Positions 1 to 37,001 of a stretch of DNA of 37,001 bases are shown one piece after another. Numbering within the stretch: position 1 is the stretch's first letter; every line of letters starts with the position of its first letter. The position numbers and the translations under genes are program-made. Under the pieces are notes generated by a model that was not told the DNA's origin, searched no databases, and worked only from the letters and a program-made list of their open reading frames with translations. This DNA is from a virus, in IMG/VR virus record IMGVR_UViG_3300048929_000390, positions 1-37,001 of that record, one strand, 5' to 3'.

Positions 1-384
1 GTGCTCTGGCGCGACATGGAGGTCTACAGCACGGCCGGTGTGGCGTCGAAGCTCAACGGCACCGGGTTGGAGCTCGACGACCCGGCCGAACCCGGACAGG
101 GCGACCAGGGCCGCGTGAAGCTGCTCAAGCCCGAACCCGAGCCCGTCCCCGACGCGCTGCAGGGCTTCGCCGGGCAGAACAACCCGCCCGCCACCCCCGG
201 CGCACCACCCGGGCTCGAGGACGACGGCAACGACGAGGAGGACCCGAAGGGCGGCCCCACGCCACCCCAGACGGGCCCGAAGCCGCCCAGCAAGGGGCGG
301 CCGCCCCGCCCGCCGCGCGAGTCGTGGAACACCTACCAGGCGCGCGTCCGCGAGGCCATGAGCGAGCTCGCCGGTGCCGCGTAA
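1..384 (+). CDS. Probable portal protein, C-terminal part (cut by window edge)
   Basis: The open frame runs from the first base to a TAA at 382-384 and almost certainly began upstream of the window. What remains (127 residues) is an acidic then Pro/Gly-rich tail ending in a short charged helix (ESWNTYQARVREAMSEL). No catalytic motif is visible. The portal assignment is inferred from position: it lies immediately upstream of MuF, protease and capsid genes, where the portal normally sits, and disordered Pro-rich C-termini are common in siphophage portals. It could also be the end of another head protein. The next gene overlaps it by 11 bases. Confidence 0.45.
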   Translation: MLWRDMEVYSTAGVASKLNGTGLELDDPAEPGQGDQGRVKLLKPEPEPVPDALQGFAGQNNPPATPGAPPGLEDDGNDEEDPKGGPTPPQTGPKPPSKGRPPRPPRESWNTYQARVREAMSELAGAA

Positions 385-547
385 GGCGCCGGTGTTCGTG
401 CGGGCCCACGGCGACGCGTGGCGGTGGAAGTGCCGCCAGCGGTGGTGCCACCGCTGCGGCGACTACCGCAACCACCCGGACGCCGTGGCCGCGGCCGCCG
501 CGCACGCCGCCGAACATGCCCGGTTCGGATTCGGAGGACAGCCGTGA
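374..547 (+). CDS. Small zinc-finger-like protein
   Basis: This is a 57-residue basic protein starting at GTG 374 inside the end of the previous gene and ending at TGA 545-547. It contains the cluster CRQRWCHRCGDYRNH, giving three cysteines (C-x4-C-x2-C) followed by histidine, which could bind one zinc ion. The rest is a short Ala/His-rich helix. It overlaps both neighbours (11 bases upstream, GTGA overlap downstream), the usual sign of translational coupling. The function is not recognised; a small nucleic-acid-binding or structural zinc protein is possible. Confidence 0.6.
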   Translation: MPRKAPVFVRAHGDAWRWKCRQRWCHRCGDYRNHPDAVAAAAAHAAEHARFGFGGQP

Positions 548-714
548 CCGACCAGCCCGTCCCCGACCCGAACGAGCCATGGCGGCCCCCGCCCGGCACC
601 CCGGTGTGTGTCGACCCGCGGGACCTCGTCGGCGCGCTCACCGCCGACCAGGTTCCGCCCCTGCTGCCGAAGGAGATCGCCGGTGCACTACTCCGCACCC
701 AGCGCCGCCGGTAG
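544..714 (+). CDS. Small hypothetical protein
   Basis: This 56-residue protein begins with GTG 544, overlapping the preceding stop as GTGA. It is Pro-rich at the N-terminus and contains a segment (DLVGALTADQVPPLLPKEIAGALL) that looks like a short helical unit rather than a known fold. Its end overlaps the next gene, whose ribosome binding site (AAGGAG, 670-675) lies within it. I recognise no family. It belongs to a run of six small overlapping genes between the probable portal and the MuF protein. Confidence 0.5.
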   Translation: MTDQPVPDPNEPWRPPPGTPVCVDPRDLVGALTADQVPPLLPKEIAGALLRTQRRR

Positions 715-862
715 GCGGCCCTACGACGCCCGGGACTGGGCGCTGAACCCCGAGCTCGTCCCGGTGTTCGCCCCGCCCCCCGACGTTCCCCCGCTCCCGG
801 CGCGGCCCCTCGTGGACCTCGACGCCCTGCGGGCCGCGGTCGCCCGAGGGGACCTGACGTGA
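683..862 (+). CDS. Small hypothetical protein
   Basis: The product has 59 residues from GTG 683, chosen because AAGGAG at 670-675 gives a good ribosome binding site; the frame stays open further upstream to 608 but without one. The product is Pro-rich (VFAPPPDVPPLPARP) followed by a short helix (DLDALRAAVARGDL). It overlaps the previous gene by 32 bases and the next by 4 (GTGA). No family is recognised; it is probably a minor accessory of the head operon. Confidence 0.5.
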   Translation: MHYSAPSAAGRRPYDARDWALNPELVPVFAPPPDVPPLPARPLVDLDALRAAVARGDLT

Positions 863-1161
863 GCGACACCCCGAACCTGCGCCTGCCCCGACGGGCGACG
901 GCGCCACCCGAGACCGACACCGAGATCACCGGGCGCCTCGACGGCATGGCCGAACAGCTCGCCGCCATGGCGGCCCGGGCGGACGAGGTCACGGCGGCGA
1001 TGTCCAAGCCGAACGCCCGCACCCCAGCCGGGGAGAAGACGCGGGCGGTCGGGTTCCGGTCGGCGGCGACCGTGGCCGTGGTGGCGATCGTCGCCGCCGC
1101 CGGGCTCGTCGCCCTGTTCCTGTGGCTGCGGTTCGGGATGCCGCTGCCCGGGGGGAGGTGA
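859..1161 (+). CDS. Small single-span membrane protein
   Basis: The product has 100 residues from GTG 859. The N-terminal two thirds are polar, with a possible short helical stretch (MAEQLAAMAARADEVTAAM). One clear membrane segment lies near residues 70-92 (AATVAVVAIVAAAGLVALF), followed by a short tail. The layout is soluble domain, transmembrane helix, short C-terminus, which suits a membrane-tethered coiled protein. It is unlike a canonical holin because the hydrophobic span is single and C-terminal and the gene sits in the head operon. The function is unknown. Confidence 0.55.
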   Translation: MSDTPNLRLPRRATAPPETDTEITGRLDGMAEQLAAMAARADEVTAAMSKPNARTPAGEKTRAVGFRSAATVAVVAIVAAAGLVALFLWLRFGMPLPGGR

Positions 1162-1165
1162 GCCC

Positions 1166-1786
1166 GTGGCCTGCACCTGCGGGGCCCCGCCCATCTTCAC
1201 GGAGCTGCTCGCCGAGCGGCTCCTCGAACGCCTCGTCGAGCACCAGCACACGCACGTCGGGGACACGCAGAAGATCATGGAAAGGCTCGATCGCATCATG
1301 GCTGATCTGTCCAAGCTCACCGCCGAGGTCGCCGACTTCGACTCCTTCGCCGCCGACGTCTCCTCGACGCTCGACGCGCTGCAGGAGACGAACACCACGC
1401 TGCTGCAGAAGGTCGCCGACCTGACCGCGCAGATCGGGGACCCCGCCGCCGTGGCCGCCGCGCAGGCCGAGGTCGACACCCTCGCCTCCACGTTCGCCCA
1501 GCACATCGCGGACGCGAAGGCGAAGCTCGACGCCGCGAAGGCCGTCACCGGCGCCGCGACCGGCGACACCCCCGCCGGGTCGACCGCCACCGCGGCCGAC
1601 GACGGCACCGTCACCCCCGACCCGACCCCGGTCCCCCCGGTCGAGCAGCCCGTCGGTGGCGACGCCGGCCAGGTGGCCGACGCCTCCGGTGCCCCGGCCC
1701 CGGTCGACCCGTCCGCGGTCGCCCCGGCCGTCGACCCGGCCGCCCCGCCCGCACCGGGCGCGGTCATCACCGACGGCGGCGTCTGA
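1166..1786 (+). CDS. Coiled-coil protein with Ala/Pro-rich tail
   Basis: The product has 206 residues from GTG 1166, with GGGGGAGG upstream as ribosome binding site. It starts MACTCGAPP, a Cys-rich start echoed by the gene at 1845. Residues about 15-125 are heptad-rich and likely form a long coiled coil (LERLVEHQ..., IMADLSKLTAEVADF, TLLQKVADLTAQI). The last 80 residues are low-complexity Ala/Pro/Val/Asp. I do not recognise a family. The position just before MuF would fit a head accessory or internal protein, but that is only inference. Confidence 0.6.
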   Translation: MACTCGAPPIFTELLAERLLERLVEHQHTHVGDTQKIMERLDRIMADLSKLTAEVADFDSFAADVSSTLDALQETNTTLLQKVADLTAQIGDPAAVAAAQAEVDTLASTFAQHIADAKAKLDAAKAVTGAATGDTPAGSTATAADDGTVTPDPTPVPPVEQPVGGDAGQVADASGAPAPVDPSAVAPAVDPAAPPAPGAVITDGGV

Positions 1787-1792
1787 CCGTCA

Positions 1793-1825
1793 CCGGGTGG
1801 CCCCGCAGTCCGTGGGGTCACCCGG
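1793..1825 (+). terminator. Stem-loop between two small genes
   Basis: The arms CCGGGTGGCCCC (1793-1804) and GGGGTCACCCGG (1814-1825) pair over 12 positions with one G-T pair around a 9-base loop, just after the stop at 1786. There is no T run, so it may be a weak or attenuating terminator, or an RNA-processing or stability element. Confidence 0.35.
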
Positions 1826-1844
1826 CCCGGCCGAGGGAGGCCCG

Positions 1845-2006
1845 GTGCCCTGCACCTGCTCGCACGCGCGCGACGCCCACGACCACTACCGGCCCGGCAC
1901 CGACTGCTCAGGCTGCTCGTGTCGCCGCTACCTCAACCCGTACCGGGTCGTCGGTATCGGGGCCGCGATTGCCGTCCTCCTCGTGCTCGCCCTGCTGCTG
2001 ATCTAG
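1845..2006 (+). CDS. Small Cys/His-cluster membrane protein
   Basis: The product has 53 residues from GTG 1845, with GAGGGAGG at 1833-1840 as ribosome binding site. The N-terminus carries a dense metal-binding pattern (PCTCSHARDAHDHYRPG then DCSGCSC), that is CxC-H-x4-H-x-H followed by CxxCxC. This is a motif I know from many small actinobacterial and actinophage proteins. A C-terminal membrane helix follows (VGIGAAIAVLLVLALLLI). The layout suggests a membrane-anchored zinc module facing the cytoplasm. The role is unknown. Confidence 0.6.
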   Translation: MPCTCSHARDAHDHYRPGTDCSGCSCRRYLNPYRVVGIGAAIAVLLVLALLLI

Positions 2007-2016
2007 GAGGGCCGCC

Positions 2017-3537
2017 GTGGACGTCGACGTCACCGCTTCCGGGCTGGTCGCCCTCGTACCGGACGACCCGGACGGCCTGCTCCTCGTCCCCGGCGGGGAG
2101 CCTGCCGAGCGTATGCACCTCACGCTCGCCTATCTCGGGTCGGACGTCACCGGCTGGTCGGAGGACCGGCGCCGCCGGGTCGTCGAGCTGGTCCGTGCTG
2201 CCGCCGATGGGACCGGCCCGCTCGACGCCCACGTGTCCGGGCACCTCGCGTTCAATCCGACCGGCGGCCCGCACGGTGACCGCGCCCCGTGCGCCGTCTA
2301 CCTGATCGGGGACTGCCCGGATCTCGCACCCCTCCACGACGACGTCACCCGCGCGTTGACCGCCGCCCTCGGCGATGATCTCCACCCGCAGCACACCCCG
2401 TGGATCCCGCATGTGACCGCCCGGTACGGCGACGAGGACACCACCGGGCTGTACTACGCCGGGCCGGTCCGCTTCGACCGGGTGGCCGTCCACCTGGCGG
2501 GCGAGATCACCACGATCCCGCTCGTCTCCGCGAATCTCGAGGCCGAGCTACGGCAGGCTTTCATCCACGGGTGGGCGCTCTCCGGTGGCCCGCTGACCGA
2601 GCGCGTCCGCGCTGCCTGCGTCGCGGCCATCCGACACGGCCGGGAGCACCCCCACCCGGACGTCGTAGAGACGACGATCCGGATCGGGTCCCTCGAAGGC
2701 ACCATGGCCGCGGTGTTCGACCGCCGGGAGAAGCTGTACGAGCACCACATCGCCCAGGTGCAGGCCGCCTGGCATGCCGCGGTGGCCGGGCTCGACATCC
2801 CCGCCGCCGTGTCCCGGTTCATGGGCCGCATCGGGCAGGCCCGCGAAGCCGACACAGACCAGGACCGGCAGGACACCGACGCGATCGCCCGCGCCGAGGC
2901 GCAGCGGCTCGTGCACGACGTCATCGCGAACCCGGCCGCGCGCACCTACCAGGACATGGTCACCGCGCTGCAGCGCGCCATCGTCGAGGCCCAGGCCGAG
3001 GGCCAGGCCGGGACCGTCGGGCTGATCGCCGAGCACGCCGGACAGTCCGGCGTCGACTTCGACCTCGTGTTCCACGACGCCCTGGACCAGCTCGAACGCC
3101 TCGGCGAGTCCTGGGGTGAGGCGCAGGGCTGGGTGTCCCGCGTCGTGGCCGGGAACGCCAACGACGGCGGCGCCGCCCTCGCCCGCGAGGTCCGGGACGG
3201 CGGCGGCTACGACGACTACGTGCGCGCGGTCACCGACGTGATCGACGGCCCCGACACGCGCGCCGTGTCCACGCTCGTCGACCTCGCCATGAATCAGGCC
3301 TACTCGCGCGGCGCCCTCGCCCTCTACGACCGCGAGGGCATCCGCACCGTCGACTACTCCACCGCGGGCGGCGGCAACGTGTGCCCCACCTGCCTGGAAT
3401 ACGAGTCGAAGAACCCGTGGCCGGTCGACCAGGCCCCCGCACCGGGGTGGCATCCGTGGTGTCGGTGCGTGCTCATGCCTGCCAACCCGCTCGAAGCCAT
3501 CCCGCCGGGCATCGCCCGCTACGTCGGCGGGTCCTGA
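2017..3537 (+). CDS. 2H phosphoesterase fused to MuF-like minor head protein
   Basis: The product has 506 residues from GTG 2017, preceded by AGGAGG (2005-2010). Residues 1-175 form a 2H phosphoesterase domain (the 2'-5' RNA ligase/cyclic phosphodiesterase superfamily), with both signature motifs H34-L-T36 (MHLTLAYLG) and H132-V-T134 (PHVTARYG). These are the two catalytic His-x-Thr pairs, about 98 residues apart as usual. Residues about 180-506 are a MuF/SPP1 gp7-like head morphogenesis domain. Its C-terminal signature is complete: C456-x2-C459 ... H479-P-x-C482-x-C484. MuF proteins sit near the portal inside the capsid, and some are ejected with DNA. The fusion therefore implies that a phosphodiesterase is packaged in the virion. 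Substrates known in the superfamily include 2',3'-cyclic RNA ends, 2-5A and, for Acb1, cyclic oligonucleotide defence signals; the substrate here is not deducible. Confidence 0.85.
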   Translation: MDVDVTASGLVALVPDDPDGLLLVPGGEPAERMHLTLAYLGSDVTGWSEDRRRRVVELVRAAADGTGPLDAHVSGHLAFNPTGGPHGDRAPCAVYLIGDCPDLAPLHDDVTRALTAALGDDLHPQHTPWIPHVTARYGDEDTTGLYYAGPVRFDRVAVHLAGEITTIPLVSANLEAELRQAFIHGWALSGGPLTERVRAACVAAIRHGREHPHPDVVETTIRIGSLEGTMAAVFDRREKLYEHHIAQVQAAWHAAVAGLDIPAAVSRFMGRIGQAREADTDQDRQDTDAIARAEAQRLVHDVIANPAARTYQDMVTALQRAIVEAQAEGQAGTVGLIAEHAGQSGVDFDLVFHDALDQLERLGESWGEAQGWVSRVVAGNANDGGAALAREVRDGGGYDDYVRAVTDVIDGPDTRAVSTLVDLAMNQAYSRGALALYDREGIRTVDYSTAGGGNVCPTCLEYESKNPWPVDQAPAPGWHPWCRCVLMPANPLEAIPPGIARYVGGS

Positions 3538-3554
3538 CCAGGAGGAGGAGCCGC

Positions 3555-5279
3555 GTGGCTCGAACGCTCGCGTACGTCTACGGCACCGCCGTGAAGCCCG
3601 GGGTGTCCCGGAACGGGCGGCTCTACACCGCCGACATGATCCGGGCCGCGGTCGACGAGGCACAAACCCGGCTCGCCGACGGCCCGGACATCACCCCGAT
3701 GACCGCGATGACCCACCACGACGCCGAGGACGACAGCGAGAAGATCACCGGCCGTCTCGACCAGCTCACCTGCGACGAGTCCGGGGCCGCCCGGTACCGG
3801 CTCGCCCTGGTGGACAACCCGGCGGCCCGCTCGATCCTCCCGCTGATCGAAACCGAGGGCGGCGCACCCCCCGTGCTGCGCAACGTGAGCATCCGGGGGT
3901 CGTGGAAGGGCGAGATCCGGCGGGTCACCCACGAGGGCCGCACCGTCACCACCGCCGACGGGCTCTCCCTCGACGGGCTGGACTTCACCAAGTCCCCGGG
4001 GGTGGACGGCGCGAACATCGACCGTGTCGTCCGCGTCGGCGCCAGCCCGCGGGAGACCGCCGCCGACGACCGCCGCATCGTCGAGTCGGCCCCCACGGAC
4101 GCCACCGTGCAGCTCGTCGAGGCCGCCCCGTCGCCGTCGCGGTGGGCGGATCCGGGCTACCTCGGGGAGAAGGCCCTCCCGCTCGACACGATGGGGCAGG
4201 CCCGGGCGGCGTGGGCGGCGCTGCGCGAGCAGCACGGCTACACCGACAGGCAGCGCAAGCGGGTCCGCGAGCGTGTGCGGAAGGCCCTCGCCGAGCATGG
4301 CGCCACGATCACCCGCGAGGGCTGGGTGATGACCACCGAGCCCGTCCGCGAGATGGAGCTGTGGCCGCAGACGGCGGGCTGCTACCGGGTGTGCCTGGAC
4401 AACGGCACCGTCGACATCTCCGTGTCCTCGTACGGGGTCGACCCGGCCGACCTCGAGTTGGCGGCCCGCAAGGCGATGGACGGCGCGATCGCCGCGCTCA
4501 ACGCCGTCGACCCCGACCAGGACGGCGACATCGACATCCCCGACGCCGACACCGGCGACGAGGAGACCACCGCGCGTCGCCCCGACGACGACGCGATGGA
4601 AACGACCTCTCCACCGGCCGCCGACCAGGCGACCGGCCAGACCGCACAGGAACAGGAGCCCCGCGTGTCGGAGCAGACCCCCACGGCGGCCGGTACCCCG
4701 GCCGCACCCGCCGCCCAGGCGGCCCCGGCGCCCGCCGCGGCCGCGCCGGTCGAGAACATCGAGCCCCCGGCCCCGACCGCCGTCGTCACCCCGGCCGTCG
4801 ACGAGCCCCGCCTGTCCCTCGGGCAGGTGAAGGACCTCTTCGCGTCCTTCGCCGGCGCTATCGGTGGCCTCGGCGCCCAGGTCGCGGCACCCGCAGCGGC
4901 CGTCGAGGCGGCCCCGGCTGCGGCGGCCCCGGTCGCCGAGGCGGCCCCCGCGCCCGCCGCGGTGCAGGAGACCGAGGAGCAGCGCATCGCCCGGCTGGTC
5001 GCCGAGGGTGTCAAGGCGGCGCTGCCGGGCGCCGTGCAGGCGCACGTCGAGGCGAACGGCCCGACCCGGAAGGGCCTCGTCGAGTCCACGTCCGGTGTGC
5101 TCACCGCCCCGGGCACCGGCGCGGCCGCCACCAGCACCGCCGCGGGCGACTTCGGGTACCCGGAGGGCTGGACCGGGCCGCTCAAGCCGCTGCACGAGTA
5201 CACCCCGGAGGAGTGGCGCCAGCACGTGCGCCCGCAGACCGCCGGTGCCGTCCTCGGCGCCAAGGCCGCCGGGCAGTGA
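3555..5279 (+). CDS. Capsid maturation protease with C-terminal scaffold region
   Basis: The product has 574 residues from GTG 3555, preceded by AGGAGGAG; the open frame extends upstream to 3381 but overlaps the MuF gene. Residues 1-170 resemble phage prohead proteases. They contain SRNGRLYT, the His pair in MTHHD (H54/H55) and the block NVSIRGSW with S112, giving a plausible His-Ser catalytic set as in the T4 gp21/herpesvirus-type protease fold. A helical domain follows at about 195-260 (QARAAWAALREQ ... VRERVRKALAEHGA). The C-terminal 200 residues are Ala/Pro-rich and acidic, then a conserved-looking end (PLHEYTPEEWRQHV), as in scaffolds. A second start inside the gene (4665) could express the scaffold alone. 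The product should assemble the procapsid and cleave the scaffold during maturation. Confidence 0.75.
   Translation: MARTLAYVYGTAVKPGVSRNGRLYTADMIRAAVDEAQTRLADGPDITPMTAMTHHDAEDDSEKITGRLDQLTCDESGAARYRLALVDNPAARSILPLIETEGGAPPVLRNVSIRGSWKGEIRRVTHEGRTVTTADGLSLDGLDFTKSPGVDGANIDRVVRVGASPRETAADDRRIVESAPTDATVQLVEAAPSPSRWADPGYLGEKALPLDTMGQARAAWAALREQHGYTDRQRKRVRERVRKALAEHGATITREGWVMTTEPVREMELWPQTAGCYRVCLDNGTVDISVSSYGVDPADLELAARKAMDGAIAALNAVDPDQDGDIDIPDADTGDEETTARRPDDDAMETTSPPAADQATGQTAQEQEPRVSEQTPTAAGTPAAPAAQAAPAPAAAAPVENIEPPAPTAVVTPAVDEPRLSLGQVKDLFASFAGAIGGLGAQVAAPAAAVEAAPAAAAPVAEAAPAPAAVQETEEQRIARLVAEGVKAALPGAVQAHVEANGPTRKGLVESTSGVLTAPGTGAAATSTAAGDFGYPEGWTGPLKPLHEYTPEEWRQHVRPQTAGAVLGAKAAGQ
4665..5279 (+). 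CDS. Nested in-frame scaffold protein (internal start)
   Basis: An in-frame GTG at 4665 follows CAGGAG (4653-4658) with a 6-base spacer, the same kind of start used by genes in this window. It would give a 204-residue protein beginning MSEQTPTAAGTPAAP: an Ala/Pro-rich segment, a short helix (LSLGQVKDLFASFAGAIGG), a second Ala/Pro linker, a helix (QRIARLVAEGVKAALPG) and the C-terminal capsid-contact-like end. Nested protease/scaffold genes are established in lambda (C/Nu3) and many other phages. Expression from this start is inferred, not shown. Confidence 0.5.
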   Translation: MSEQTPTAAGTPAAPAAQAAPAPAAAAPVENIEPPAPTAVVTPAVDEPRLSLGQVKDLFASFAGAIGGLGAQVAAPAAAVEAAPAAAAPVAEAAPAPAAVQETEEQRIARLVAEGVKAALPGAVQAHVEANGPTRKGLVESTSGVLTAPGTGAAATSTAAGDFGYPEGWTGPLKPLHEYTPEEWRQHVRPQTAGAVLGAKAAGQ

Positions 5280-5285
5280 CCCCCC

Positions 5286-5314
5286 GGCCCCGCCCCTGAC
5301 CGGGCGGGGCCTTT
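5286..5314 (+). terminator. Rho-independent-type terminator after the protease/scaffold gene
   Basis: A perfect 10-bp GC stem, GGCCCCGCCC (5286-5295) with GGGCGGGGCC (5302-5311), has a 6-base loop and is followed by TTT. It lies 6 bases past the stop codon. It would reduce read-through from the head operon into the capsid gene unless the capsid gene has its own promoter. Confidence 0.65.
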
Positions 5315-5391
5315 CCCGCACAACCGTTTCACCCCGGACCGCCAGCCCTGCGCTGGTGCCTCTCAGGCAGTGATGGTCGCCCCCTCTCCCC

Positions 5392-5421
5392 GCCCCCGCG
5401 CCGACCCTGGCCGGGGGCTTT
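5392..5421 (+). terminator. Second stem-loop upstream of the capsid gene
   Basis: GCCCCC (5392-5397) pairs with GGGGGC (5413-5418) around a 15-base loop and is followed by TTTC. It lies about 30 bases before the capsid start. The 5280-5447 interval thus holds two terminator-like hairpins. No convincing -35/-10 promoter is visible between them, although a capsid promoter would be expected there. Confidence 0.4.
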
Positions 5422-5447
5422 CGCATGCCCAAGAGGAGCCCATCCCC

Positions 5448-6821
5448 GTGACCGAGCTTCGCGAGGCCCTGACCGCCGCCGGTGCGTCCGCCCTCATCCC
5501 GAAGATCATCAGCCCGATGCTGCTCGAGTACCAGCGGCGCTACTCCCCGCTGGTCCGCTCGATCCCGTCCCTCAAGTGGGACTCGGACACCTACTACTTC
5601 AACCAGCGCACCGTGAACCCCAACGGCGGGTTCGTGATCGACGGCGGCGCGCGGGTCGTGTCGAACTCCACGTACGTGCAGAACAGCTTCCAGATGAAGC
5701 ACCTGCAGATCGTGGGCGCGATCACCGGCTACGCCGAGGAGGTCACCCGCCAGGTCATCGGCGACCTCCGGGCGCGCGAGATCGAGGGCTCCATCCAGGG
5801 CCTCTACTGGGACACCGAGCACGCCCTGCTGTGGGGTTCGGCGGGCGCAACCCAGTTCGGCGCCTACCCGCAGTTCGACGGGCTGGACTCGCAGGTGTCG
5901 CAGTACTCGGGTGACGGCAAGAACTGCATCGATGCCACCGGCGCCGCCAACTCGGGTGCCCTGTCGCTGGCTCTGCTCGACGAGCTCGCAGACATGGTCG
6001 AGTCCAACGCCGCCATGTCGGTGTTCGACTCGTCCTGGCAGTTCGTGATGTCGAACTCGGCGGTGTCCAAGATCGCCCAGCTGCTCACCAACCAGCAGCG
6101 GTTCGTCGACCAGGTCGAGGTCGCGGCCGGGCTGCTCGTGCCCACCTACCGCGGCATCCCGCTGGTCAAGTCGTCGATGCTGTCGACCCGGTCCTTCCAG
6201 GTCGGCACGGTGACCACCACGCCCGCCACCACCGGTGGCACCCTCGCGGCGAACACGTACTACTACCAGGTCAGCGCCGTGATCGCCCGCCAGGGCGAGA
6301 TCGCCGCGTCCGCCGAGGTGTCGCAGACCACCACCGGCGGCACCTCGACGGTCACCCTGTCCTTCCCGACCCCGACCGGCCTCGACGGGCTGCAGCCGAC
6401 CCTCTACAAGGTCTACCGCGGCACCGCCACCGGCGCCGAGACCCTGATCGGCGTCGTCGACGCCACCGTCGGCCTCGCGGCGGACGGCATCACCCCCGTC
6501 CCGACCACCTCGATCGTCGACGACGGCACCAAGCTGACGCCGAAGAACGGGTCGTCGCAGCCCGCCCAGGTCCCGCCCGCGTACGTCGGCGGGAACACGG
6601 CGAAGAAGGCGCCCAGCGCCGGGCGTGAGCCGATCTACCTGATGGCCCGCGACGAGAACTTCATCTGCCGCCCGTACGTGCGGGAGGCCGTCCCGGTCGA
6701 CATCTACCCGACCACCTCGTCGCCCGACTCGCTGCCCTACGCGCTGGTCAGCGACACCTGCCTGGCGGTCCGGGCGCCGAAGTACATCGGCGCGCTGACC
6801 GGCGTGGCCGTCTCGCTCTGA
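5448..6821 (+). CDS. Major capsid protein (HK97-type) with FN3-like insertion
   Basis: The product has 457 residues from GTG 5448, with AAGAGGAG (5431-5438) as ribosome binding site; the upstream ATG at 5370 has none. The N-terminal helix (LREALTAAGASALIPKIISPMLLEYQ) and the core (GGFVIDGG, YAEEVTRQVIGD, WQFVMSNSAVSKIAQLL) fit the HK97-fold capsid proteins of siphophages. Position after the protease/scaffold supports this. Residues about 252-360 form an extra beta-rich domain with FN3-like features (NTYYYQVSAVIARQGEIAAS ... LYKVYRGTATGAETLIGVV), after which the capsid fold resumes (REPIYLMARDENFICRPYVR). Such insertions usually project from the capsomer and may replace a separate decoration protein. 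No signal peptide, Cys pairs or unusual codon use stand out. Confidence 0.85.
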   Translation: MTELREALTAAGASALIPKIISPMLLEYQRRYSPLVRSIPSLKWDSDTYYFNQRTVNPNGGFVIDGGARVVSNSTYVQNSFQMKHLQIVGAITGYAEEVTRQVIGDLRAREIEGSIQGLYWDTEHALLWGSAGATQFGAYPQFDGLDSQVSQYSGDGKNCIDATGAANSGALSLALLDELADMVESNAAMSVFDSSWQFVMSNSAVSKIAQLLTNQQRFVDQVEVAAGLLVPTYRGIPLVKSSMLSTRSFQVGTVTTTPATTGGTLAANTYYYQVSAVIARQGEIAASAEVSQTTTGGTSTVTLSFPTPTGLDGLQPTLYKVYRGTATGAETLIGVVDATVGLAADGITPVPTTSIVDDGTKLTPKNGSSQPAQVPPAYVGGNTAKKAPSAGREPIYLMARDENFICRPYVREAVPVDIYPTTSSPDSLPYALVSDTCLAVRAPKYIGALTGVAVSL

Positions 6822-6827
6822 CCCGCA

Positions 6828-6864
6828 GACGGCGGGCCCACCCCCCACGGGTGGGCCCGCCGTC
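6828..6864 (+). terminator. Strong stem-loop after the capsid gene
   Basis: GACGGCGGGCCCACC (6828-6842) and GGTGGGCCCGCCGTC (6850-6864) form a perfect 15-bp stem with a 7-base loop, six bases after the capsid stop. There is no T tract, which is common for actinobacterial terminators. Partial termination here would favour capsid over downstream neck genes. Confidence 0.55.
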
Positions 6865-6893
6865 GTGGTCCTGACCCAGGAAAGGGGGCCGCC

Positions 6894-7121
6894 GTGGCGG
6901 TCCACATCCGGAAGGCCCGCGCCGGGTCCGCGAGCACCGGCTACGTGTGGCCCGAGGACGGCGCGATCGTGCCCGTCGACGACTACCACGCCGCCGAGCT
7001 CCTCACCATCCCCGACGGCGGGTTCAGCATCGCCGAGGGCATCGACGTCAGCACCGACGACCCCGGGCAGGCCGCGGCGAAGCCCGCGGCGAAGCGTCGG
7101 GCCGCGGCCTCGAAGGCCTGA
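6894..7121 (+). CDS. Small head/neck-region protein
   Basis: The product has 75 residues from GTG 6894, after AAAGGGGG. It begins with a compact domain (MAVHIRKARAGSASTGYVW, then DGAIVPVDDYHAAELLTIP, then GGFSIAEG) that reads like a small beta barrel, and ends in a basic Lys/Ala tail (KPAAKRRAAASKA). Short proteins of this kind between capsid and head-tail adaptor genes are frequent in siphophages. I do not recognise its family. The neighbouring adaptor begins three bases after its stop. Confidence 0.6.
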   Translation: MAVHIRKARAGSASTGYVWPEDGAIVPVDDYHAAELLTIPDGGFSIAEGIDVSTDDPGQAAAKPAAKRRAAASKA

Positions 7122-7124
7122 GCG

Positions 7125-7799
7125 GTGGCCGTCGACAACCCGGTCCCGCTGTGCACCGTCCCGGAGCTGCAGCAGGGCGCCTTCGCGGACCTGGTGAAGT
7201 CGTTCCCGCCGGACGCGCTCGAACAGATCGTCGTCGAGGCCACCCGGGCCTGCGAAACCGAGACACACCGCAGGCTGGCCCCGTTCACGCTCACCGAATC
7301 CCACCGTGCGGGCGGGATCGACCCCGACGAGTACGACGCCGTCATGGGTGGGATCCCGCTCGACCAGACGGCCAGCCTGTCGCAGTCCTACGCGGCGAGC
7401 CTCGGCAACGCCGGTTCGATGGTGCGGCACGTGTGGCTCAACGAGTACGCGCCCATGTTCCCGGAGATGTGGGAGTACGGGCCCGACATCACGGTGCAGG
7501 TGACCCGCTCGATCGGCGGCACACAGTCGGTGCGGGTGCTGTCGGGTCCGGAGCCGGACTCCGGACACGTGTGGTTCGCGATCGGCGAGTTCATCCCGCT
7601 CGCCTCGATGCTGCGGGTGACGTACTCGGGCGGCTACTCCACCGTCCCCGCGGACCTGCGGCGGGCGTGCAAGTACATGGCGGCCGCGATCTGCGTCCGC
7701 GAGCTCGACCCGATCCACGGCCCGGAGACGGCCCACGACGCCGGAAACCTCGAGGAGCTCGCCGGGGCGTGGCTGCTCCCCTACGGGCGGTCGGCCTGA
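7125..7799 (+). CDS. Head-tail connector (adaptor) protein
   Basis: The product has 224 residues from GTG 7125. It has an all-helical start (LQQGAFADLVKSFPPDALEQIVVEATRACET) and a helical C-terminal part (PADLRRACKYMAAAICVRELDP). A beta-rich middle lies between them (DITVQVTRSIGGTQSVRVL, EFIPLASMLRVTYSGGYSTVP). This is the pattern of the HK97 gp6/lambda-type head-tail adaptors that bind below the portal; phage adaptors of this class often carry a TYxGGY..IP-like segment just before the last helices. Position after the capsid gene supports the call. No sequence search was possible, so the subfamily is not named. Confidence 0.6.
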   Translation: MAVDNPVPLCTVPELQQGAFADLVKSFPPDALEQIVVEATRACETETHRRLAPFTLTESHRAGGIDPDEYDAVMGGIPLDQTASLSQSYAASLGNAGSMVRHVWLNEYAPMFPEMWEYGPDITVQVTRSIGGTQSVRVLSGPEPDSGHVWFAIGEFIPLASMLRVTYSGGYSTVPADLRRACKYMAAAICVRELDPIHGPETAHDAGNLEELAGAWLLPYGRSA

Positions 7800-7800
7800 C

Positions 7801-8325
7801 GTGGCCGGTCACGCCGTCTCGGCAGCCACCCGGGCGAAGATCAGCGCGTCGCTCAAAGGGAAGAAGCACCCCCACGCCGGGCACGCAGTCTCCTCGGCCA
7901 CCAGGGCGAAGATCAGTGCGGCGCTGAGGGGGAAGAAGCACCCCCACGCCGGTCACGCCATCTCGGCGGCGACCAGGGCGAAGATCAGCGCGTCGCTCAA
8001 GGCCCGTCATCCGGCGAAGCCGAAGCCGCCGAAGAAGGCCCGCCCCGCCGGGCACGCGGTCGGCACCACACCGGCAAGGACGGCCCGGAGGGCTGCCCAG
8101 CGCGCCAAGCTCGGACGGACCGGCATCGCGTCGTCGCGGGCCGTCAGCGCCCCACAGCGGGGCCGCCGGAAGCCACGCCCGGCGCACGGGCTGATCTCCG
8201 CGGGCACCGGCACCCACCACACCAGCCGCGGGCTCCTCCACAGCCGTGTGCGGCGGCCCGGACGGTCTCACCTCAAGCGGCGCCGCCCGCACCGTAACCA
8301 CCGGGTCCGCCCGAGGAGGAGGTGA
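7801..8325 (+). CDS. Basic protein with three NUMOD3-type repeats
   Basis: The product has 174 residues, very basic, from GTG 7801 two bases after the adaptor stop. No clear Shine-Dalgarno is seen, so coupling is likely. Residues 3-26, 27-50 and 51-67 are repeats of the form GHAVSAATRAKISASLKGKK + HPHA. This matches the NUMOD3 motif (TRAKISxALKGK), a short DNA-binding helix usually found beside the catalytic domain of GIY-YIG or HNH homing endonucleases. No nuclease motif is present here. The remainder is an Arg/Lys/Pro/His-rich disordered tail (for example HLKRRRPHRNHRVRPRRR). It may be a virion DNA-binding protein or a remnant of a homing enzyme, and its position in the neck operon favours a structural or packaging role. 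Confidence 0.65.
   Translation: MAGHAVSAATRAKISASLKGKKHPHAGHAVSSATRAKISAALRGKKHPHAGHAISAATRAKISASLKARHPAKPKPPKKARPAGHAVGTTPARTARRAAQRAKLGRTGIASSRAVSAPQRGRRKPRPAHGLISAGTGTHHTSRGLLHSRVRRPGRSHLKRRRPHRNHRVRPRRR
7807..8001 (+). repeat. 72-bp tandem repeat encoding NUMOD3 motifs
   Basis: Units start at 7807, 7879 and 7951 (the third is truncated at about 8001). Each full unit encodes 24 residues. Nucleotide identity is high between units, with most differences synonymous or conservative, suggesting recent in-frame duplication. Confidence 0.75.
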
Positions 8326-8328
8326 GCG

Positions 8329-8835
8329 GTGCCCCAGGATGGCCGCCGCGTGGATGCCGAAGTCGCCTGGCTGAAGAGGTCCGGTGACGGTCTCCCGTCG
8401 CTCCTCGAAGCCGACGGGGGGCCGTGGCAGGTCGTGCAGGCGTACTGGCCGCGCACCCTGCAGACCCGGTCGACGGGGATCTACCTGCTGGCTCCGCAGC
8501 GCGCCACCGCGCGGGTCGCCACACAGCGCCGCCGCCCTTCGATGCAGTTCAGGGCGAAGTGCTGGTGGCCGATCGGGTCGACCACGACATCGACCGGGCT
8601 GTGGGAGGACGAGCAGCGGGCCCTCGATGACGCCCTCGACCTGCTGATCGAACGGATCGAAGCGTCCTGGGCCGATCACACCCACGGGGGCGCGTTCCTG
8701 TCCGTCGCCGAGGCCCCCGGCCCTGGCCGGATCACCGTCCACTACTCGGACCCGGAGCAGACGGCCGCCGCCTCGCCCGCCTGTCTGCGGTGCGAAGTCC
8801 TGTGGGACGCGGACGGCCGCGAGTACACCGCCTGA
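8329..8835 (+). CDS. Putative tail terminator / neck protein
   Basis: The product has 168 residues from GTG 8329, following AGGAGGTGAGC. It contains a central stretch (MQFRAKCWWPIG, then TGLWEDEQRALDDALDLLIERI), a His-rich loop (THGGAFLSVAE) and a beta-strand end (ITVHYSDPEQT, LRCEVLWDADGREYTA). This alternation of strands and one long helix, with a C-terminal strand ending in an aromatic residue, is what tail terminators look like, and the position between adaptor and major tail protein agrees. It could instead be the head-tail stopper. The function is assigned by context more than by sequence. Confidence 0.5.
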   Translation: MPQDGRRVDAEVAWLKRSGDGLPSLLEADGGPWQVVQAYWPRTLQTRSTGIYLLAPQRATARVATQRRRPSMQFRAKCWWPIGSTTTSTGLWEDEQRALDDALDLLIERIEASWADHTHGGAFLSVAEAPGPGRITVHYSDPEQTAAASPACLRCEVLWDADGREYTA

Positions 8836-8850
8836 CCTCGAAGGAGCGTC

Positions 8851-9093
8851 GTGCAGCAGCGCAACGTCACCGGCTACACCCTTGTCCTCCCGACCCTGCA
8901 CCCGCCCGTCGAGGTCCCGCCGGACGGCGACATCGACTTCGACAAGCTGCTCGCCGGGTTCGAGCCCGTCGACCAGCCCGAGGACCCGGCCCCGCCGTCC
9001 CCACCCCCCACCCCGTCGACGCCCCCCTCCCCCGTCGCGCCGACCACCACCGCGACCCCGGGCGCCGTGACGGTGCCCGCCCAGGAGGCCTGA
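8851..9093 (+). CDS. Small protein preceding the major tail protein
   Basis: The product has 80 residues from GTG 8851, with GAAGGAG as ribosome binding site. The first 45 residues (VTGYTLVLPTLHPPVEVPPDGDIDFDKLLAGFEPV) look like a short folded unit; the rest is a Pro/Thr/Ser linker. The gene ends one base before the start of the major tail gene, so the two are probably cotranslated. Unknown function. Confidence 0.55.
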   Translation: MQQRNVTGYTLVLPTLHPPVEVPPDGDIDFDKLLAGFEPVDQPEDPAPPSPPPTPSTPPSPVAPTTTATPGAVTVPAQEA

Positions 9094-9094
9094 C

Positions 9095-10243
9095 ATGACG
9101 CAGCTCTCGCGCTCCGCGATCCTCGGACTCGCGAAGGAGTCGGCGCCCGGCACCTACACCGTGCCGACCACCTACATCCCGTTCTCGAAGGCCGACTTCG
9201 AAGACAAGATCACCGAGATCAAGGACAACTCGATCCGGGCGAACGACACCATGCTGCAGGGCATGTACGCCGGGAACATTCAGGCCGACTGGACGATCGA
9301 CCTGATGGCCTACCCCGACCTCATCGGGCACTTCCTCCGCGGCGTGGTCGGCCCCGACACCGTCACGGCCGGGACGTCGACGACCCTGTCCGCTGCGTCG
9401 GCGCAGGGTGCGACCACGATCACCGTCGCAAGCACCATCGCGACGGGCTCGGTGATCCGGATCGGCTCGGGCAACACCACCGAGTACGCGAAGGTCACCA
9501 ACGCGGCCGGGACCACGCTGACGGTCACGAGCGCCGACACGGGGTCTGCGGGGCTGGCCCTGGCCCACTCCTCCGGGGACCCGGTCGTCGCCCAGTCCGT
9601 CCACAGCTTCAAGCAGGACGTGACGGCGCCGAAGGCCACCTACTCGCTGACCGTGTACGACACCGTGCAGACCCTCGGCTACAGCGACGTCGTGTTCTCC
9701 GAGATGCAGATCAAGATCGACCCGAAGGCGGCCGTCACCCTCGCGCTCAAGGCCTCCTGCTTCGCCGGGGTCCCCCAGTCGGCCATGACCCCGACGTTCA
9801 CACAGCTCGCCCCGAACCTCGGCTGGCAGTGGCAGATGACCAACGCGGGCGCCTCGTCCGACCGCGGCCTGTCCTACGACCTGACCGTGAAGCGGGCCGT
9901 CGACGTCATCCACTCCTCCGACGGCACCCAGGGGCCCCGCGAGATCTTCCAGGGCGCGCTCGAGGCTGACGGCTCATACAAGGCGATCTTCGAGAACAAC
10001 ACCGACCTGAATCTGTACCTGCAGTACCTGCAGCAGCCCGCCACCGCGGTGCTCGTGCAGCCGCTCGCCAACGGGGGCGCCTACCTCGGGTTGACGATGT
10101 CGAAGTCGGGCTGGCACTCCGGGAAGCGAGACATGGGCGGCGACTACGTCCAGGCGTCGTTCGCGCTCTCCGGGATCTACAACGCCACCGACGGCGGCGC
10201 CGTCGCAGCGACGATCAAGAACTTCACTTCCACCGCCTACTGA
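9095..10243 (+). CDS. Major tail protein with inserted beta domain
   Basis: The product has 382 residues from ATG 9095, preceded by AGGAGG (9083-9088). The start LSRSAILGLAKESAPGTYTV followed by TYIPFSKADFEDKITEIKD is typical of siphophage major tail proteins, which stack as hexameric rings to form the tube. The tube domain resumes at about residue 170 (APKATYSLTVYDTVQTLGYSD) and closes with a conserved-looking end (MGGDYVQASFALSGIYNATDGG). Residues about 90-168 form a separate repeat-like beta domain (TTLSAASAQGATTITVAS, RIGSGNTTEYAKVT, TTLTVTSADTG) that probably decorates the outside of the tail. Located between the neck genes and the chaperone genes, as expected. Confidence 0.85.
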   Translation: MTQLSRSAILGLAKESAPGTYTVPTTYIPFSKADFEDKITEIKDNSIRANDTMLQGMYAGNIQADWTIDLMAYPDLIGHFLRGVVGPDTVTAGTSTTLSAASAQGATTITVASTIATGSVIRIGSGNTTEYAKVTNAAGTTLTVTSADTGSAGLALAHSSGDPVVAQSVHSFKQDVTAPKATYSLTVYDTVQTLGYSDVVFSEMQIKIDPKAAVTLALKASCFAGVPQSAMTPTFTQLAPNLGWQWQMTNAGASSDRGLSYDLTVKRAVDVIHSSDGTQGPREIFQGALEADGSYKAIFENNTDLNLYLQYLQQPATAVLVQPLANGGAYLGLTMSKSGWHSGKRDMGGDYVQASFALSGIYNATDGGAVAATIKNFTSTAY

Positions 10244-10391
10244 GGTGGGCTATTTCCTCGCGCTCGTCGGCCTGGCGCTCGTCGCCCCCGCGCTGATCGG
10301 CGTGCCCTCTCAAGTCCTCGTCGCGATGGTCACCGGCGCCTGCTTGGCGTCGGTGACCCGCGACGTCCTCTCTCTGCTCAAGGAGCCCCCC

Positions 10392-10787
10392 GTGGCCGGC
10401 TACGCGAACCGCACCATCACGATCCCCTTCCCCGAGCTCGCCGAGGAAGGCGACCAGGTGTGGGTGGCGATCCTCAACCCGCGCCAGCAGCCCCCGGACA
10501 AGCTGCGCCCCCGGGAGATCCCCACCGACGAGAACGGGCGGCCCCTCGACGACGACCAGGCCGTGGTCGCCATGTACGAGATCATCGCGGGCCTGCTCGT
10601 CGCCTGGCGCGTGTACGACGCCACCGCGGCAGCGGTCGACCCCGACACCGGGGCCCCACTCGACCAGCCGCAACTGCCGAAGATCAGCCACTCGACCCCG
10701 GCCACCGTCGACCTCGTCCGCCGCCTGCCGATGCAGATCATCACGCGGATCTCCGAGGAGCTCAAGGCGGCCGCAAACCCTCAGTAG
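10392..10787 (+). CDS. Tail assembly chaperone, short form
   Basis: The product has 131 residues if started at GTG 10392, preceded by AAGGAG (10380-10385). The frame is open upstream to GTG 10245, which would add a hydrophobic N-terminus of 49 residues (LALVGLALVAPALIG) but has no ribosome binding site, so I prefer 10392. The product (GYANRTITIPFPELAEEGDQ, then VWVAILNPRQQPP, then a helical C-terminus) has the size, position and start of lambda gpG-like chaperones that coat the tape measure protein. The gene ends in AAACCCT a few bases before TAG, where ribosomes can shift -1 to make the long form. It is followed immediately by the second chaperone frame. Confidence 0.75.
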   Translation: MAGYANRTITIPFPELAEEGDQVWVAILNPRQQPPDKLRPREIPTDENGRPLDDDQAVVAMYEIIAGLLVAWRVYDATAAAVDPDTGAPLDQPQLPKISHSTPATVDLVRRLPMQIITRISEELKAAANPQ

Positions 10788-11035
10788 AGCCCGGGTCGGA
10801 GTACTTCGAGGACGTCCTGCTCCCCGTCGAGGCGATCTATGACGGCACGTGGGCGTCCGGGCCGCCCCCCAGCGAGTGGCGGGACTTCGAGCTGATGCAC
10901 GAGATGCGCTGGACGTGGGACGACCTGCAGTCCACCCCCACCTATGTGCGCCGGTACTGCTGGGACTTCATCCAGGCCCGCCGCACCGCGGAGAAGGAAG
11001 CCCACGACCGGGCGAGACGGGAGGCCGGTGGCTGA
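10392..11035 (+). CDS. Tail assembly chaperone, long form made by -1 frameshift
   Basis: This is the predicted fusion of residues 1-129 of the short chaperone with an 85-residue extension read in the -1 frame from 10781 to TGA 11033-11035. The extension has no good start of its own. It reads SVEPGSEYFEDVLLPVEAIY, then WRDFELMHEMRWTWDDLQS, then YVRRYCWDFIQARR and a charged end, all dense with aromatic and acidic residues as in gpGT-type products. In lambda, the ratio of the two forms matters for tail assembly, with the T part contacting tail tube protein. The next gene overlaps its last 8 bases. Confidence 0.75.
10775..10781 (+). promoter_or_regulatory. -1 ribosomal frameshift slippery site AAACCCT
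   Basis: The heptamer A_AAC_CCT fits the X_XXY_YYZ rule: zero-frame codons AAC-CCT re-pair as AAA-CCC after a one-base backward slip. The zero-frame stop TAG lies at 10785-10787, two codons after the slip site. The -1 frame continues open to 11035. Confidence 0.8.
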
Positions 11036-11501
11036 GGAGCTCCTACCGGGCGTGCTGACCGCGCTGTTCACCCGCCTGGCCGCGGAGGGTGAGGTGCGGG
11101 GCCGGGTCGCGCTCGCGCCCGTCGCACTGGCCGTCGAACGCCAGGCGAAGATCAACGCCTCGACCGGTCAGCACCGCTACGGCACCCCCACCCCCGCCTG
11201 GCCGGGCAGCGGACCCGCCCGAATCTCCGGGACGCTGGTCCGTTCGATCACCCACTCCGACGTGCACCGCACCGCCACCGGGTGGGAGGTGCTCGTCGGC
11301 ACCGCCACCGGGCTCTACCCCACCTACAGCCGTCGGACACCGGCGAACAAGTACGGCCGCTACCTCGAAGTCGAGGGCGCCGGGCGATCGAGGGTCCGCT
11401 ACCCGTTCCTCGCGCCCGCCTTCCACATGGTCGTCACCGTGTCCGTCTATGTGATCTTCCGCGAAATCTACGGCCAGTCCTGGGGCATGACCCTGGCCTG
11501 A
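11028..11501 (+). CDS. HK97 gp10-like neck/tail-completion protein
   Basis: The product has 157 residues from GTG 11028, overlapping the frameshifted chaperone by 8 bases. The pattern (helix LLPGVLTALFTRLAAEGEV, then GPARISGTLVRSITHSDV, then GWEVLVGTATGLYPTYS, then NKYGRYLEVEG and YPFLAPAFHMVV) matches gp10/gpZ-like neck proteins. These have a long first helix, a 'SGxLxxSI' segment, strands and a 'PFLxPA' helix. The family normally lies between the adaptor and the tail terminator; here it lies after the chaperones, directly before the tape measure. Assigned on motif resemblance, moderately sure. Confidence 0.6.
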   Translation: MAEELLPGVLTALFTRLAAEGEVRGRVALAPVALAVERQAKINASTGQHRYGTPTPAWPGSGPARISGTLVRSITHSDVHRTATGWEVLVGTATGLYPTYSRRTPANKYGRYLEVEGAGRSRVRYPFLAPAFHMVVTVSVYVIFREIYGQSWGMTLA

Positions 11502-11540
11502 GCTGTGCGCCCCCTGTCTCACCGAACCGAAGGGGGCCCG

Positions 11541-14500
11541 GTGTCGGACGCCGTCGCAGACCTCTACGTCTCCCTCCGCGCCGAGACCGCCCCCCTCACC
11601 GCAGGATTCGGCGAGGCCGCCGCCGCGGGCGAGGAGATGACGGCCGCGCTCACCGCGGCCTCCGCGGAGGCCGCGGGCGGGTTCGAGACCGTCGCGGCGG
11701 CGTCCGTGTCGATGTCCGAGGAAGTCCAGGCCGCGGTGCTGGCCGCCGTCGGGGTCTACATCGACGCCACCGGGCGCATGTTCACCATCGACGGCGAGCT
11801 GATCGACGCGAACTCGATGCTCGCCAAGTCCGCCCAGGAGCTCGCCCTCGGCTACGAGAAGGCGGCCGGGGACAGCGCCGCGGCGATGTCCGTCATGCGG
11901 GACAAAGTGCTGTCTGACGTCGCCGAGATGGAGGCGGCCGAGACTCGGCTGGTCGCTGCGAACGAGCTCGCCGCCGCCAAGTGGTCCGGCTCGGCGATCG
12001 AGATGGGAACCGTCGCGACAGCAGCTAACACCTTCAAGACCACGCTGTCCGACACGGCCGGGATGGTCGGCCTCACCTCCGGTCAGCTGATGGGGCTCGG
12101 TGCAGCGGCCGGGATCGTCGCCGGGGTCACGGTGAAGATGGCCGGCGACTTCGACATGGCGACCACCCGCCTTGTGACCTCGGCGAACGAGACCGAGGGC
12201 AACCTCGACATGGTTCGCGACGGCATCCTCAAGATGGCCGGTCAGGTCGGGTACAGCGCCGACGACCTCGCCAAGGCCATGTACAAGATCGAGTCCGGCG
12301 GGCAGCACGGCGCCGATGGGCTCAAGGTGCTGCAGGCCGCCGCCGAGGGTGCGAAGGCCGAGAACGCCGACCTGACGACAGTCTCGGACGCGGTCACCAC
12401 CGCGCTGATCGACTACCACCTCAAGGCCGACGATGCGGCCACCGTGACCAGCAAGTTCGTCGCGGCCACCGCGTCCGGCAAGATGTCCTTCGAGGAGCTG
12501 TCGGGCGCGCTCTCGTCGGTCGCCCCGCTCGCGTCGGCGGCGAACATCTCCCTCGACGACATGCTGGGCACGCTCGCCTCGATGACGTCGCACGGCATCT
12601 CGGCCGACCAGGCGACGCAGAACATGGCGGACGCCATCCGGCATCTGCAGGCCCCGACCGCGACCCAGCGTCAGGAGATGGCGCTCCTCGGGATCAGCGC
12701 CGACGACGTCTCAGCGAAGCTCGGGCAGCGCGGGCTCTCCGGAACCATGCAGTACCTGCAGCAGGCCGTGTCGAAGGCGATGCCGCCCGGCACGGACCAG
12801 GTCGTCGCCCAGCTCAAGACGGCGGTGCAGAACAGCACCCCGGCCGTTCAGCAGCTCGCGGCGAAACTCGAGGACGGGTCGATCAGCCTCGCCGCCTTCA
12901 CCAAGCAGGCGAAGGCCCTCGACCCCATCTCGGCGAAGCAGGCGCAGTCGTTCGCGACCCTGGCCGGTCAGACCCACCAGCTCGGCACCACGAACATGGA
13001 CGGTGCGACCGCGCTGCAGACCTACGGCGGCGCGATGACGAAGGTCATGGGCGATGCGACCGGGCTCAAGGTCGCCCTGATGACGACCGGCGAGAACGCC
13101 GACTACACCAACCAGGCGATCAAGAACGTTTCGGGCGCAACCACCGAGGCGGGCGGTCACGTCCGCGGCTGGGCCGACATCCAGAACGAGTTCAACACCA
13201 AGCTGAGTCAGGCGAAGGACTCTCTCGGCGCCCTGGCGATCCAGATCGGGGAGAAGCTGCTCCCGGTCGTGTCCGGGATCATCGGCGCCTTCTCGACCGC
13301 GACGACCTGGCTCACACAGCACTCGACGGTCGCCACCATCGCGGCCGTCGTGATCGGCGTGGTCCTGGTGGCCGCGTTCGTCGCCCTCGGCATCGCGGCC
13401 GCGACGGCGGCGGTCGGCGTGATCGCCGCGACCTGGCCGATCCTCGCGATCATCGCCGCGGTCGCCCTGCTCGCCTACGGCATCTACGAGCTGGTGCAGC
13501 ACTGGCAGGGGGTCGCCGACTTCTTCTCCGGGCTGTGGGACAAGGTCAAATCCGCTTTCACCACAGCCGTCAACTGGTGCGGCGACCGGATCTCCGACCT
13601 CGTCGGTTTCGTGAAATCCATTCCGGAGAAGATCGGGGCGGCGCTGTCGGCTGCGGGTGACGCGGTCAAGACCGCCCTGTCGAAGGTCGGTGACTTCCTC
13701 CTCGCCCCCTTCCGGGCCGGGGTCGACCTGGTCAAGACGATCATGTCCAAGAGCCCCGCCGAGTGGGGACAAATCTTGGGTCAGAAGCTCGGCGAGCTGG
13801 CCCGCACCATCGCCGATAAGGCGAAGGAACTGTGGGAGGGCTTCAAGCAGAAGTTCCAAGAGGGCTGGCAGATGGAAGTCGCCTTCATTAAATCCATCCC
13901 TCAGCGGATCAAGGACTTCTTTTCCGACGCCAAGAACTGGATTGCCGATAAGGCGAAGGCGCTGTGGGAGGGCTTCAAAGAGAAGTTCCAAGAGGGCTGG
14001 CAGATGGAGGTCGCCTTCATCAAGTCCATCCCTCAGCGAGTAAAAGACTTCTTCACTGACGCCAAGAACTGGATCGCCGACAAGGCGAAGGAGATGTGGG
14101 ACGGCTGGATCGAGTCCGGCAAGCGCCAGTGGCAGATCGAGGTGGACTTCTTCACCTCGCTGCCGAGCAAGATCGGCCACTTCTTCTCCGACGCAGGTAG
14201 CTGGCTGCTCGACGCCGGAAAGAACATCCTGCAGGGCCTGTGGAATGGCATCACCGGATTCTTTTCCACAATCTGGGATGGCATCACTTCGTTTATCTCG
14301 AACTTCATCGACGGATTCAAGCGCGGGCTCGGCATCGCGTCGCCGTCGACGATCTTCCACAGCATCGGCGGGGACGTCGTTCAGGGCCTCTGGAATGGCA
14401 TCAAAGTCCAGTGGGAGCAGTTCACCGGATTCCTGTCCGAACTGCCCGGGAAGATCAAGGACTTCTTCGCGTCCGCCGGTGACTGGCTCGTCAACGCCGG

Positions 14501-15035
14501 ACACGACCTACTCGCCGGGCTGTGGAACGGCATCTCCTCGATGACCGGCTGGGTGTGGGACAAGCTGACCGGCTGGGCGTCCTCGCTGTGGGGCGGCGTG
14601 AAGTCCGCCCTCGGGATCTCCTCCCCGTCGAAGATCGCCCACGAGTCCGGCATGTGGCTGATGCAAGGCCTCGCGAACGGCATCGACGCCGCAGCGCCCC
14701 TCGCCGTCACCGCAGCCCAGGCAGCCGCCAACCAGATCATCGCCGCCACCCGTTCCACCAGCGGCGCCCTGTCCGGGCTGTCGCTCACCGCCTCGACGAT
14801 CGGGTCCGACGGGGCCGCCCTCGCGGCGACCCCCAACCTGCTGGCCGGACGCCCCGGCATCCTCGCCGGCGCCCCCACCGGCCAGCAGATCACCGTCGTC
14901 AACGTCCAACCGACTGTGCAGGGCAACGTGTGGACCACCAAGGACCTCGTCACCGAGCTACAGCAGGAGCTCCTCAAGCACGGCATCCGGAACACCGGAT
15001 CGGGCACCACCTACGGCTTCGGCACGGGGCGGTGA
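11541..15035 (+). CDS. Tape measure protein
   Basis: The product has 1164 residues from GTG 11541, with GAAGGGGG (11528-11535); an earlier in-frame GTG at 11505 lacks a site. Residues 1-190 are Ala-rich helical. The middle holds the phage-related TP901-like tail tape measure block (MAGDFDMATTRLVTSANE, then GQVGYSADDLAKAMYKIESGG, then SFEELSGALSSVAPLASAAN, then DDMLGTLASMTSHGISADQA). Around residues 600-660 lie hydrophobic membrane-like segments (VVIGVVLVAAFVALGIAA, LAIIAAVALLAYGIYEL). Residues about 757-858 contain 44-residue Trp-rich repeats, followed by further 'GLWNGI' repeats and a 'GIASPS' motif that recurs as 'GISSPS'. It sets tail length and probably enters the membrane during DNA delivery. 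A length of 1164 residues predicts a tail of roughly 170 nm using the usual 1.5 angstrom per residue. Confidence 0.9.
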   Translation: MSDAVADLYVSLRAETAPLTAGFGEAAAAGEEMTAALTAASAEAAGGFETVAAASVSMSEEVQAAVLAAVGVYIDATGRMFTIDGELIDANSMLAKSAQELALGYEKAAGDSAAAMSVMRDKVLSDVAEMEAAETRLVAANELAAAKWSGSAIEMGTVATAANTFKTTLSDTAGMVGLTSGQLMGLGAAAGIVAGVTVKMAGDFDMATTRLVTSANETEGNLDMVRDGILKMAGQVGYSADDLAKAMYKIESGGQHGADGLKVLQAAAEGAKAENADLTTVSDAVTTALIDYHLKADDAATVTSKFVAATASGKMSFEELSGALSSVAPLASAANISLDDMLGTLASMTSHGISADQATQNMADAIRHLQAPTATQRQEMALLGISADDVSAKLGQRGLSGTMQYLQQAVSKAMPPGTDQVVAQLKTAVQNSTPAVQQLAAKLEDGSISLAAFTKQAKALDPISAKQAQSFATLAGQTHQLGTTNMDGATALQTYGGAMTKVMGDATGLKVALMTTGENADYTNQAIKNVSGATTEAGGHVRGWADIQNEFNTKLSQAKDSLGALAIQIGEKLLPVVSGIIGAFSTATTWLTQHSTVATIAAVVIGVVLVAAFVALGIAAATAAVGVIAATWPILAIIAAVALLAYGIYELVQHWQGVADFFSGLWDKVKSAFTTAVNWCGDRISDLVGFVKSIPEKIGAALSAAGDAVKTALSKVGDFLLAPFRAGVDLVKTIMSKSPAEWGQILGQKLGELARTIADKAKELWEGFKQKFQEGWQMEVAFIKSIPQRIKDFFSDAKNWIADKAKALWEGFKEKFQEGWQMEVAFIKSIPQRVKDFFTDAKNWIADKAKEMWDGWIESGKRQWQIEVDFFTSLPSKIGHFFSDAGSWLLDAGKNILQGLWNGITGFFSTIWDGITSFISNFIDGFKRGLGIASPSTIFHSIGGDVVQGLWNGIKVQWEQFTGFLSELPGKIKDFFASAGDWLVNAGHDLLAGLWNGISSMTGWVWDKLTGWASSLWGGVKSALGISSPSKIAHESGMWLMQGLANGIDAAAPLAVTAAQAAANQIIAATRSTSGALSGLSLTASTIGSDGAALAATPNLLAGRPGILAGAPTGQQITVVNVQPTVQGNVWTTKDLVTELQQELLKHGIRNTGSGTTYGFGTGR
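13809..14115 (+). repeat. 132-bp tandem repeats in the tape measure gene
   Basis: Units begin at 13809, 13941 and 14073 (the third is only partly conserved). Each encodes 44 residues of the form IADKAKxLWEGFKxKFQEGW followed by QMEVAFIKSIPQRxKDFF. They are nearly identical at the nucleotide level and locally less GC-rich than the flanks. This suggests recent duplication, a plausible way to change tail length. Confidence 0.75.
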
Positions 15036-15039
15036 CCCG

Positions 15040-15750
15040 GTGACCACAACCCGGGTATCCGGCGGGGACGTCGACTCCAACGCCGACGGCAAAACCACCC
15101 AGGCGATCACCACCGGCGCCGTCGGGGACCTCGTCACCCTCGTGATCCAGACGTCGAGCACAACGAACTACTTCGCATCCGTCACCTCGACCTACATCAA
15201 CTGGTCGTTCGGGCGGCTCGGGCTCATCCAAGCCGTGGGCGGCGCCGAGGTCATGGGGCTGACGTGGTTCGCGGGGATCGTCACGGCGGCCGGGCAAGCC
15301 GACACCATCGTCGGCACCCCGGCCGCCGCGATCGGCACCGTGAACAGCCAGTGGACCGGCTCGCAGTTCCACACCGACATCGCCGGTGCCACGTGGGCGC
15401 TCGACGGCACGCCCGCGACCGCGACCAGCGGGACCGGCACGGCGACGACCATGGACTTCCCGACGCTCACCTCGGCGGGGTCTGGGCGGCTCTACGTCGG
15501 CTGCGCAGTCCCCACGAACGTCGGATCGGCGGGGAGCACATCCGGGTTCACGTATGTGATCGACGGCTACACCAGCGTCTACGCCTACGACCTGGCCGTC
15601 GGGTCCGGCTCGATCACCACCACCGCCCCCGCCGCCCCGGCCGGGCAGTGGGTGTCGGTTGGCGGGCTGTTCGTGCCTGTCACCGCCGGGGCGCCCCCCA
15701 AGCCCTCGACTGCCCCGCGGACCCCCGTTCACCGGGCCGCTCTGCTCTGA
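15040..15750 (+). CDS. Putative minor tail / tail-tip beta-sandwich protein
   Basis: The product has 236 residues from GTG 15040, four bases after the tape measure stop. It is beta-rich and Thr/Gly/Ala-rich with no enzyme motif. It contains segments such as VGDLVTLVIQTSSTTNYFAS, GAEVMGLTWFAGIVTAAGQA and TSAGSGRLYVGCAVPTN. The same kind of alternating strand blocks occurs at the N-terminus of the GH16 protein (21382), so both may be jelly-roll domains. The last 35 residues are Pro-rich. Position after the tape measure suggests a tail-tip role, but it does not resemble a distal tail protein clearly. Confidence 0.5.
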   Translation: MTTTRVSGGDVDSNADGKTTQAITTGAVGDLVTLVIQTSSTTNYFASVTSTYINWSFGRLGLIQAVGGAEVMGLTWFAGIVTAAGQADTIVGTPAAAIGTVNSQWTGSQFHTDIAGATWALDGTPATATSGTGTATTMDFPTLTSAGSGRLYVGCAVPTNVGSAGSTSGFTYVIDGYTSVYAYDLAVGSGSITTTAPAAPAGQWVSVGGLFVPVTAGAPPKPSTAPRTPVHRAALL

Positions 15751-15766
15751 CCTCAGGAGGCTCACC

Positions 15767-16228
15767 GTGGGGCGTACCCACGTCATATCAACCCCCTCGG
15801 CGGTCGCGCTCTCGGCGGCGACCGCGAAATCCCTGCTGCTGATCGTCCCGACCGTCGACTTCGTCATCACCGAGCTGGCCGTCTCGTTCGACGCGTCCGC
15901 CACCGCGACGGGGGCGCTCGTCGAGCTCTACCGGACCACGACGATCGGGTCACCCGCCGGGACGTCCGTGACACCCGTGCGGGGCAGCATGCCCACCGCG
16001 GCCGTCGCCGCGGCGACAGCGATCGCCGCCCTGACCGCGGAGCCGTCGGCCATCGAGATCATCCGCACCTGGTACGTGCAGCCCTTCGGGGGGCTCGTCA
16101 TGGTGCAGTTCCCGCTGGGCCGTGAGCCGCGTGGCGTCGGCGGGTCCGGAAACCGGATCGGGCTGCGTGTCACCACCGCGACCGGGTCCACCCCCAACGC
16201 CCGCGCCTACATCGAGATCGAAGAGTAG
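15767..16228 (+). CDS. Virion-associated small beta protein
   Basis: The product has 153 residues from GTG 15767, preceded by AGGAGG (15755-15760). Strand-rich (LLLIVPTVDFVITELAVSFD, GALVELYRTTTIGSPAGTS, IIRTWYVQPFGGLVMVQFPLGREP). It resembles the protein at 26805 in order of elements and in the end, where 'RIGLRVTTATGSTPNARAYI' here compares with 'RIRMTTATAVSANCYI' there. The two may be paralogous small jelly-roll proteins attached to tail fibres. The biochemical function is not known. Confidence 0.55.
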   Translation: MGRTHVISTPSAVALSAATAKSLLLIVPTVDFVITELAVSFDASATATGALVELYRTTTIGSPAGTSVTPVRGSMPTAAVAAATAIAALTAEPSAIEIIRTWYVQPFGGLVMVQFPLGREPRGVGGSGNRIGLRVTTATGSTPNARAYIEIEE

Positions 16229-16255
16229 AGCCCGCCGGGCCTGCTCGAGTCCCCC

Positions 16256-16287
16256 AGCCCCGACGCCTCCCCGGTGTCGGGGCTTCG
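16256..16287 (+). terminator. Terminator-like hairpin
   Basis: AGCCCCGAC (16256-16264) pairs perfectly with GTCGGGGCT (16276-16284) over an 11-base loop, followed by TCG. It separates the gene ending at 16228 from the one starting at 16311. Confidence 0.5.
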
Positions 16288-16310
16288 TCATGTCCAGAGG
16301 AGTAACCCCC

Positions 16311-16619
16311 GTGCTGACCATCGTCATGGGCAACCCGCAGGCCGTCCACCACGCCACCGGGGAGGACCTCGGCGAGCAGATCACCACGTCCGTGTTCCCG
16401 GACGACGAGCCGATCCCCTCGATCGTCCGCTCGATCACCCACGACGACGGGGCGTGGGCGCGTCACAGCGCCGTCACGAAGCCCGCGTGGATCGAGACGT
16501 CCGACCCGGCCCTCACCGCCGCGCTCGTCGCGGCCTGGGGCGGCGACGTCCCCATCGGTCGCCCCGCTGTGCCCGCCGCGGCAGTCGCGGGCGCTCCCGG
16601 TCAGACCGTCCAGGGCTGA
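16311..16619 (+). CDS. Small tail-region protein
   Basis: The product has 102 residues from GTG 16311, chosen over the in-frame ATG 16290 because AGAGGAG (16296-16302) is well placed for it. It starts MLTIVMGNPQAVHHATGEDL and has one compact block (PSIVRSITHDDGAWARHSA, KPAWIETSDPALTAALVAAW) and an Ala/Pro-rich end. No family is recognised. Its terminator-bounded 5' side and the repeated element after its stop suggest a boundary of an exchangeable module. Confidence 0.55.
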   Translation: MLTIVMGNPQAVHHATGEDLGEQITTSVFPDDEPIPSIVRSITHDDGAWARHSAVTKPAWIETSDPALTAALVAAWGGDVPIGRPAVPAAAVAGAPGQTVQG

Positions 16620-16645
16620 CCCCTACCCCTGTCGACCCCTACCCC
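16618..16645 (+). promoter_or_regulatory. Two copies of start-associated element GACCCCTACCCC
   Basis: The 12-mer occurs at 16618-16629, overlapping the preceding stop codon, and at 16634-16645. The second copy lies 16 bases before the GTG start at 16662. The same 12-mer appears before the leftward gene starting at 32386 and at 36971. Confidence 0.5.
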
Positions 16646-16661
16646 ACGGGAGCACCTCGAA

Positions 16662-17288
16662 GTGAAGACCAACGCAGGCAACGACCAGCAGGCCGGTCAG
16701 ATGGGCGACCCGACGCAGGTCACCGCGACCATGTCGTCGGCGACCTCGACGACGATCACGGCGACGGGCACCCCGTTCCCGGCGAGCCCGGCGCTCGTCG
16801 GCCACATCGTCGCGGTCGGGGGCGTCTACGGCTACATCGTCAGCCACACGACCAGCGTCCTGACCGTGGACAAGTGGTACAACCCGTCGACCCCGGGCGG
16901 CACCACGGCCGGGTCGATCCCCACCGGCACGCCGGGGTTCGTCGTGCTGCCGGGCCAGGCCGCCGCCTACTTCATGGGCCTGGACACGAGCAACACCGCC
17001 CCGGCGGCGGGCGACACCGCGCTCGGCTCGGAGTACGCGACCACCGCGGGCGGGCTCTACCGCAAGGCCGCCGGGTACACGCACACGACGTCGGCGGCGG
17101 GCTACACGCTGACCGCGACGTTCACGGCGAACGGCTCCGACTCGGGTCTGCCGGTCACCGTGTACTCGGACGGGATCTTTCAGCGCGCCCAGGGTGGTGC
17201 TCCGCTGTTCCACACGACGCTGAGCGCGGCGGCGACGATCAACGCGTCCGGGGATCAGCTGACGATCACGCACTCCGTCACCAACTGA
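16662..17288 (+). CDS. Putative minor tail protein
   Basis: The product has 208 residues from GTG 16662, with ACGGGAG upstream. It is Thr/Ala/Gly-rich and strand-rich throughout: an N-terminal part with a small barrel-like stretch (LVGHIVAVGGVYGYIVSHTT, VLTVDKWYNPSTPGG), and a C-terminal part (YTLTATFTANGSDSGLPVTV, FHTTLSAAATINASG) that looks like an Ig-like or decoration domain. It has no Cys and no signal peptide. This kind of protein commonly lies between the tape measure and the tail-fibre genes of actinophages; the exact role is unclear. Confidence 0.55.
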   Translation: MKTNAGNDQQAGQMGDPTQVTATMSSATSTTITATGTPFPASPALVGHIVAVGGVYGYIVSHTTSVLTVDKWYNPSTPGGTTAGSIPTGTPGFVVLPGQAAAYFMGLDTSNTAPAAGDTALGSEYATTAGGLYRKAAGYTHTTSAAGYTLTATFTANGSDSGLPVTVYSDGIFQRAQGGAPLFHTTLSAAATINASGDQLTITHSVTN

Positions 17289-17311
17289 TCGACCCGGGAC
17301 GGGGGTAGCTC

Positions 17312-20062
17312 ATGGCTCGCATCGGTCGGAGCTACTCCGCCCGGCCGGCACGCGGGGTGTCGCCGGGGGTGCTGGCGGCGCCGGTCACTCCTGGGCTGGC
17401 GTTCGATTCGGCGCCCGCCGTGGACTCGGTGTCGTGGCGGATGCCTGCGCAGTCCCGCACCGTGCAGGACGTCGCCGGGGCCACCGATGTTGCGGGGGCG
17501 CTCAAGCTCGCCGCCCCGCCGGTGGCGACGCTGCCGAACCCGAACTGGCCTGTCGTGGGGTTCGACGTGGACTTCACCCAGGGGCCGCCCGGTGTGCCGG
17601 GGGCGGCCCGGCAGTCCCTCAACCGGGTTGGGCGGCGCCTGGTGGTGCGGTCGTGGTCGACGTCGCGCGGACGTCAGTACGAGCTGGACCAGGTCCAGGC
17701 CGGGACGTGTGAGATCGACGTGCCGGACCCGCTGGAGATGCTGAACCCGGACAGCCCGTCCTCGCCGTACAACGTCGGGGACAACGCGGTCACCGCGTAC
17801 CGGGCGGTTCGGGTGTGGGGGATGTGGCCGAATCAGCCGGGCAGCGGGAACATCTTCAACCCGACGCTCGGGGTCGACTACCGGCCCGACTTCGAGGCTG
17901 CGGGTTCGGCGGATCCGGCGGCGCCGTGGGTGGTGCTCGATGAGGCGACGACGCGGACGGTGGTGACCGAGCAGCACCACTCGGGTTCGTCGTCGCTCAA
18001 GGTGGTGCAGGCGGCGGCGGGCGCGGGGCATGGGGTGGCGATCGTGCCGCCGACGGTGCCCGCGCTCGACTACACGTGGTCGGTGTGGGTGCGCCCGACG
18101 GGTGGGTGCACGGTGATGGCGCAGGTCGTCGATGCGGGCGGGGACACGACGCAGTCGGCGGTTGCGGCTGCACAGAACGTGTGGACGCGGATCTTCTTCA
18201 ACTGGCAGACGGTCGACACCGCCGAACAGATCATCATCTTCGGTGCAGGCGTCGCGAATCCGACATTCTACGTGGATGACTACCAGTTGGAGTTCGGGCC
18301 GTCCCTGAGCGACGCCACGCTCACCGGCCCCGTGCTCTACCCGCAGTTCACCGGCTACGTCGAACGCTGGCCCACCAACTACGACATGTCCGGCACGCGG
18401 GCACAGCGACCGCTACAGGCCGTCGACGCCCTCGCGATCCTCTCCCGGACCGCGATCGCGCAAAGCTACGACGCCGAGATCGCCGCCGACACCCCCATGC
18501 TGTACCACCCGATGAGCAACCAGGTCAGCCCGAACACCGGTGCCGAGCTGGGCAAGGGCCCCAACGGCTTCACTCGGTGGGTGATCCCCGACGGCGGGTC
18601 GATCAACTGGGGGTCGGACGCCGCACCCGACGGCACCCCCGCCGTGACGTTCGCCAACCAGAACCCAGGCGGCGACCCAGCCAGGGGCGAGAGCAAGGAC
18701 GCCCCCGCCGTGTTCCCCTCGACCGGCGGCTCCACCGAGATGACCGTGCAGGGCGGGTTCGTCTCACTGGACACCGCAGGCGGGTTCATGTGGGAGCTGT
18801 GGGTGCGCTACAACGCGGGCACCATCCAGTTCGGCACCCTCGAACTCCTCGACGTCGCAGATCCGCACGGCCTCAACTGGAATGTGCCCACCGTCGCCGC
18901 GCTCGGCTACGGCGGGCAGCTGCGGTTCGCGCTCCGGACCGGGATCGCCGGGTCGGGCGCCTCATACGGGCTCGCGGACTCGTTGAGCTTCGAGACGTTC
19001 GACGACGGCGAGTGGCACTACATGTGGCAGGCCGTCGTCGGCGCCCGCTGGTATGTCGCGATGGACGGGGACGCCCTCGGCTATCTCTCGATCACCCCGG
19101 GCGGTTCCGCGGGCGGCTACCCCCGCTTCCTCGGGTTCAACACCCTGTACCACGAGGCGAGCAGCCAGTTCGGGGAGCCGCAGGCCCAGGGGTCCGTCAG
19201 CAGGTGGGCCGTCTACAACTATGCGTGGTCGATCGCCGACATGACGGCGCGGCGGCTCGCGCACTACCAGCGCGGCATCGGGTACAAGGGCGAGCGGTCC
19301 GGTGCCCGGGTGGCGCGGCTGCTCGACAAGTACTGGAAGGGGCCGCGCGGCTACATGGGCGGCTACGCCCGAATGGCCCCGGATTTCTCCTATGACACCC
19401 GGACGATGCTCGACGTCCTACAGGAGATCGGCGAGACCGAACGGGCGGTGCTGTTCGCCGACGTGGCGGGCGCCGTCCAGTGGCCCGACCGCGATTACCG
19501 CTACCTCGACCAGGAGCCGGTGGCCGTGTTCGGGGAGGACCCCGACAACGACGAGTCGGAGCTGCCCTACTCGGACTACTCGACCGACCACGACCCCACG
19601 TACGTGTTCACGCAGGCGAACCTGACCAGGCCGGACAACAGCAACATCGCCCCGATGGTGGACCAGGCCGCTCAGGACCGCTACGGGCAACGGATCCTCA
19701 CCCAAGAGCTGCAGGTCAACACCGACTTCGACGTCGAGCAGGCGGGCATCTTCTACCTCGCCCGCTATGGGGCGCCACGTACCCGGATCACCAAGCTGAC
19801 GCTGCGTCCGGCGGCGAACCCGTCGCTGTGGCCGGTCGTGCTCGGCCTCGAGCTGCAGCAACGGGTGAGGGTGTTCCGCCGCTCCCCCGCCTTGTCGTTC
19901 TCTCACGACTACTACGTCGAGAAGATCGAAATCAAGGTGGTCGCCGACACGTCGGAGTGGACCGTGGACCTGCAGCTCTCCCCCGTGTTCGTCGACTCGG
20001 CGTGGGTGCTCGAAGACCCGACGCGCGGCGTGTTGGGCCAGACCACCGTCCCGATCTTCTAG
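17312..20062 (+). CDS. Large tail protein with lectin-like domains (central fibre/baseplate)
   Basis: The product has 916 residues from ATG 17312. The N-terminus (LAFDSAPAVDS, then RTVQDVAGATDVAG) contains two copies of the repeat found dozens of times in the protein at 27332. A tail-hub-like domain follows (VGFDVDFTQGPP, YELDQVQAGTCEIDVPD, AYRAVRVWGMWP). Residues about 205-330 look like a CBM4/9-type carbohydrate-binding module (HHSGSSSLKVVQ, YTWSVWVRPTGGCTV, FYVDDYQLEFG). Residues about 385-645 contain a LamG/concanavalin-like lectin (FMWELWVRYNAG, DDGEWHYMWQAVVGARWYVA, SRWAVYNYAWSIADM). The last 270 residues resume a conserved tail domain (TMLDVLQEIGETERAVLFAD, YYVEKIEIKVVAD). It is probably the tail-tip protein that anchors receptor-binding proteins. 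Confidence 0.7.
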   Translation: MARIGRSYSARPARGVSPGVLAAPVTPGLAFDSAPAVDSVSWRMPAQSRTVQDVAGATDVAGALKLAAPPVATLPNPNWPVVGFDVDFTQGPPGVPGAARQSLNRVGRRLVVRSWSTSRGRQYELDQVQAGTCEIDVPDPLEMLNPDSPSSPYNVGDNAVTAYRAVRVWGMWPNQPGSGNIFNPTLGVDYRPDFEAAGSADPAAPWVVLDEATTRTVVTEQHHSGSSSLKVVQAAAGAGHGVAIVPPTVPALDYTWSVWVRPTGGCTVMAQVVDAGGDTTQSAVAAAQNVWTRIFFNWQTVDTAEQIIIFGAGVANPTFYVDDYQLEFGPSLSDATLTGPVLYPQFTGYVERWPTNYDMSGTRAQRPLQAVDALAILSRTAIAQSYDAEIAADTPMLYHPMSNQVSPNTGAELGKGPNGFTRWVIPDGGSINWGSDAAPDGTPAVTFANQNPGGDPARGESKDAPAVFPSTGGSTEMTVQGGFVSLDTAGGFMWELWVRYNAGTIQFGTLELLDVADPHGLNWNVPTVAALGYGGQLRFALRTGIAGSGASYGLADSLSFETFDDGEWHYMWQAVVGARWYVAMDGDALGYLSITPGGSAGGYPRFLGFNTLYHEASSQFGEPQAQGSVSRWAVYNYAWSIADMTARRLAHYQRGIGYKGERSGARVARLLDKYWKGPRGYMGGYARMAPDFSYDTRTMLDVLQEIGETERAVLFADVAGAVQWPDRDYRYLDQEPVAVFGEDPDNDESELPYSDYSTDHDPTYVFTQANLTRPDNSNIAPMVDQAAQDRYGQRILTQELQVNTDFDVEQAGIFYLARYGAPRTRITKLTLRPAANPSLWPVVLGLELQQRVRVFRRSPALSFSHDYYVEKIEIKVVADTSEWTVDLQLSPVFVDSAWVLEDPTRGVLGQTTVPIF

Positions 20063-20073
20063 GAGGTGAGCCG

Positions 20074-20775
20074 GTGGTCGCGATGGCCGCCCTTCCCACG
20101 TTCACCGACGGCGTGGTCGTCACCGCCGCCTCGCTCAACGCCCTGAAAGCGCAGATCGACGCGCTGTCGCAGGTGGCCACCGGTAAGCCGGTGGCCACCG
20201 GGCACGCGGCGAAACCGGCGGCCAAGGTGCGGCTGCTGAACACACAGCTGGTGCCGAACCGGATCGGCGGGTCGCAGACCAACACCGGCGAGGCCGTCGT
20301 CTCCTGGGATGTCGACGACTACGACACCGACCACCTGTGGAACACCGCCGACAAGGATCACTTCCTCGTCCGTACTCCCGGCTGGTACCGGGTCCGCATG
20401 CAGGTGACGTGGGATTTCTCCGCCACCGCCGACGCCGCGACCGTCGAACGGGTCTGCCAGATCACCGTCAACGGCACCGTCGACAACTCGGTGGGCGACG
20501 GTGCCGGGAACAACGTCGTCGCCAGCTCGAACACGCTCATGGGTGACTGCACGGCGTCCATCGAGCCGGAGCCTGCCCGCCCGATCCGCCAGCAATGCTC
20601 GGCGCTCGTGCGCTGCGAGGCCGGAACCACCATCTACGGGCAAGTCTTCCAAAGCTCACAAACCACCTACACAGTGCAGGGTGGTAGCGGGAACGTCACC
20701 CTGTCGGGCCTCTACCTGCTCCCGAATACCCGCTGGGGCTGCTGGATGTCCGCAAGCTGGGAGCGGCAGCTGTGA
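20074..20775 (+). CDS. Receptor-binding-type protein with C1q-like domain (paralogue 1)
   Basis: The product has 233 residues from GTG 20074, after AGGAGG (20061-20066); ATG 20083 is an alternative. The N-terminal segment MAALPTFTDGVVVTAASLNAL is an attachment motif seen in many siphophage tail proteins. The C-terminal domain (DHFLVRTPGWYRVRMQVTWD, ERVCQITVNGTVDN, CSALVRCEAGTTIYGQVFQS, TLSGLYLLP) has the strand order of C1q/TNF-like jelly rolls, which trimerise and bind ligands. The two downstream genes carry related domains. Likely adsorption function; ligand unknown. Confidence 0.65.
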   Translation: MVAMAALPTFTDGVVVTAASLNALKAQIDALSQVATGKPVATGHAAKPAAKVRLLNTQLVPNRIGGSQTNTGEAVVSWDVDDYDTDHLWNTADKDHFLVRTPGWYRVRMQVTWDFSATADAATVERVCQITVNGTVDNSVGDGAGNNVVASSNTLMGDCTASIEPEPARPIRQQCSALVRCEAGTTIYGQVFQSSQTTYTVQGGSGNVTLSGLYLLPNTRWGCWMSASWERQL

Positions 20776-21362
20776 GCGCATCCCTTCTCCCGCTGCCCGA
20801 CGACTGGATCCCCGACGACTTCGTCCACCAGTTCGAGCTGAACCTGCTGTCGTACAACGTCGACACGCTCTGCCAGATCACGCAGGGCAAACCGGCCGCG
20901 TCCGGGCTCACAGCGAAACCGGCGTGCAAGGTGGTGCTCTCCGGTGGGGTGCCCATCCCCTCGGGGGCGGGCGGGACGACACAGATCGTGTCCTGGGGTG
21001 CGGCCACCATCGACACCGACGCCATGTTCGACCCGGCCACGAACGACCACCTCACCGTCAAGACCCCCGGCTGGTATCGGCTCGTCGCAGGCGCCTCCTG
21101 GGAGAGCGCGGCGGGAGCCAGCGAACGCGTCGTGCAGATCCTCGTGAACGGGACCGGCGACCCGACGAACGTCACCGACTCGGAGAACGTCGTACTCGGC
21201 GGGGCCACCGAGCTGCGCCACCAGTGCATGGCGTACGAGCACCTCGACGCCGGGGCGTCGATCTTCGTCGGGGTGTGGCAGGACACCGGCGGCGACGTGC
21301 AGCTCCGCAAATCCGGCAACTACGGGACGTGGCTCTCCGCGATCTGGGACGCCCCCTACTGA
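20772..21362 (+). CDS. Receptor-binding-type protein with C1q-like domain (paralogue 2)
   Basis: The product has 196 residues from GTG 20772, overlapping the previous stop as GTGA. It aligns by eye with its neighbours: 'DHLTVKTPGWYRLVAGASWE', 'ERVVQILVNG', 'RHQCMAYEHLDAGASIFVGV', 'GTWLSAIWDAPY'. The N-terminal attachment helix is divergent (DDWIPDDFVHQFELNLLSYN). It may combine with paralogue 1 in a mixed trimer or form a separate fibre tip. No enzyme motifs. Confidence 0.65.
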   Translation: MSASLLPLPDDWIPDDFVHQFELNLLSYNVDTLCQITQGKPAASGLTAKPACKVVLSGGVPIPSGAGGTTQIVSWGAATIDTDAMFDPATNDHLTVKTPGWYRLVAGASWESAAGASERVVQILVNGTGDPTNVTDSENVVLGGATELRHQCMAYEHLDAGASIFVGVWQDTGGDVQLRKSGNYGTWLSAIWDAPY

Positions 21363-21381
21363 GCATGAACGGAGACGCCCC

Positions 21382-23439
21382 GTGCCCGACCTGATCGCCG
21401 TCTACAGCAACGCGGACAACGGCGGCGCCACACTCGACGTCCTGAACGTCGAAGCCTCCGACCAGCTCGTCGCGCTCGTCGGGAACGGCTACTCCACCGC
21501 CGCCCTCGGTGTCGCCGACGACGCCGACAACGCCCCGTGGACGCCCGTGGGGGCCCGCCTGGGCTCCCCGGAAGCCCCCGACTACGAGAACTTCAACCTC
21601 GCCGGCTGGTCGAAGGTGTGCACCGCCGCCGGCACGCACACCCTGTCCGTGACCGCCCCCAACGAGAACGCGCTCGTCGTCCTCCACGTCCGCGACGGCG
21701 GGGCGATCGACGGCACACCGACCGACGTCGTGGTCAGCCAGGGCGCCCCCCCGGGCACTACGCAGACCGTCGGCGCGGTGTCCCCCACCGGAACCGACGA
21801 CCTCCTCGTCGCCGTGTTCGGCGGCATCCAGTTCGGTGCGGCGATCACCTACACCGCCCCGGCCGGTATGGCGATCCCCACCAACGGGCAGGTGTCTGAC
21901 CCGTCCGGGCACGTCACCCTCGCCGTGGCCGTCCAGACCCTGACCGCGGCCGGTAGCACCGGGGCCCGCTCGGCGACGGCGGACCGGGCGCCCGCCTTTG
22001 GGGCGGCGTCGAAGCTGTTCGCGATCCGCACCACCACCGCGGGCGGCGGCGACGGCGGTACCGGTGGCGGCGGTACTGGTGGTGGGGGCTCGAACACCCC
22101 GATGGCGGCGCTGCCCACCTTCGTCGACGGGGTCCTCGTCCACGCAGCCCAGCTGACGACCATCGCCGACGACGTCGACACCCTCGCCGTGTTGACGACC
22201 GGGAAACACGCCGCGTCCGCCCCGACCGGGCGGCCCCTGGCCCGGCTGCTGGCCAGCCCGATGACCAGCAACCAGAACGAGCTCAAGACGATCACATGGT
22301 CGGGTGTCGACGCCGGATTCGACCCCGACGGCATGTGGAGCTCCGGGTCACCCGACCACATCACGATCGCCACCGCAGGCTGGTACGACGTCGTCGTCCA
22401 GTGCGCCTGGGGCAACATCGGTGCAGGGTCGATGTCCGCCTACATCGCCCTCGACACCCCGACGAACATCGTCGCGGTCAAGGACGAACCGGCCCGGATC
22501 GGGAACCCGATACGGGTGCAGGTGGTCCTCTCGGACTTCCTCCCGGCCGGGACGAAGGTGTACGGGCTGATCAGCCAGTCCGCCGCGGACGGCGCGGCCA
22601 CGGCCCCGTACTGGGGTGGCACGTGGATGTCGGCGGTGTGGGACTCCGCGGGCGCCACAGTCGGGGCGTCCGGGGGAACGTCGGGGTCCGGGAACGCGGC
22701 AGGGGGAGGCAACACCGGGACCGGGTCGGGCACCGGAGGCACGGGCGGCGGGTCGACGGGCGGGTCAGCCGACGACGGTGTCCAGGCCGCGGTCACCCAG
22801 GGCTGGGGCAGCCCGATCGGCGGGGACGAGTTCGGGTATTCGGGCGACCCCGACCCTGCGAAGTGGGACGTCTACAACACATTCGGGCAAACAAACGGGA
22901 CGGGTGTCCGCTACCCGGAACAGTGTTCCGTCGCTAACGGAATGTTGACCATCACCGGCTCCGCCGACAATCACGGCGGCGCGGTCTCCTACAAACACGA
23001 CAACAACACGCGGTATCACCGGTGGGAAGCGCGGATGCGCCACTACCGCACCGGCGGCGGCGGGGCCGACGACTACCACCCGGTGCTGCTCATGTGGCCG
23101 GACTCGGAGAACTGGCCCGACGACGGCGAACAGGACTTCTCGGAGTCGAACGTCGGCGACAGCACCTTCAGCATCTACATCCACTATGGCGGCGGCCAGG
23201 ACGCCCAAGAAGGAAACGCCGTCGACCTGACGCAATTCAACAACTATGCGGTGGAGTGGATTCCCGGCCATGTCCGGGTGTACCTGAACGGCACGCTGAT
23301 CTTCGACGACACCAACGGCTACGTACAGACCGCGTCGCCGATGCACCCCACCGCGCAGCTCGACTCAGGCAGCGGCCCCGGGGCCCCCATGAACCCCTGC
23401 CGCATGGACGTCGCCTGGTACCGCCAGTACGCGGTCTGA
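21382..23439 (+). CDS. Multidomain tail protein ending in a GH16-type glycosidase
   Basis: The product has 685 residues from GTG 21382. Residues 1-217 are a strand-rich domain (SDQLVALVGNGYSTAALGV, HTLSVTAPNENALVVLHV, GTDDLLVAVFGG). After a Gly-rich linker, residues 241-424 repeat the C1q-like unit (MAALPTFVDGVLVHAAQL, DHITIATAGWYDVVVQCAW, GTWMSAVWDSAG). A second Gly/Ser/Thr linker leads to residues about 475-685, a GH16-like beta-jelly-roll glycosidase. Its catalytic motif is E583-Q-D585-F-S-E588 (ExDxxE), with nucleophile and acid/base glutamates both present, and it has GGDEF and YAVEWIPGHVRVYLNG blocks. GH16 enzymes cut beta-1,3 or beta-1,4 glucans and galactans, so this is a probable depolymerase for host surface polysaccharide; the substrate is not deducible. 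Confidence 0.75.
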   Translation: MPDLIAVYSNADNGGATLDVLNVEASDQLVALVGNGYSTAALGVADDADNAPWTPVGARLGSPEAPDYENFNLAGWSKVCTAAGTHTLSVTAPNENALVVLHVRDGGAIDGTPTDVVVSQGAPPGTTQTVGAVSPTGTDDLLVAVFGGIQFGAAITYTAPAGMAIPTNGQVSDPSGHVTLAVAVQTLTAAGSTGARSATADRAPAFGAASKLFAIRTTTAGGGDGGTGGGGTGGGGSNTPMAALPTFVDGVLVHAAQLTTIADDVDTLAVLTTGKHAASAPTGRPLARLLASPMTSNQNELKTITWSGVDAGFDPDGMWSSGSPDHITIATAGWYDVVVQCAWGNIGAGSMSAYIALDTPTNIVAVKDEPARIGNPIRVQVVLSDFLPAGTKVYGLISQSAADGAATAPYWGGTWMSAVWDSAGATVGASGGTSGSGNAAGGGNTGTGSGTGGTGGGSTGGSADDGVQAAVTQGWGSPIGGDEFGYSGDPDPAKWDVYNTFGQTNGTGVRYPEQCSVANGMLTITGSADNHGGAVSYKHDNNTRYHRWEARMRHYRTGGGGADDYHPVLLMWPDSENWPDDGEQDFSESNVGDSTFSIYIHYGGGQDAQEGNAVDLTQFNNYAVEWIPGHVRVYLNGTLIFDDTNGYVQTASPMHPTAQLDSGSGPGAPMNPCRMDVAWYRQYAV

Positions 23440-23468
23440 ACCATCCCCCCTCGACCTCGGAGGCCCCG

Positions 23469-23939
23469 ATGTTCACAGGCCGCTTCACCGTGCACGCCCA
23501 GCGGGCCGGCGGTTTCCGACCCGACACCTTCCACGACCTCCTGCAGCGGCACATCACGATGCCCGGCCTCGACCCCCACTACCAGCACACACTCCTCGAC
23601 GTCCACATCGCCGCCGACGGCGGTAGCGCGGAGCTCGTCGTCAGCTCGGAGCCGCACCCCGCGGTGAGCCTCGACCCCGCATTCCGGGTCGTCAGCAGCA
23701 CCCCCGCGGCACGGGTGAAGGTTCGCACCCCGCAGGGCGAGGAGCTGATGTCCGGGCCGGTCTCGGCGCCGCTACGGACCGGGCAGGAGGTGTCGATCGC
23801 CGGGCAGCACTACCGGGTGCTGTCCCACGAGTGGCCGCACCGCAACGAGCACGGGGTCGCGAAAGGCGACTTCGACTGGCAGCACGTCGTGGTCGCCCCC
23901 GAGCCCCGCCCGCAGAGCATCCCGGCCGCCCAGACATGA
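23469..23939 (+). CDS. Hypothetical protein of the tail-fibre region
   Basis: The product has 156 residues from ATG 23469, with CGGAGG before it. The first half reads FTGRFTVHAQRAGGFRPDTF, then HDLLQRHITMPGL; the second half is strand-rich (ARVKVRTPQGEELMSG, GQEVSIAGQHYRVLSHEWPH). The mixture suggests a small alpha/beta domain plus an SH3-like or beta-barrel domain. I recognise no family and see no catalytic motif. It is followed by a hairpin and then by the membrane-protein genes, so it is probably the last gene of this block of virion genes. Confidence 0.5.
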   Translation: MFTGRFTVHAQRAGGFRPDTFHDLLQRHITMPGLDPHYQHTLLDVHIAADGGSAELVVSSEPHPAVSLDPAFRVVSSTPAARVKVRTPQGEELMSGPVSAPLRTGQEVSIAGQHYRVLSHEWPHRNEHGVAKGDFDWQHVVVAPEPRPQSIPAAQT

Positions 23940-23950
23940 ATGACCGCCTT

Positions 23951-23991
23951 GCGGCCCCCCACCTCGCGCCAGCCGGGCCGGAGGGGGCCGC
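23951..23991 (+). terminator. Possible stem-loop before the membrane-protein genes
   Basis: GCGGCCCCC (23951-23959) is complementary to GGGGGCCGC (23983-23991), with a 23-base loop that can pair further (CCAGCCGGGCCGG). No T tract follows. It may end the preceding transcript in part. Confidence 0.35.
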
Positions 23992-24015
23992 GCAGCACTG
24001 CAGGGAAGGTGACCG

Positions 24016-24315
24016 GTGGACGGAGCAGCCGCGCTCGTCACGGCTATCGCCAGCCTCGTCACGGCGCTCGGCTCCGCCACGGCAGCGATCATCATCGCGG
24101 TGCGCTCCTCGGGACGACAGCGCGAGCAGGCAGCCGGGAAGGCCGCCGAGCTCGCGACCGCCAGTCGGCCGCCATCGCACAAGAGACACAAGCACGCCAA
24201 GCGCGGCGACCCTGACGACGTCCTCACAGCCCGCCTCAAGGCGCTGGTGGAGCTGGGCGAGCTGGCAGAGAAGGTCGCCGACGACCTCACCGACGACGGA
24301 GGCGACGGTGACTGA
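24016..24315 (+). CDS. Small membrane protein of the lysis region
   Basis: The product has 99 residues from GTG 24016. A single N-terminal membrane helix (residues 4-29, AALVTAIASLVTALGSATAAIIIAV) is followed by a very basic stretch (SHKRHKHAKRG) and an amphipathic acidic helix (ARLKALVELGELAEKVADDL). It lies in a run of four membrane-protein genes with the holin and overlaps the next gene by 8 bases. It could be a second holin, an antiholin or a pinholin-type regulator; this is context-based. Confidence 0.5.
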   Translation: MDGAAALVTAIASLVTALGSATAAIIIAVRSSGRQREQAAGKAAELATASRPPSHKRHKHAKRGDPDDVLTARLKALVELGELAEKVADDLTDDGGDGD

Positions 24316-24937
24316 TGATCTACGGGCGGCGATCACCGCGACGGCCGCCGACCAGGCGCGCGAACCCCGCACGATCCGACTACTGCTGATCCTGTTCGGG
24401 CTGATAGTGACGGCCGCGATCGCCCTGTTCACGCTCTGGCTCGGCTCGCACCGCCAGATCGACACGCTGCAGGGCGAGGTCGTGTCCCTCGGCGACTCCG
24501 CATCGCAGCTCGCAGATCAGGTGCGCTCGCTCGGACACACCCCCGTAGTCACCCCCGCCCCGGTCAACGGAAGGGACGGGACCCAAGGCCCGCCGGGGCA
24601 GAACGGCCACGACGGTCAGTCCCCGCCGTGCCTGTCCACGCCGAGCCAGTGCGTCGGTCGCGACGGCACCAACGGGGCCGACGGGAAACCCGGGGCTGAC
24701 GGGAAACCCGGGGTGGACGGGAAACCCGGGGTGGACGGCGCCAACGGAACGAACGGCACCAACGGTGTCGACGGGAAACCCGGGGCTGACGGCGCCCCGC
24801 CTGCCCGGATCACCGAGCGCTACGCGGACGGCACCAGTTCGGTCTGTACCCGCGACCCCAACGACCCCGGCACCGACCAGGCACCCAACTACGCATGCCC
24901 GACCCCGACGGCGGGCACGAACGGAGCAGCCCCGTGA
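24308..24937 (+). CDS. Membrane-anchored collagen-like protein
   Basis: The product has 209 residues from GTG 24308. A membrane helix lies at residues about 23-46 (IRLLLILFGLIVTAAIALF), followed by a short coiled segment (IDTLQGEVVSLGDSASQLA) and collagen-like Gly-X-Y triplets. The triplets occur in two blocks (GRDGTQGPPGQNGHDGQ and, after a CLSTPSQC stretch, a longer run with repeats of GADGKPGVDGKPG). The end contains two cysteines. Collagen triplets trimerise. Both a tail-fibre part and a lysis-region membrane protein are possible, but the membrane helix and its coupling to the holin (GTGA overlap at 24934) argue for a spanin- or envelope-type role. Confidence 0.6.
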   Translation: MTDDLRAAITATAADQAREPRTIRLLLILFGLIVTAAIALFTLWLGSHRQIDTLQGEVVSLGDSASQLADQVRSLGHTPVVTPAPVNGRDGTQGPPGQNGHDGQSPPCLSTPSQCVGRDGTNGADGKPGADGKPGVDGKPGVDGANGTNGTNGVDGKPGADGAPPARITERYADGTSSVCTRDPNDPGTDQAPNYACPTPTAGTNGAAP

Positions 24938-25323
24938 ACGCCACCCTCTTCGATCTCGCCGAGCGCGTCGGCTGGACCTTCGTCCAGGCCTTCGCCGGAT
25001 CCATCGCCGCGGGCGGAACCGCCGTCACGCTGCAGACCTTCGACTGGCGGGCCGCGCTCGCCGGGGGCGGGGTTGCCGCGCTCCTGGCGCTGCTCAAGGT
25101 CGTCGGGGTGAACGCCGCGTCGTCGAACCGCACGAAGCTGATCGCCGATGTCGAGGCCGACGCCCGGGCCGCCGTGCCGGGGCTGATCGACGATCTCGAG
25201 GACCTGCTGCGCGGTCACATCTCGGCGGTGCAGGCCGCCACCGCCCCGGCTGTGTCGTCGGTGACGTCCCCGGCGGACGCCGAGTCGACCGCCGAGATCC
25301 CGGCCGTCCCGACCGGGTCCTGA
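24934..25323 (+). CDS. Holin, r1t-like
   Basis: The product has 129 residues from GTG 24934, overlapping the upstream stop. The start NATLFDLAERVGWTFVQAFA matches the 'F..dlaeR...TFvQ' signature of r1t/Dp-1-type holins. It has two membrane segments (VQAFAGSIAAGGTAVT and AALAGGGVAALLALLKVVGV), then a polar helix (DLEDLLRGHISAVQAA) and a Thr/Ser/Pro-rich tail. It should form the membrane lesion that lets the endolysin reach the wall. The endolysin gene is not adjacent but 5.4 kb downstream. Confidence 0.75.
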   Translation: MNATLFDLAERVGWTFVQAFAGSIAAGGTAVTLQTFDWRAALAGGGVAALLALLKVVGVNAASSNRTKLIADVEADARAAVPGLIDDLEDLLRGHISAVQAATAPAVSSVTSPADAESTAEIPAVPTGS

Positions 25324-25326
25324 TCT

Positions 25327-25364
25327 GTCGCCGGGCCCGGAGGGAGAGGGCCGGGTCCGGCGAC
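25327..25364 (+). terminator. Stem-loop after the holin gene
   Basis: GTCGCCGGGCCCGG (25327-25340) pairs with CCGGGTCCGGCGAC (25351-25364), 14 positions with one G-T, around a 10-base loop, four bases after the holin stop. No T tract. Probable terminator or processing site. Confidence 0.5.
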
Positions 25365-25390
25365 ACCCATCGTCGGAAAGGAGGGGCCTC

Positions 25391-25732
25391 GTGGCCCATC
25401 AGGTGGGCGCCCACCGGCGCCCCAGCTCGCCCAGCCGCGTGTTCCCTGTCGAGGCTCTGGCCGCGACGGCGGGTGTGGTCGTGGCGGTGGTCGTGTTCGT
25501 GCTCGGCGCTCCTGCCCTGCAGGGGACGGCGGTGTCGGATGGGGTGCACCTGTTCGGCCGGATCACCCCGTCCGCGGCCCCCACGGCGCCGGTGACGGCC
25601 GATCCGCCCCCGCCGGTCGTCCAGACCGTGACCGTCCCCCCAGTGTCGGTGCGGGTGCACGTCGGCGGTCGGGTGGAGGACTGTCCGCTGACCTACCGGT
25701 CGGCGGGCGTCTACAGCTGCGAGACGGGGTGA
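25391..25732 (+). CDS. Single-span membrane protein
   Basis: The product has 113 residues from GTG 25391, after AAAGGAGG. A basic N-terminus (HQVGAHRRPSSPSR) precedes a membrane helix (ALAATAGVVVAVVVFVLGA, about residues 23-42). Then come a Pro/Ala/Thr/Val linker and a small exported end with two cysteines (VEDCPLTYRSAGVYSCETG) that could form a disulfide. The topology is N-in, C-out. It may be an accessory lysis or envelope protein. The next gene starts inside its stop region (4-base overlap). Confidence 0.55.
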   Translation: MAHQVGAHRRPSSPSRVFPVEALAATAGVVVAVVVFVLGAPALQGTAVSDGVHLFGRITPSAAPTAPVTADPPPPVVQTVTVPPVSVRVHVGGRVEDCPLTYRSAGVYSCETG

Positions 25733-26097
25733 CGGCCGCGCTCGGGTTGGACGTTCGGACGACCCCACTCAACTTCAAGGTCAACAAGGGTGAGACGTTC
25801 ACGATCACCATCCCGATCCTCGACGACTCCGCCGCCGTGATCTCCATGGCCGGATGGTCCGCCATCGCCCAGGTCTGCCAGGAAGGCGGCGACCAGACCC
25901 TCTACTACGAGTGGTCGGCCGCCAACAACAACCTGACCTGCACAGACGACGGCGTCGTCCTCCAGCTCCTCGGCGAGATCACCGCCGCGTGGACGTGGAC
26001 CTCGGCGATGTTCGAGCTGCAGATCACCAACCCCCTCGGTCAGCCCGGCATCCCCGGACGGGGCCCCTTCCTCGCGGTCGACCGCCTGATCCAGTAG
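25729..26097 (+). CDS. Small tail/baseplate-type protein
   Basis: The product has 122 residues from GTG 25729. The strand pattern (TPLNFKVNKGETFTITIPIL, then AGWSAIAQVCQEG, then VLQLLGEITAAWTWTSAMFE, then LAVDRLIQ) resembles the N-terminal domain of BppU-like baseplate proteins, which begin with 'kGdtftv.i.i.D..G'. It precedes two lectin-like genes and so may link them to the tail. The assignment is tentative. Confidence 0.5.
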   Translation: MTAALGLDVRTTPLNFKVNKGETFTITIPILDDSAAVISMAGWSAIAQVCQEGGDQTLYYEWSAANNNLTCTDDGVVLQLLGEITAAWTWTSAMFELQITNPLGQPGIPGRGPFLAVDRLIQ

Positions 26098-26109
26098 AGG
26101 GGGCCGCCG

Positions 26110-26787
26110 GTGTCCGTCCGCTTCGCCGCCGCCACGGACGCCTACACGGCCGGCAACGGCGCCCCCGGCGGGTCCACCTACTCGGGGGTGTGCTGGGCCT
26201 ACGCCACCGCGAACCCGGCCGGCGGCTCCGTCCTGTACCTCGCGCCGACCGCGACCGGGCAGAACGCCTGGTATCTGTGCACGAACTCGGGATCCACTCA
26301 GCTGTTCTTCTCGGACAACAACGTCGCCCCAGGCGGGTACGCGTTCGCGCTGAACACCTGGTATCAGCTCGGCTTCGTCGTGTCCGGGACGTCAGTGGCG
26401 TTCTTCGCGGCAAGCCTCGGTAGCGCGCTCACCAAGTACACCGCCACGTCGGTATCCGCGATCACCCCGACCCGACTGTTTCTCGGCTCGGACGAATACT
26501 CGGGATGGTGGCCCGGTCGCCTCGCCGGGGTGAAGCTCTGGAACGTCGCGCTCACCGACGACCAGATGACAGCCGAGTTCACACAGTTCAGGCCCGTGTC
26601 ACCCACCGGGCTGCTGCGCTACCACCGGTTCGTCTCGGCGTCGACAGCCGACGATTCGGGGCTCGGGAACACGCTCACTGCCGGGTCGACCGCCACCACC
26701 ACCGACGCCGATCCGCCCGGCGTCCCGGAGCTGGTCATCCCCGCCCGGCAGCTCTACACGCCTCGCCGCCGCGCGGCCAACTGGTAG
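26110..26787 (+). CDS. LamG/concanavalin-like lectin domain protein
   Basis: The product has 225 residues from GTG 26110. Features of a LamG-type beta sandwich are visible: 'VCWAYATANPAGG', 'LNTWYQLGFVVSGTSVAFFA', 'PTRLFLGSDEYSGWWPGRLA' and the classic closing segment 'GVKLWNVALTDDQMTAEF'. A short domain and a basic end (QLYTPRRRAANW) follow. It is probably a carbohydrate-binding virion protein, related in fold to the lectin domain of the protein at 17312. Confidence 0.7.
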   Translation: MSVRFAAATDAYTAGNGAPGGSTYSGVCWAYATANPAGGSVLYLAPTATGQNAWYLCTNSGSTQLFFSDNNVAPGGYAFALNTWYQLGFVVSGTSVAFFAASLGSALTKYTATSVSAITPTRLFLGSDEYSGWWPGRLAGVKLWNVALTDDQMTAEFTQFRPVSPTGLLRYHRFVSASTADDSGLGNTLTAGSTATTTDADPPGVPELVIPARQLYTPRRRAANW

Positions 26788-26804
26788 CAGGAGAGACAGA
26801 CACC

Positions 26805-27302
26805 ATGACTCAGTTCGTCGTGTGGAACAGCGCGATGCCGACGACGGCGGCCCGCACACCGGTCACGACCGGCACCTCGATCAAGACGATGCTGCAGGTC
26901 CTCCACTCGACCCGCGCGATGCGGGTCGTGCGGTGGGGCGTGCGGTTCTCGTCCGCCCCGACCGCCGTCGTCTCGTGCGAGCTGCTCGAGACCGGCACCG
27001 TCGCGGCGACCGTGACCGCGCACGTCGCCGCCGGTGTGCAGCCCTACAGCGCCGGTGAGACCACCCCGGCCTCCGGGGTGACCCTGTCGACGTCCGGGAC
27101 CGGCTACACCTCGACCGCGGAGGGCTCGATCACCGCGACCCGCACCGGCGACGAGTGGATCGCCCCGATCGGGGTGTCGCAGTACGACTACGAGTGGTCC
27201 CTCGGACGCGAGTTCGTGGTCCCGCCCACGCGGGTGCTGCGCATCCGGATGACGACCGCCACCGCGGTATCCGCGAACTGCTACATCGTCTACGACGAAT
27301 GA
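26805..27302 (+). CDS. Small virion beta protein (paralogue of 15767)
   Basis: The product has 165 residues from ATG 26805, with CAGGAGAG upstream. Strand-rich: 'MRVVRWGVRFSSAPTAVVSC', 'VAATVTAHVAAGVQPYS', 'REFVVPPTRVLRIRMTTATA'. It shares layout and its final strands with the protein at 15767. It lies between the LamG protein and the SGNH esterase fibre, so a tail-fibre accessory role is likely. No catalytic motif. Confidence 0.55.
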   Translation: MTQFVVWNSAMPTTAARTPVTTGTSIKTMLQVLHSTRAMRVVRWGVRFSSAPTAVVSCELLETGTVAATVTAHVAAGVQPYSAGETTPASGVTLSTSGTGYTSTAEGSITATRTGDEWIAPIGVSQYDYEWSLGREFVVPPTRVLRIRMTTATAVSANCYIVYDE

Positions 27303-27331
27303 CCCGCCGACAGTAGGAGGGGGGTCATTCG

Positions 27332-30300
27332 GTGGCGATCCTCGGCCGCAGCATCCCCCGCCGCCTGCGGGCCGCGCCCGTGGTGGCCTCGCAGGTCCAG
27401 GCGAATCTGTCCGCCTCGGATTCGGCCCCGGCCACCGACACCGCGACCCGCAGTGTGGCGACCCGTGCCCGGTCGGCCGCGGACACGGCCGGGGCGACGG
27501 ACACAGCGGGCGACCGGGCTGTGCCCGCCAGTGGACCGCTGACCGCATGGAACACGGCGCTCTCGGCGGCCCAGGTAGGGACGGGTCGGGCCCGGCTGCT
27601 TGTCATCGGCGACTCCGTCGGGGAAGGGCAGGGGGCGTCCGTCCGGGCCAACCGGTGGGCGAGCCTCACGGTCGCGGCGATCCGGGCACGGCTGGGCCTG
27701 GCCGCGGGCGGCGTCGGCGCCATCCCGGCGAAGTACCAGGTGTATGGCCCCGATTCCCCTTGGGGCACAACCGGGATCGCCGAAACTGGCAGCAGCAATA
27801 CGGACTTCTGGTCCGGACCGTTCGGCTTCAACACTCGACTACTGGGCACCACCGCCACCCTCACGTGGACGGTCACCGGCACCTCGGCGCAGCTCTGGTA
27901 CGGCGCCTACAGCGGCGCCTCCCAGTTCACCTACTCCGTCGACGGCGGCTCCCCGGTCACCGTGACCGCCGACAACGGCGGTGCGCCCACCTGGACGCCG
28001 ACGACCATCACCCTCGGCGCCTCCGGGTCCCACACCGTGCAGGTCGCCACGAACGCAGCGCAGAACGCGTACGTCGGCGGCCTCGTCGTCTTCGACGGCG
28101 ACGCCACCAGCGGGATCACGCTCTACGACGGGGCCCGCGTCGGCATCACCGCCCAGCAGTATGCGAGCGGCTTCGACGCGGTCGGGTCGAACACGCTCCC
28201 GGCCACGTGGGATGCCCTCAGCCCCGACCTCGTGCTCATCGAGCTGGGGCTCAACGACTGGTCGGCGAACACCACGACGGCCGCGTACATCGGCTACCTG
28301 ACCACCCTGGTCGGATGGGCGCGCGCCCTCACGAAGGTGCCGTCGATCGCCCTGTTCATCGCGCACAACGTGTCCCCGACCGCCGCGACGGCCAGCCCGA
28401 CGTGGGCGGCGTACGCCGCCGCCATCAGGAGCTACGCGGCAACCGACGGAAACCTGCTGGTCATCGACGCCGAGACGTGGATGTCCGGCACCGGCGGCCC
28501 CGGAACCACCGACTGGACGTCGGACTATCACCCGACCGACGCCGGACACGCCATCATCGGCGGCCTCGTCACGAACGCGCTGCTCGGCACGTCGGGGTCG
28601 CATTTGGCGACCGCGTCGGACTCGGCCCCGGCCAGCGACTCCGCTACCCACGGAGCGGTACTCAAGTCCCGGTCGGGCGCCGACACGGCGGCCGCGACGG
28701 ACTCCGTAGCCCGCACGACCACGGCGGGCCGCTCCCCCGTCGACTCGGCGGCCGCCACCGATGCGGCCTCACGGGCGGCCACCTCGTCCATCCGCACCGC
28801 ATCGGACTCGGCCCCGGCCGGCGACGCGGTGGTGCGGGGCGCCCAGGCCAGCACGATCGGCGCGACCGACTCGGCCCCGGCGGCGGACACCGCGACCCGC
28901 TCGACGATCACCCGGGCCCGGACCGCGACCGACACGGCCCCAGCCGCCGACACGGCCACCCGGGCGGCCCTGCTCGTCACCCGGACCGGGGCCGACACCG
29001 CTGCGGCGACCGACAGCGCCACACGCTCGGCGGACACGTGGTCTAGGACGGCCGCCGACACCGCCGCGGCTACCGACACAGCCAGCCGGACGGCACTGGC
29101 GGTCAGCCGCACCGGTGGTGACCTCGCGCCGGCGACGGATACCGCCGCCCGTGCAGGCTCGATCTTCTCCCGAACCGGCGGGGACACCGCGGCCGCGACC
29201 GACTCGGCCACCCGGTCTGCTCTGACCCCCGCCCGGGTCGCAACGGACACCGCCGCCGCGACCGACTCGGCGGGCCGGGCCCCGTTCTCGGCCGCCCGCA
29301 CGGCCGGTGACACCGCGGCTGCGACCGATGTCGCAAACCGGGGTGGCGCGACATGGTCCCGCACTGCGACAGACTCCGCCCCGGCCGTGGACTCGGCGGC
29401 CGACCAGCTCGGCGGCGCTACGACAGCATCCGATGTCGCGGCGGCCGTCGACGTCGCGGCACGGGCCACGATGTCGCCGCTACGGAGCACCACGGACACC
29501 GCCCCTGCGGTCGACGGTGCTACACCGGCTGTCCGGCTGTCCCGCACCGTCACCGACACCGCGCCAGCGACAGACAGCGCGGCCCGGAGCACGGTGGCAT
29601 CCCGCCAGGCAGGCGACTCCGCCCCGGCCGTGGACTCGGCGGGACGAGCAGCAACGACGAGATCCCGGTCGGCCGCCGACTCGGCGCCCGCCGTGGACAC
29701 GGCGGGGACGTCAGCGGCGGGCGGCCAGTTCGTCGTCGACCACGCCCCGGCCGTCGACACCGCGGCCGGGCAGGTCACCGTCGACCGGCAGGCCGCCGAC
29801 ACCGCGGCGGCAACGGATCAGGCCGGGCGCCCCCCCGAGCTCGGGGCCCGGACCGCCGACGACCAGGCCGCCGCGGTCGATGCGGCGACGGCGGCCGCCT
29901 CGATCGGGCGGACCGTCGCCGACACCGCGGCGGCGCTCGACGGGGCGACCCGAGCCCCGGACGGTGTCGGCCGCACCGCCGTGGATGTCGCAGCTGCAGT
30001 CGACGTGGCGTCCCGGGCTGCGCTGTCCCCCACCCGGGGCAGCGCCGATTCGGCCCCGGCGCTCGACGTCGCGGGCCGGGCCGTGCAGCTCCAACACACG
30101 GCGCAGGACGTCGCCGTAGCGGTCGACGTCGCCACCCGGGCGAACCTCTCGACCAGCCGCGACGTCACCGACTCGGCCTCGGCGACACCGGCCGCCACCC
30201 GCAGCCCGCTGTCACGGTCGCGGACCGCCCAGGATTCGGCCCCGGCATTCGACAGCGTGTTCGTACCGGCGGGGCTCCCCCGGTTTGCATCGGATGTCGC

Positions 30301-30757
30301 ACCGGCCTCCGATGTCACCACGGCCGCGGTGTCGCTGTCGCGGCTGATCGCCGATGCCGCGACGGCAGCGGACACGGTGCTCCGTCACCTGGTGGTGTCC
30401 CGCACCGCCTCCGATGCGGCCCCCGCAGCCGACCAGGCGGGGCCCACCTCGACGAGGGCCTTTACCGCCGCGGATGTCGCGGCCGCAACCGATGTCGCGG
30501 TGAGGGCCCCGTCGCAGCGGGGTCGGGCGGTCGTCGACCAGGCCGCAGCCCTCGACACGGCCACCCGGATCCACGCGGTCACACGGACCGCTACCGATGT
30601 GGCGGCCGCGCGGGATTCGGCGGCCCCGTTCGGGGTCGGCCCGGGCCCGGTCGGTGCTCTGCGCGCAGGCCAGCCCTACGCGACCGGTCTCCCCCGGGCC
30701 GGACGCCCGTACGCCCGCGGCCTCTACCGGGCCGCGACACCGATCACCACCATCTGA
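27332..30757 (+). CDS. Tail-fibre protein: SGNH esterase with long 19-21-residue repeat region
   Basis: The product has 1141 residues from GTG 27332, with AGGAGG at 27316-27321. Residues 27-66 hold two copies of the repeat. Residues about 85-420 form an SGNH/GDSL hydrolase with block I VIGDS (S95), block III GLND (G306-N308-D309) and block V DYHP (D398, H400). This is an esterase fold that removes acyl groups from polysaccharides or lipids. A carbohydrate-binding-like beta insert (TLTWTVTGTSAQLWYGAYSG) lies inside it. Residues about 427-1098 contain 33 further repeats of consensus RTxxDTAAATDxAxR plus 4-6 residues. The final 40 residues are Gly/Pro/Arg-rich (LRAGQPYATGLPRAGRPYA). The repeats probably form an extended fibre that holds the esterase away from the tail. 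Spontaneous repeat loss is plausible. Confidence 0.75.
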   Translation: MAILGRSIPRRLRAAPVVASQVQANLSASDSAPATDTATRSVATRARSAADTAGATDTAGDRAVPASGPLTAWNTALSAAQVGTGRARLLVIGDSVGEGQGASVRANRWASLTVAAIRARLGLAAGGVGAIPAKYQVYGPDSPWGTTGIAETGSSNTDFWSGPFGFNTRLLGTTATLTWTVTGTSAQLWYGAYSGASQFTYSVDGGSPVTVTADNGGAPTWTPTTITLGASGSHTVQVATNAAQNAYVGGLVVFDGDATSGITLYDGARVGITAQQYASGFDAVGSNTLPATWDALSPDLVLIELGLNDWSANTTTAAYIGYLTTLVGWARALTKVPSIALFIAHNVSPTAATASPTWAAYAAAIRSYAATDGNLLVIDAETWMSGTGGPGTTDWTSDYHPTDAGHAIIGGLVTNALLGTSGSHLATASDSAPASDSATHGAVLKSRSGADTAAATDSVARTTTAGRSPVDSAAATDAASRAATSSIRTASDSAPAGDAVVRGAQASTIGATDSAPAADTATRSTITRARTATDTAPAADTATRAALLVTRTGADTAAATDSATRSADTWSRTAADTAAATDTASRTALAVSRTGGDLAPATDTAARAGSIFSRTGGDTAAATDSATRSALTPARVATDTAAATDSAGRAPFSAARTAGDTAAATDVANRGGATWSRTATDSAPAVDSAADQLGGATTASDVAAAVDVAARATMSPLRSTTDTAPAVDGATPAVRLSRTVTDTAPATDSAARSTVASRQAGDSAPAVDSAGRAATTRSRSAADSAPAVDTAGTSAAGGQFVVDHAPAVDTAAGQVTVDRQAADTAAATDQAGRPPELGARTADDQAAAVDAATAAASIGRTVADTAAALDGATRAPDGVGRTAVDVAAAVDVASRAALSPTRGSADSAPALDVAGRAVQLQHTAQDVAVAVDVATRANLSTSRDVTDSASATPAATRSPLSRSRTAQDSAPAFDSVFVPAGLPRFASDVAPASDVTTAAVSLSRLIADAATAADTVLRHLVVSRTASDAAPAADQAGPTSTRAFTAADVAAATDVAVRAPSQRGRAVVDQAAALDTATRIHAVTRTATDVAAARDSAAPFGVGPGPVGALRAGQPYATGLPRAGRPYARGLYRAATPITTI
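28608..30630 (+). repeat. 33 degenerate 57-63-bp in-frame repeats
   Basis: The array encodes units such as RTGADTAAATDSATRSADTW, most 20-21 residues long. Invariant or near-invariant positions are the two aspartates six residues apart (Dx(A)x3D) and the alanines between them; 'SAPAVD' and 'TAAATD' are the main variants. Two more copies lie at 27407-27520 and two at the N-terminus of the protein at 17312. All are in frame, so they are coding repeats. Confidence 0.8.
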
Positions 30758-30770
30758 GAGAGGGGACGCC

Positions 30771-31691
30771 GTGGCGGAACCGCCGGTCACTCTGCAGGCC
30801 GTCCACGACGACGGGCCGGGCAACCTGATGCCGACCCGGGTCGTCATCCACGCGACCTGCCCGGATCTGGGCTATCCGGAGGCGTCCGCTGCAGGACAGG
30901 CCGCCTCGACGGCCCACTACTTCGACACGGCTGAGGCGCGTGGGTCCGCCCACTACGTCGTCGACGTCGCCGGGGAGCAGCACTGCGTCCCCGACGCGCA
31001 CATCGCCTGGCATGCGCCGCCCAACCAGCACAGCATCGGCATCGAGGTGTGCGGGGAGGCCACCTACACGCGGGAGCAGTGGCTCTCCCCCGCCGTGTGG
31101 CCCGCCGTCGTCCGGGCCGCCGGGCGCACTGCCGAGCTGTGTGCCCGGTTCGCGATCCCGGCCGTCCGGATCGGCGTCCCGGAGCTCCACGAGGGCGGGC
31201 ACGGGATCTGCGGGCACGTCGACGTCTCCGAGACGTGGCACCAGTCCACCCACACCGACCCCGGGCCGGGGTTCCCGTGGCCCGAGTTCATGGCCGCCGT
31301 CACCGGCTCCCCCACCAGCTCCCCGGCCGCCGCGGCGGCCCCGTCCGAGGAGGACCCCGTGTCCGACGTTTCGATCACCGTCCGCCCCGACGGCACGTTC
31401 CGGCGGCTCATCACCGCCGCCGAGGCCGGACCCCAGTCCGCGGCCCTGCGCGCCTGCTGGGTGAAGTTCGGGATGGCGTACGGCCCCGACGGCGGTACCG
31501 CCGACTTCCGGGTCTGCCAGCTCGACGAGCACGGCGTCGTACTCCCGAACGGCGAGGTGAACATCCCCGGGTCGCCGCGGAACCTGATCCACGGCGTCGT
31601 GGTGCTCGACGGCTGTGTCGCGGTCACCGTCGAGGGCCGATGCGACCCGACGGCCGAGGTGAACGCCTCGGTGATCGCGCTGTCGCGCTGA
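30771..31691 (+). CDS. Endolysin, N-acetylmuramoyl-L-alanine amidase (Amidase_2/PGRP)
   Basis: The product has 306 residues from GTG 30771, with GAGAGGGGA upstream. Residues 20-170 form a zinc amidase domain: H27 in VVIHATC, the strand HYVVDVAG, HAPPNQHSIGIEVCGEA with E92, and the C-terminal ligands in GHVDVS (H149) and HTDPG (H161, D163). The expected zinc set is H27, H149 and D163. It cleaves the bond between muramic acid and L-Ala in peptidoglycan. After an Ala/Ser/Pro linker, residues 197-306 are a separate beta-rich domain (VSDVSITVRPDGTFRRLITA, LIHGVVVLDGCVAVTVEG), presumably for wall binding. A start codon with its own ribosome binding site precedes that domain. There is no signal peptide, consistent with holin-dependent release. 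Confidence 0.85.
   Translation: MAEPPVTLQAVHDDGPGNLMPTRVVIHATCPDLGYPEASAAGQAASTAHYFDTAEARGSAHYVVDVAGEQHCVPDAHIAWHAPPNQHSIGIEVCGEATYTREQWLSPAVWPAVVRAAGRTAELCARFAIPAVRIGVPELHEGGHGICGHVDVSETWHQSTHTDPGPGFPWPEFMAAVTGSPTSSPAAAAAPSEEDPVSDVSITVRPDGTFRRLITAAEAGPQSAALRACWVKFGMAYGPDGGTADFRVCQLDEHGVVLPNGEVNIPGSPRNLIHGVVVLDGCVAVTVEGRCDPTAEVNASVIALSR
31359..31691 (+). CDS. Nested in-frame product: endolysin C-terminal domain
   Basis: An in-frame GTG at 31359 is preceded by GAGGAGGA (31347-31354) with a 4-base gap, and it coincides with the start of the C-terminal domain. It would give a 110-residue protein (MSDVSITVRPDG...). Several endolysins (for example Lys170 and CTP1L) are known to make such a short cell-wall-binding subunit that assembles with the full-length enzyme. 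Use of this start is inferred. Confidence 0.45.
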   Translation: MSDVSITVRPDGTFRRLITAAEAGPQSAALRACWVKFGMAYGPDGGTADFRVCQLDEHGVVLPNGEVNIPGSPRNLIHGVVVLDGCVAVTVEGRCDPTAEVNASVIALSR

Positions 31692-31703
31692 CCATCCGAA
31701 CAT

Positions 31704-31752
31704 GAAACGGCCCCGGCCACCTGCTTTCGCGGGTGGCCGGGGCCGTTTCGTC
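31704..31752. terminator. Bidirectional terminator between converging genes
   Basis: A perfect 18-bp stem, GAAACGGCCCCGGCCACC (31704-31721) with its complement at 31732-31749, has a 10-base loop. The TTTC at the end of the right arm and the GAAA of the left arm give short T-rich tails on both strands. It lies between the rightward endolysin and the leftward gene ending at 31763. Confidence 0.8.
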
Positions 31753-31762
31753 GTGTCCGGGG

Positions 31763-32386
31763 CTACTTCTTCGTCCAGGTGCAGCCGCCCGACGTCTCGA
31801 ACGCCTTGTCGCTGGCCTTGATCGTCACGGTGACGGGGCCGGCGGCGTTCCCGTTGGCGATGATCGCCCCCATGTCGCCGCTCGTGTCCTTCTCCCGCGC
31901 CCAGTAGCAGGACCCGAGGGTGCCCTTCGATCCGTCGGCGCTGTACGTGCCGGGCGCGATCTCGTCCGGCACGGTGTAGGTGCCATCCGAGAACGAGGTC
32001 TGCGGCCCGGCCGGCTGGGCGGGCGCCGCCGCCGGGGCCGCGGCTGCCGGGGCTGCCGGGGCTGCGGCTGCCGGGGCTGCGGCCTGCGTGGTCGGGGACG
32101 CCGCCGACGAGGTGGGGGTGCTGGATCCTCCGCCGTGGGCGACGAGCCCGATCAGCAGGCCGAGCACGAACGTGACGAGCGGCAGGACGAAGCGGCGGGC
32201 CGACTTCTTCGCGGGCGCGGGCAGCTCGACGGGGGTGTTCGTCGGGTGCTGGACGCGGGTCGGCGCCGTGTAGGCGTGCTGGGCCTGCGCCGGGACCGGC
32301 TGCGGCTGTGGCGGAACCCAGTTCTGGCCGCGAGGCTGGGCCGGGGCGGGTGTCGCAGGGTCGGGGCGGTGGGTGTGCTGGGACAC
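31763..32386 (-). CDS. Exported membrane-anchored protein
   Basis: The product has 207 residues from GTG at 32386-32384, chosen for the GAGAGG just upstream; the frame extends to 32437 without one. The N-terminal 80 residues are Pro/Gln-rich. A basic stretch (KKSARR) then precedes a membrane helix (FVLPLVTFVLGLLIGLVAH), an Ala/Pro linker of about 45 residues and a C-terminal domain of 75 residues (GTYTVPDEIAPGTYSADG, SCYWAREKDTSGD, GPVTVTIKASDKAF, GGCTWTKK). Two cysteines may form a disulfide outside the cell. I know this C-terminal domain type from many actinobacterial and actinophage exported proteins. Its leftward, separately promoted position fits a prophage-expressed gene, perhaps changing the host surface or excluding other phages. 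Confidence 0.65.
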   Translation of the reverse strand: MSQHTHRPDPATPAPAQPRGQNWVPPQPQPVPAQAQHAYTAPTRVQHPTNTPVELPAPAKKSARRFVLPLVTFVLGLLIGLVAHGGGSSTPTSSAASPTTQAAAPAAAAPAAPAAAAPAAAPAQPAGPQTSFSDGTYTVPDEIAPGTYSADGSKGTLGSCYWAREKDTSGDMGAIIANGNAAGPVTVTIKASDKAFETSGGCTWTKK

Positions 32387-32401
32387 GAGGGGCCTCTCTC
32401 G

Positions 32402-32413
32402 GGGGTAGGGGTC
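32402..32413 (-). promoter_or_regulatory. Start-associated element GACCCCTACCCC (minus strand)
   Basis: Read on the minus strand, the 12-mer GACCCCTACCCC lies 15 bases upstream of the GTG start at 32386, in the same orientation and at nearly the same distance as the copy before the gene at 16662. Confidence 0.5.
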
Positions 32414-32484
32414 GGGTGGTGCTCCCACAACCAACATCGTTGTGACGTGGAATCGTCGTTACCGGTAGACGACGAGGACGGGCG

Positions 32485-33006
32485 TCACCTCGCCAGGTGG
32501 AGCTCCGCGAGCACAGTGAGAAACTCGGACCGGTTGGGGCTGCCGACCTTCTCCCGCTTGGACTCGAGGACGGCGATCTCCTCGGCCGTCAGACGGAGCT
32601 GCTTGGGTGTGGGCCTGTCGACGGCCTTCCGTGCGCCGCGAGGGCGGGCGGGGAGCCCGGAGTCGTCCCCCGGCACCCCCTTGTCGAAGCGGTCGTCGAG
32701 CTCGTGGTGGTGGGCGCGGAAGGCGTCGAGGAACCACTCCGACCATGACCGGCCTGCGAGGTCGCGCTCGATGGCTTCGACGACGGGGAGCGGGAAGTAG
32801 GCGGTGTACTGCAGCTTCGTGCGCCCTGCGGGTTTCTCGGCGGGCTTGCGTTTCGGCGGGCGGGCCCGCTTCTCGGGCTCCTCCCCCACCGGTTCCCGTT
32901 CGGGGGCGGGCGCCGCTGTCTGCCGCCTCGGCGGGAGTGCGAGCCCGGCCGCCCGGGCGGGTGGCGGGGACGTCATCGCGGACAGGTCGCGGGGGTCCTG
33001 CGTCAT
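32485..33006 (-). CDS. ParB-like ribbon-helix-helix partition protein
   Basis: The product has 173 residues from the ATG at 33006-33004, which overlaps the parA stop by 4 bases. The N-terminal 60 residues are disordered and rich in Pro, Arg and Lys (KRARPPKRKPAEKPAGR). Residues 62-99 (KLQYTAYFPLPVVEAIERDL, then SWSEWFLDAFRAH) and 133-171 (PKQLRLTAEEIAVLESKREK, then NRSEFLTVLAEL) each read as strand-helix-helix, i.e. two ribbon-helix-helix units. Small RHH proteins (ParG, omega) serve as centromere-binding partners of ParA and as autorepressors. It probably binds the 11-bp array upstream of parA. The function rests on gene order and fold. Confidence 0.65.
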   Translation of the reverse strand: MTQDPRDLSAMTSPPPARAAGLALPPRRQTAAPAPEREPVGEEPEKRARPPKRKPAEKPAGRTKLQYTAYFPLPVVEAIERDLAGRSWSEWFLDAFRAHHHELDDRFDKGVPGDDSGLPARPRGARKAVDRPTPKQLRLTAEEIAVLESKREKVGSPNRSEFLTVLAELHLAR

Positions 33007-33908
33007 GGCGCCACCTCGACGCGCTCGGCGAGACGGGCGGTGAACTCCTGGGCGAGCGCCGCATAGTCGGCGGCCAGCCCGGCGGCCGATGCGGCGAGCC
33101 GGGGCCCGGCGTCGTCGGCCCGGTGCCGCCCGGCTCGCAGCTGCGCGAGCCGGGCCGCCTTCGCGGCGGGCAGGTCGGCCTCGACTTCGTGGACGAGACG
33201 GCCGACGTCGCGGGTGTTCACGGCGGCCGCCTCGACGTGCCGGATCCGGGCGTCGAACACGAGGTCGGGGTTCCCCAGGTCCCGCGCCACCGCTTTGCGG
33301 GTGTCGGCGGCGATCCGCTTCGACGTCACCCCGGTCCCGAACAGCACCACGCCGAGGAGCTGCACGTACGGGTTGCTCGACTGGCGGACGGCGGCGAACA
33401 GCTCGGAGACCTCGACGAGCCCGTCGAGGGATGCGGCGTCGCTCTTGGTGGGGATGACGACGTACTCCGACGTGGTCAACGCCATGCGCTGCACCGTCTC
33501 CTCCCCCGGCGGGCAGTCCAACAGGATGAGGTCGTAGTTCCCGGCGAGCGGTGCGAGGGCCTGCTCGACGGCTGTGTCGACGCTCTCGCCGCGGATGGCC
33601 CGGGAGTAGAGCGCGCCCGCCATCTCGCCGATGACCTTCCCGCCGGGGATGACGTCGAGGTTCGGTCGCACGTTCTCCACGGGTGCGAGTGGGGCCCCGG
33701 TGGTGGCGGCGACGAACATCGACCGACCTAGATCATTTCTGGGGTCATTTTTGATGCCGAGGTCGCGGGCCAGGTTTCCCTGGCGGTCGAGATCGCACAG
33801 CAGGACCCGATACCCGGCGGCGGCGATCAGCCCACCGAGGTTCGCGGTGAGCGACGTCTTCCCGACGCCACCCTTCCCGTTGATGAAGGACACGGTGCGC
33901 TCGATCAT
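33003..33908 (-). CDS. parA: ParA-type partition ATPase
   Basis: The product has 301 residues from the ATG at 33908-33906, preceded on its strand by AGGAG; the open frame runs further upstream to 34145 through the repeat array, but that part is low-complexity. It has a deviant Walker A motif, KGGVGKTS, with signature lysine K12 and K17; a Walker A' (VLLCDLDRQGNLA); and a Walker B (LILLDCPPG). There is no N-terminal helix-turn-helix, as in small (type Ib) ParA proteins that work with RHH partners. It uses ATP binding to move DNA on the nucleoid. A ParA in a phage suggests that the prophage is inherited as a plasmid, as in some mycobacteriophages with parABS. Confidence 0.85.
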   Translation of the reverse strand: MIERTVSFINGKGGVGKTSLTANLGGLIAAAGYRVLLCDLDRQGNLARDLGIKNDPRNDLGRSMFVAATTGAPLAPVENVRPNLDVIPGGKVIGEMAGALYSRAIRGESVDTAVEQALAPLAGNYDLILLDCPPGEETVQRMALTTSEYVVIPTKSDAASLDGLVEVSELFAAVRQSSNPYVQLLGVVLFGTGVTSKRIAADTRKAVARDLGNPDLVFDARIRHVEAAAVNTRDVGRLVHEVEADLPAAKAARLAQLRAGRHRADDAGPRLAASAAGLAADYAALAQEFTARLAERVEVAP

Positions 33909-34036
33909 GGCGGGGAGCTCCTGGGGGGCTTGTGGGGTGCGGGTGGCAGGTGGGCCGGTTGCGCGCGGAAAGTACACCACCACTCCCCCACCGGTTGGCG
34001 ACAGACACGCGGCACGTGTCCCATCCATGACGGGCC

Positions 34037-34157
34037 GACACGCGGCACACTGGCCGTCTGTCGGCCACCACCGTGCCGCCCGTTGCCCGCATGTTGGCCG
34101 CCTGTTGGCCGCTGGTGTGCGGCAGGGTGGCAGCCGGTCGGCCACTCACTGGCTACC
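34037..34157. repeat. 11-bp phased repeat array (candidate centromere/operator)
   Basis: From 34048 to 34157 the sequence divides into ten adjacent 11-mers resembling TGTTGGCCGCC. In all ten, base 7 is C; base 6 is G in nine and base 10 is C in nine. The two best units, TGTTGGCCGCC and TGTTGGCCGCT, are at 34092-34113. A weaker unit lies at 34037-34047. The 11-bp spacing places every unit on nearly the same face of the helix, as in the iteron centromeres bound by RHH partition proteins. Confidence 0.6.
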
Positions 34158-34218
34158 CGCGTGCGGCCTCTTGGCGGGGTGCGGTCGGGTAGCGGGCTGC
34201 CCACACGTCACACCGCTC

Positions 34219-34246
34219 CCGGGCCGGTTCCCGACGCCCGGCCCGG
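34219..34246 (-). terminator. Stem-loop downstream of the leftward HTH gene
   Basis: CCGGGCCGG (34219-34227) and CCGGCCCGG (34238-34246) are perfect complements around a 10-base loop. It lies downstream of the gene ending at 34370 and may end that transcript before the partition region. No T tract. Confidence 0.4.
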
Positions 34247-34369
34247 GGGCCGCATGGCCATTCCGAGGGGCTGAGCGCCACGAGGACGCGCCAGTCGGGG
34301 CCGCCCGTGCTCGCGGGCGCGGGAATCGGGAGAATCGATCTCAGCGGGCGGCGGGGGAGTGGCGGGGCG

Positions 34370-34753
34370 TCACGACTTACGGGGCCCCCGGCTCCGTCTC
34401 GCCTTCATCCCCGCTTCGAGCCGTGCGCGCTCCCGGCCACCGACCCGCTCGCGCCCCTTCTCGGCGCGGTCCCGGATCGTCCCGTAATCCATGCCGCACA
34501 CGTCCGCGATGTCCTGCAGCGTCGCACCCGTCTCCACCTCACCAGCCGCCCGGGCGACGGCCACCTCCCATGCCGCCGACGCCGCATCGAACAGGTGGTG
34601 CAGGTCCCGGATAGCCGTCAGCCGGTCCTCCCCGTCCTCGTACGGGGCATCGGCGAGCGCGTAGATCCGGGCGATCAGCTCAGACGTCTCGGGCGTCGGG
34701 TGACCGGTGGGTGGGGGGAGGAGACGGGGCACGGCGAGAACCTTCCGGGGCAC
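34370..34753 (-). CDS. Small helix-turn-helix protein
   Basis: The product has 127 residues from GTG at 34753-34751, with GAGGG upstream; an ATG further up (34795) is less well placed. Residues about 38-85 are helical (SELIARIYALADAPYEDGED, AAWEVAVARAAGEVE). Residues about 85-115 form a sigma-region-4-like helix-turn-helix (GATLQDIADVCGMDYGTIRD), followed by a basic end (RARLEAGMKARRSRGPRKS). It is probably a transcription factor or a packaging or plasmid control protein; the partner is unknown. The 155 bases between its start and the XRE gene (34754-34908) contain no gene and may hold its promoter. Confidence 0.6.
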   Translation of the reverse strand: MPRKVLAVPRLLPPPTGHPTPETSELIARIYALADAPYEDGEDRLTAIRDLHHLFDAASAAWEVAVARAAGEVETGATLQDIADVCGMDYGTIRDRAEKGRERVGGRERARLEAGMKARRSRGPRKS

Positions 34754-34908
34754 GGGTAGGGCCCTCGCAGAGTACGGGGAGAGACCGCAGAACACCCGTC
34801 ACCTATTCCGGGGTCGAATACGTGTCGTCCCGTGCGGGATTTAACCCGTGACCGAGCGGGATCGACGACGAGGCCCGGTGCTCTCGCATCCGGCGGTCCG
34901 GGTGCGCC

Positions 34909-35763
34909 TCACTGGGCGGCCCAGCGGGAGTACCAGCCGGAGACCTCGGCGAGCGCGTCGCGCGCCTCGGCACCAGCCGCGGCGGCACCCCAGAGTCGAT
35001 CAAACTCGGCGACGTAGCGGAGTATGTCGTCCGGGTCGTCGAGGGTGGCAGCGCCATCGACCTGGCTGAGGACCACCGCGGTGTCGTCATAGATGTTGAA
35101 ACCGGGGACCGACGACGGGGAGTCGAGCACCGTGCCGCGGCCGATCCATCGCAGGTCAACGTGGGGGAGACGGCTCACCTCGATCAGGTGCTCGAACTGC
35201 TCGACCATCACCTCGGCGGATCCCAGACCCGGGTACGCGGTCCCTTCGGTCATCACGACCTCGTAGCGGCGGCCGCTGTTGGCTGCCGACTGCACTCCGC
35301 GGGCAAGACGCTCGCGCACGACCTCGGAGTCGGCGGGCTGGCCGAAGATGGCTGCCGCGTACCGCGGTGACTGCAGCTGACCGAGCACGACCCCGGACGA
35401 GTACGACCGCATCCGTTGCACGGACTCTTCGAGGCGACGGAATCGTCGCTGCACGTGCAGCACGTTGCGGCCGCGGACGACGACGAATCGATGCTCCTCG
35501 CGCTGCTCTTTGTGATCTTCGGCGAGCTGCACCAGTTGGTCCCTCCACTCGTGGGGGAGCCGGTAGAGGTCCGCCAGCTCGACTGCCTGCTTCGGTGTCG
35601 GGACGCTGCCCGGCGGGTCCTGCTCCATGCGGGACACCGACGACTGGGGGAGGCTCGTCGACTTCGCCACGGCGCTCTGCGACAGGCCGGCGATTCGGCG
35701 GGCAGCGCGGAGGAGCGGCCCCAGCTTGTGCGGGGGCCGCTCCGGAAACGCACTGTCCGTCAT
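34909..35763 (-). CDS. XRE-family regulator with DUF5753 domain
   Basis: The product has 284 residues from ATG at 35763-35761. Residues about 14-50 are a classic helix-turn-helix (LLRAARRIAGLSQSAVAKST, then LPQSSVSRMEQD). The rest is the DUF5753 domain found behind such HTHs in actinobacteria. Typical blocks are SYSSGVVLGQLQSPRYAAAI, YEVVMTEGTAY, VEQFEHLIEVSRLPHVDLRW and PGFNIYDDTAVVLSQ. In Streptomyces these regulators come with a small partner gene and control development or antibiotics. Here it lies in a three-gene leftward operon, 5 bases after the DUF6879 gene, and may act as the prophage repressor, with the palindrome at 36632 as a candidate site. Confidence 0.8.
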   Translation of the reverse strand: MTDSAFPERPPHKLGPLLRAARRIAGLSQSAVAKSTSLPQSSVSRMEQDPPGSVPTPKQAVELADLYRLPHEWRDQLVQLAEDHKEQREEHRFVVVRGRNVLHVQRRFRRLEESVQRMRSYSSGVVLGQLQSPRYAAAIFGQPADSEVVRERLARGVQSAANSGRRYEVVMTEGTAYPGLGSAEVMVEQFEHLIEVSRLPHVDLRWIGRGTVLDSPSSVPGFNIYDDTAVVLSQVDGAATLDDPDDILRYVAEFDRLWGAAAAGAEARDALAEVSGWYSRWAAQ

Positions 35764-35768
35764 GTCGA

Positions 35769-36332
35769 TCAGGCTGCCAGTCGTCTCTGCAGCTCAGGGT
35801 GGCGGGCATACCAGGTGTCGAAGGGCTCGGCTGCCGCCCACAGCGCGGCCCGCTCGCGGCGGCAGACGTCGAGGAGCTCGGGCGCGAACTCGCCGCCGCA
35901 CCACCGGCCGACCTCGTCGTAGTGCATCCGGATCACTGCCGTGTCGTTGAGGAGCCAGTAGTCGAAGCCGAGGAGCGGCGGGATCCTGTGCTCGCCGCGA
36001 TGCAGGACGCGGATGTCCTCGCCCGCCGGGCCATTCAGCGCGTAGCCCCATTCGCAGGCGTACCGCTCGTACTCGGTCAGCTCGGGGGTGAAGATCCGCA
36101 CCCGCTCCGAGCGGATCCCGTTGGCCGCACGCTGGGCGAGGACATCGAAGTTGAGCTGCTTGCGCTCCCACGTCGGTTCGAGCTCCCCAGCCTGCCAACG
36201 CCGGAAGTCGTCTCCGTCGGAGGTGACCGCGTAGGCAGGGAGCTGCTCGATCCGCCACGCGACGTCGCCCTCCCCGCGCAGGTAGGAGCGGATGACGGGC
36301 CCGACCTCGTGGGGCTCCAGGAAGTCGCCCAT
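35769..36332 (-). CDS. DUF6879 family protein
   Basis: The product has 187 residues from ATG at 36332-36330. It has the features of the actinobacterial DUF6879 family: 'SYLRGEGDVAWRIEQLPAYA', 'DDFRRWQAGELEPTWE', 'RIFTPELTEYERYACEWGYA', 'DYWLLNDTAVIRMHYDEVGR' and 'EPFDTWYARHPELQRRLA'. These proteins are regularly encoded beside XRE/DUF5753 regulators, as here, but their biochemistry is unknown. It sits two bases after the small upstream gene and five before the XRE gene, so all three are probably one transcript. Confidence 0.8.
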   Translation of the reverse strand: MGDFLEPHEVGPVIRSYLRGEGDVAWRIEQLPAYAVTSDGDDFRRWQAGELEPTWERKQLNFDVLAQRAANGIRSERVRIFTPELTEYERYACEWGYALNGPAGEDIRVLHRGEHRIPPLLGFDYWLLNDTAVIRMHYDEVGRWCGGEFAPELLDVCRRERAALWAAAEPFDTWYARHPELQRRLAA

Positions 36333-36334
36333 GC

Positions 36335-36553
36335 TCAGACCTCCAGGTCCTTGAGCAGCTCGCGCGGCACGTAGCCGAGCTGCTCGCCTGGGCCGACCAG
36401 GTGTGCGAACTCGGCGAGTACGGCCGGGTCGTCGACCACTCTCGTGACGACGAACAGGTCGTCGGTGGTGTCGGTGGTGAGCACAGCAGGACAGCTCTCG
36501 ATGTCCGGGCACTTGTTCGTTCCGGCCATGGTGCGCAGCGTCGTGATCTTCAT
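36335..36553 (-). CDS. Small Cys-containing protein of the XRE operon
   Basis: The product has 72 residues from ATG at 36553-36551; the preceding MDRLPSK frame to 36637 overlaps the operator region. It begins MKITTLRTMAGTNKCPDIES, has a C-x6-C pair (KCPDIESCPAVL) and a strand-rich middle (TTDDLFVVTRVVDDPAVLAE), and ends VPRELLKDLEV. Short proteins of this pattern ('C...CPAVY.TDRGT..VQG') commonly accompany DUF6879 and XRE/DUF5753 genes in actinobacteria. It is the first gene of the operon. Confidence 0.65.
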   Translation of the reverse strand: MKITTLRTMAGTNKCPDIESCPAVLTTDTTDDLFVVTRVVDDPAVLAEFAHLVGPGEQLGYVPRELLKDLEV

Positions 36554-36617
36554 GGGTCCCCTTCCCGCGGTCAGCGGTTCGAGTGTCCGGCGCTGCGCCG
36601 ATCGAGTCAACGTGCCC

Positions 36618-36650
36618 TTGGATGGTAGACGATCCAATCAGTCATTGGAT
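36618..36650. promoter_or_regulatory. Palindromic operator upstream of the XRE operon
   Basis: ATCCAAT (36632-36638) and ATTGGAT (36644-36650) are perfect inverted repeats with a 5-base spacer. A third half-site, TTGGAT, lies at 36618-36623. The stretch is clearly less GC-rich than the surroundings. It is 65 bases upstream of the leftward operon and 130 bases upstream of the rightward gene, so it may control both. I see no certain -35/-10 pair. Confidence 0.6.
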
Positions 36651-36779
36651 AGCGTGGCGTGCAGCGGTCGCCCGCCGGGTGCCGCCCTCCGAGTCCCCTC
36701 CCGGAGCCCCGGCGGGCGACCGAATCACACAACGCGCGCACGCCCGCGACCGCGTGCGCGCACACGCAAGGAGACAGCA

Positions 36780-36965
36780 GTGGCGAACCACCGGGCGCAC
36801 TGGCAGCCCAACACGGTGAGCGCGGGGGATCGGAAGGCCGCGAACAAGCGGATGGACAAGCACGTCGAGCGGCACCCGGAGTGCGCCGACGCCGACGTGT
36901 GCGTGCACTCCGGGCTGCTCTTCTCCTCCGCCTACTGCGTCGGCTGCAACCGACAGATCGGCTGA
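36780..36965 (+). CDS. Small zinc-ribbon-like protein
   Basis: The product has 61 residues from GTG 36780, with AAGGAG (36768-36773) as ribosome binding site. The basic N-terminal half (NHRAHWQPNTVSAGDRKAAN, KRMDKHVERHPEC) is followed by CADADVCVHSG and CVGCNRQIG, giving C-x6-C ... CxxC and nearby His residues, a possible zinc site. It is the first rightward gene of the next block, transcribed away from the repressor-type operon. The function is unknown; an early regulatory role is possible. Confidence 0.6.
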   Translation: MANHRAHWQPNTVSAGDRKAANKRMDKHVERHPECADADVCVHSGLLFSSAYCVGCNRQIG

Positions 36966-36970
36966 CCTGC

Positions 36971-36982
36971 GACCCCTACCCC
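36971..36982 (+). promoter_or_regulatory. Start-associated element GACCCCTACCCC
   Basis: A further copy of the 12-mer lies six bases after the stop of the gene at 36780. By analogy with the other copies, a rightward gene should start about 15 bases later, just beyond the window edge. Confidence 0.45.
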
Positions 36983-37001
36983 ACCTGCGCGGCAGCCCTG
37001 G

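Follow-up and report, generated by a model that had tools for sequence, protein, structure and literature searches.

Fusions of 2H phosphoesterase domains to phage head proteins have been described previously. Iyer et al. (2017; PMC5512222) reported 2H domains joined to MuF or portal proteins, and proposed that they act as RNases or degrade nucleotides used in defense. For 2H–MuF and 2H–portal fusions, a later paper (2022; PMC9503650) suggested packaging in the head and injection, directed against nucleotide signaling. Other effectors are found on MuF proteins as well: the toxin of MuF polymorphic toxins lies in the C-terminal region (PMC5576092), and a MuF–VIP2 fusion occurs in Microbacterium phages (PMC7302621). 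Among the titles and abstracts listed by the literature searches, whose coverage of subscription journals was small, none reported an experimental test of a 2H–MuF fusion.

Here, we analyzed a virus record of 37,001 bases (the window), classed as linear, a class that often denotes a fragment. One of its genes pairs a 2H domain with a MuF-like part, and resembles the published 2H–MuF and 2H–portal fusions in both domain pairing and proposed roles (PMC5512222, PMC9503650). Like the MuF toxins and MuF–VIP2, it places an effector domain on a MuF protein. It differs from the fusions of Iyer et al. in that its 2H domain occupies the N-terminus and can be absent from members of one MuF family, and in that many of its relatives are fused to the head protease; an N-terminal 2H may also be among the architectures in figure 5B of that paper. 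A sequence-only reading of the gene had suggested that the enzyme is delivered against host immunity, an idea that is already in print (Iyer et al. 2017; PMC9503650). What is new is therefore one more member of the group, its extent in actinophages, evidence that the 2H domain is an optional module, and a clade with cysteine in the second motif.

A predicted 2H domain precedes a MuF-like region

The ORF at 2017–3537 (+) starts with GTG and encodes 506 aa. Its features are as follows.

2005..2010, + strand: Shine–Dalgarno-like AGGAGG, 6 nt before the GTG at 2017 (sequence)
2017..3537, + strand: 2H–MuF fusion gene, 506 aa (ORF, Pfam)
2038..2526, + strand: predicted 2H phosphoesterase domain, residues 8–170 (PF13563, PHROG 2659/18402, AF2, Foldseek/VIA)
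2116..2124, + strand: first putative catalytic motif, H34-L-T36 (HLT; sequence)
2410..2418, + strand: second putative catalytic motif, H132-V-T134 (HVT; sequence)
2536..3171, + strand: helical region joining 2H to MuF, residues 174–385 (AF2 full-length model, alignments)
3175..3477, + strand: MuF-like region, residues 387–487 (PF04233 below cut-off, PHROG head-morphogenesis families)
3382..3393, + strand: CPTC, residues 456–459, with C456 and C459 (sequence, homologue alignment)
3451..3468, + strand: HPWCRC, residues 479–484, with H479, C482, R483 and C484 (sequence, homologue alignment)

We regard this anatomy, a MuF-type minor head protein whose N-terminal part is a 2H domain, as highly probable. 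An 8-kb contig (L002; IMGVR 3300048917_000373) encodes a 2H–MuF protein and neighbors identical to those of the window.

The 2H half was recognized both by sequence and by fold. PF13563 (2_5_RNA_ligase2) matches the ORF above the Pfam cut-off (E 7.4e-7) and the isolated domain at E 1e-7; among five records of 2H–MuF relatives, it is present in four, that of L041 having no match. PHROG 2659 and 18402, two families that contain this 2H domain, match as well. AF2, run with an alignment of 69 rows (the window plus relatives), modeled the N-terminal 180 residues with a mean pLDDT of 94.4. In Foldseek searches of the PDB, the top matches were Thermus ThpR (1iuh, E 5.2e-6), human Usb1 and Deinococcus CPDase (7.4e-6 each), and Acb1 followed at 2.1e-4. 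VIA-align gave the best score to 5h7e, a solved 2H enzyme (Z 15.6, rmsd 3.1 over 155), with 1iuh at Z 15.2, the CPDase/ThpR group at Z 15.6–14.1 and Usb1 at Z 14.6 (rmsd 2.7 over 151, identity 11%); lower scores were seen for rotavirus VP3 (12.8), AKAP18 (12.4), Acb1 (10.0) and CNPase (5.8). Rows no more than 1 Z apart count as tied, and the Z of Acb1 is lowered by the smaller size of that protein. A profile search of the PDB returned ThpR-type chains at E 1e-4 and Acb1 at just E 0.12. When the window domain was the sole query, phmmer recovered none of the 2H chains in the PDB up to E 1. The model of the full-length protein is weaker (pLDDT 77, pTM 0.58); it matches 2H proteins and several predicted viral minor capsid proteins. 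Together, the modeled fold and the two HxT motifs place the N-terminal domain in the 2H phosphoesterase superfamily. Given the Foldseek and VIA-align rankings, it has a 2H fold that is not specially Acb1-like. Of the three enzymes that the sequence-only reading had named for comparison, ThpR scored best, Acb1 was weaker, and CNPase was far off.

Orthology to ThpR or to Acb1 is not supported. ThpR and LigT are among the best structural and profile matches, and share a similar first motif (LHxTLxxLG); yet LigT Arg130 corresponds to a tyrosine here, which led us to reject ThpR orthology, and the window domain is fused to a phage head protein. Usb1 has the same fold but only the 11% identity given above, and no phage head context. 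Acb1, an anti-CBASS nuclease, has in common with the window a 2H fold and an HxT/HxT tetrad, and its described features include the base-stacking residues Y12, W74, F107 and W147, as well as E141 and a C-terminal lid (PMC9117128). The Pfam Acb1 family (PF23474) gave no match to the window domain at E≤0.01, and matches 4 of 69 2H family members (best 3e-4); with this and the lower fold rank than ThpR and Usb1, Acb1 orthology was set aside. CNPase likeness was likewise discarded, at Z 5.8. PADLOC did not assign the window domain to any family, and gave one weak AbiH match among the 69 family members.

For the C-terminal part, MuF identity is a good case but not a closed one, resting on signature residues, gene order and PHROG. 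PF04233 (Phage_Mu_F) matches at E 5e-5 with 24.4–26.2 bits, below the cut-off of 29.6, and PHROG head-morphogenesis families match at E 6.7e-5 to 1.3e-3. The Cys/His signature said to be complete is indeed so: C456, C459, H479, C482, R483 and C484 are invariant in all 35 aligned homologues, near-copies included. Pfam MuF matches at E≤0.01 were obtained for 9 of 16 relatives, and PF04233 was found in 14 of the 33 carrier records searched. It was not found in the records of L036 and L037, which are full-length relatives of the window protein, and hhalign of the window MuF part against well-scoring actinophage MuF domains gave no significant match. Thus, of the proposed fusion, the 2H half is supported by Pfam and fold, and the MuF half is weaker by Pfam, with a signature and gene order that fit. 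Only 19 residues follow the Pfam MuF match, which stops at residue 487 of 506, and a C-terminal toxin of the MuF polymorphic type was rejected on these grounds. The enzyme-like domain is N-terminal, as had been noted, as opposed to the C-terminal toxins of MuF proteins.

Gene neighborhood and host

Three neighboring genes bear on the head context.

1..384, + strand: possible C-terminal end of a portal gene that is truncated where the contig begins (from position alone)
3555..5279, + strand: probable head maturation protease/scaffold gene (AGGAGG before GTG 3555; homology to a gene of L017)
5370..6821, + strand: major capsid protein (PF17236 SU10_MCP, E 3.4e-6; PHROG 752, E 2e-35)

The product of 3555..5279 shares 43% identity across 147 aa with its L017 counterpart, whose own PHROG match is to family 207, head maturation protease (3e-6); the window candidate, read from 3549, had no PHROG match. 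Pfam and PHROG scans of 1..384 gave no match either. In L017, a portal gene lies upstream of 2H–MuF (PHROG 12, E 8.8e-28), and a portal is also upstream in L037. The gene cassette around 2H–MuF is kept in L036, L037, L041, L044 and L017. We infer that the window gene likewise sits between portal and capsid genes, its portal being assigned from position.

Downstream, Pfam and PHROG recognize tail tube, tape measure, a GDSL-lipase ORF, amidase, a ParA-like protein and an HTH-DUF5753 regulator. The GDSL match is in an ORF of 1141 aa located 3' of the tail genes (27332–30757, +), and two tail-region proteins (17312–20062 and 21382–23439, +) have CBM_4_9 or weak GH16-like matches. The ParA-like partition ATPase (33003–34145, –; PF13614, PHROG 164) has beside it a small gene without a family match (32485–33006, –), and this pair, at 32485–34145, may reflect a prophage maintained like a plasmid. 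The HTH regulator with DUF5753 (34909–35763, –) is a repressor candidate. DUF5753 is mainly actinobacterial. This regulator and the hosts of relatives suggest an actinobacterial host for this soil phage.

Conservation of predicted catalytic residues

A profile of nine 2H domains recovered 113 ORFs from the collected loci, and filtering at 95% identity left 89 rows, some of them fragments; near-copies remain among split matches (L058/L059 and L060/L061). One relative collection kept 80 of 162 relatives. Both HxT motifs pointed out earlier are present in the window, and both histidines are conserved in relatives. Among rows of the filtered alignment with a residue at the position, H34 and T36 were each found in 84/84 and H132 in 83/83. 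The five most conserved positions of the domain are T36, H34, A12, L13 and H132, as expected if catalysis is under selection. Checked by letters, both HxT motifs occur in 11/11 2H–MuF loci (of 15, with the window standing for its twin, L116).

Position 134 (n = 83) is T in 55 rows, C in 23, A in 2, and I, R or Ser in one each. When only T and C rows are counted on a quick tree of the domain (77 rows), a single change accounts for the Thr-to-Cys replacement. The resulting HxC group, of single origin on this tree, comprises 23 filtered loci (e.g. L073, L095 and L099), mostly MuF–2H–protease and 2H–protease fusions.

In LigT, Phe48 (H43+5) is a base-stacking residue, and Arg130, after the second HxT, binds phosphate (PMC5283653). 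By spacing, the equivalent of Phe48 is Tyr39, whose column holds Y or F in 83/84 rows. That of Arg130 is Tyr137 (H+5), in a column with 77 Y, 2 F, 2 E, 1 Q and 1 V; arginine is absent from all 83 rows.

The 2H domain is optional within the MuF family

Five loci (L036, L037, L038, L041 and L044, with L037 and L038 near-copies) encode the same 2H–MuF protein, at 43–44% identity over 501–518 residues, and have homologues of the window's next gene and capsid gene downstream of it. L016 and L017 match the window in the 2H domain (45–46%), in the first part of the next gene and in the capsid gene, but not in the MuF part, which fails to align; their 2H–MuF pairing may therefore be a separate one.

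With the MuF part alone as query, we found 36 viral loci. A 2H domain precedes MuF in 15 of these, none was detected in 19, and the remaining 2 are cut by the contig start and retain a 2H tail. All but one of the 19 have at most 61 residues ahead of the MuF part in open frame; the exception, L150, has 142 residues, unlike 2H. The helical region (174–385) is mostly kept in relatives without 2H, as judged from alignments. A search for 2H elsewhere in 20 records (18 of MuF loci without 2H, plus L133 and L143, with that of L141 left out) gave no match, although it had no positive control and missed the two 2H tails of L133 and L143. On a MuF tree of 36 rows, 2H presence changes 6 times, at least 4 of them forced by starred branches, versus 11.7 in shuffles. 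Here, the two cut loci and L017 were counted as carriers, and the tree omits L116, twin of the window, and L151, which is cut; the row of L017 is long and uncertain, and the window's own placement is not resolved. These data show that 2H is an optional module within the window's MuF family. The occurrence of this MuF protein both with and without 2H favors an accessory effector over a structural part.

Distribution and fusion partners in actinophages

Tblastn matched the 2H part in 279 phage records (E≤1e-5); with a 194-residue query covering that part, 336 records were matched at E≤1e-3. By host, the 336 fall to Mycobacterium (196), Gordonia (118), Streptomyces (17), Rhodococcus (4) and Mycolicibacterium (1). 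Actinophage matches are mostly 33–43% identical to the window domain, and no phage record covers 80% of the whole window protein in such searches. Six bacterial genome contigs (Mycobacterium, Nocardia, Micromonospora and three Streptomyces) carry the domain as well. Actinophage carriers are often annotated 'RNA ligase', others 'capsid maturation protease and MuF-like fusion'. The former label probably derives from the Pfam name 2'-5' RNA ligase; judging from sequence, the products are phosphodiesterase-like.

Genes under either label have the same domain as the window and, among cases examined, are mostly near head genes, but their arrangements differ from that of the window. The domain forms a solo gene near head genes in RedWattleHog, Colt, Phrappuccino and E3, lies inside the head maturation protease gene in EMoore, Galadriel (annotated RNA ligase) and GTE6, and follows MuF in the order MuF–2H–protease in Abt2graduatex2 and Mischief19. 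The window's 2H–MuF is a fourth arrangement. Of 85 filtered loci, 72 have in their fetched flank, on the same strand, a homologue of a head gene (portal, MuF, protease or capsid), and none was detected there in the other 13. MuF or protease shares the ORF with 2H in 45/85. Once the nine loci from which reference proteins had been taken are set aside, these counts become 63/76 and 40/76. The region from portal to capsid plus 6 kb on each side makes up ∼34% of the Abt2graduatex2 genome, 37% of Galadriel and 15% of E3, against the observed 72/85. On the quick 2H tree (77 rows, after eight split or weak-match loci were dropped), the fusion partner switches ∼14 times; architecture labels were assigned by hand, and 35 of the rows are lumped as 'solo or other'. 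In Rhodococcus phage Finch, a solo 2H gene (L115, 4896–5411) has queuosine genes nearby and seems to fall outside the head-gene slot.

Possible function and alternatives

Our proposal is that the product of the window gene is a minor head protein of the MuF type whose N-terminus bears an optional 2H phosphodiesterase domain. This protein would be made late with the head, built into it near the portal, and carried into the cell along with the phage DNA. There, the 2H domain would hydrolyze a nucleotide phosphodiester, with H34 and H132 as putative acid and base. As to the substrate class, our guess is host-defense signals made of oligonucleotides or cyclic oligonucleotides. That the protein is a virion component seems probable. 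An anti-signal role for the 2H domain is possible, at somewhat less than an even chance, and the same tentative standing applies to the whole chain, a virion-borne 2H enzyme that may act on host nucleotide signals. Both the conserved residues and the optional occurrence of the domain are consistent with a functional effector. One or two protein copies per virion may be too few for signal clearance. No virion proteomics of this 2H family was found in the literature searched. Mass spectrometry of virions is described in PMC4524720, where the phages studied include the carriers GTE6 and GMA2 (the latter a carrier by structure match, in which the matched protein was equated with Orf10 from its length). 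A virion phosphoesterase of Thermobifida phage P318 was considered as family evidence and dropped, its ORF being in a nucleotide-metabolism cluster, with no link established.

The domain might instead be an RNA-end enzyme or RNase. It would then open cyclic phosphate ends (2',3') of RNA, or cleave RNA in the manner of Usb1, and so repair nuclease-cut RNA or damage host RNA. The nearest folds are RNA enzymes (CPDase/ThpR, Z 15.6–14.1; Usb1, Z 14.6), ThpR-type chains match by sequence profile (E 1e-4), and RNase or 2-5A-degrading roles were proposed by Iyer et al. (PMC5512222). An RNA_ligase match is present in the virus of L036, the window's closest relative on a long contig (115 kb). But that family (PF09414) was found in only 1 of 31 carrier records, and RtcB and KptA in 0/31 each. 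These records are the window, 20 viral records and 10 phage records, with GMA2 in the set; many are fragments, ten are full phage records, and PF09511 was not in the search, whose controls for RNA_ligase, RtcB and KptA were positive in 6/14, 9/14 and 3/14 genomes, respectively. The tRNA repair role suggested earlier is disfavored because the usual RNA-repair partners are mostly absent from carrier records. Also, Tyr137 takes the place of LigT Arg130 by spacing, with no arginine in 83 rows. On balance, we consider an RNA-end enzyme or RNase rather unlikely.

Two other explanations concern the head itself. An enzyme tethered to head-assembly proteins could act late inside the cell, canceling a defense signal raised during head building. 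In line with this, the fusion partner varies (MuF, protease or solo) while the head-gene slot is mostly constant, and the prohead protease of phage Bas13 is reported in a review to interact with a CBASS sensor (PMC12409349). Late expression would not need fusion to a portal-bound protein, however, and we judge this scenario improbable. Even less probable is a structural or scaffolding 2H domain without catalysis. The position within or near head genes in 72/85 loci, and the clade in which Cys replaces the second Thr, would suit such a role, but both histidines and the first Thr are present in every filled alignment row, and 19/36 loci have the MuF protein without a 2H domain.

Returning to the virion-borne enzyme, a broader version is that 2H is a mobile counter-defense module, repeatedly plugged into the actinophage portal-to-capsid slot, acting when a nucleotide alarm is set off by head assembly and, from the virion, at entry, with changed specificity in the HxC clade. 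This is a long shot. If the main proposal is true, hundreds of sequenced actinophages, many with genes labeled RNA ligase, carry a phosphodiesterase tied to head genes, perhaps in the virion. Natural MuF proteins with and without 2H offer a ready comparison, and thus make the published proposal of an injected enzyme directly testable.

Additional features of related loci

In 4 of 9 proteins scanned (L003, L045, L048 and L051), the 2H ORF contains a region of ∼80 residues that matches PHROG 6439; L040 and L047 have a YW-containing stretch that resembles this region by eye. In Gordonia phage EMoore, a gene for a histidine-triad nucleotide-binding protein (L004, 2695–3057) lies between the MuF and protease–2H genes. 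Arthrobacter phage Mufasa8 has a MuF-like match at 4807–5115 (MN586027.1/NC_049478.1), in a gene that the two records label differently, one as portal protein and one as MutT/NUDIX hydrolase; this may be a further case of a nucleotide enzyme on a head protein.

Follow-up and report, generated by a model that had tools for sequence, protein, structure and literature searches.

A probable centromere of phased 11-bp repeats next to a type I partition operon with a predicted tandem ribbon-helix-helix ParB on an actinobacterial phage fragment

Short direct repeats in front of a parA gene on a virus fragment raise the question of whether they form a centromere and, if so, which protein reads them and in which geometry. 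The window, i.e. the whole stretch of DNA analysed here, is a virus record from IMG/VR with a length of 37,001 bases and represents an incomplete fragment. For positions 34037 to 34157 an earlier note on this DNA had proposed ten adjacent 11-mers as a candidate centromere. The array is here regarded, with high confidence, as the centromere (parS) of a type I ribbon-helix-helix (RHH) partition module on an actinobacterial phage, which is probably temperate and kept as a plasmid prophage. The features of the module are the following:

33909 to 34212, minus strand: 11-bp repeat array of about 27 in-phase units, candidate centromere (parS), from cyclic HMM and column information
34037 to 34146, minus strand: core of the array, comprising the ten units of the earlier note and best conserved (lag-11 z 5.8, column counts)
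33003 to 33908, minus strand: parA, 301 aa, Walker-type ParA ATPase (Pfam, PHROG and PDB matches)
32485 to 33006, minus strand: parB, 173 aa, predicted tandem RHH protein (AlphaFold2, gene order in relatives)
32827 to 33006, minus strand: ParB residues 1-60, disordered tail with R-x-x-G-L motif, candidate ParA-contact region (pLDDT 51-58, alignment)
32710 to 32817, minus strand: ParB residues 64-99, RHH domain 1, which seems to correspond to the one RHH in pCXC100-type ParB (alignment, AlphaFold2)
32494 to 32610, minus strand: ParB residues 133-171, RHH domain 2 with QLRLT strand, missing from single-RHH relatives (alignment, AlphaFold2)

The ten 11-mers were found at 34037-34146 with the columns that had been described for them (C7 in 10/10, G6 in 9/10 and C10 in 9/10 units), and their period also held against shuffled sequence. 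The autocorrelation of 34037-34157 at lag 11 was 0.55 (z 5.8, 2,000 dinucleotide shuffles) with harmonics at lag 22 (5.4) and lag 33 (5.4), and 0 of the 2,000 shuffles matched this signal, whatever the lag. When the whole window was scanned in 121-bp segments, the lag-11 maximum of 0.59 (mean 0.277, sd 0.05) was located at the array. Within 34037-34157 the lags 5, 6, 16, 17 and 28 were depleted and lag 3 reached only 1.0, so that the rhythm is not codon periodicity. The parA frame is open upstream to 34145 and the region is GC-rich, both of which would suit a chance 11-bp rhythm arising from composition, codon structure or the coding of an amphipathic helix; the probability of this explanation is negligible, since all shuffles stayed below the signal, there is no excess at lag 3, 11 is not divisible by 3 and the same period is found at orthologous positions where the letters differ.

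The extent of the array was determined with a cyclic HMM in which slips were permitted. The path from 34212 to 33909 was slip-free and comprised about 27 units, ending at the base that precedes the parA start codon, and the log-likelihood gain was 82 nats in comparison to 14-28 nats for shuffles at period 11. The summed column information at period 11 amounted to 6.95 bits (null 2.74 ± 0.25). Both flanks of the core were periodic by themselves (33909-34036, P<0.0005; 34158-34212, P=0.0015), and the core matrix scored positively on them in only 1 of 11 registers, namely the one in phase with the core. The ten units of the earlier note are thus present, but its interval 34037-34157 was too narrow for an array that spans 33909-34212. 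Just 2.8 units (34082-34112) were recovered by Tandem Repeats Finder, presumably because the units are degenerate, with about 6 bits each. The consensus in the sense of parA is gGCc(a/c)RYnnGC, units on the sense strand include GGCCAACAGGC, GGCCAACATGC and GGGCAACGGGC, and the columns of the array have dyad symmetry (P 0.009).

The repeats are located directly upstream of the parA-parB pair. ParA carries its P-loop at residues 11-18, is without an N-terminal HTH domain and matched Pfam AAA_31 (E 8e-32, residues 4-182), PHROG 164 (ParA-like partition protein, E 2.5e-39) and PDB structures of the ParA family, including 8ray and 2oze. A small RHH protein with a flexible N-tail is encoded downstream of parA, as in type Ib modules, but with two RHH domains and not one. 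In type Ib the centromere is located upstream of the operon, which is repressed by the ParBs, and the centromere of pCXC100 consists of direct repeats only (PMC5016525). A type II ParMRC system was ruled out, as the motor is ParA-like and not an actin-like ATPase. The closest ParA relative found was that of Pseudonocardia acidicola (L001, 68%), followed by those of plasmids of Arthrobacter, Rhodococcus and Microbacteriaceae (about 47%). The parB gene begins within the end of parA, with an overlap of 4 bp, and the gene order is kept in relatives. Past the virion genes and on the opposite strand, the window contains parB and parA, followed by the array and by genes for a small protein that weakly resembles sigma factors, for an HTH regulator (DUF5753) and for a protein with DUF6879. 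The gene at 31763-32437 on the minus strand, downstream of parB, encodes a protein that is rich in alanine and proline and carries an Rv1352/Rv1906c domain at its C-terminus (NCBIfam E 1e-24).

As reader of the repeats, the RHH protein encoded at 32485-33006 had been proposed. Its designation as RHH was right and yet incomplete, as a tandem RHH protein that folds as a single-chain pseudo-dimer is predicted. For the window ParB no PHROG or NCBIfam family was reported, nor any Pfam family at E up to 0.001. In the alignment two RHH-like segments were seen in the proteins of the window, P. acidicola and Arthrobacter, and the first segment only in those of Rhodococcus, Cryobacterium and Curtobacterium; the second segment of the P. 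acidicola protein matched PF01402 RHH_1 with an E of 5.7e-4, just under the family cut-off. The R-x-x-G-L motif of the tail is conserved among the aligned tandem-RHH relatives. The AlphaFold2 model comprises the elements E64-71, H73-82, H88-99 and E133-140, H141-154, H159-171, with pLDDT of about 90 for both RHH domains and below 60 for the N-terminal tail of 60 residues; being a monomer prediction from a five-sequence alignment (pTM 0.54), it would also be compatible with a domain-swapped homodimer. Since the two strands are the only ones listed in the monomer model, they should pair with each other, giving the RHH dimer fold in one chain.

Searches with the ParB model (Foldseek and VIA-align) gave as top matches chains of the F-plasmid relaxosome (residues 65-173 vs 9f0x_G: Z 10.0, rmsd 2.4 Å, 89 residues), which from the composition of the complex we take to be TraY, and DndE and VirC2 at lower ranks. 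The TraY protein of F contains the RHH dimer fold whole in a single polypeptide, as a monomer, and that of R1 has one RHH and dimerises (PMC12117103). These fused and unfused alternatives appear to recur in the partition family. Judged from the model, each ParB chain would be a fused RHH pseudo-dimer that fills one array unit. A variant of the centromere reading, in which ParB forms an ordinary homodimer or higher oligomer via both RHH domains, the intramolecular pairing is an artefact of monomer prediction and the 11-bp spacing results from dimer-dimer contacts, is considered rather unlikely. The shallow alignment behind the model is in its favour, as is the dyad symmetry of the repeat matrices, for which a homodimer is a simpler explanation than a pseudo-dimer with two different halves; the pLDDT of both domains and the fit to the relaxosome chains over both of them speak for the fused form.

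In order to compare repeat period and ParB architecture, ParA, ParB and the upstream region were located in 56 sequences, of which 55 were included in the tree (L023 repeats L001). The loci were gathered through ParA or ParB, so that their adjacency to parA is partly due to selection; the period was not selected. Periods of 6, 9, 12 and 15 at loci with a strong lag-3 signal (many of L043-L049, L051-L053, L056, L058-L061, L065 and L066) were left uncounted, since this signal reflects codon periodicity. With codon periodicity set aside, three clean period classes of 11, 12 and 9 bp were obtained.

The period of 11 bp was found in the window and at L001 and L038 to L042, all with tandem RHH, and these loci form one ParA clade (support 98/91). 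The array of P. acidicola adjoins parA and comprises 66 full units in 731 bp without a break (5270-6000; core G 92%, C 95%) with a GC step every 11 bp, and that of L038 has 76 units; the two arrays extend over 730-840 bp. Throughout the 11-bp clade the repeat letters vary and the period, the position by parA and the GC step persist, as is expected for a centromere that co-evolves with its reader. A period of 12 bp, likewise with tandem RHH, was found in Arthrobacter and relatives, Amnibacterium, Glutamicibacter and others as well as on the large linear Rhodococcus plasmids pBD2, pREL1, pRHL2 and pFiD188. The period of 9 bp belongs to eight plasmids with single-RHH ParB (clade support 100/100). 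One of these proteins (L017) was tested against the pCXC100 ParB structure 3no7 and matched it with an E of 3e-7, and both of two tested (L017 and L022) matched PF18064 CB_ParB_C; this family was absent from the matches listed for four tandem-RHH relatives (E up to 1). Membership of the window module in the pCXC100/CB_ParB_C subfamily was ruled out by the ParB domain content and by the period of 11 and not 9. The fused-ParB group is not named by any family in the libraries searched.

Scans of viral contigs with a single ParA protein, and likewise with ParB, confirmed no relative, and a scan with a ParA alignment then reached L139 to L143; the divergence within the ParB alignment was too great for a corresponding scan. 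Two loci fetched afterwards as a check, L142 and the one shared identically by L139 and L140, had 11-bp repeats and tandem RHH. L143 had a period of 12 bp by autocorrelation and an apparent tandem RHH; a penalised HMM did not discriminate between 12 and 9. No clear array was seen at some tandem-RHH loci (L002/L029, L031, L054, L055 and L057). Plasmid relatives obtained through the pCXC100 ParB (L220 to L222) had no long 9-bp array, and about three 9-bp units (AGTACTAWT) follow parB at L220; the association of single RHH with 9 bp is therefore limited to one ParA clade with 8 loci. Period and architecture change on very few branches, so that their link is consistent, but amounts to two or three independent contrasts.

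Arrays with a clade-specific period were thus present upstream of homologous parA genes on plasmids, in genomes and on other viral contigs. Together with their changing repeat sequence, this is as predicted for a centromere read by ParB, and the earlier proposal of a candidate centromere before parA gained weight. From these sequence comparisons we infer that ParB reads the array. Phage-plasmids need an origin, and iteron origins typically have direct repeats, for which reason the units might be iterons bound by a Rep protein; this is very improbable, given that the compared arrays are located upstream of parA (partly by selection of loci) with a period that follows the ParB type, that no Rep or replication initiator was identified among the window genes tested, and that the array units are short, iterons usually being longer than 11 bp. 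As the array extends right to the parA start codon, ParB bound there would probably also repress the operon, and the array is possibly also the operator of parAB. That it serves as operator only, with the centromere in a part of the phage beyond the sequenced fragment, is improbable: RHH ParBs do act as repressors (PMC5016525) and the array fills the upstream region as far as the start codon, but 66-76 units over 730-840 bp in the relatives are far beyond the needs of a repressor, and in those type Ib systems that have been characterised it is the upstream repeats that form the centromere (PMC5016525).

A further, joint interpretation of array and reader is put forward tentatively, at somewhat less than even confidence. 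Within one ParA family, the centromere geometry would follow the ParB architecture, with single-RHH dimers on 9-bp and fused tandem-RHH chains on 11- or 12-bp repeats; the fused form would be a comb on one DNA face with one monomer per repeat, and not the spiral of dimers of pSM19035, and the fused group would occur on actinobacterial plasmids, on large linear plasmids of Rhodococcus and in phages. With a helical repeat of 10.5 bp, successive readers are rotated by -120 degrees at 7 bp, -51 degrees at 9 bp, +17 degrees at 11 bp and +51 degrees at 12 bp. With 11 bp per unit and a turn of about 17 degrees, neighbouring readers would lie nearly on one face of the DNA, with slow drift. In the favoured reading of the array as centromere, the course from ParB binding onward is conceived as follows. 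About 27 fused RHH ParB chains, one per unit, would form a nearly straight comb along the DNA, from which the disordered N-tails may present many R-x-x-G-L copies to ParA. The presented tails would stimulate the ParA ATPase, and sister copies would then be moved apart on the nucleoid.

Several observations were made at the related loci. The genome of P. acidicola contains a second, divergent ParA/ParB locus (L024) with an array of period 12, so that two spacing classes occur in one genome, and the L001 contig also has an open frame at 3396-4559 that resembles a tyrosine recombinase. The sequences L043-L049, L051-L053, L056, L058-L060 and L066 are genomes of the family of the L001 host. There, the gene that follows parA keeps an N-terminal tail like DLSxAFG...GLLPPR, an apparent PadR-like winged helix replaces the RHH domains (PF03551 E about 5e-5 for the two tested, below the family cut-off), and no clear non-coding array was seen upstream of parA. 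It seems that at these loci the tail was kept and the domain that reads the DNA was replaced.

Virion and lysis genes of the window encode a major head protein, a head-tail adaptor, a tape measure protein and an endolysin. Virion genes and a partition module are therefore combined on one 37-kb virus record, a combination expected of phage-plasmids. None of 30 phage records related through the capsid protein, fragments among them, contained a ParA match. A tyrosine integrase was present in the five longest of ten phage records searched and none was found in the window fragment. In cluster A mycobacteriophages, parABS replaces the integration functions and is located downstream of the virion genes (PMC7157519), a placement of the par module that the window resembles. 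The idea that par had taken over the site of an integrase was rejected, as by coordinates the integrase of the relatives is located elsewhere than the par module of the window. The capsid protein of L067, an 8,025-bp IMG/VR contig from another metagenome, is 100% identical to that of the window, so that this phage, or one very close to it, has been sampled on two occasions. The gene at 7801-8325 contains a 72-bp coding repeat (7804-8000, 2.7 copies, 83% match), and a motif such as AGHAVSAATRAKISASLKGKKHPH recurs in the encoded protein.

Work on RHH centromeres has centred on a small number of plasmids. In the loci compared here, a single ParA lineage comprises arrays of 9, 11 and 12 bp with up to about 76 units and single or fused RHH readers, and by this natural variation the relation between repeat spacing and the geometry of the partition complex becomes testable. 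The fused ParB, if confirmed, would to our knowledge be the first case in which a single-chain RHH pseudo-dimer is proposed to act in DNA partition. In a recent plasmid survey pB171 and pSM19035 were the sole RHH references (PMC13245405), and with references so limited, such systems may be hidden among the plasmids for which it listed no system or an unidentified one. DNA labelling and vector stabilisation in actinobacteria could also profit from orthogonal arrays and readers.

Among known systems, the type Ib parABS of pCXC100 from Leifsonia xyli subsp. cynodontis (3no7, PF18064) resembles the window in that parA is followed by the gene of an RHH ParB with a flexible N-tail and the operon is preceded by tandem direct repeats, and the ParA of its single-RHH relatives is homologous to that of the window. 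However, the pCXC100 ParB has a single RHH and the window ParB two RHH domains, and the repeat length is 9 bp in pCXC100 and in the arrays of its single-RHH relatives, whereas it is 11 bp in the window. TraY of the F plasmid likewise has two RHH halves in one chain, and several monomers bind DNA side by side, but it acts at oriT in conjugation, without a ParA partner and without a long array. In R1/pB171-type parC (type II), arrays of about 11-bp repeats are bound by an RHH protein, as proposed for the window, with the actin-like ParM as motor in place of ParA. The parABS modules of RedRock type from cluster A mycobacteriophages, compared by module and repeats, are also phage partition modules downstream of the virion genes with a direct-repeat parS, which is made up of two sets of eight copies of an 8-bp motif (PMC7157519) in contrast to the 11-bp units of the window. 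In the delta-omega-parS system of pSM19035, a type I RHH ParB also binds contiguous short repeats and has a ParA partner; at least four contiguous repeats are needed for full ParA activation, and dimers wrap around the 7-bp repeats of mixed orientation in a left-handed spiral (PMC9499535), whereas the 11-bp repeats of the window run head to tail. The window module represents a variant form of type I RHH partition, in which the array is longer than first noted and the reader is unusual.
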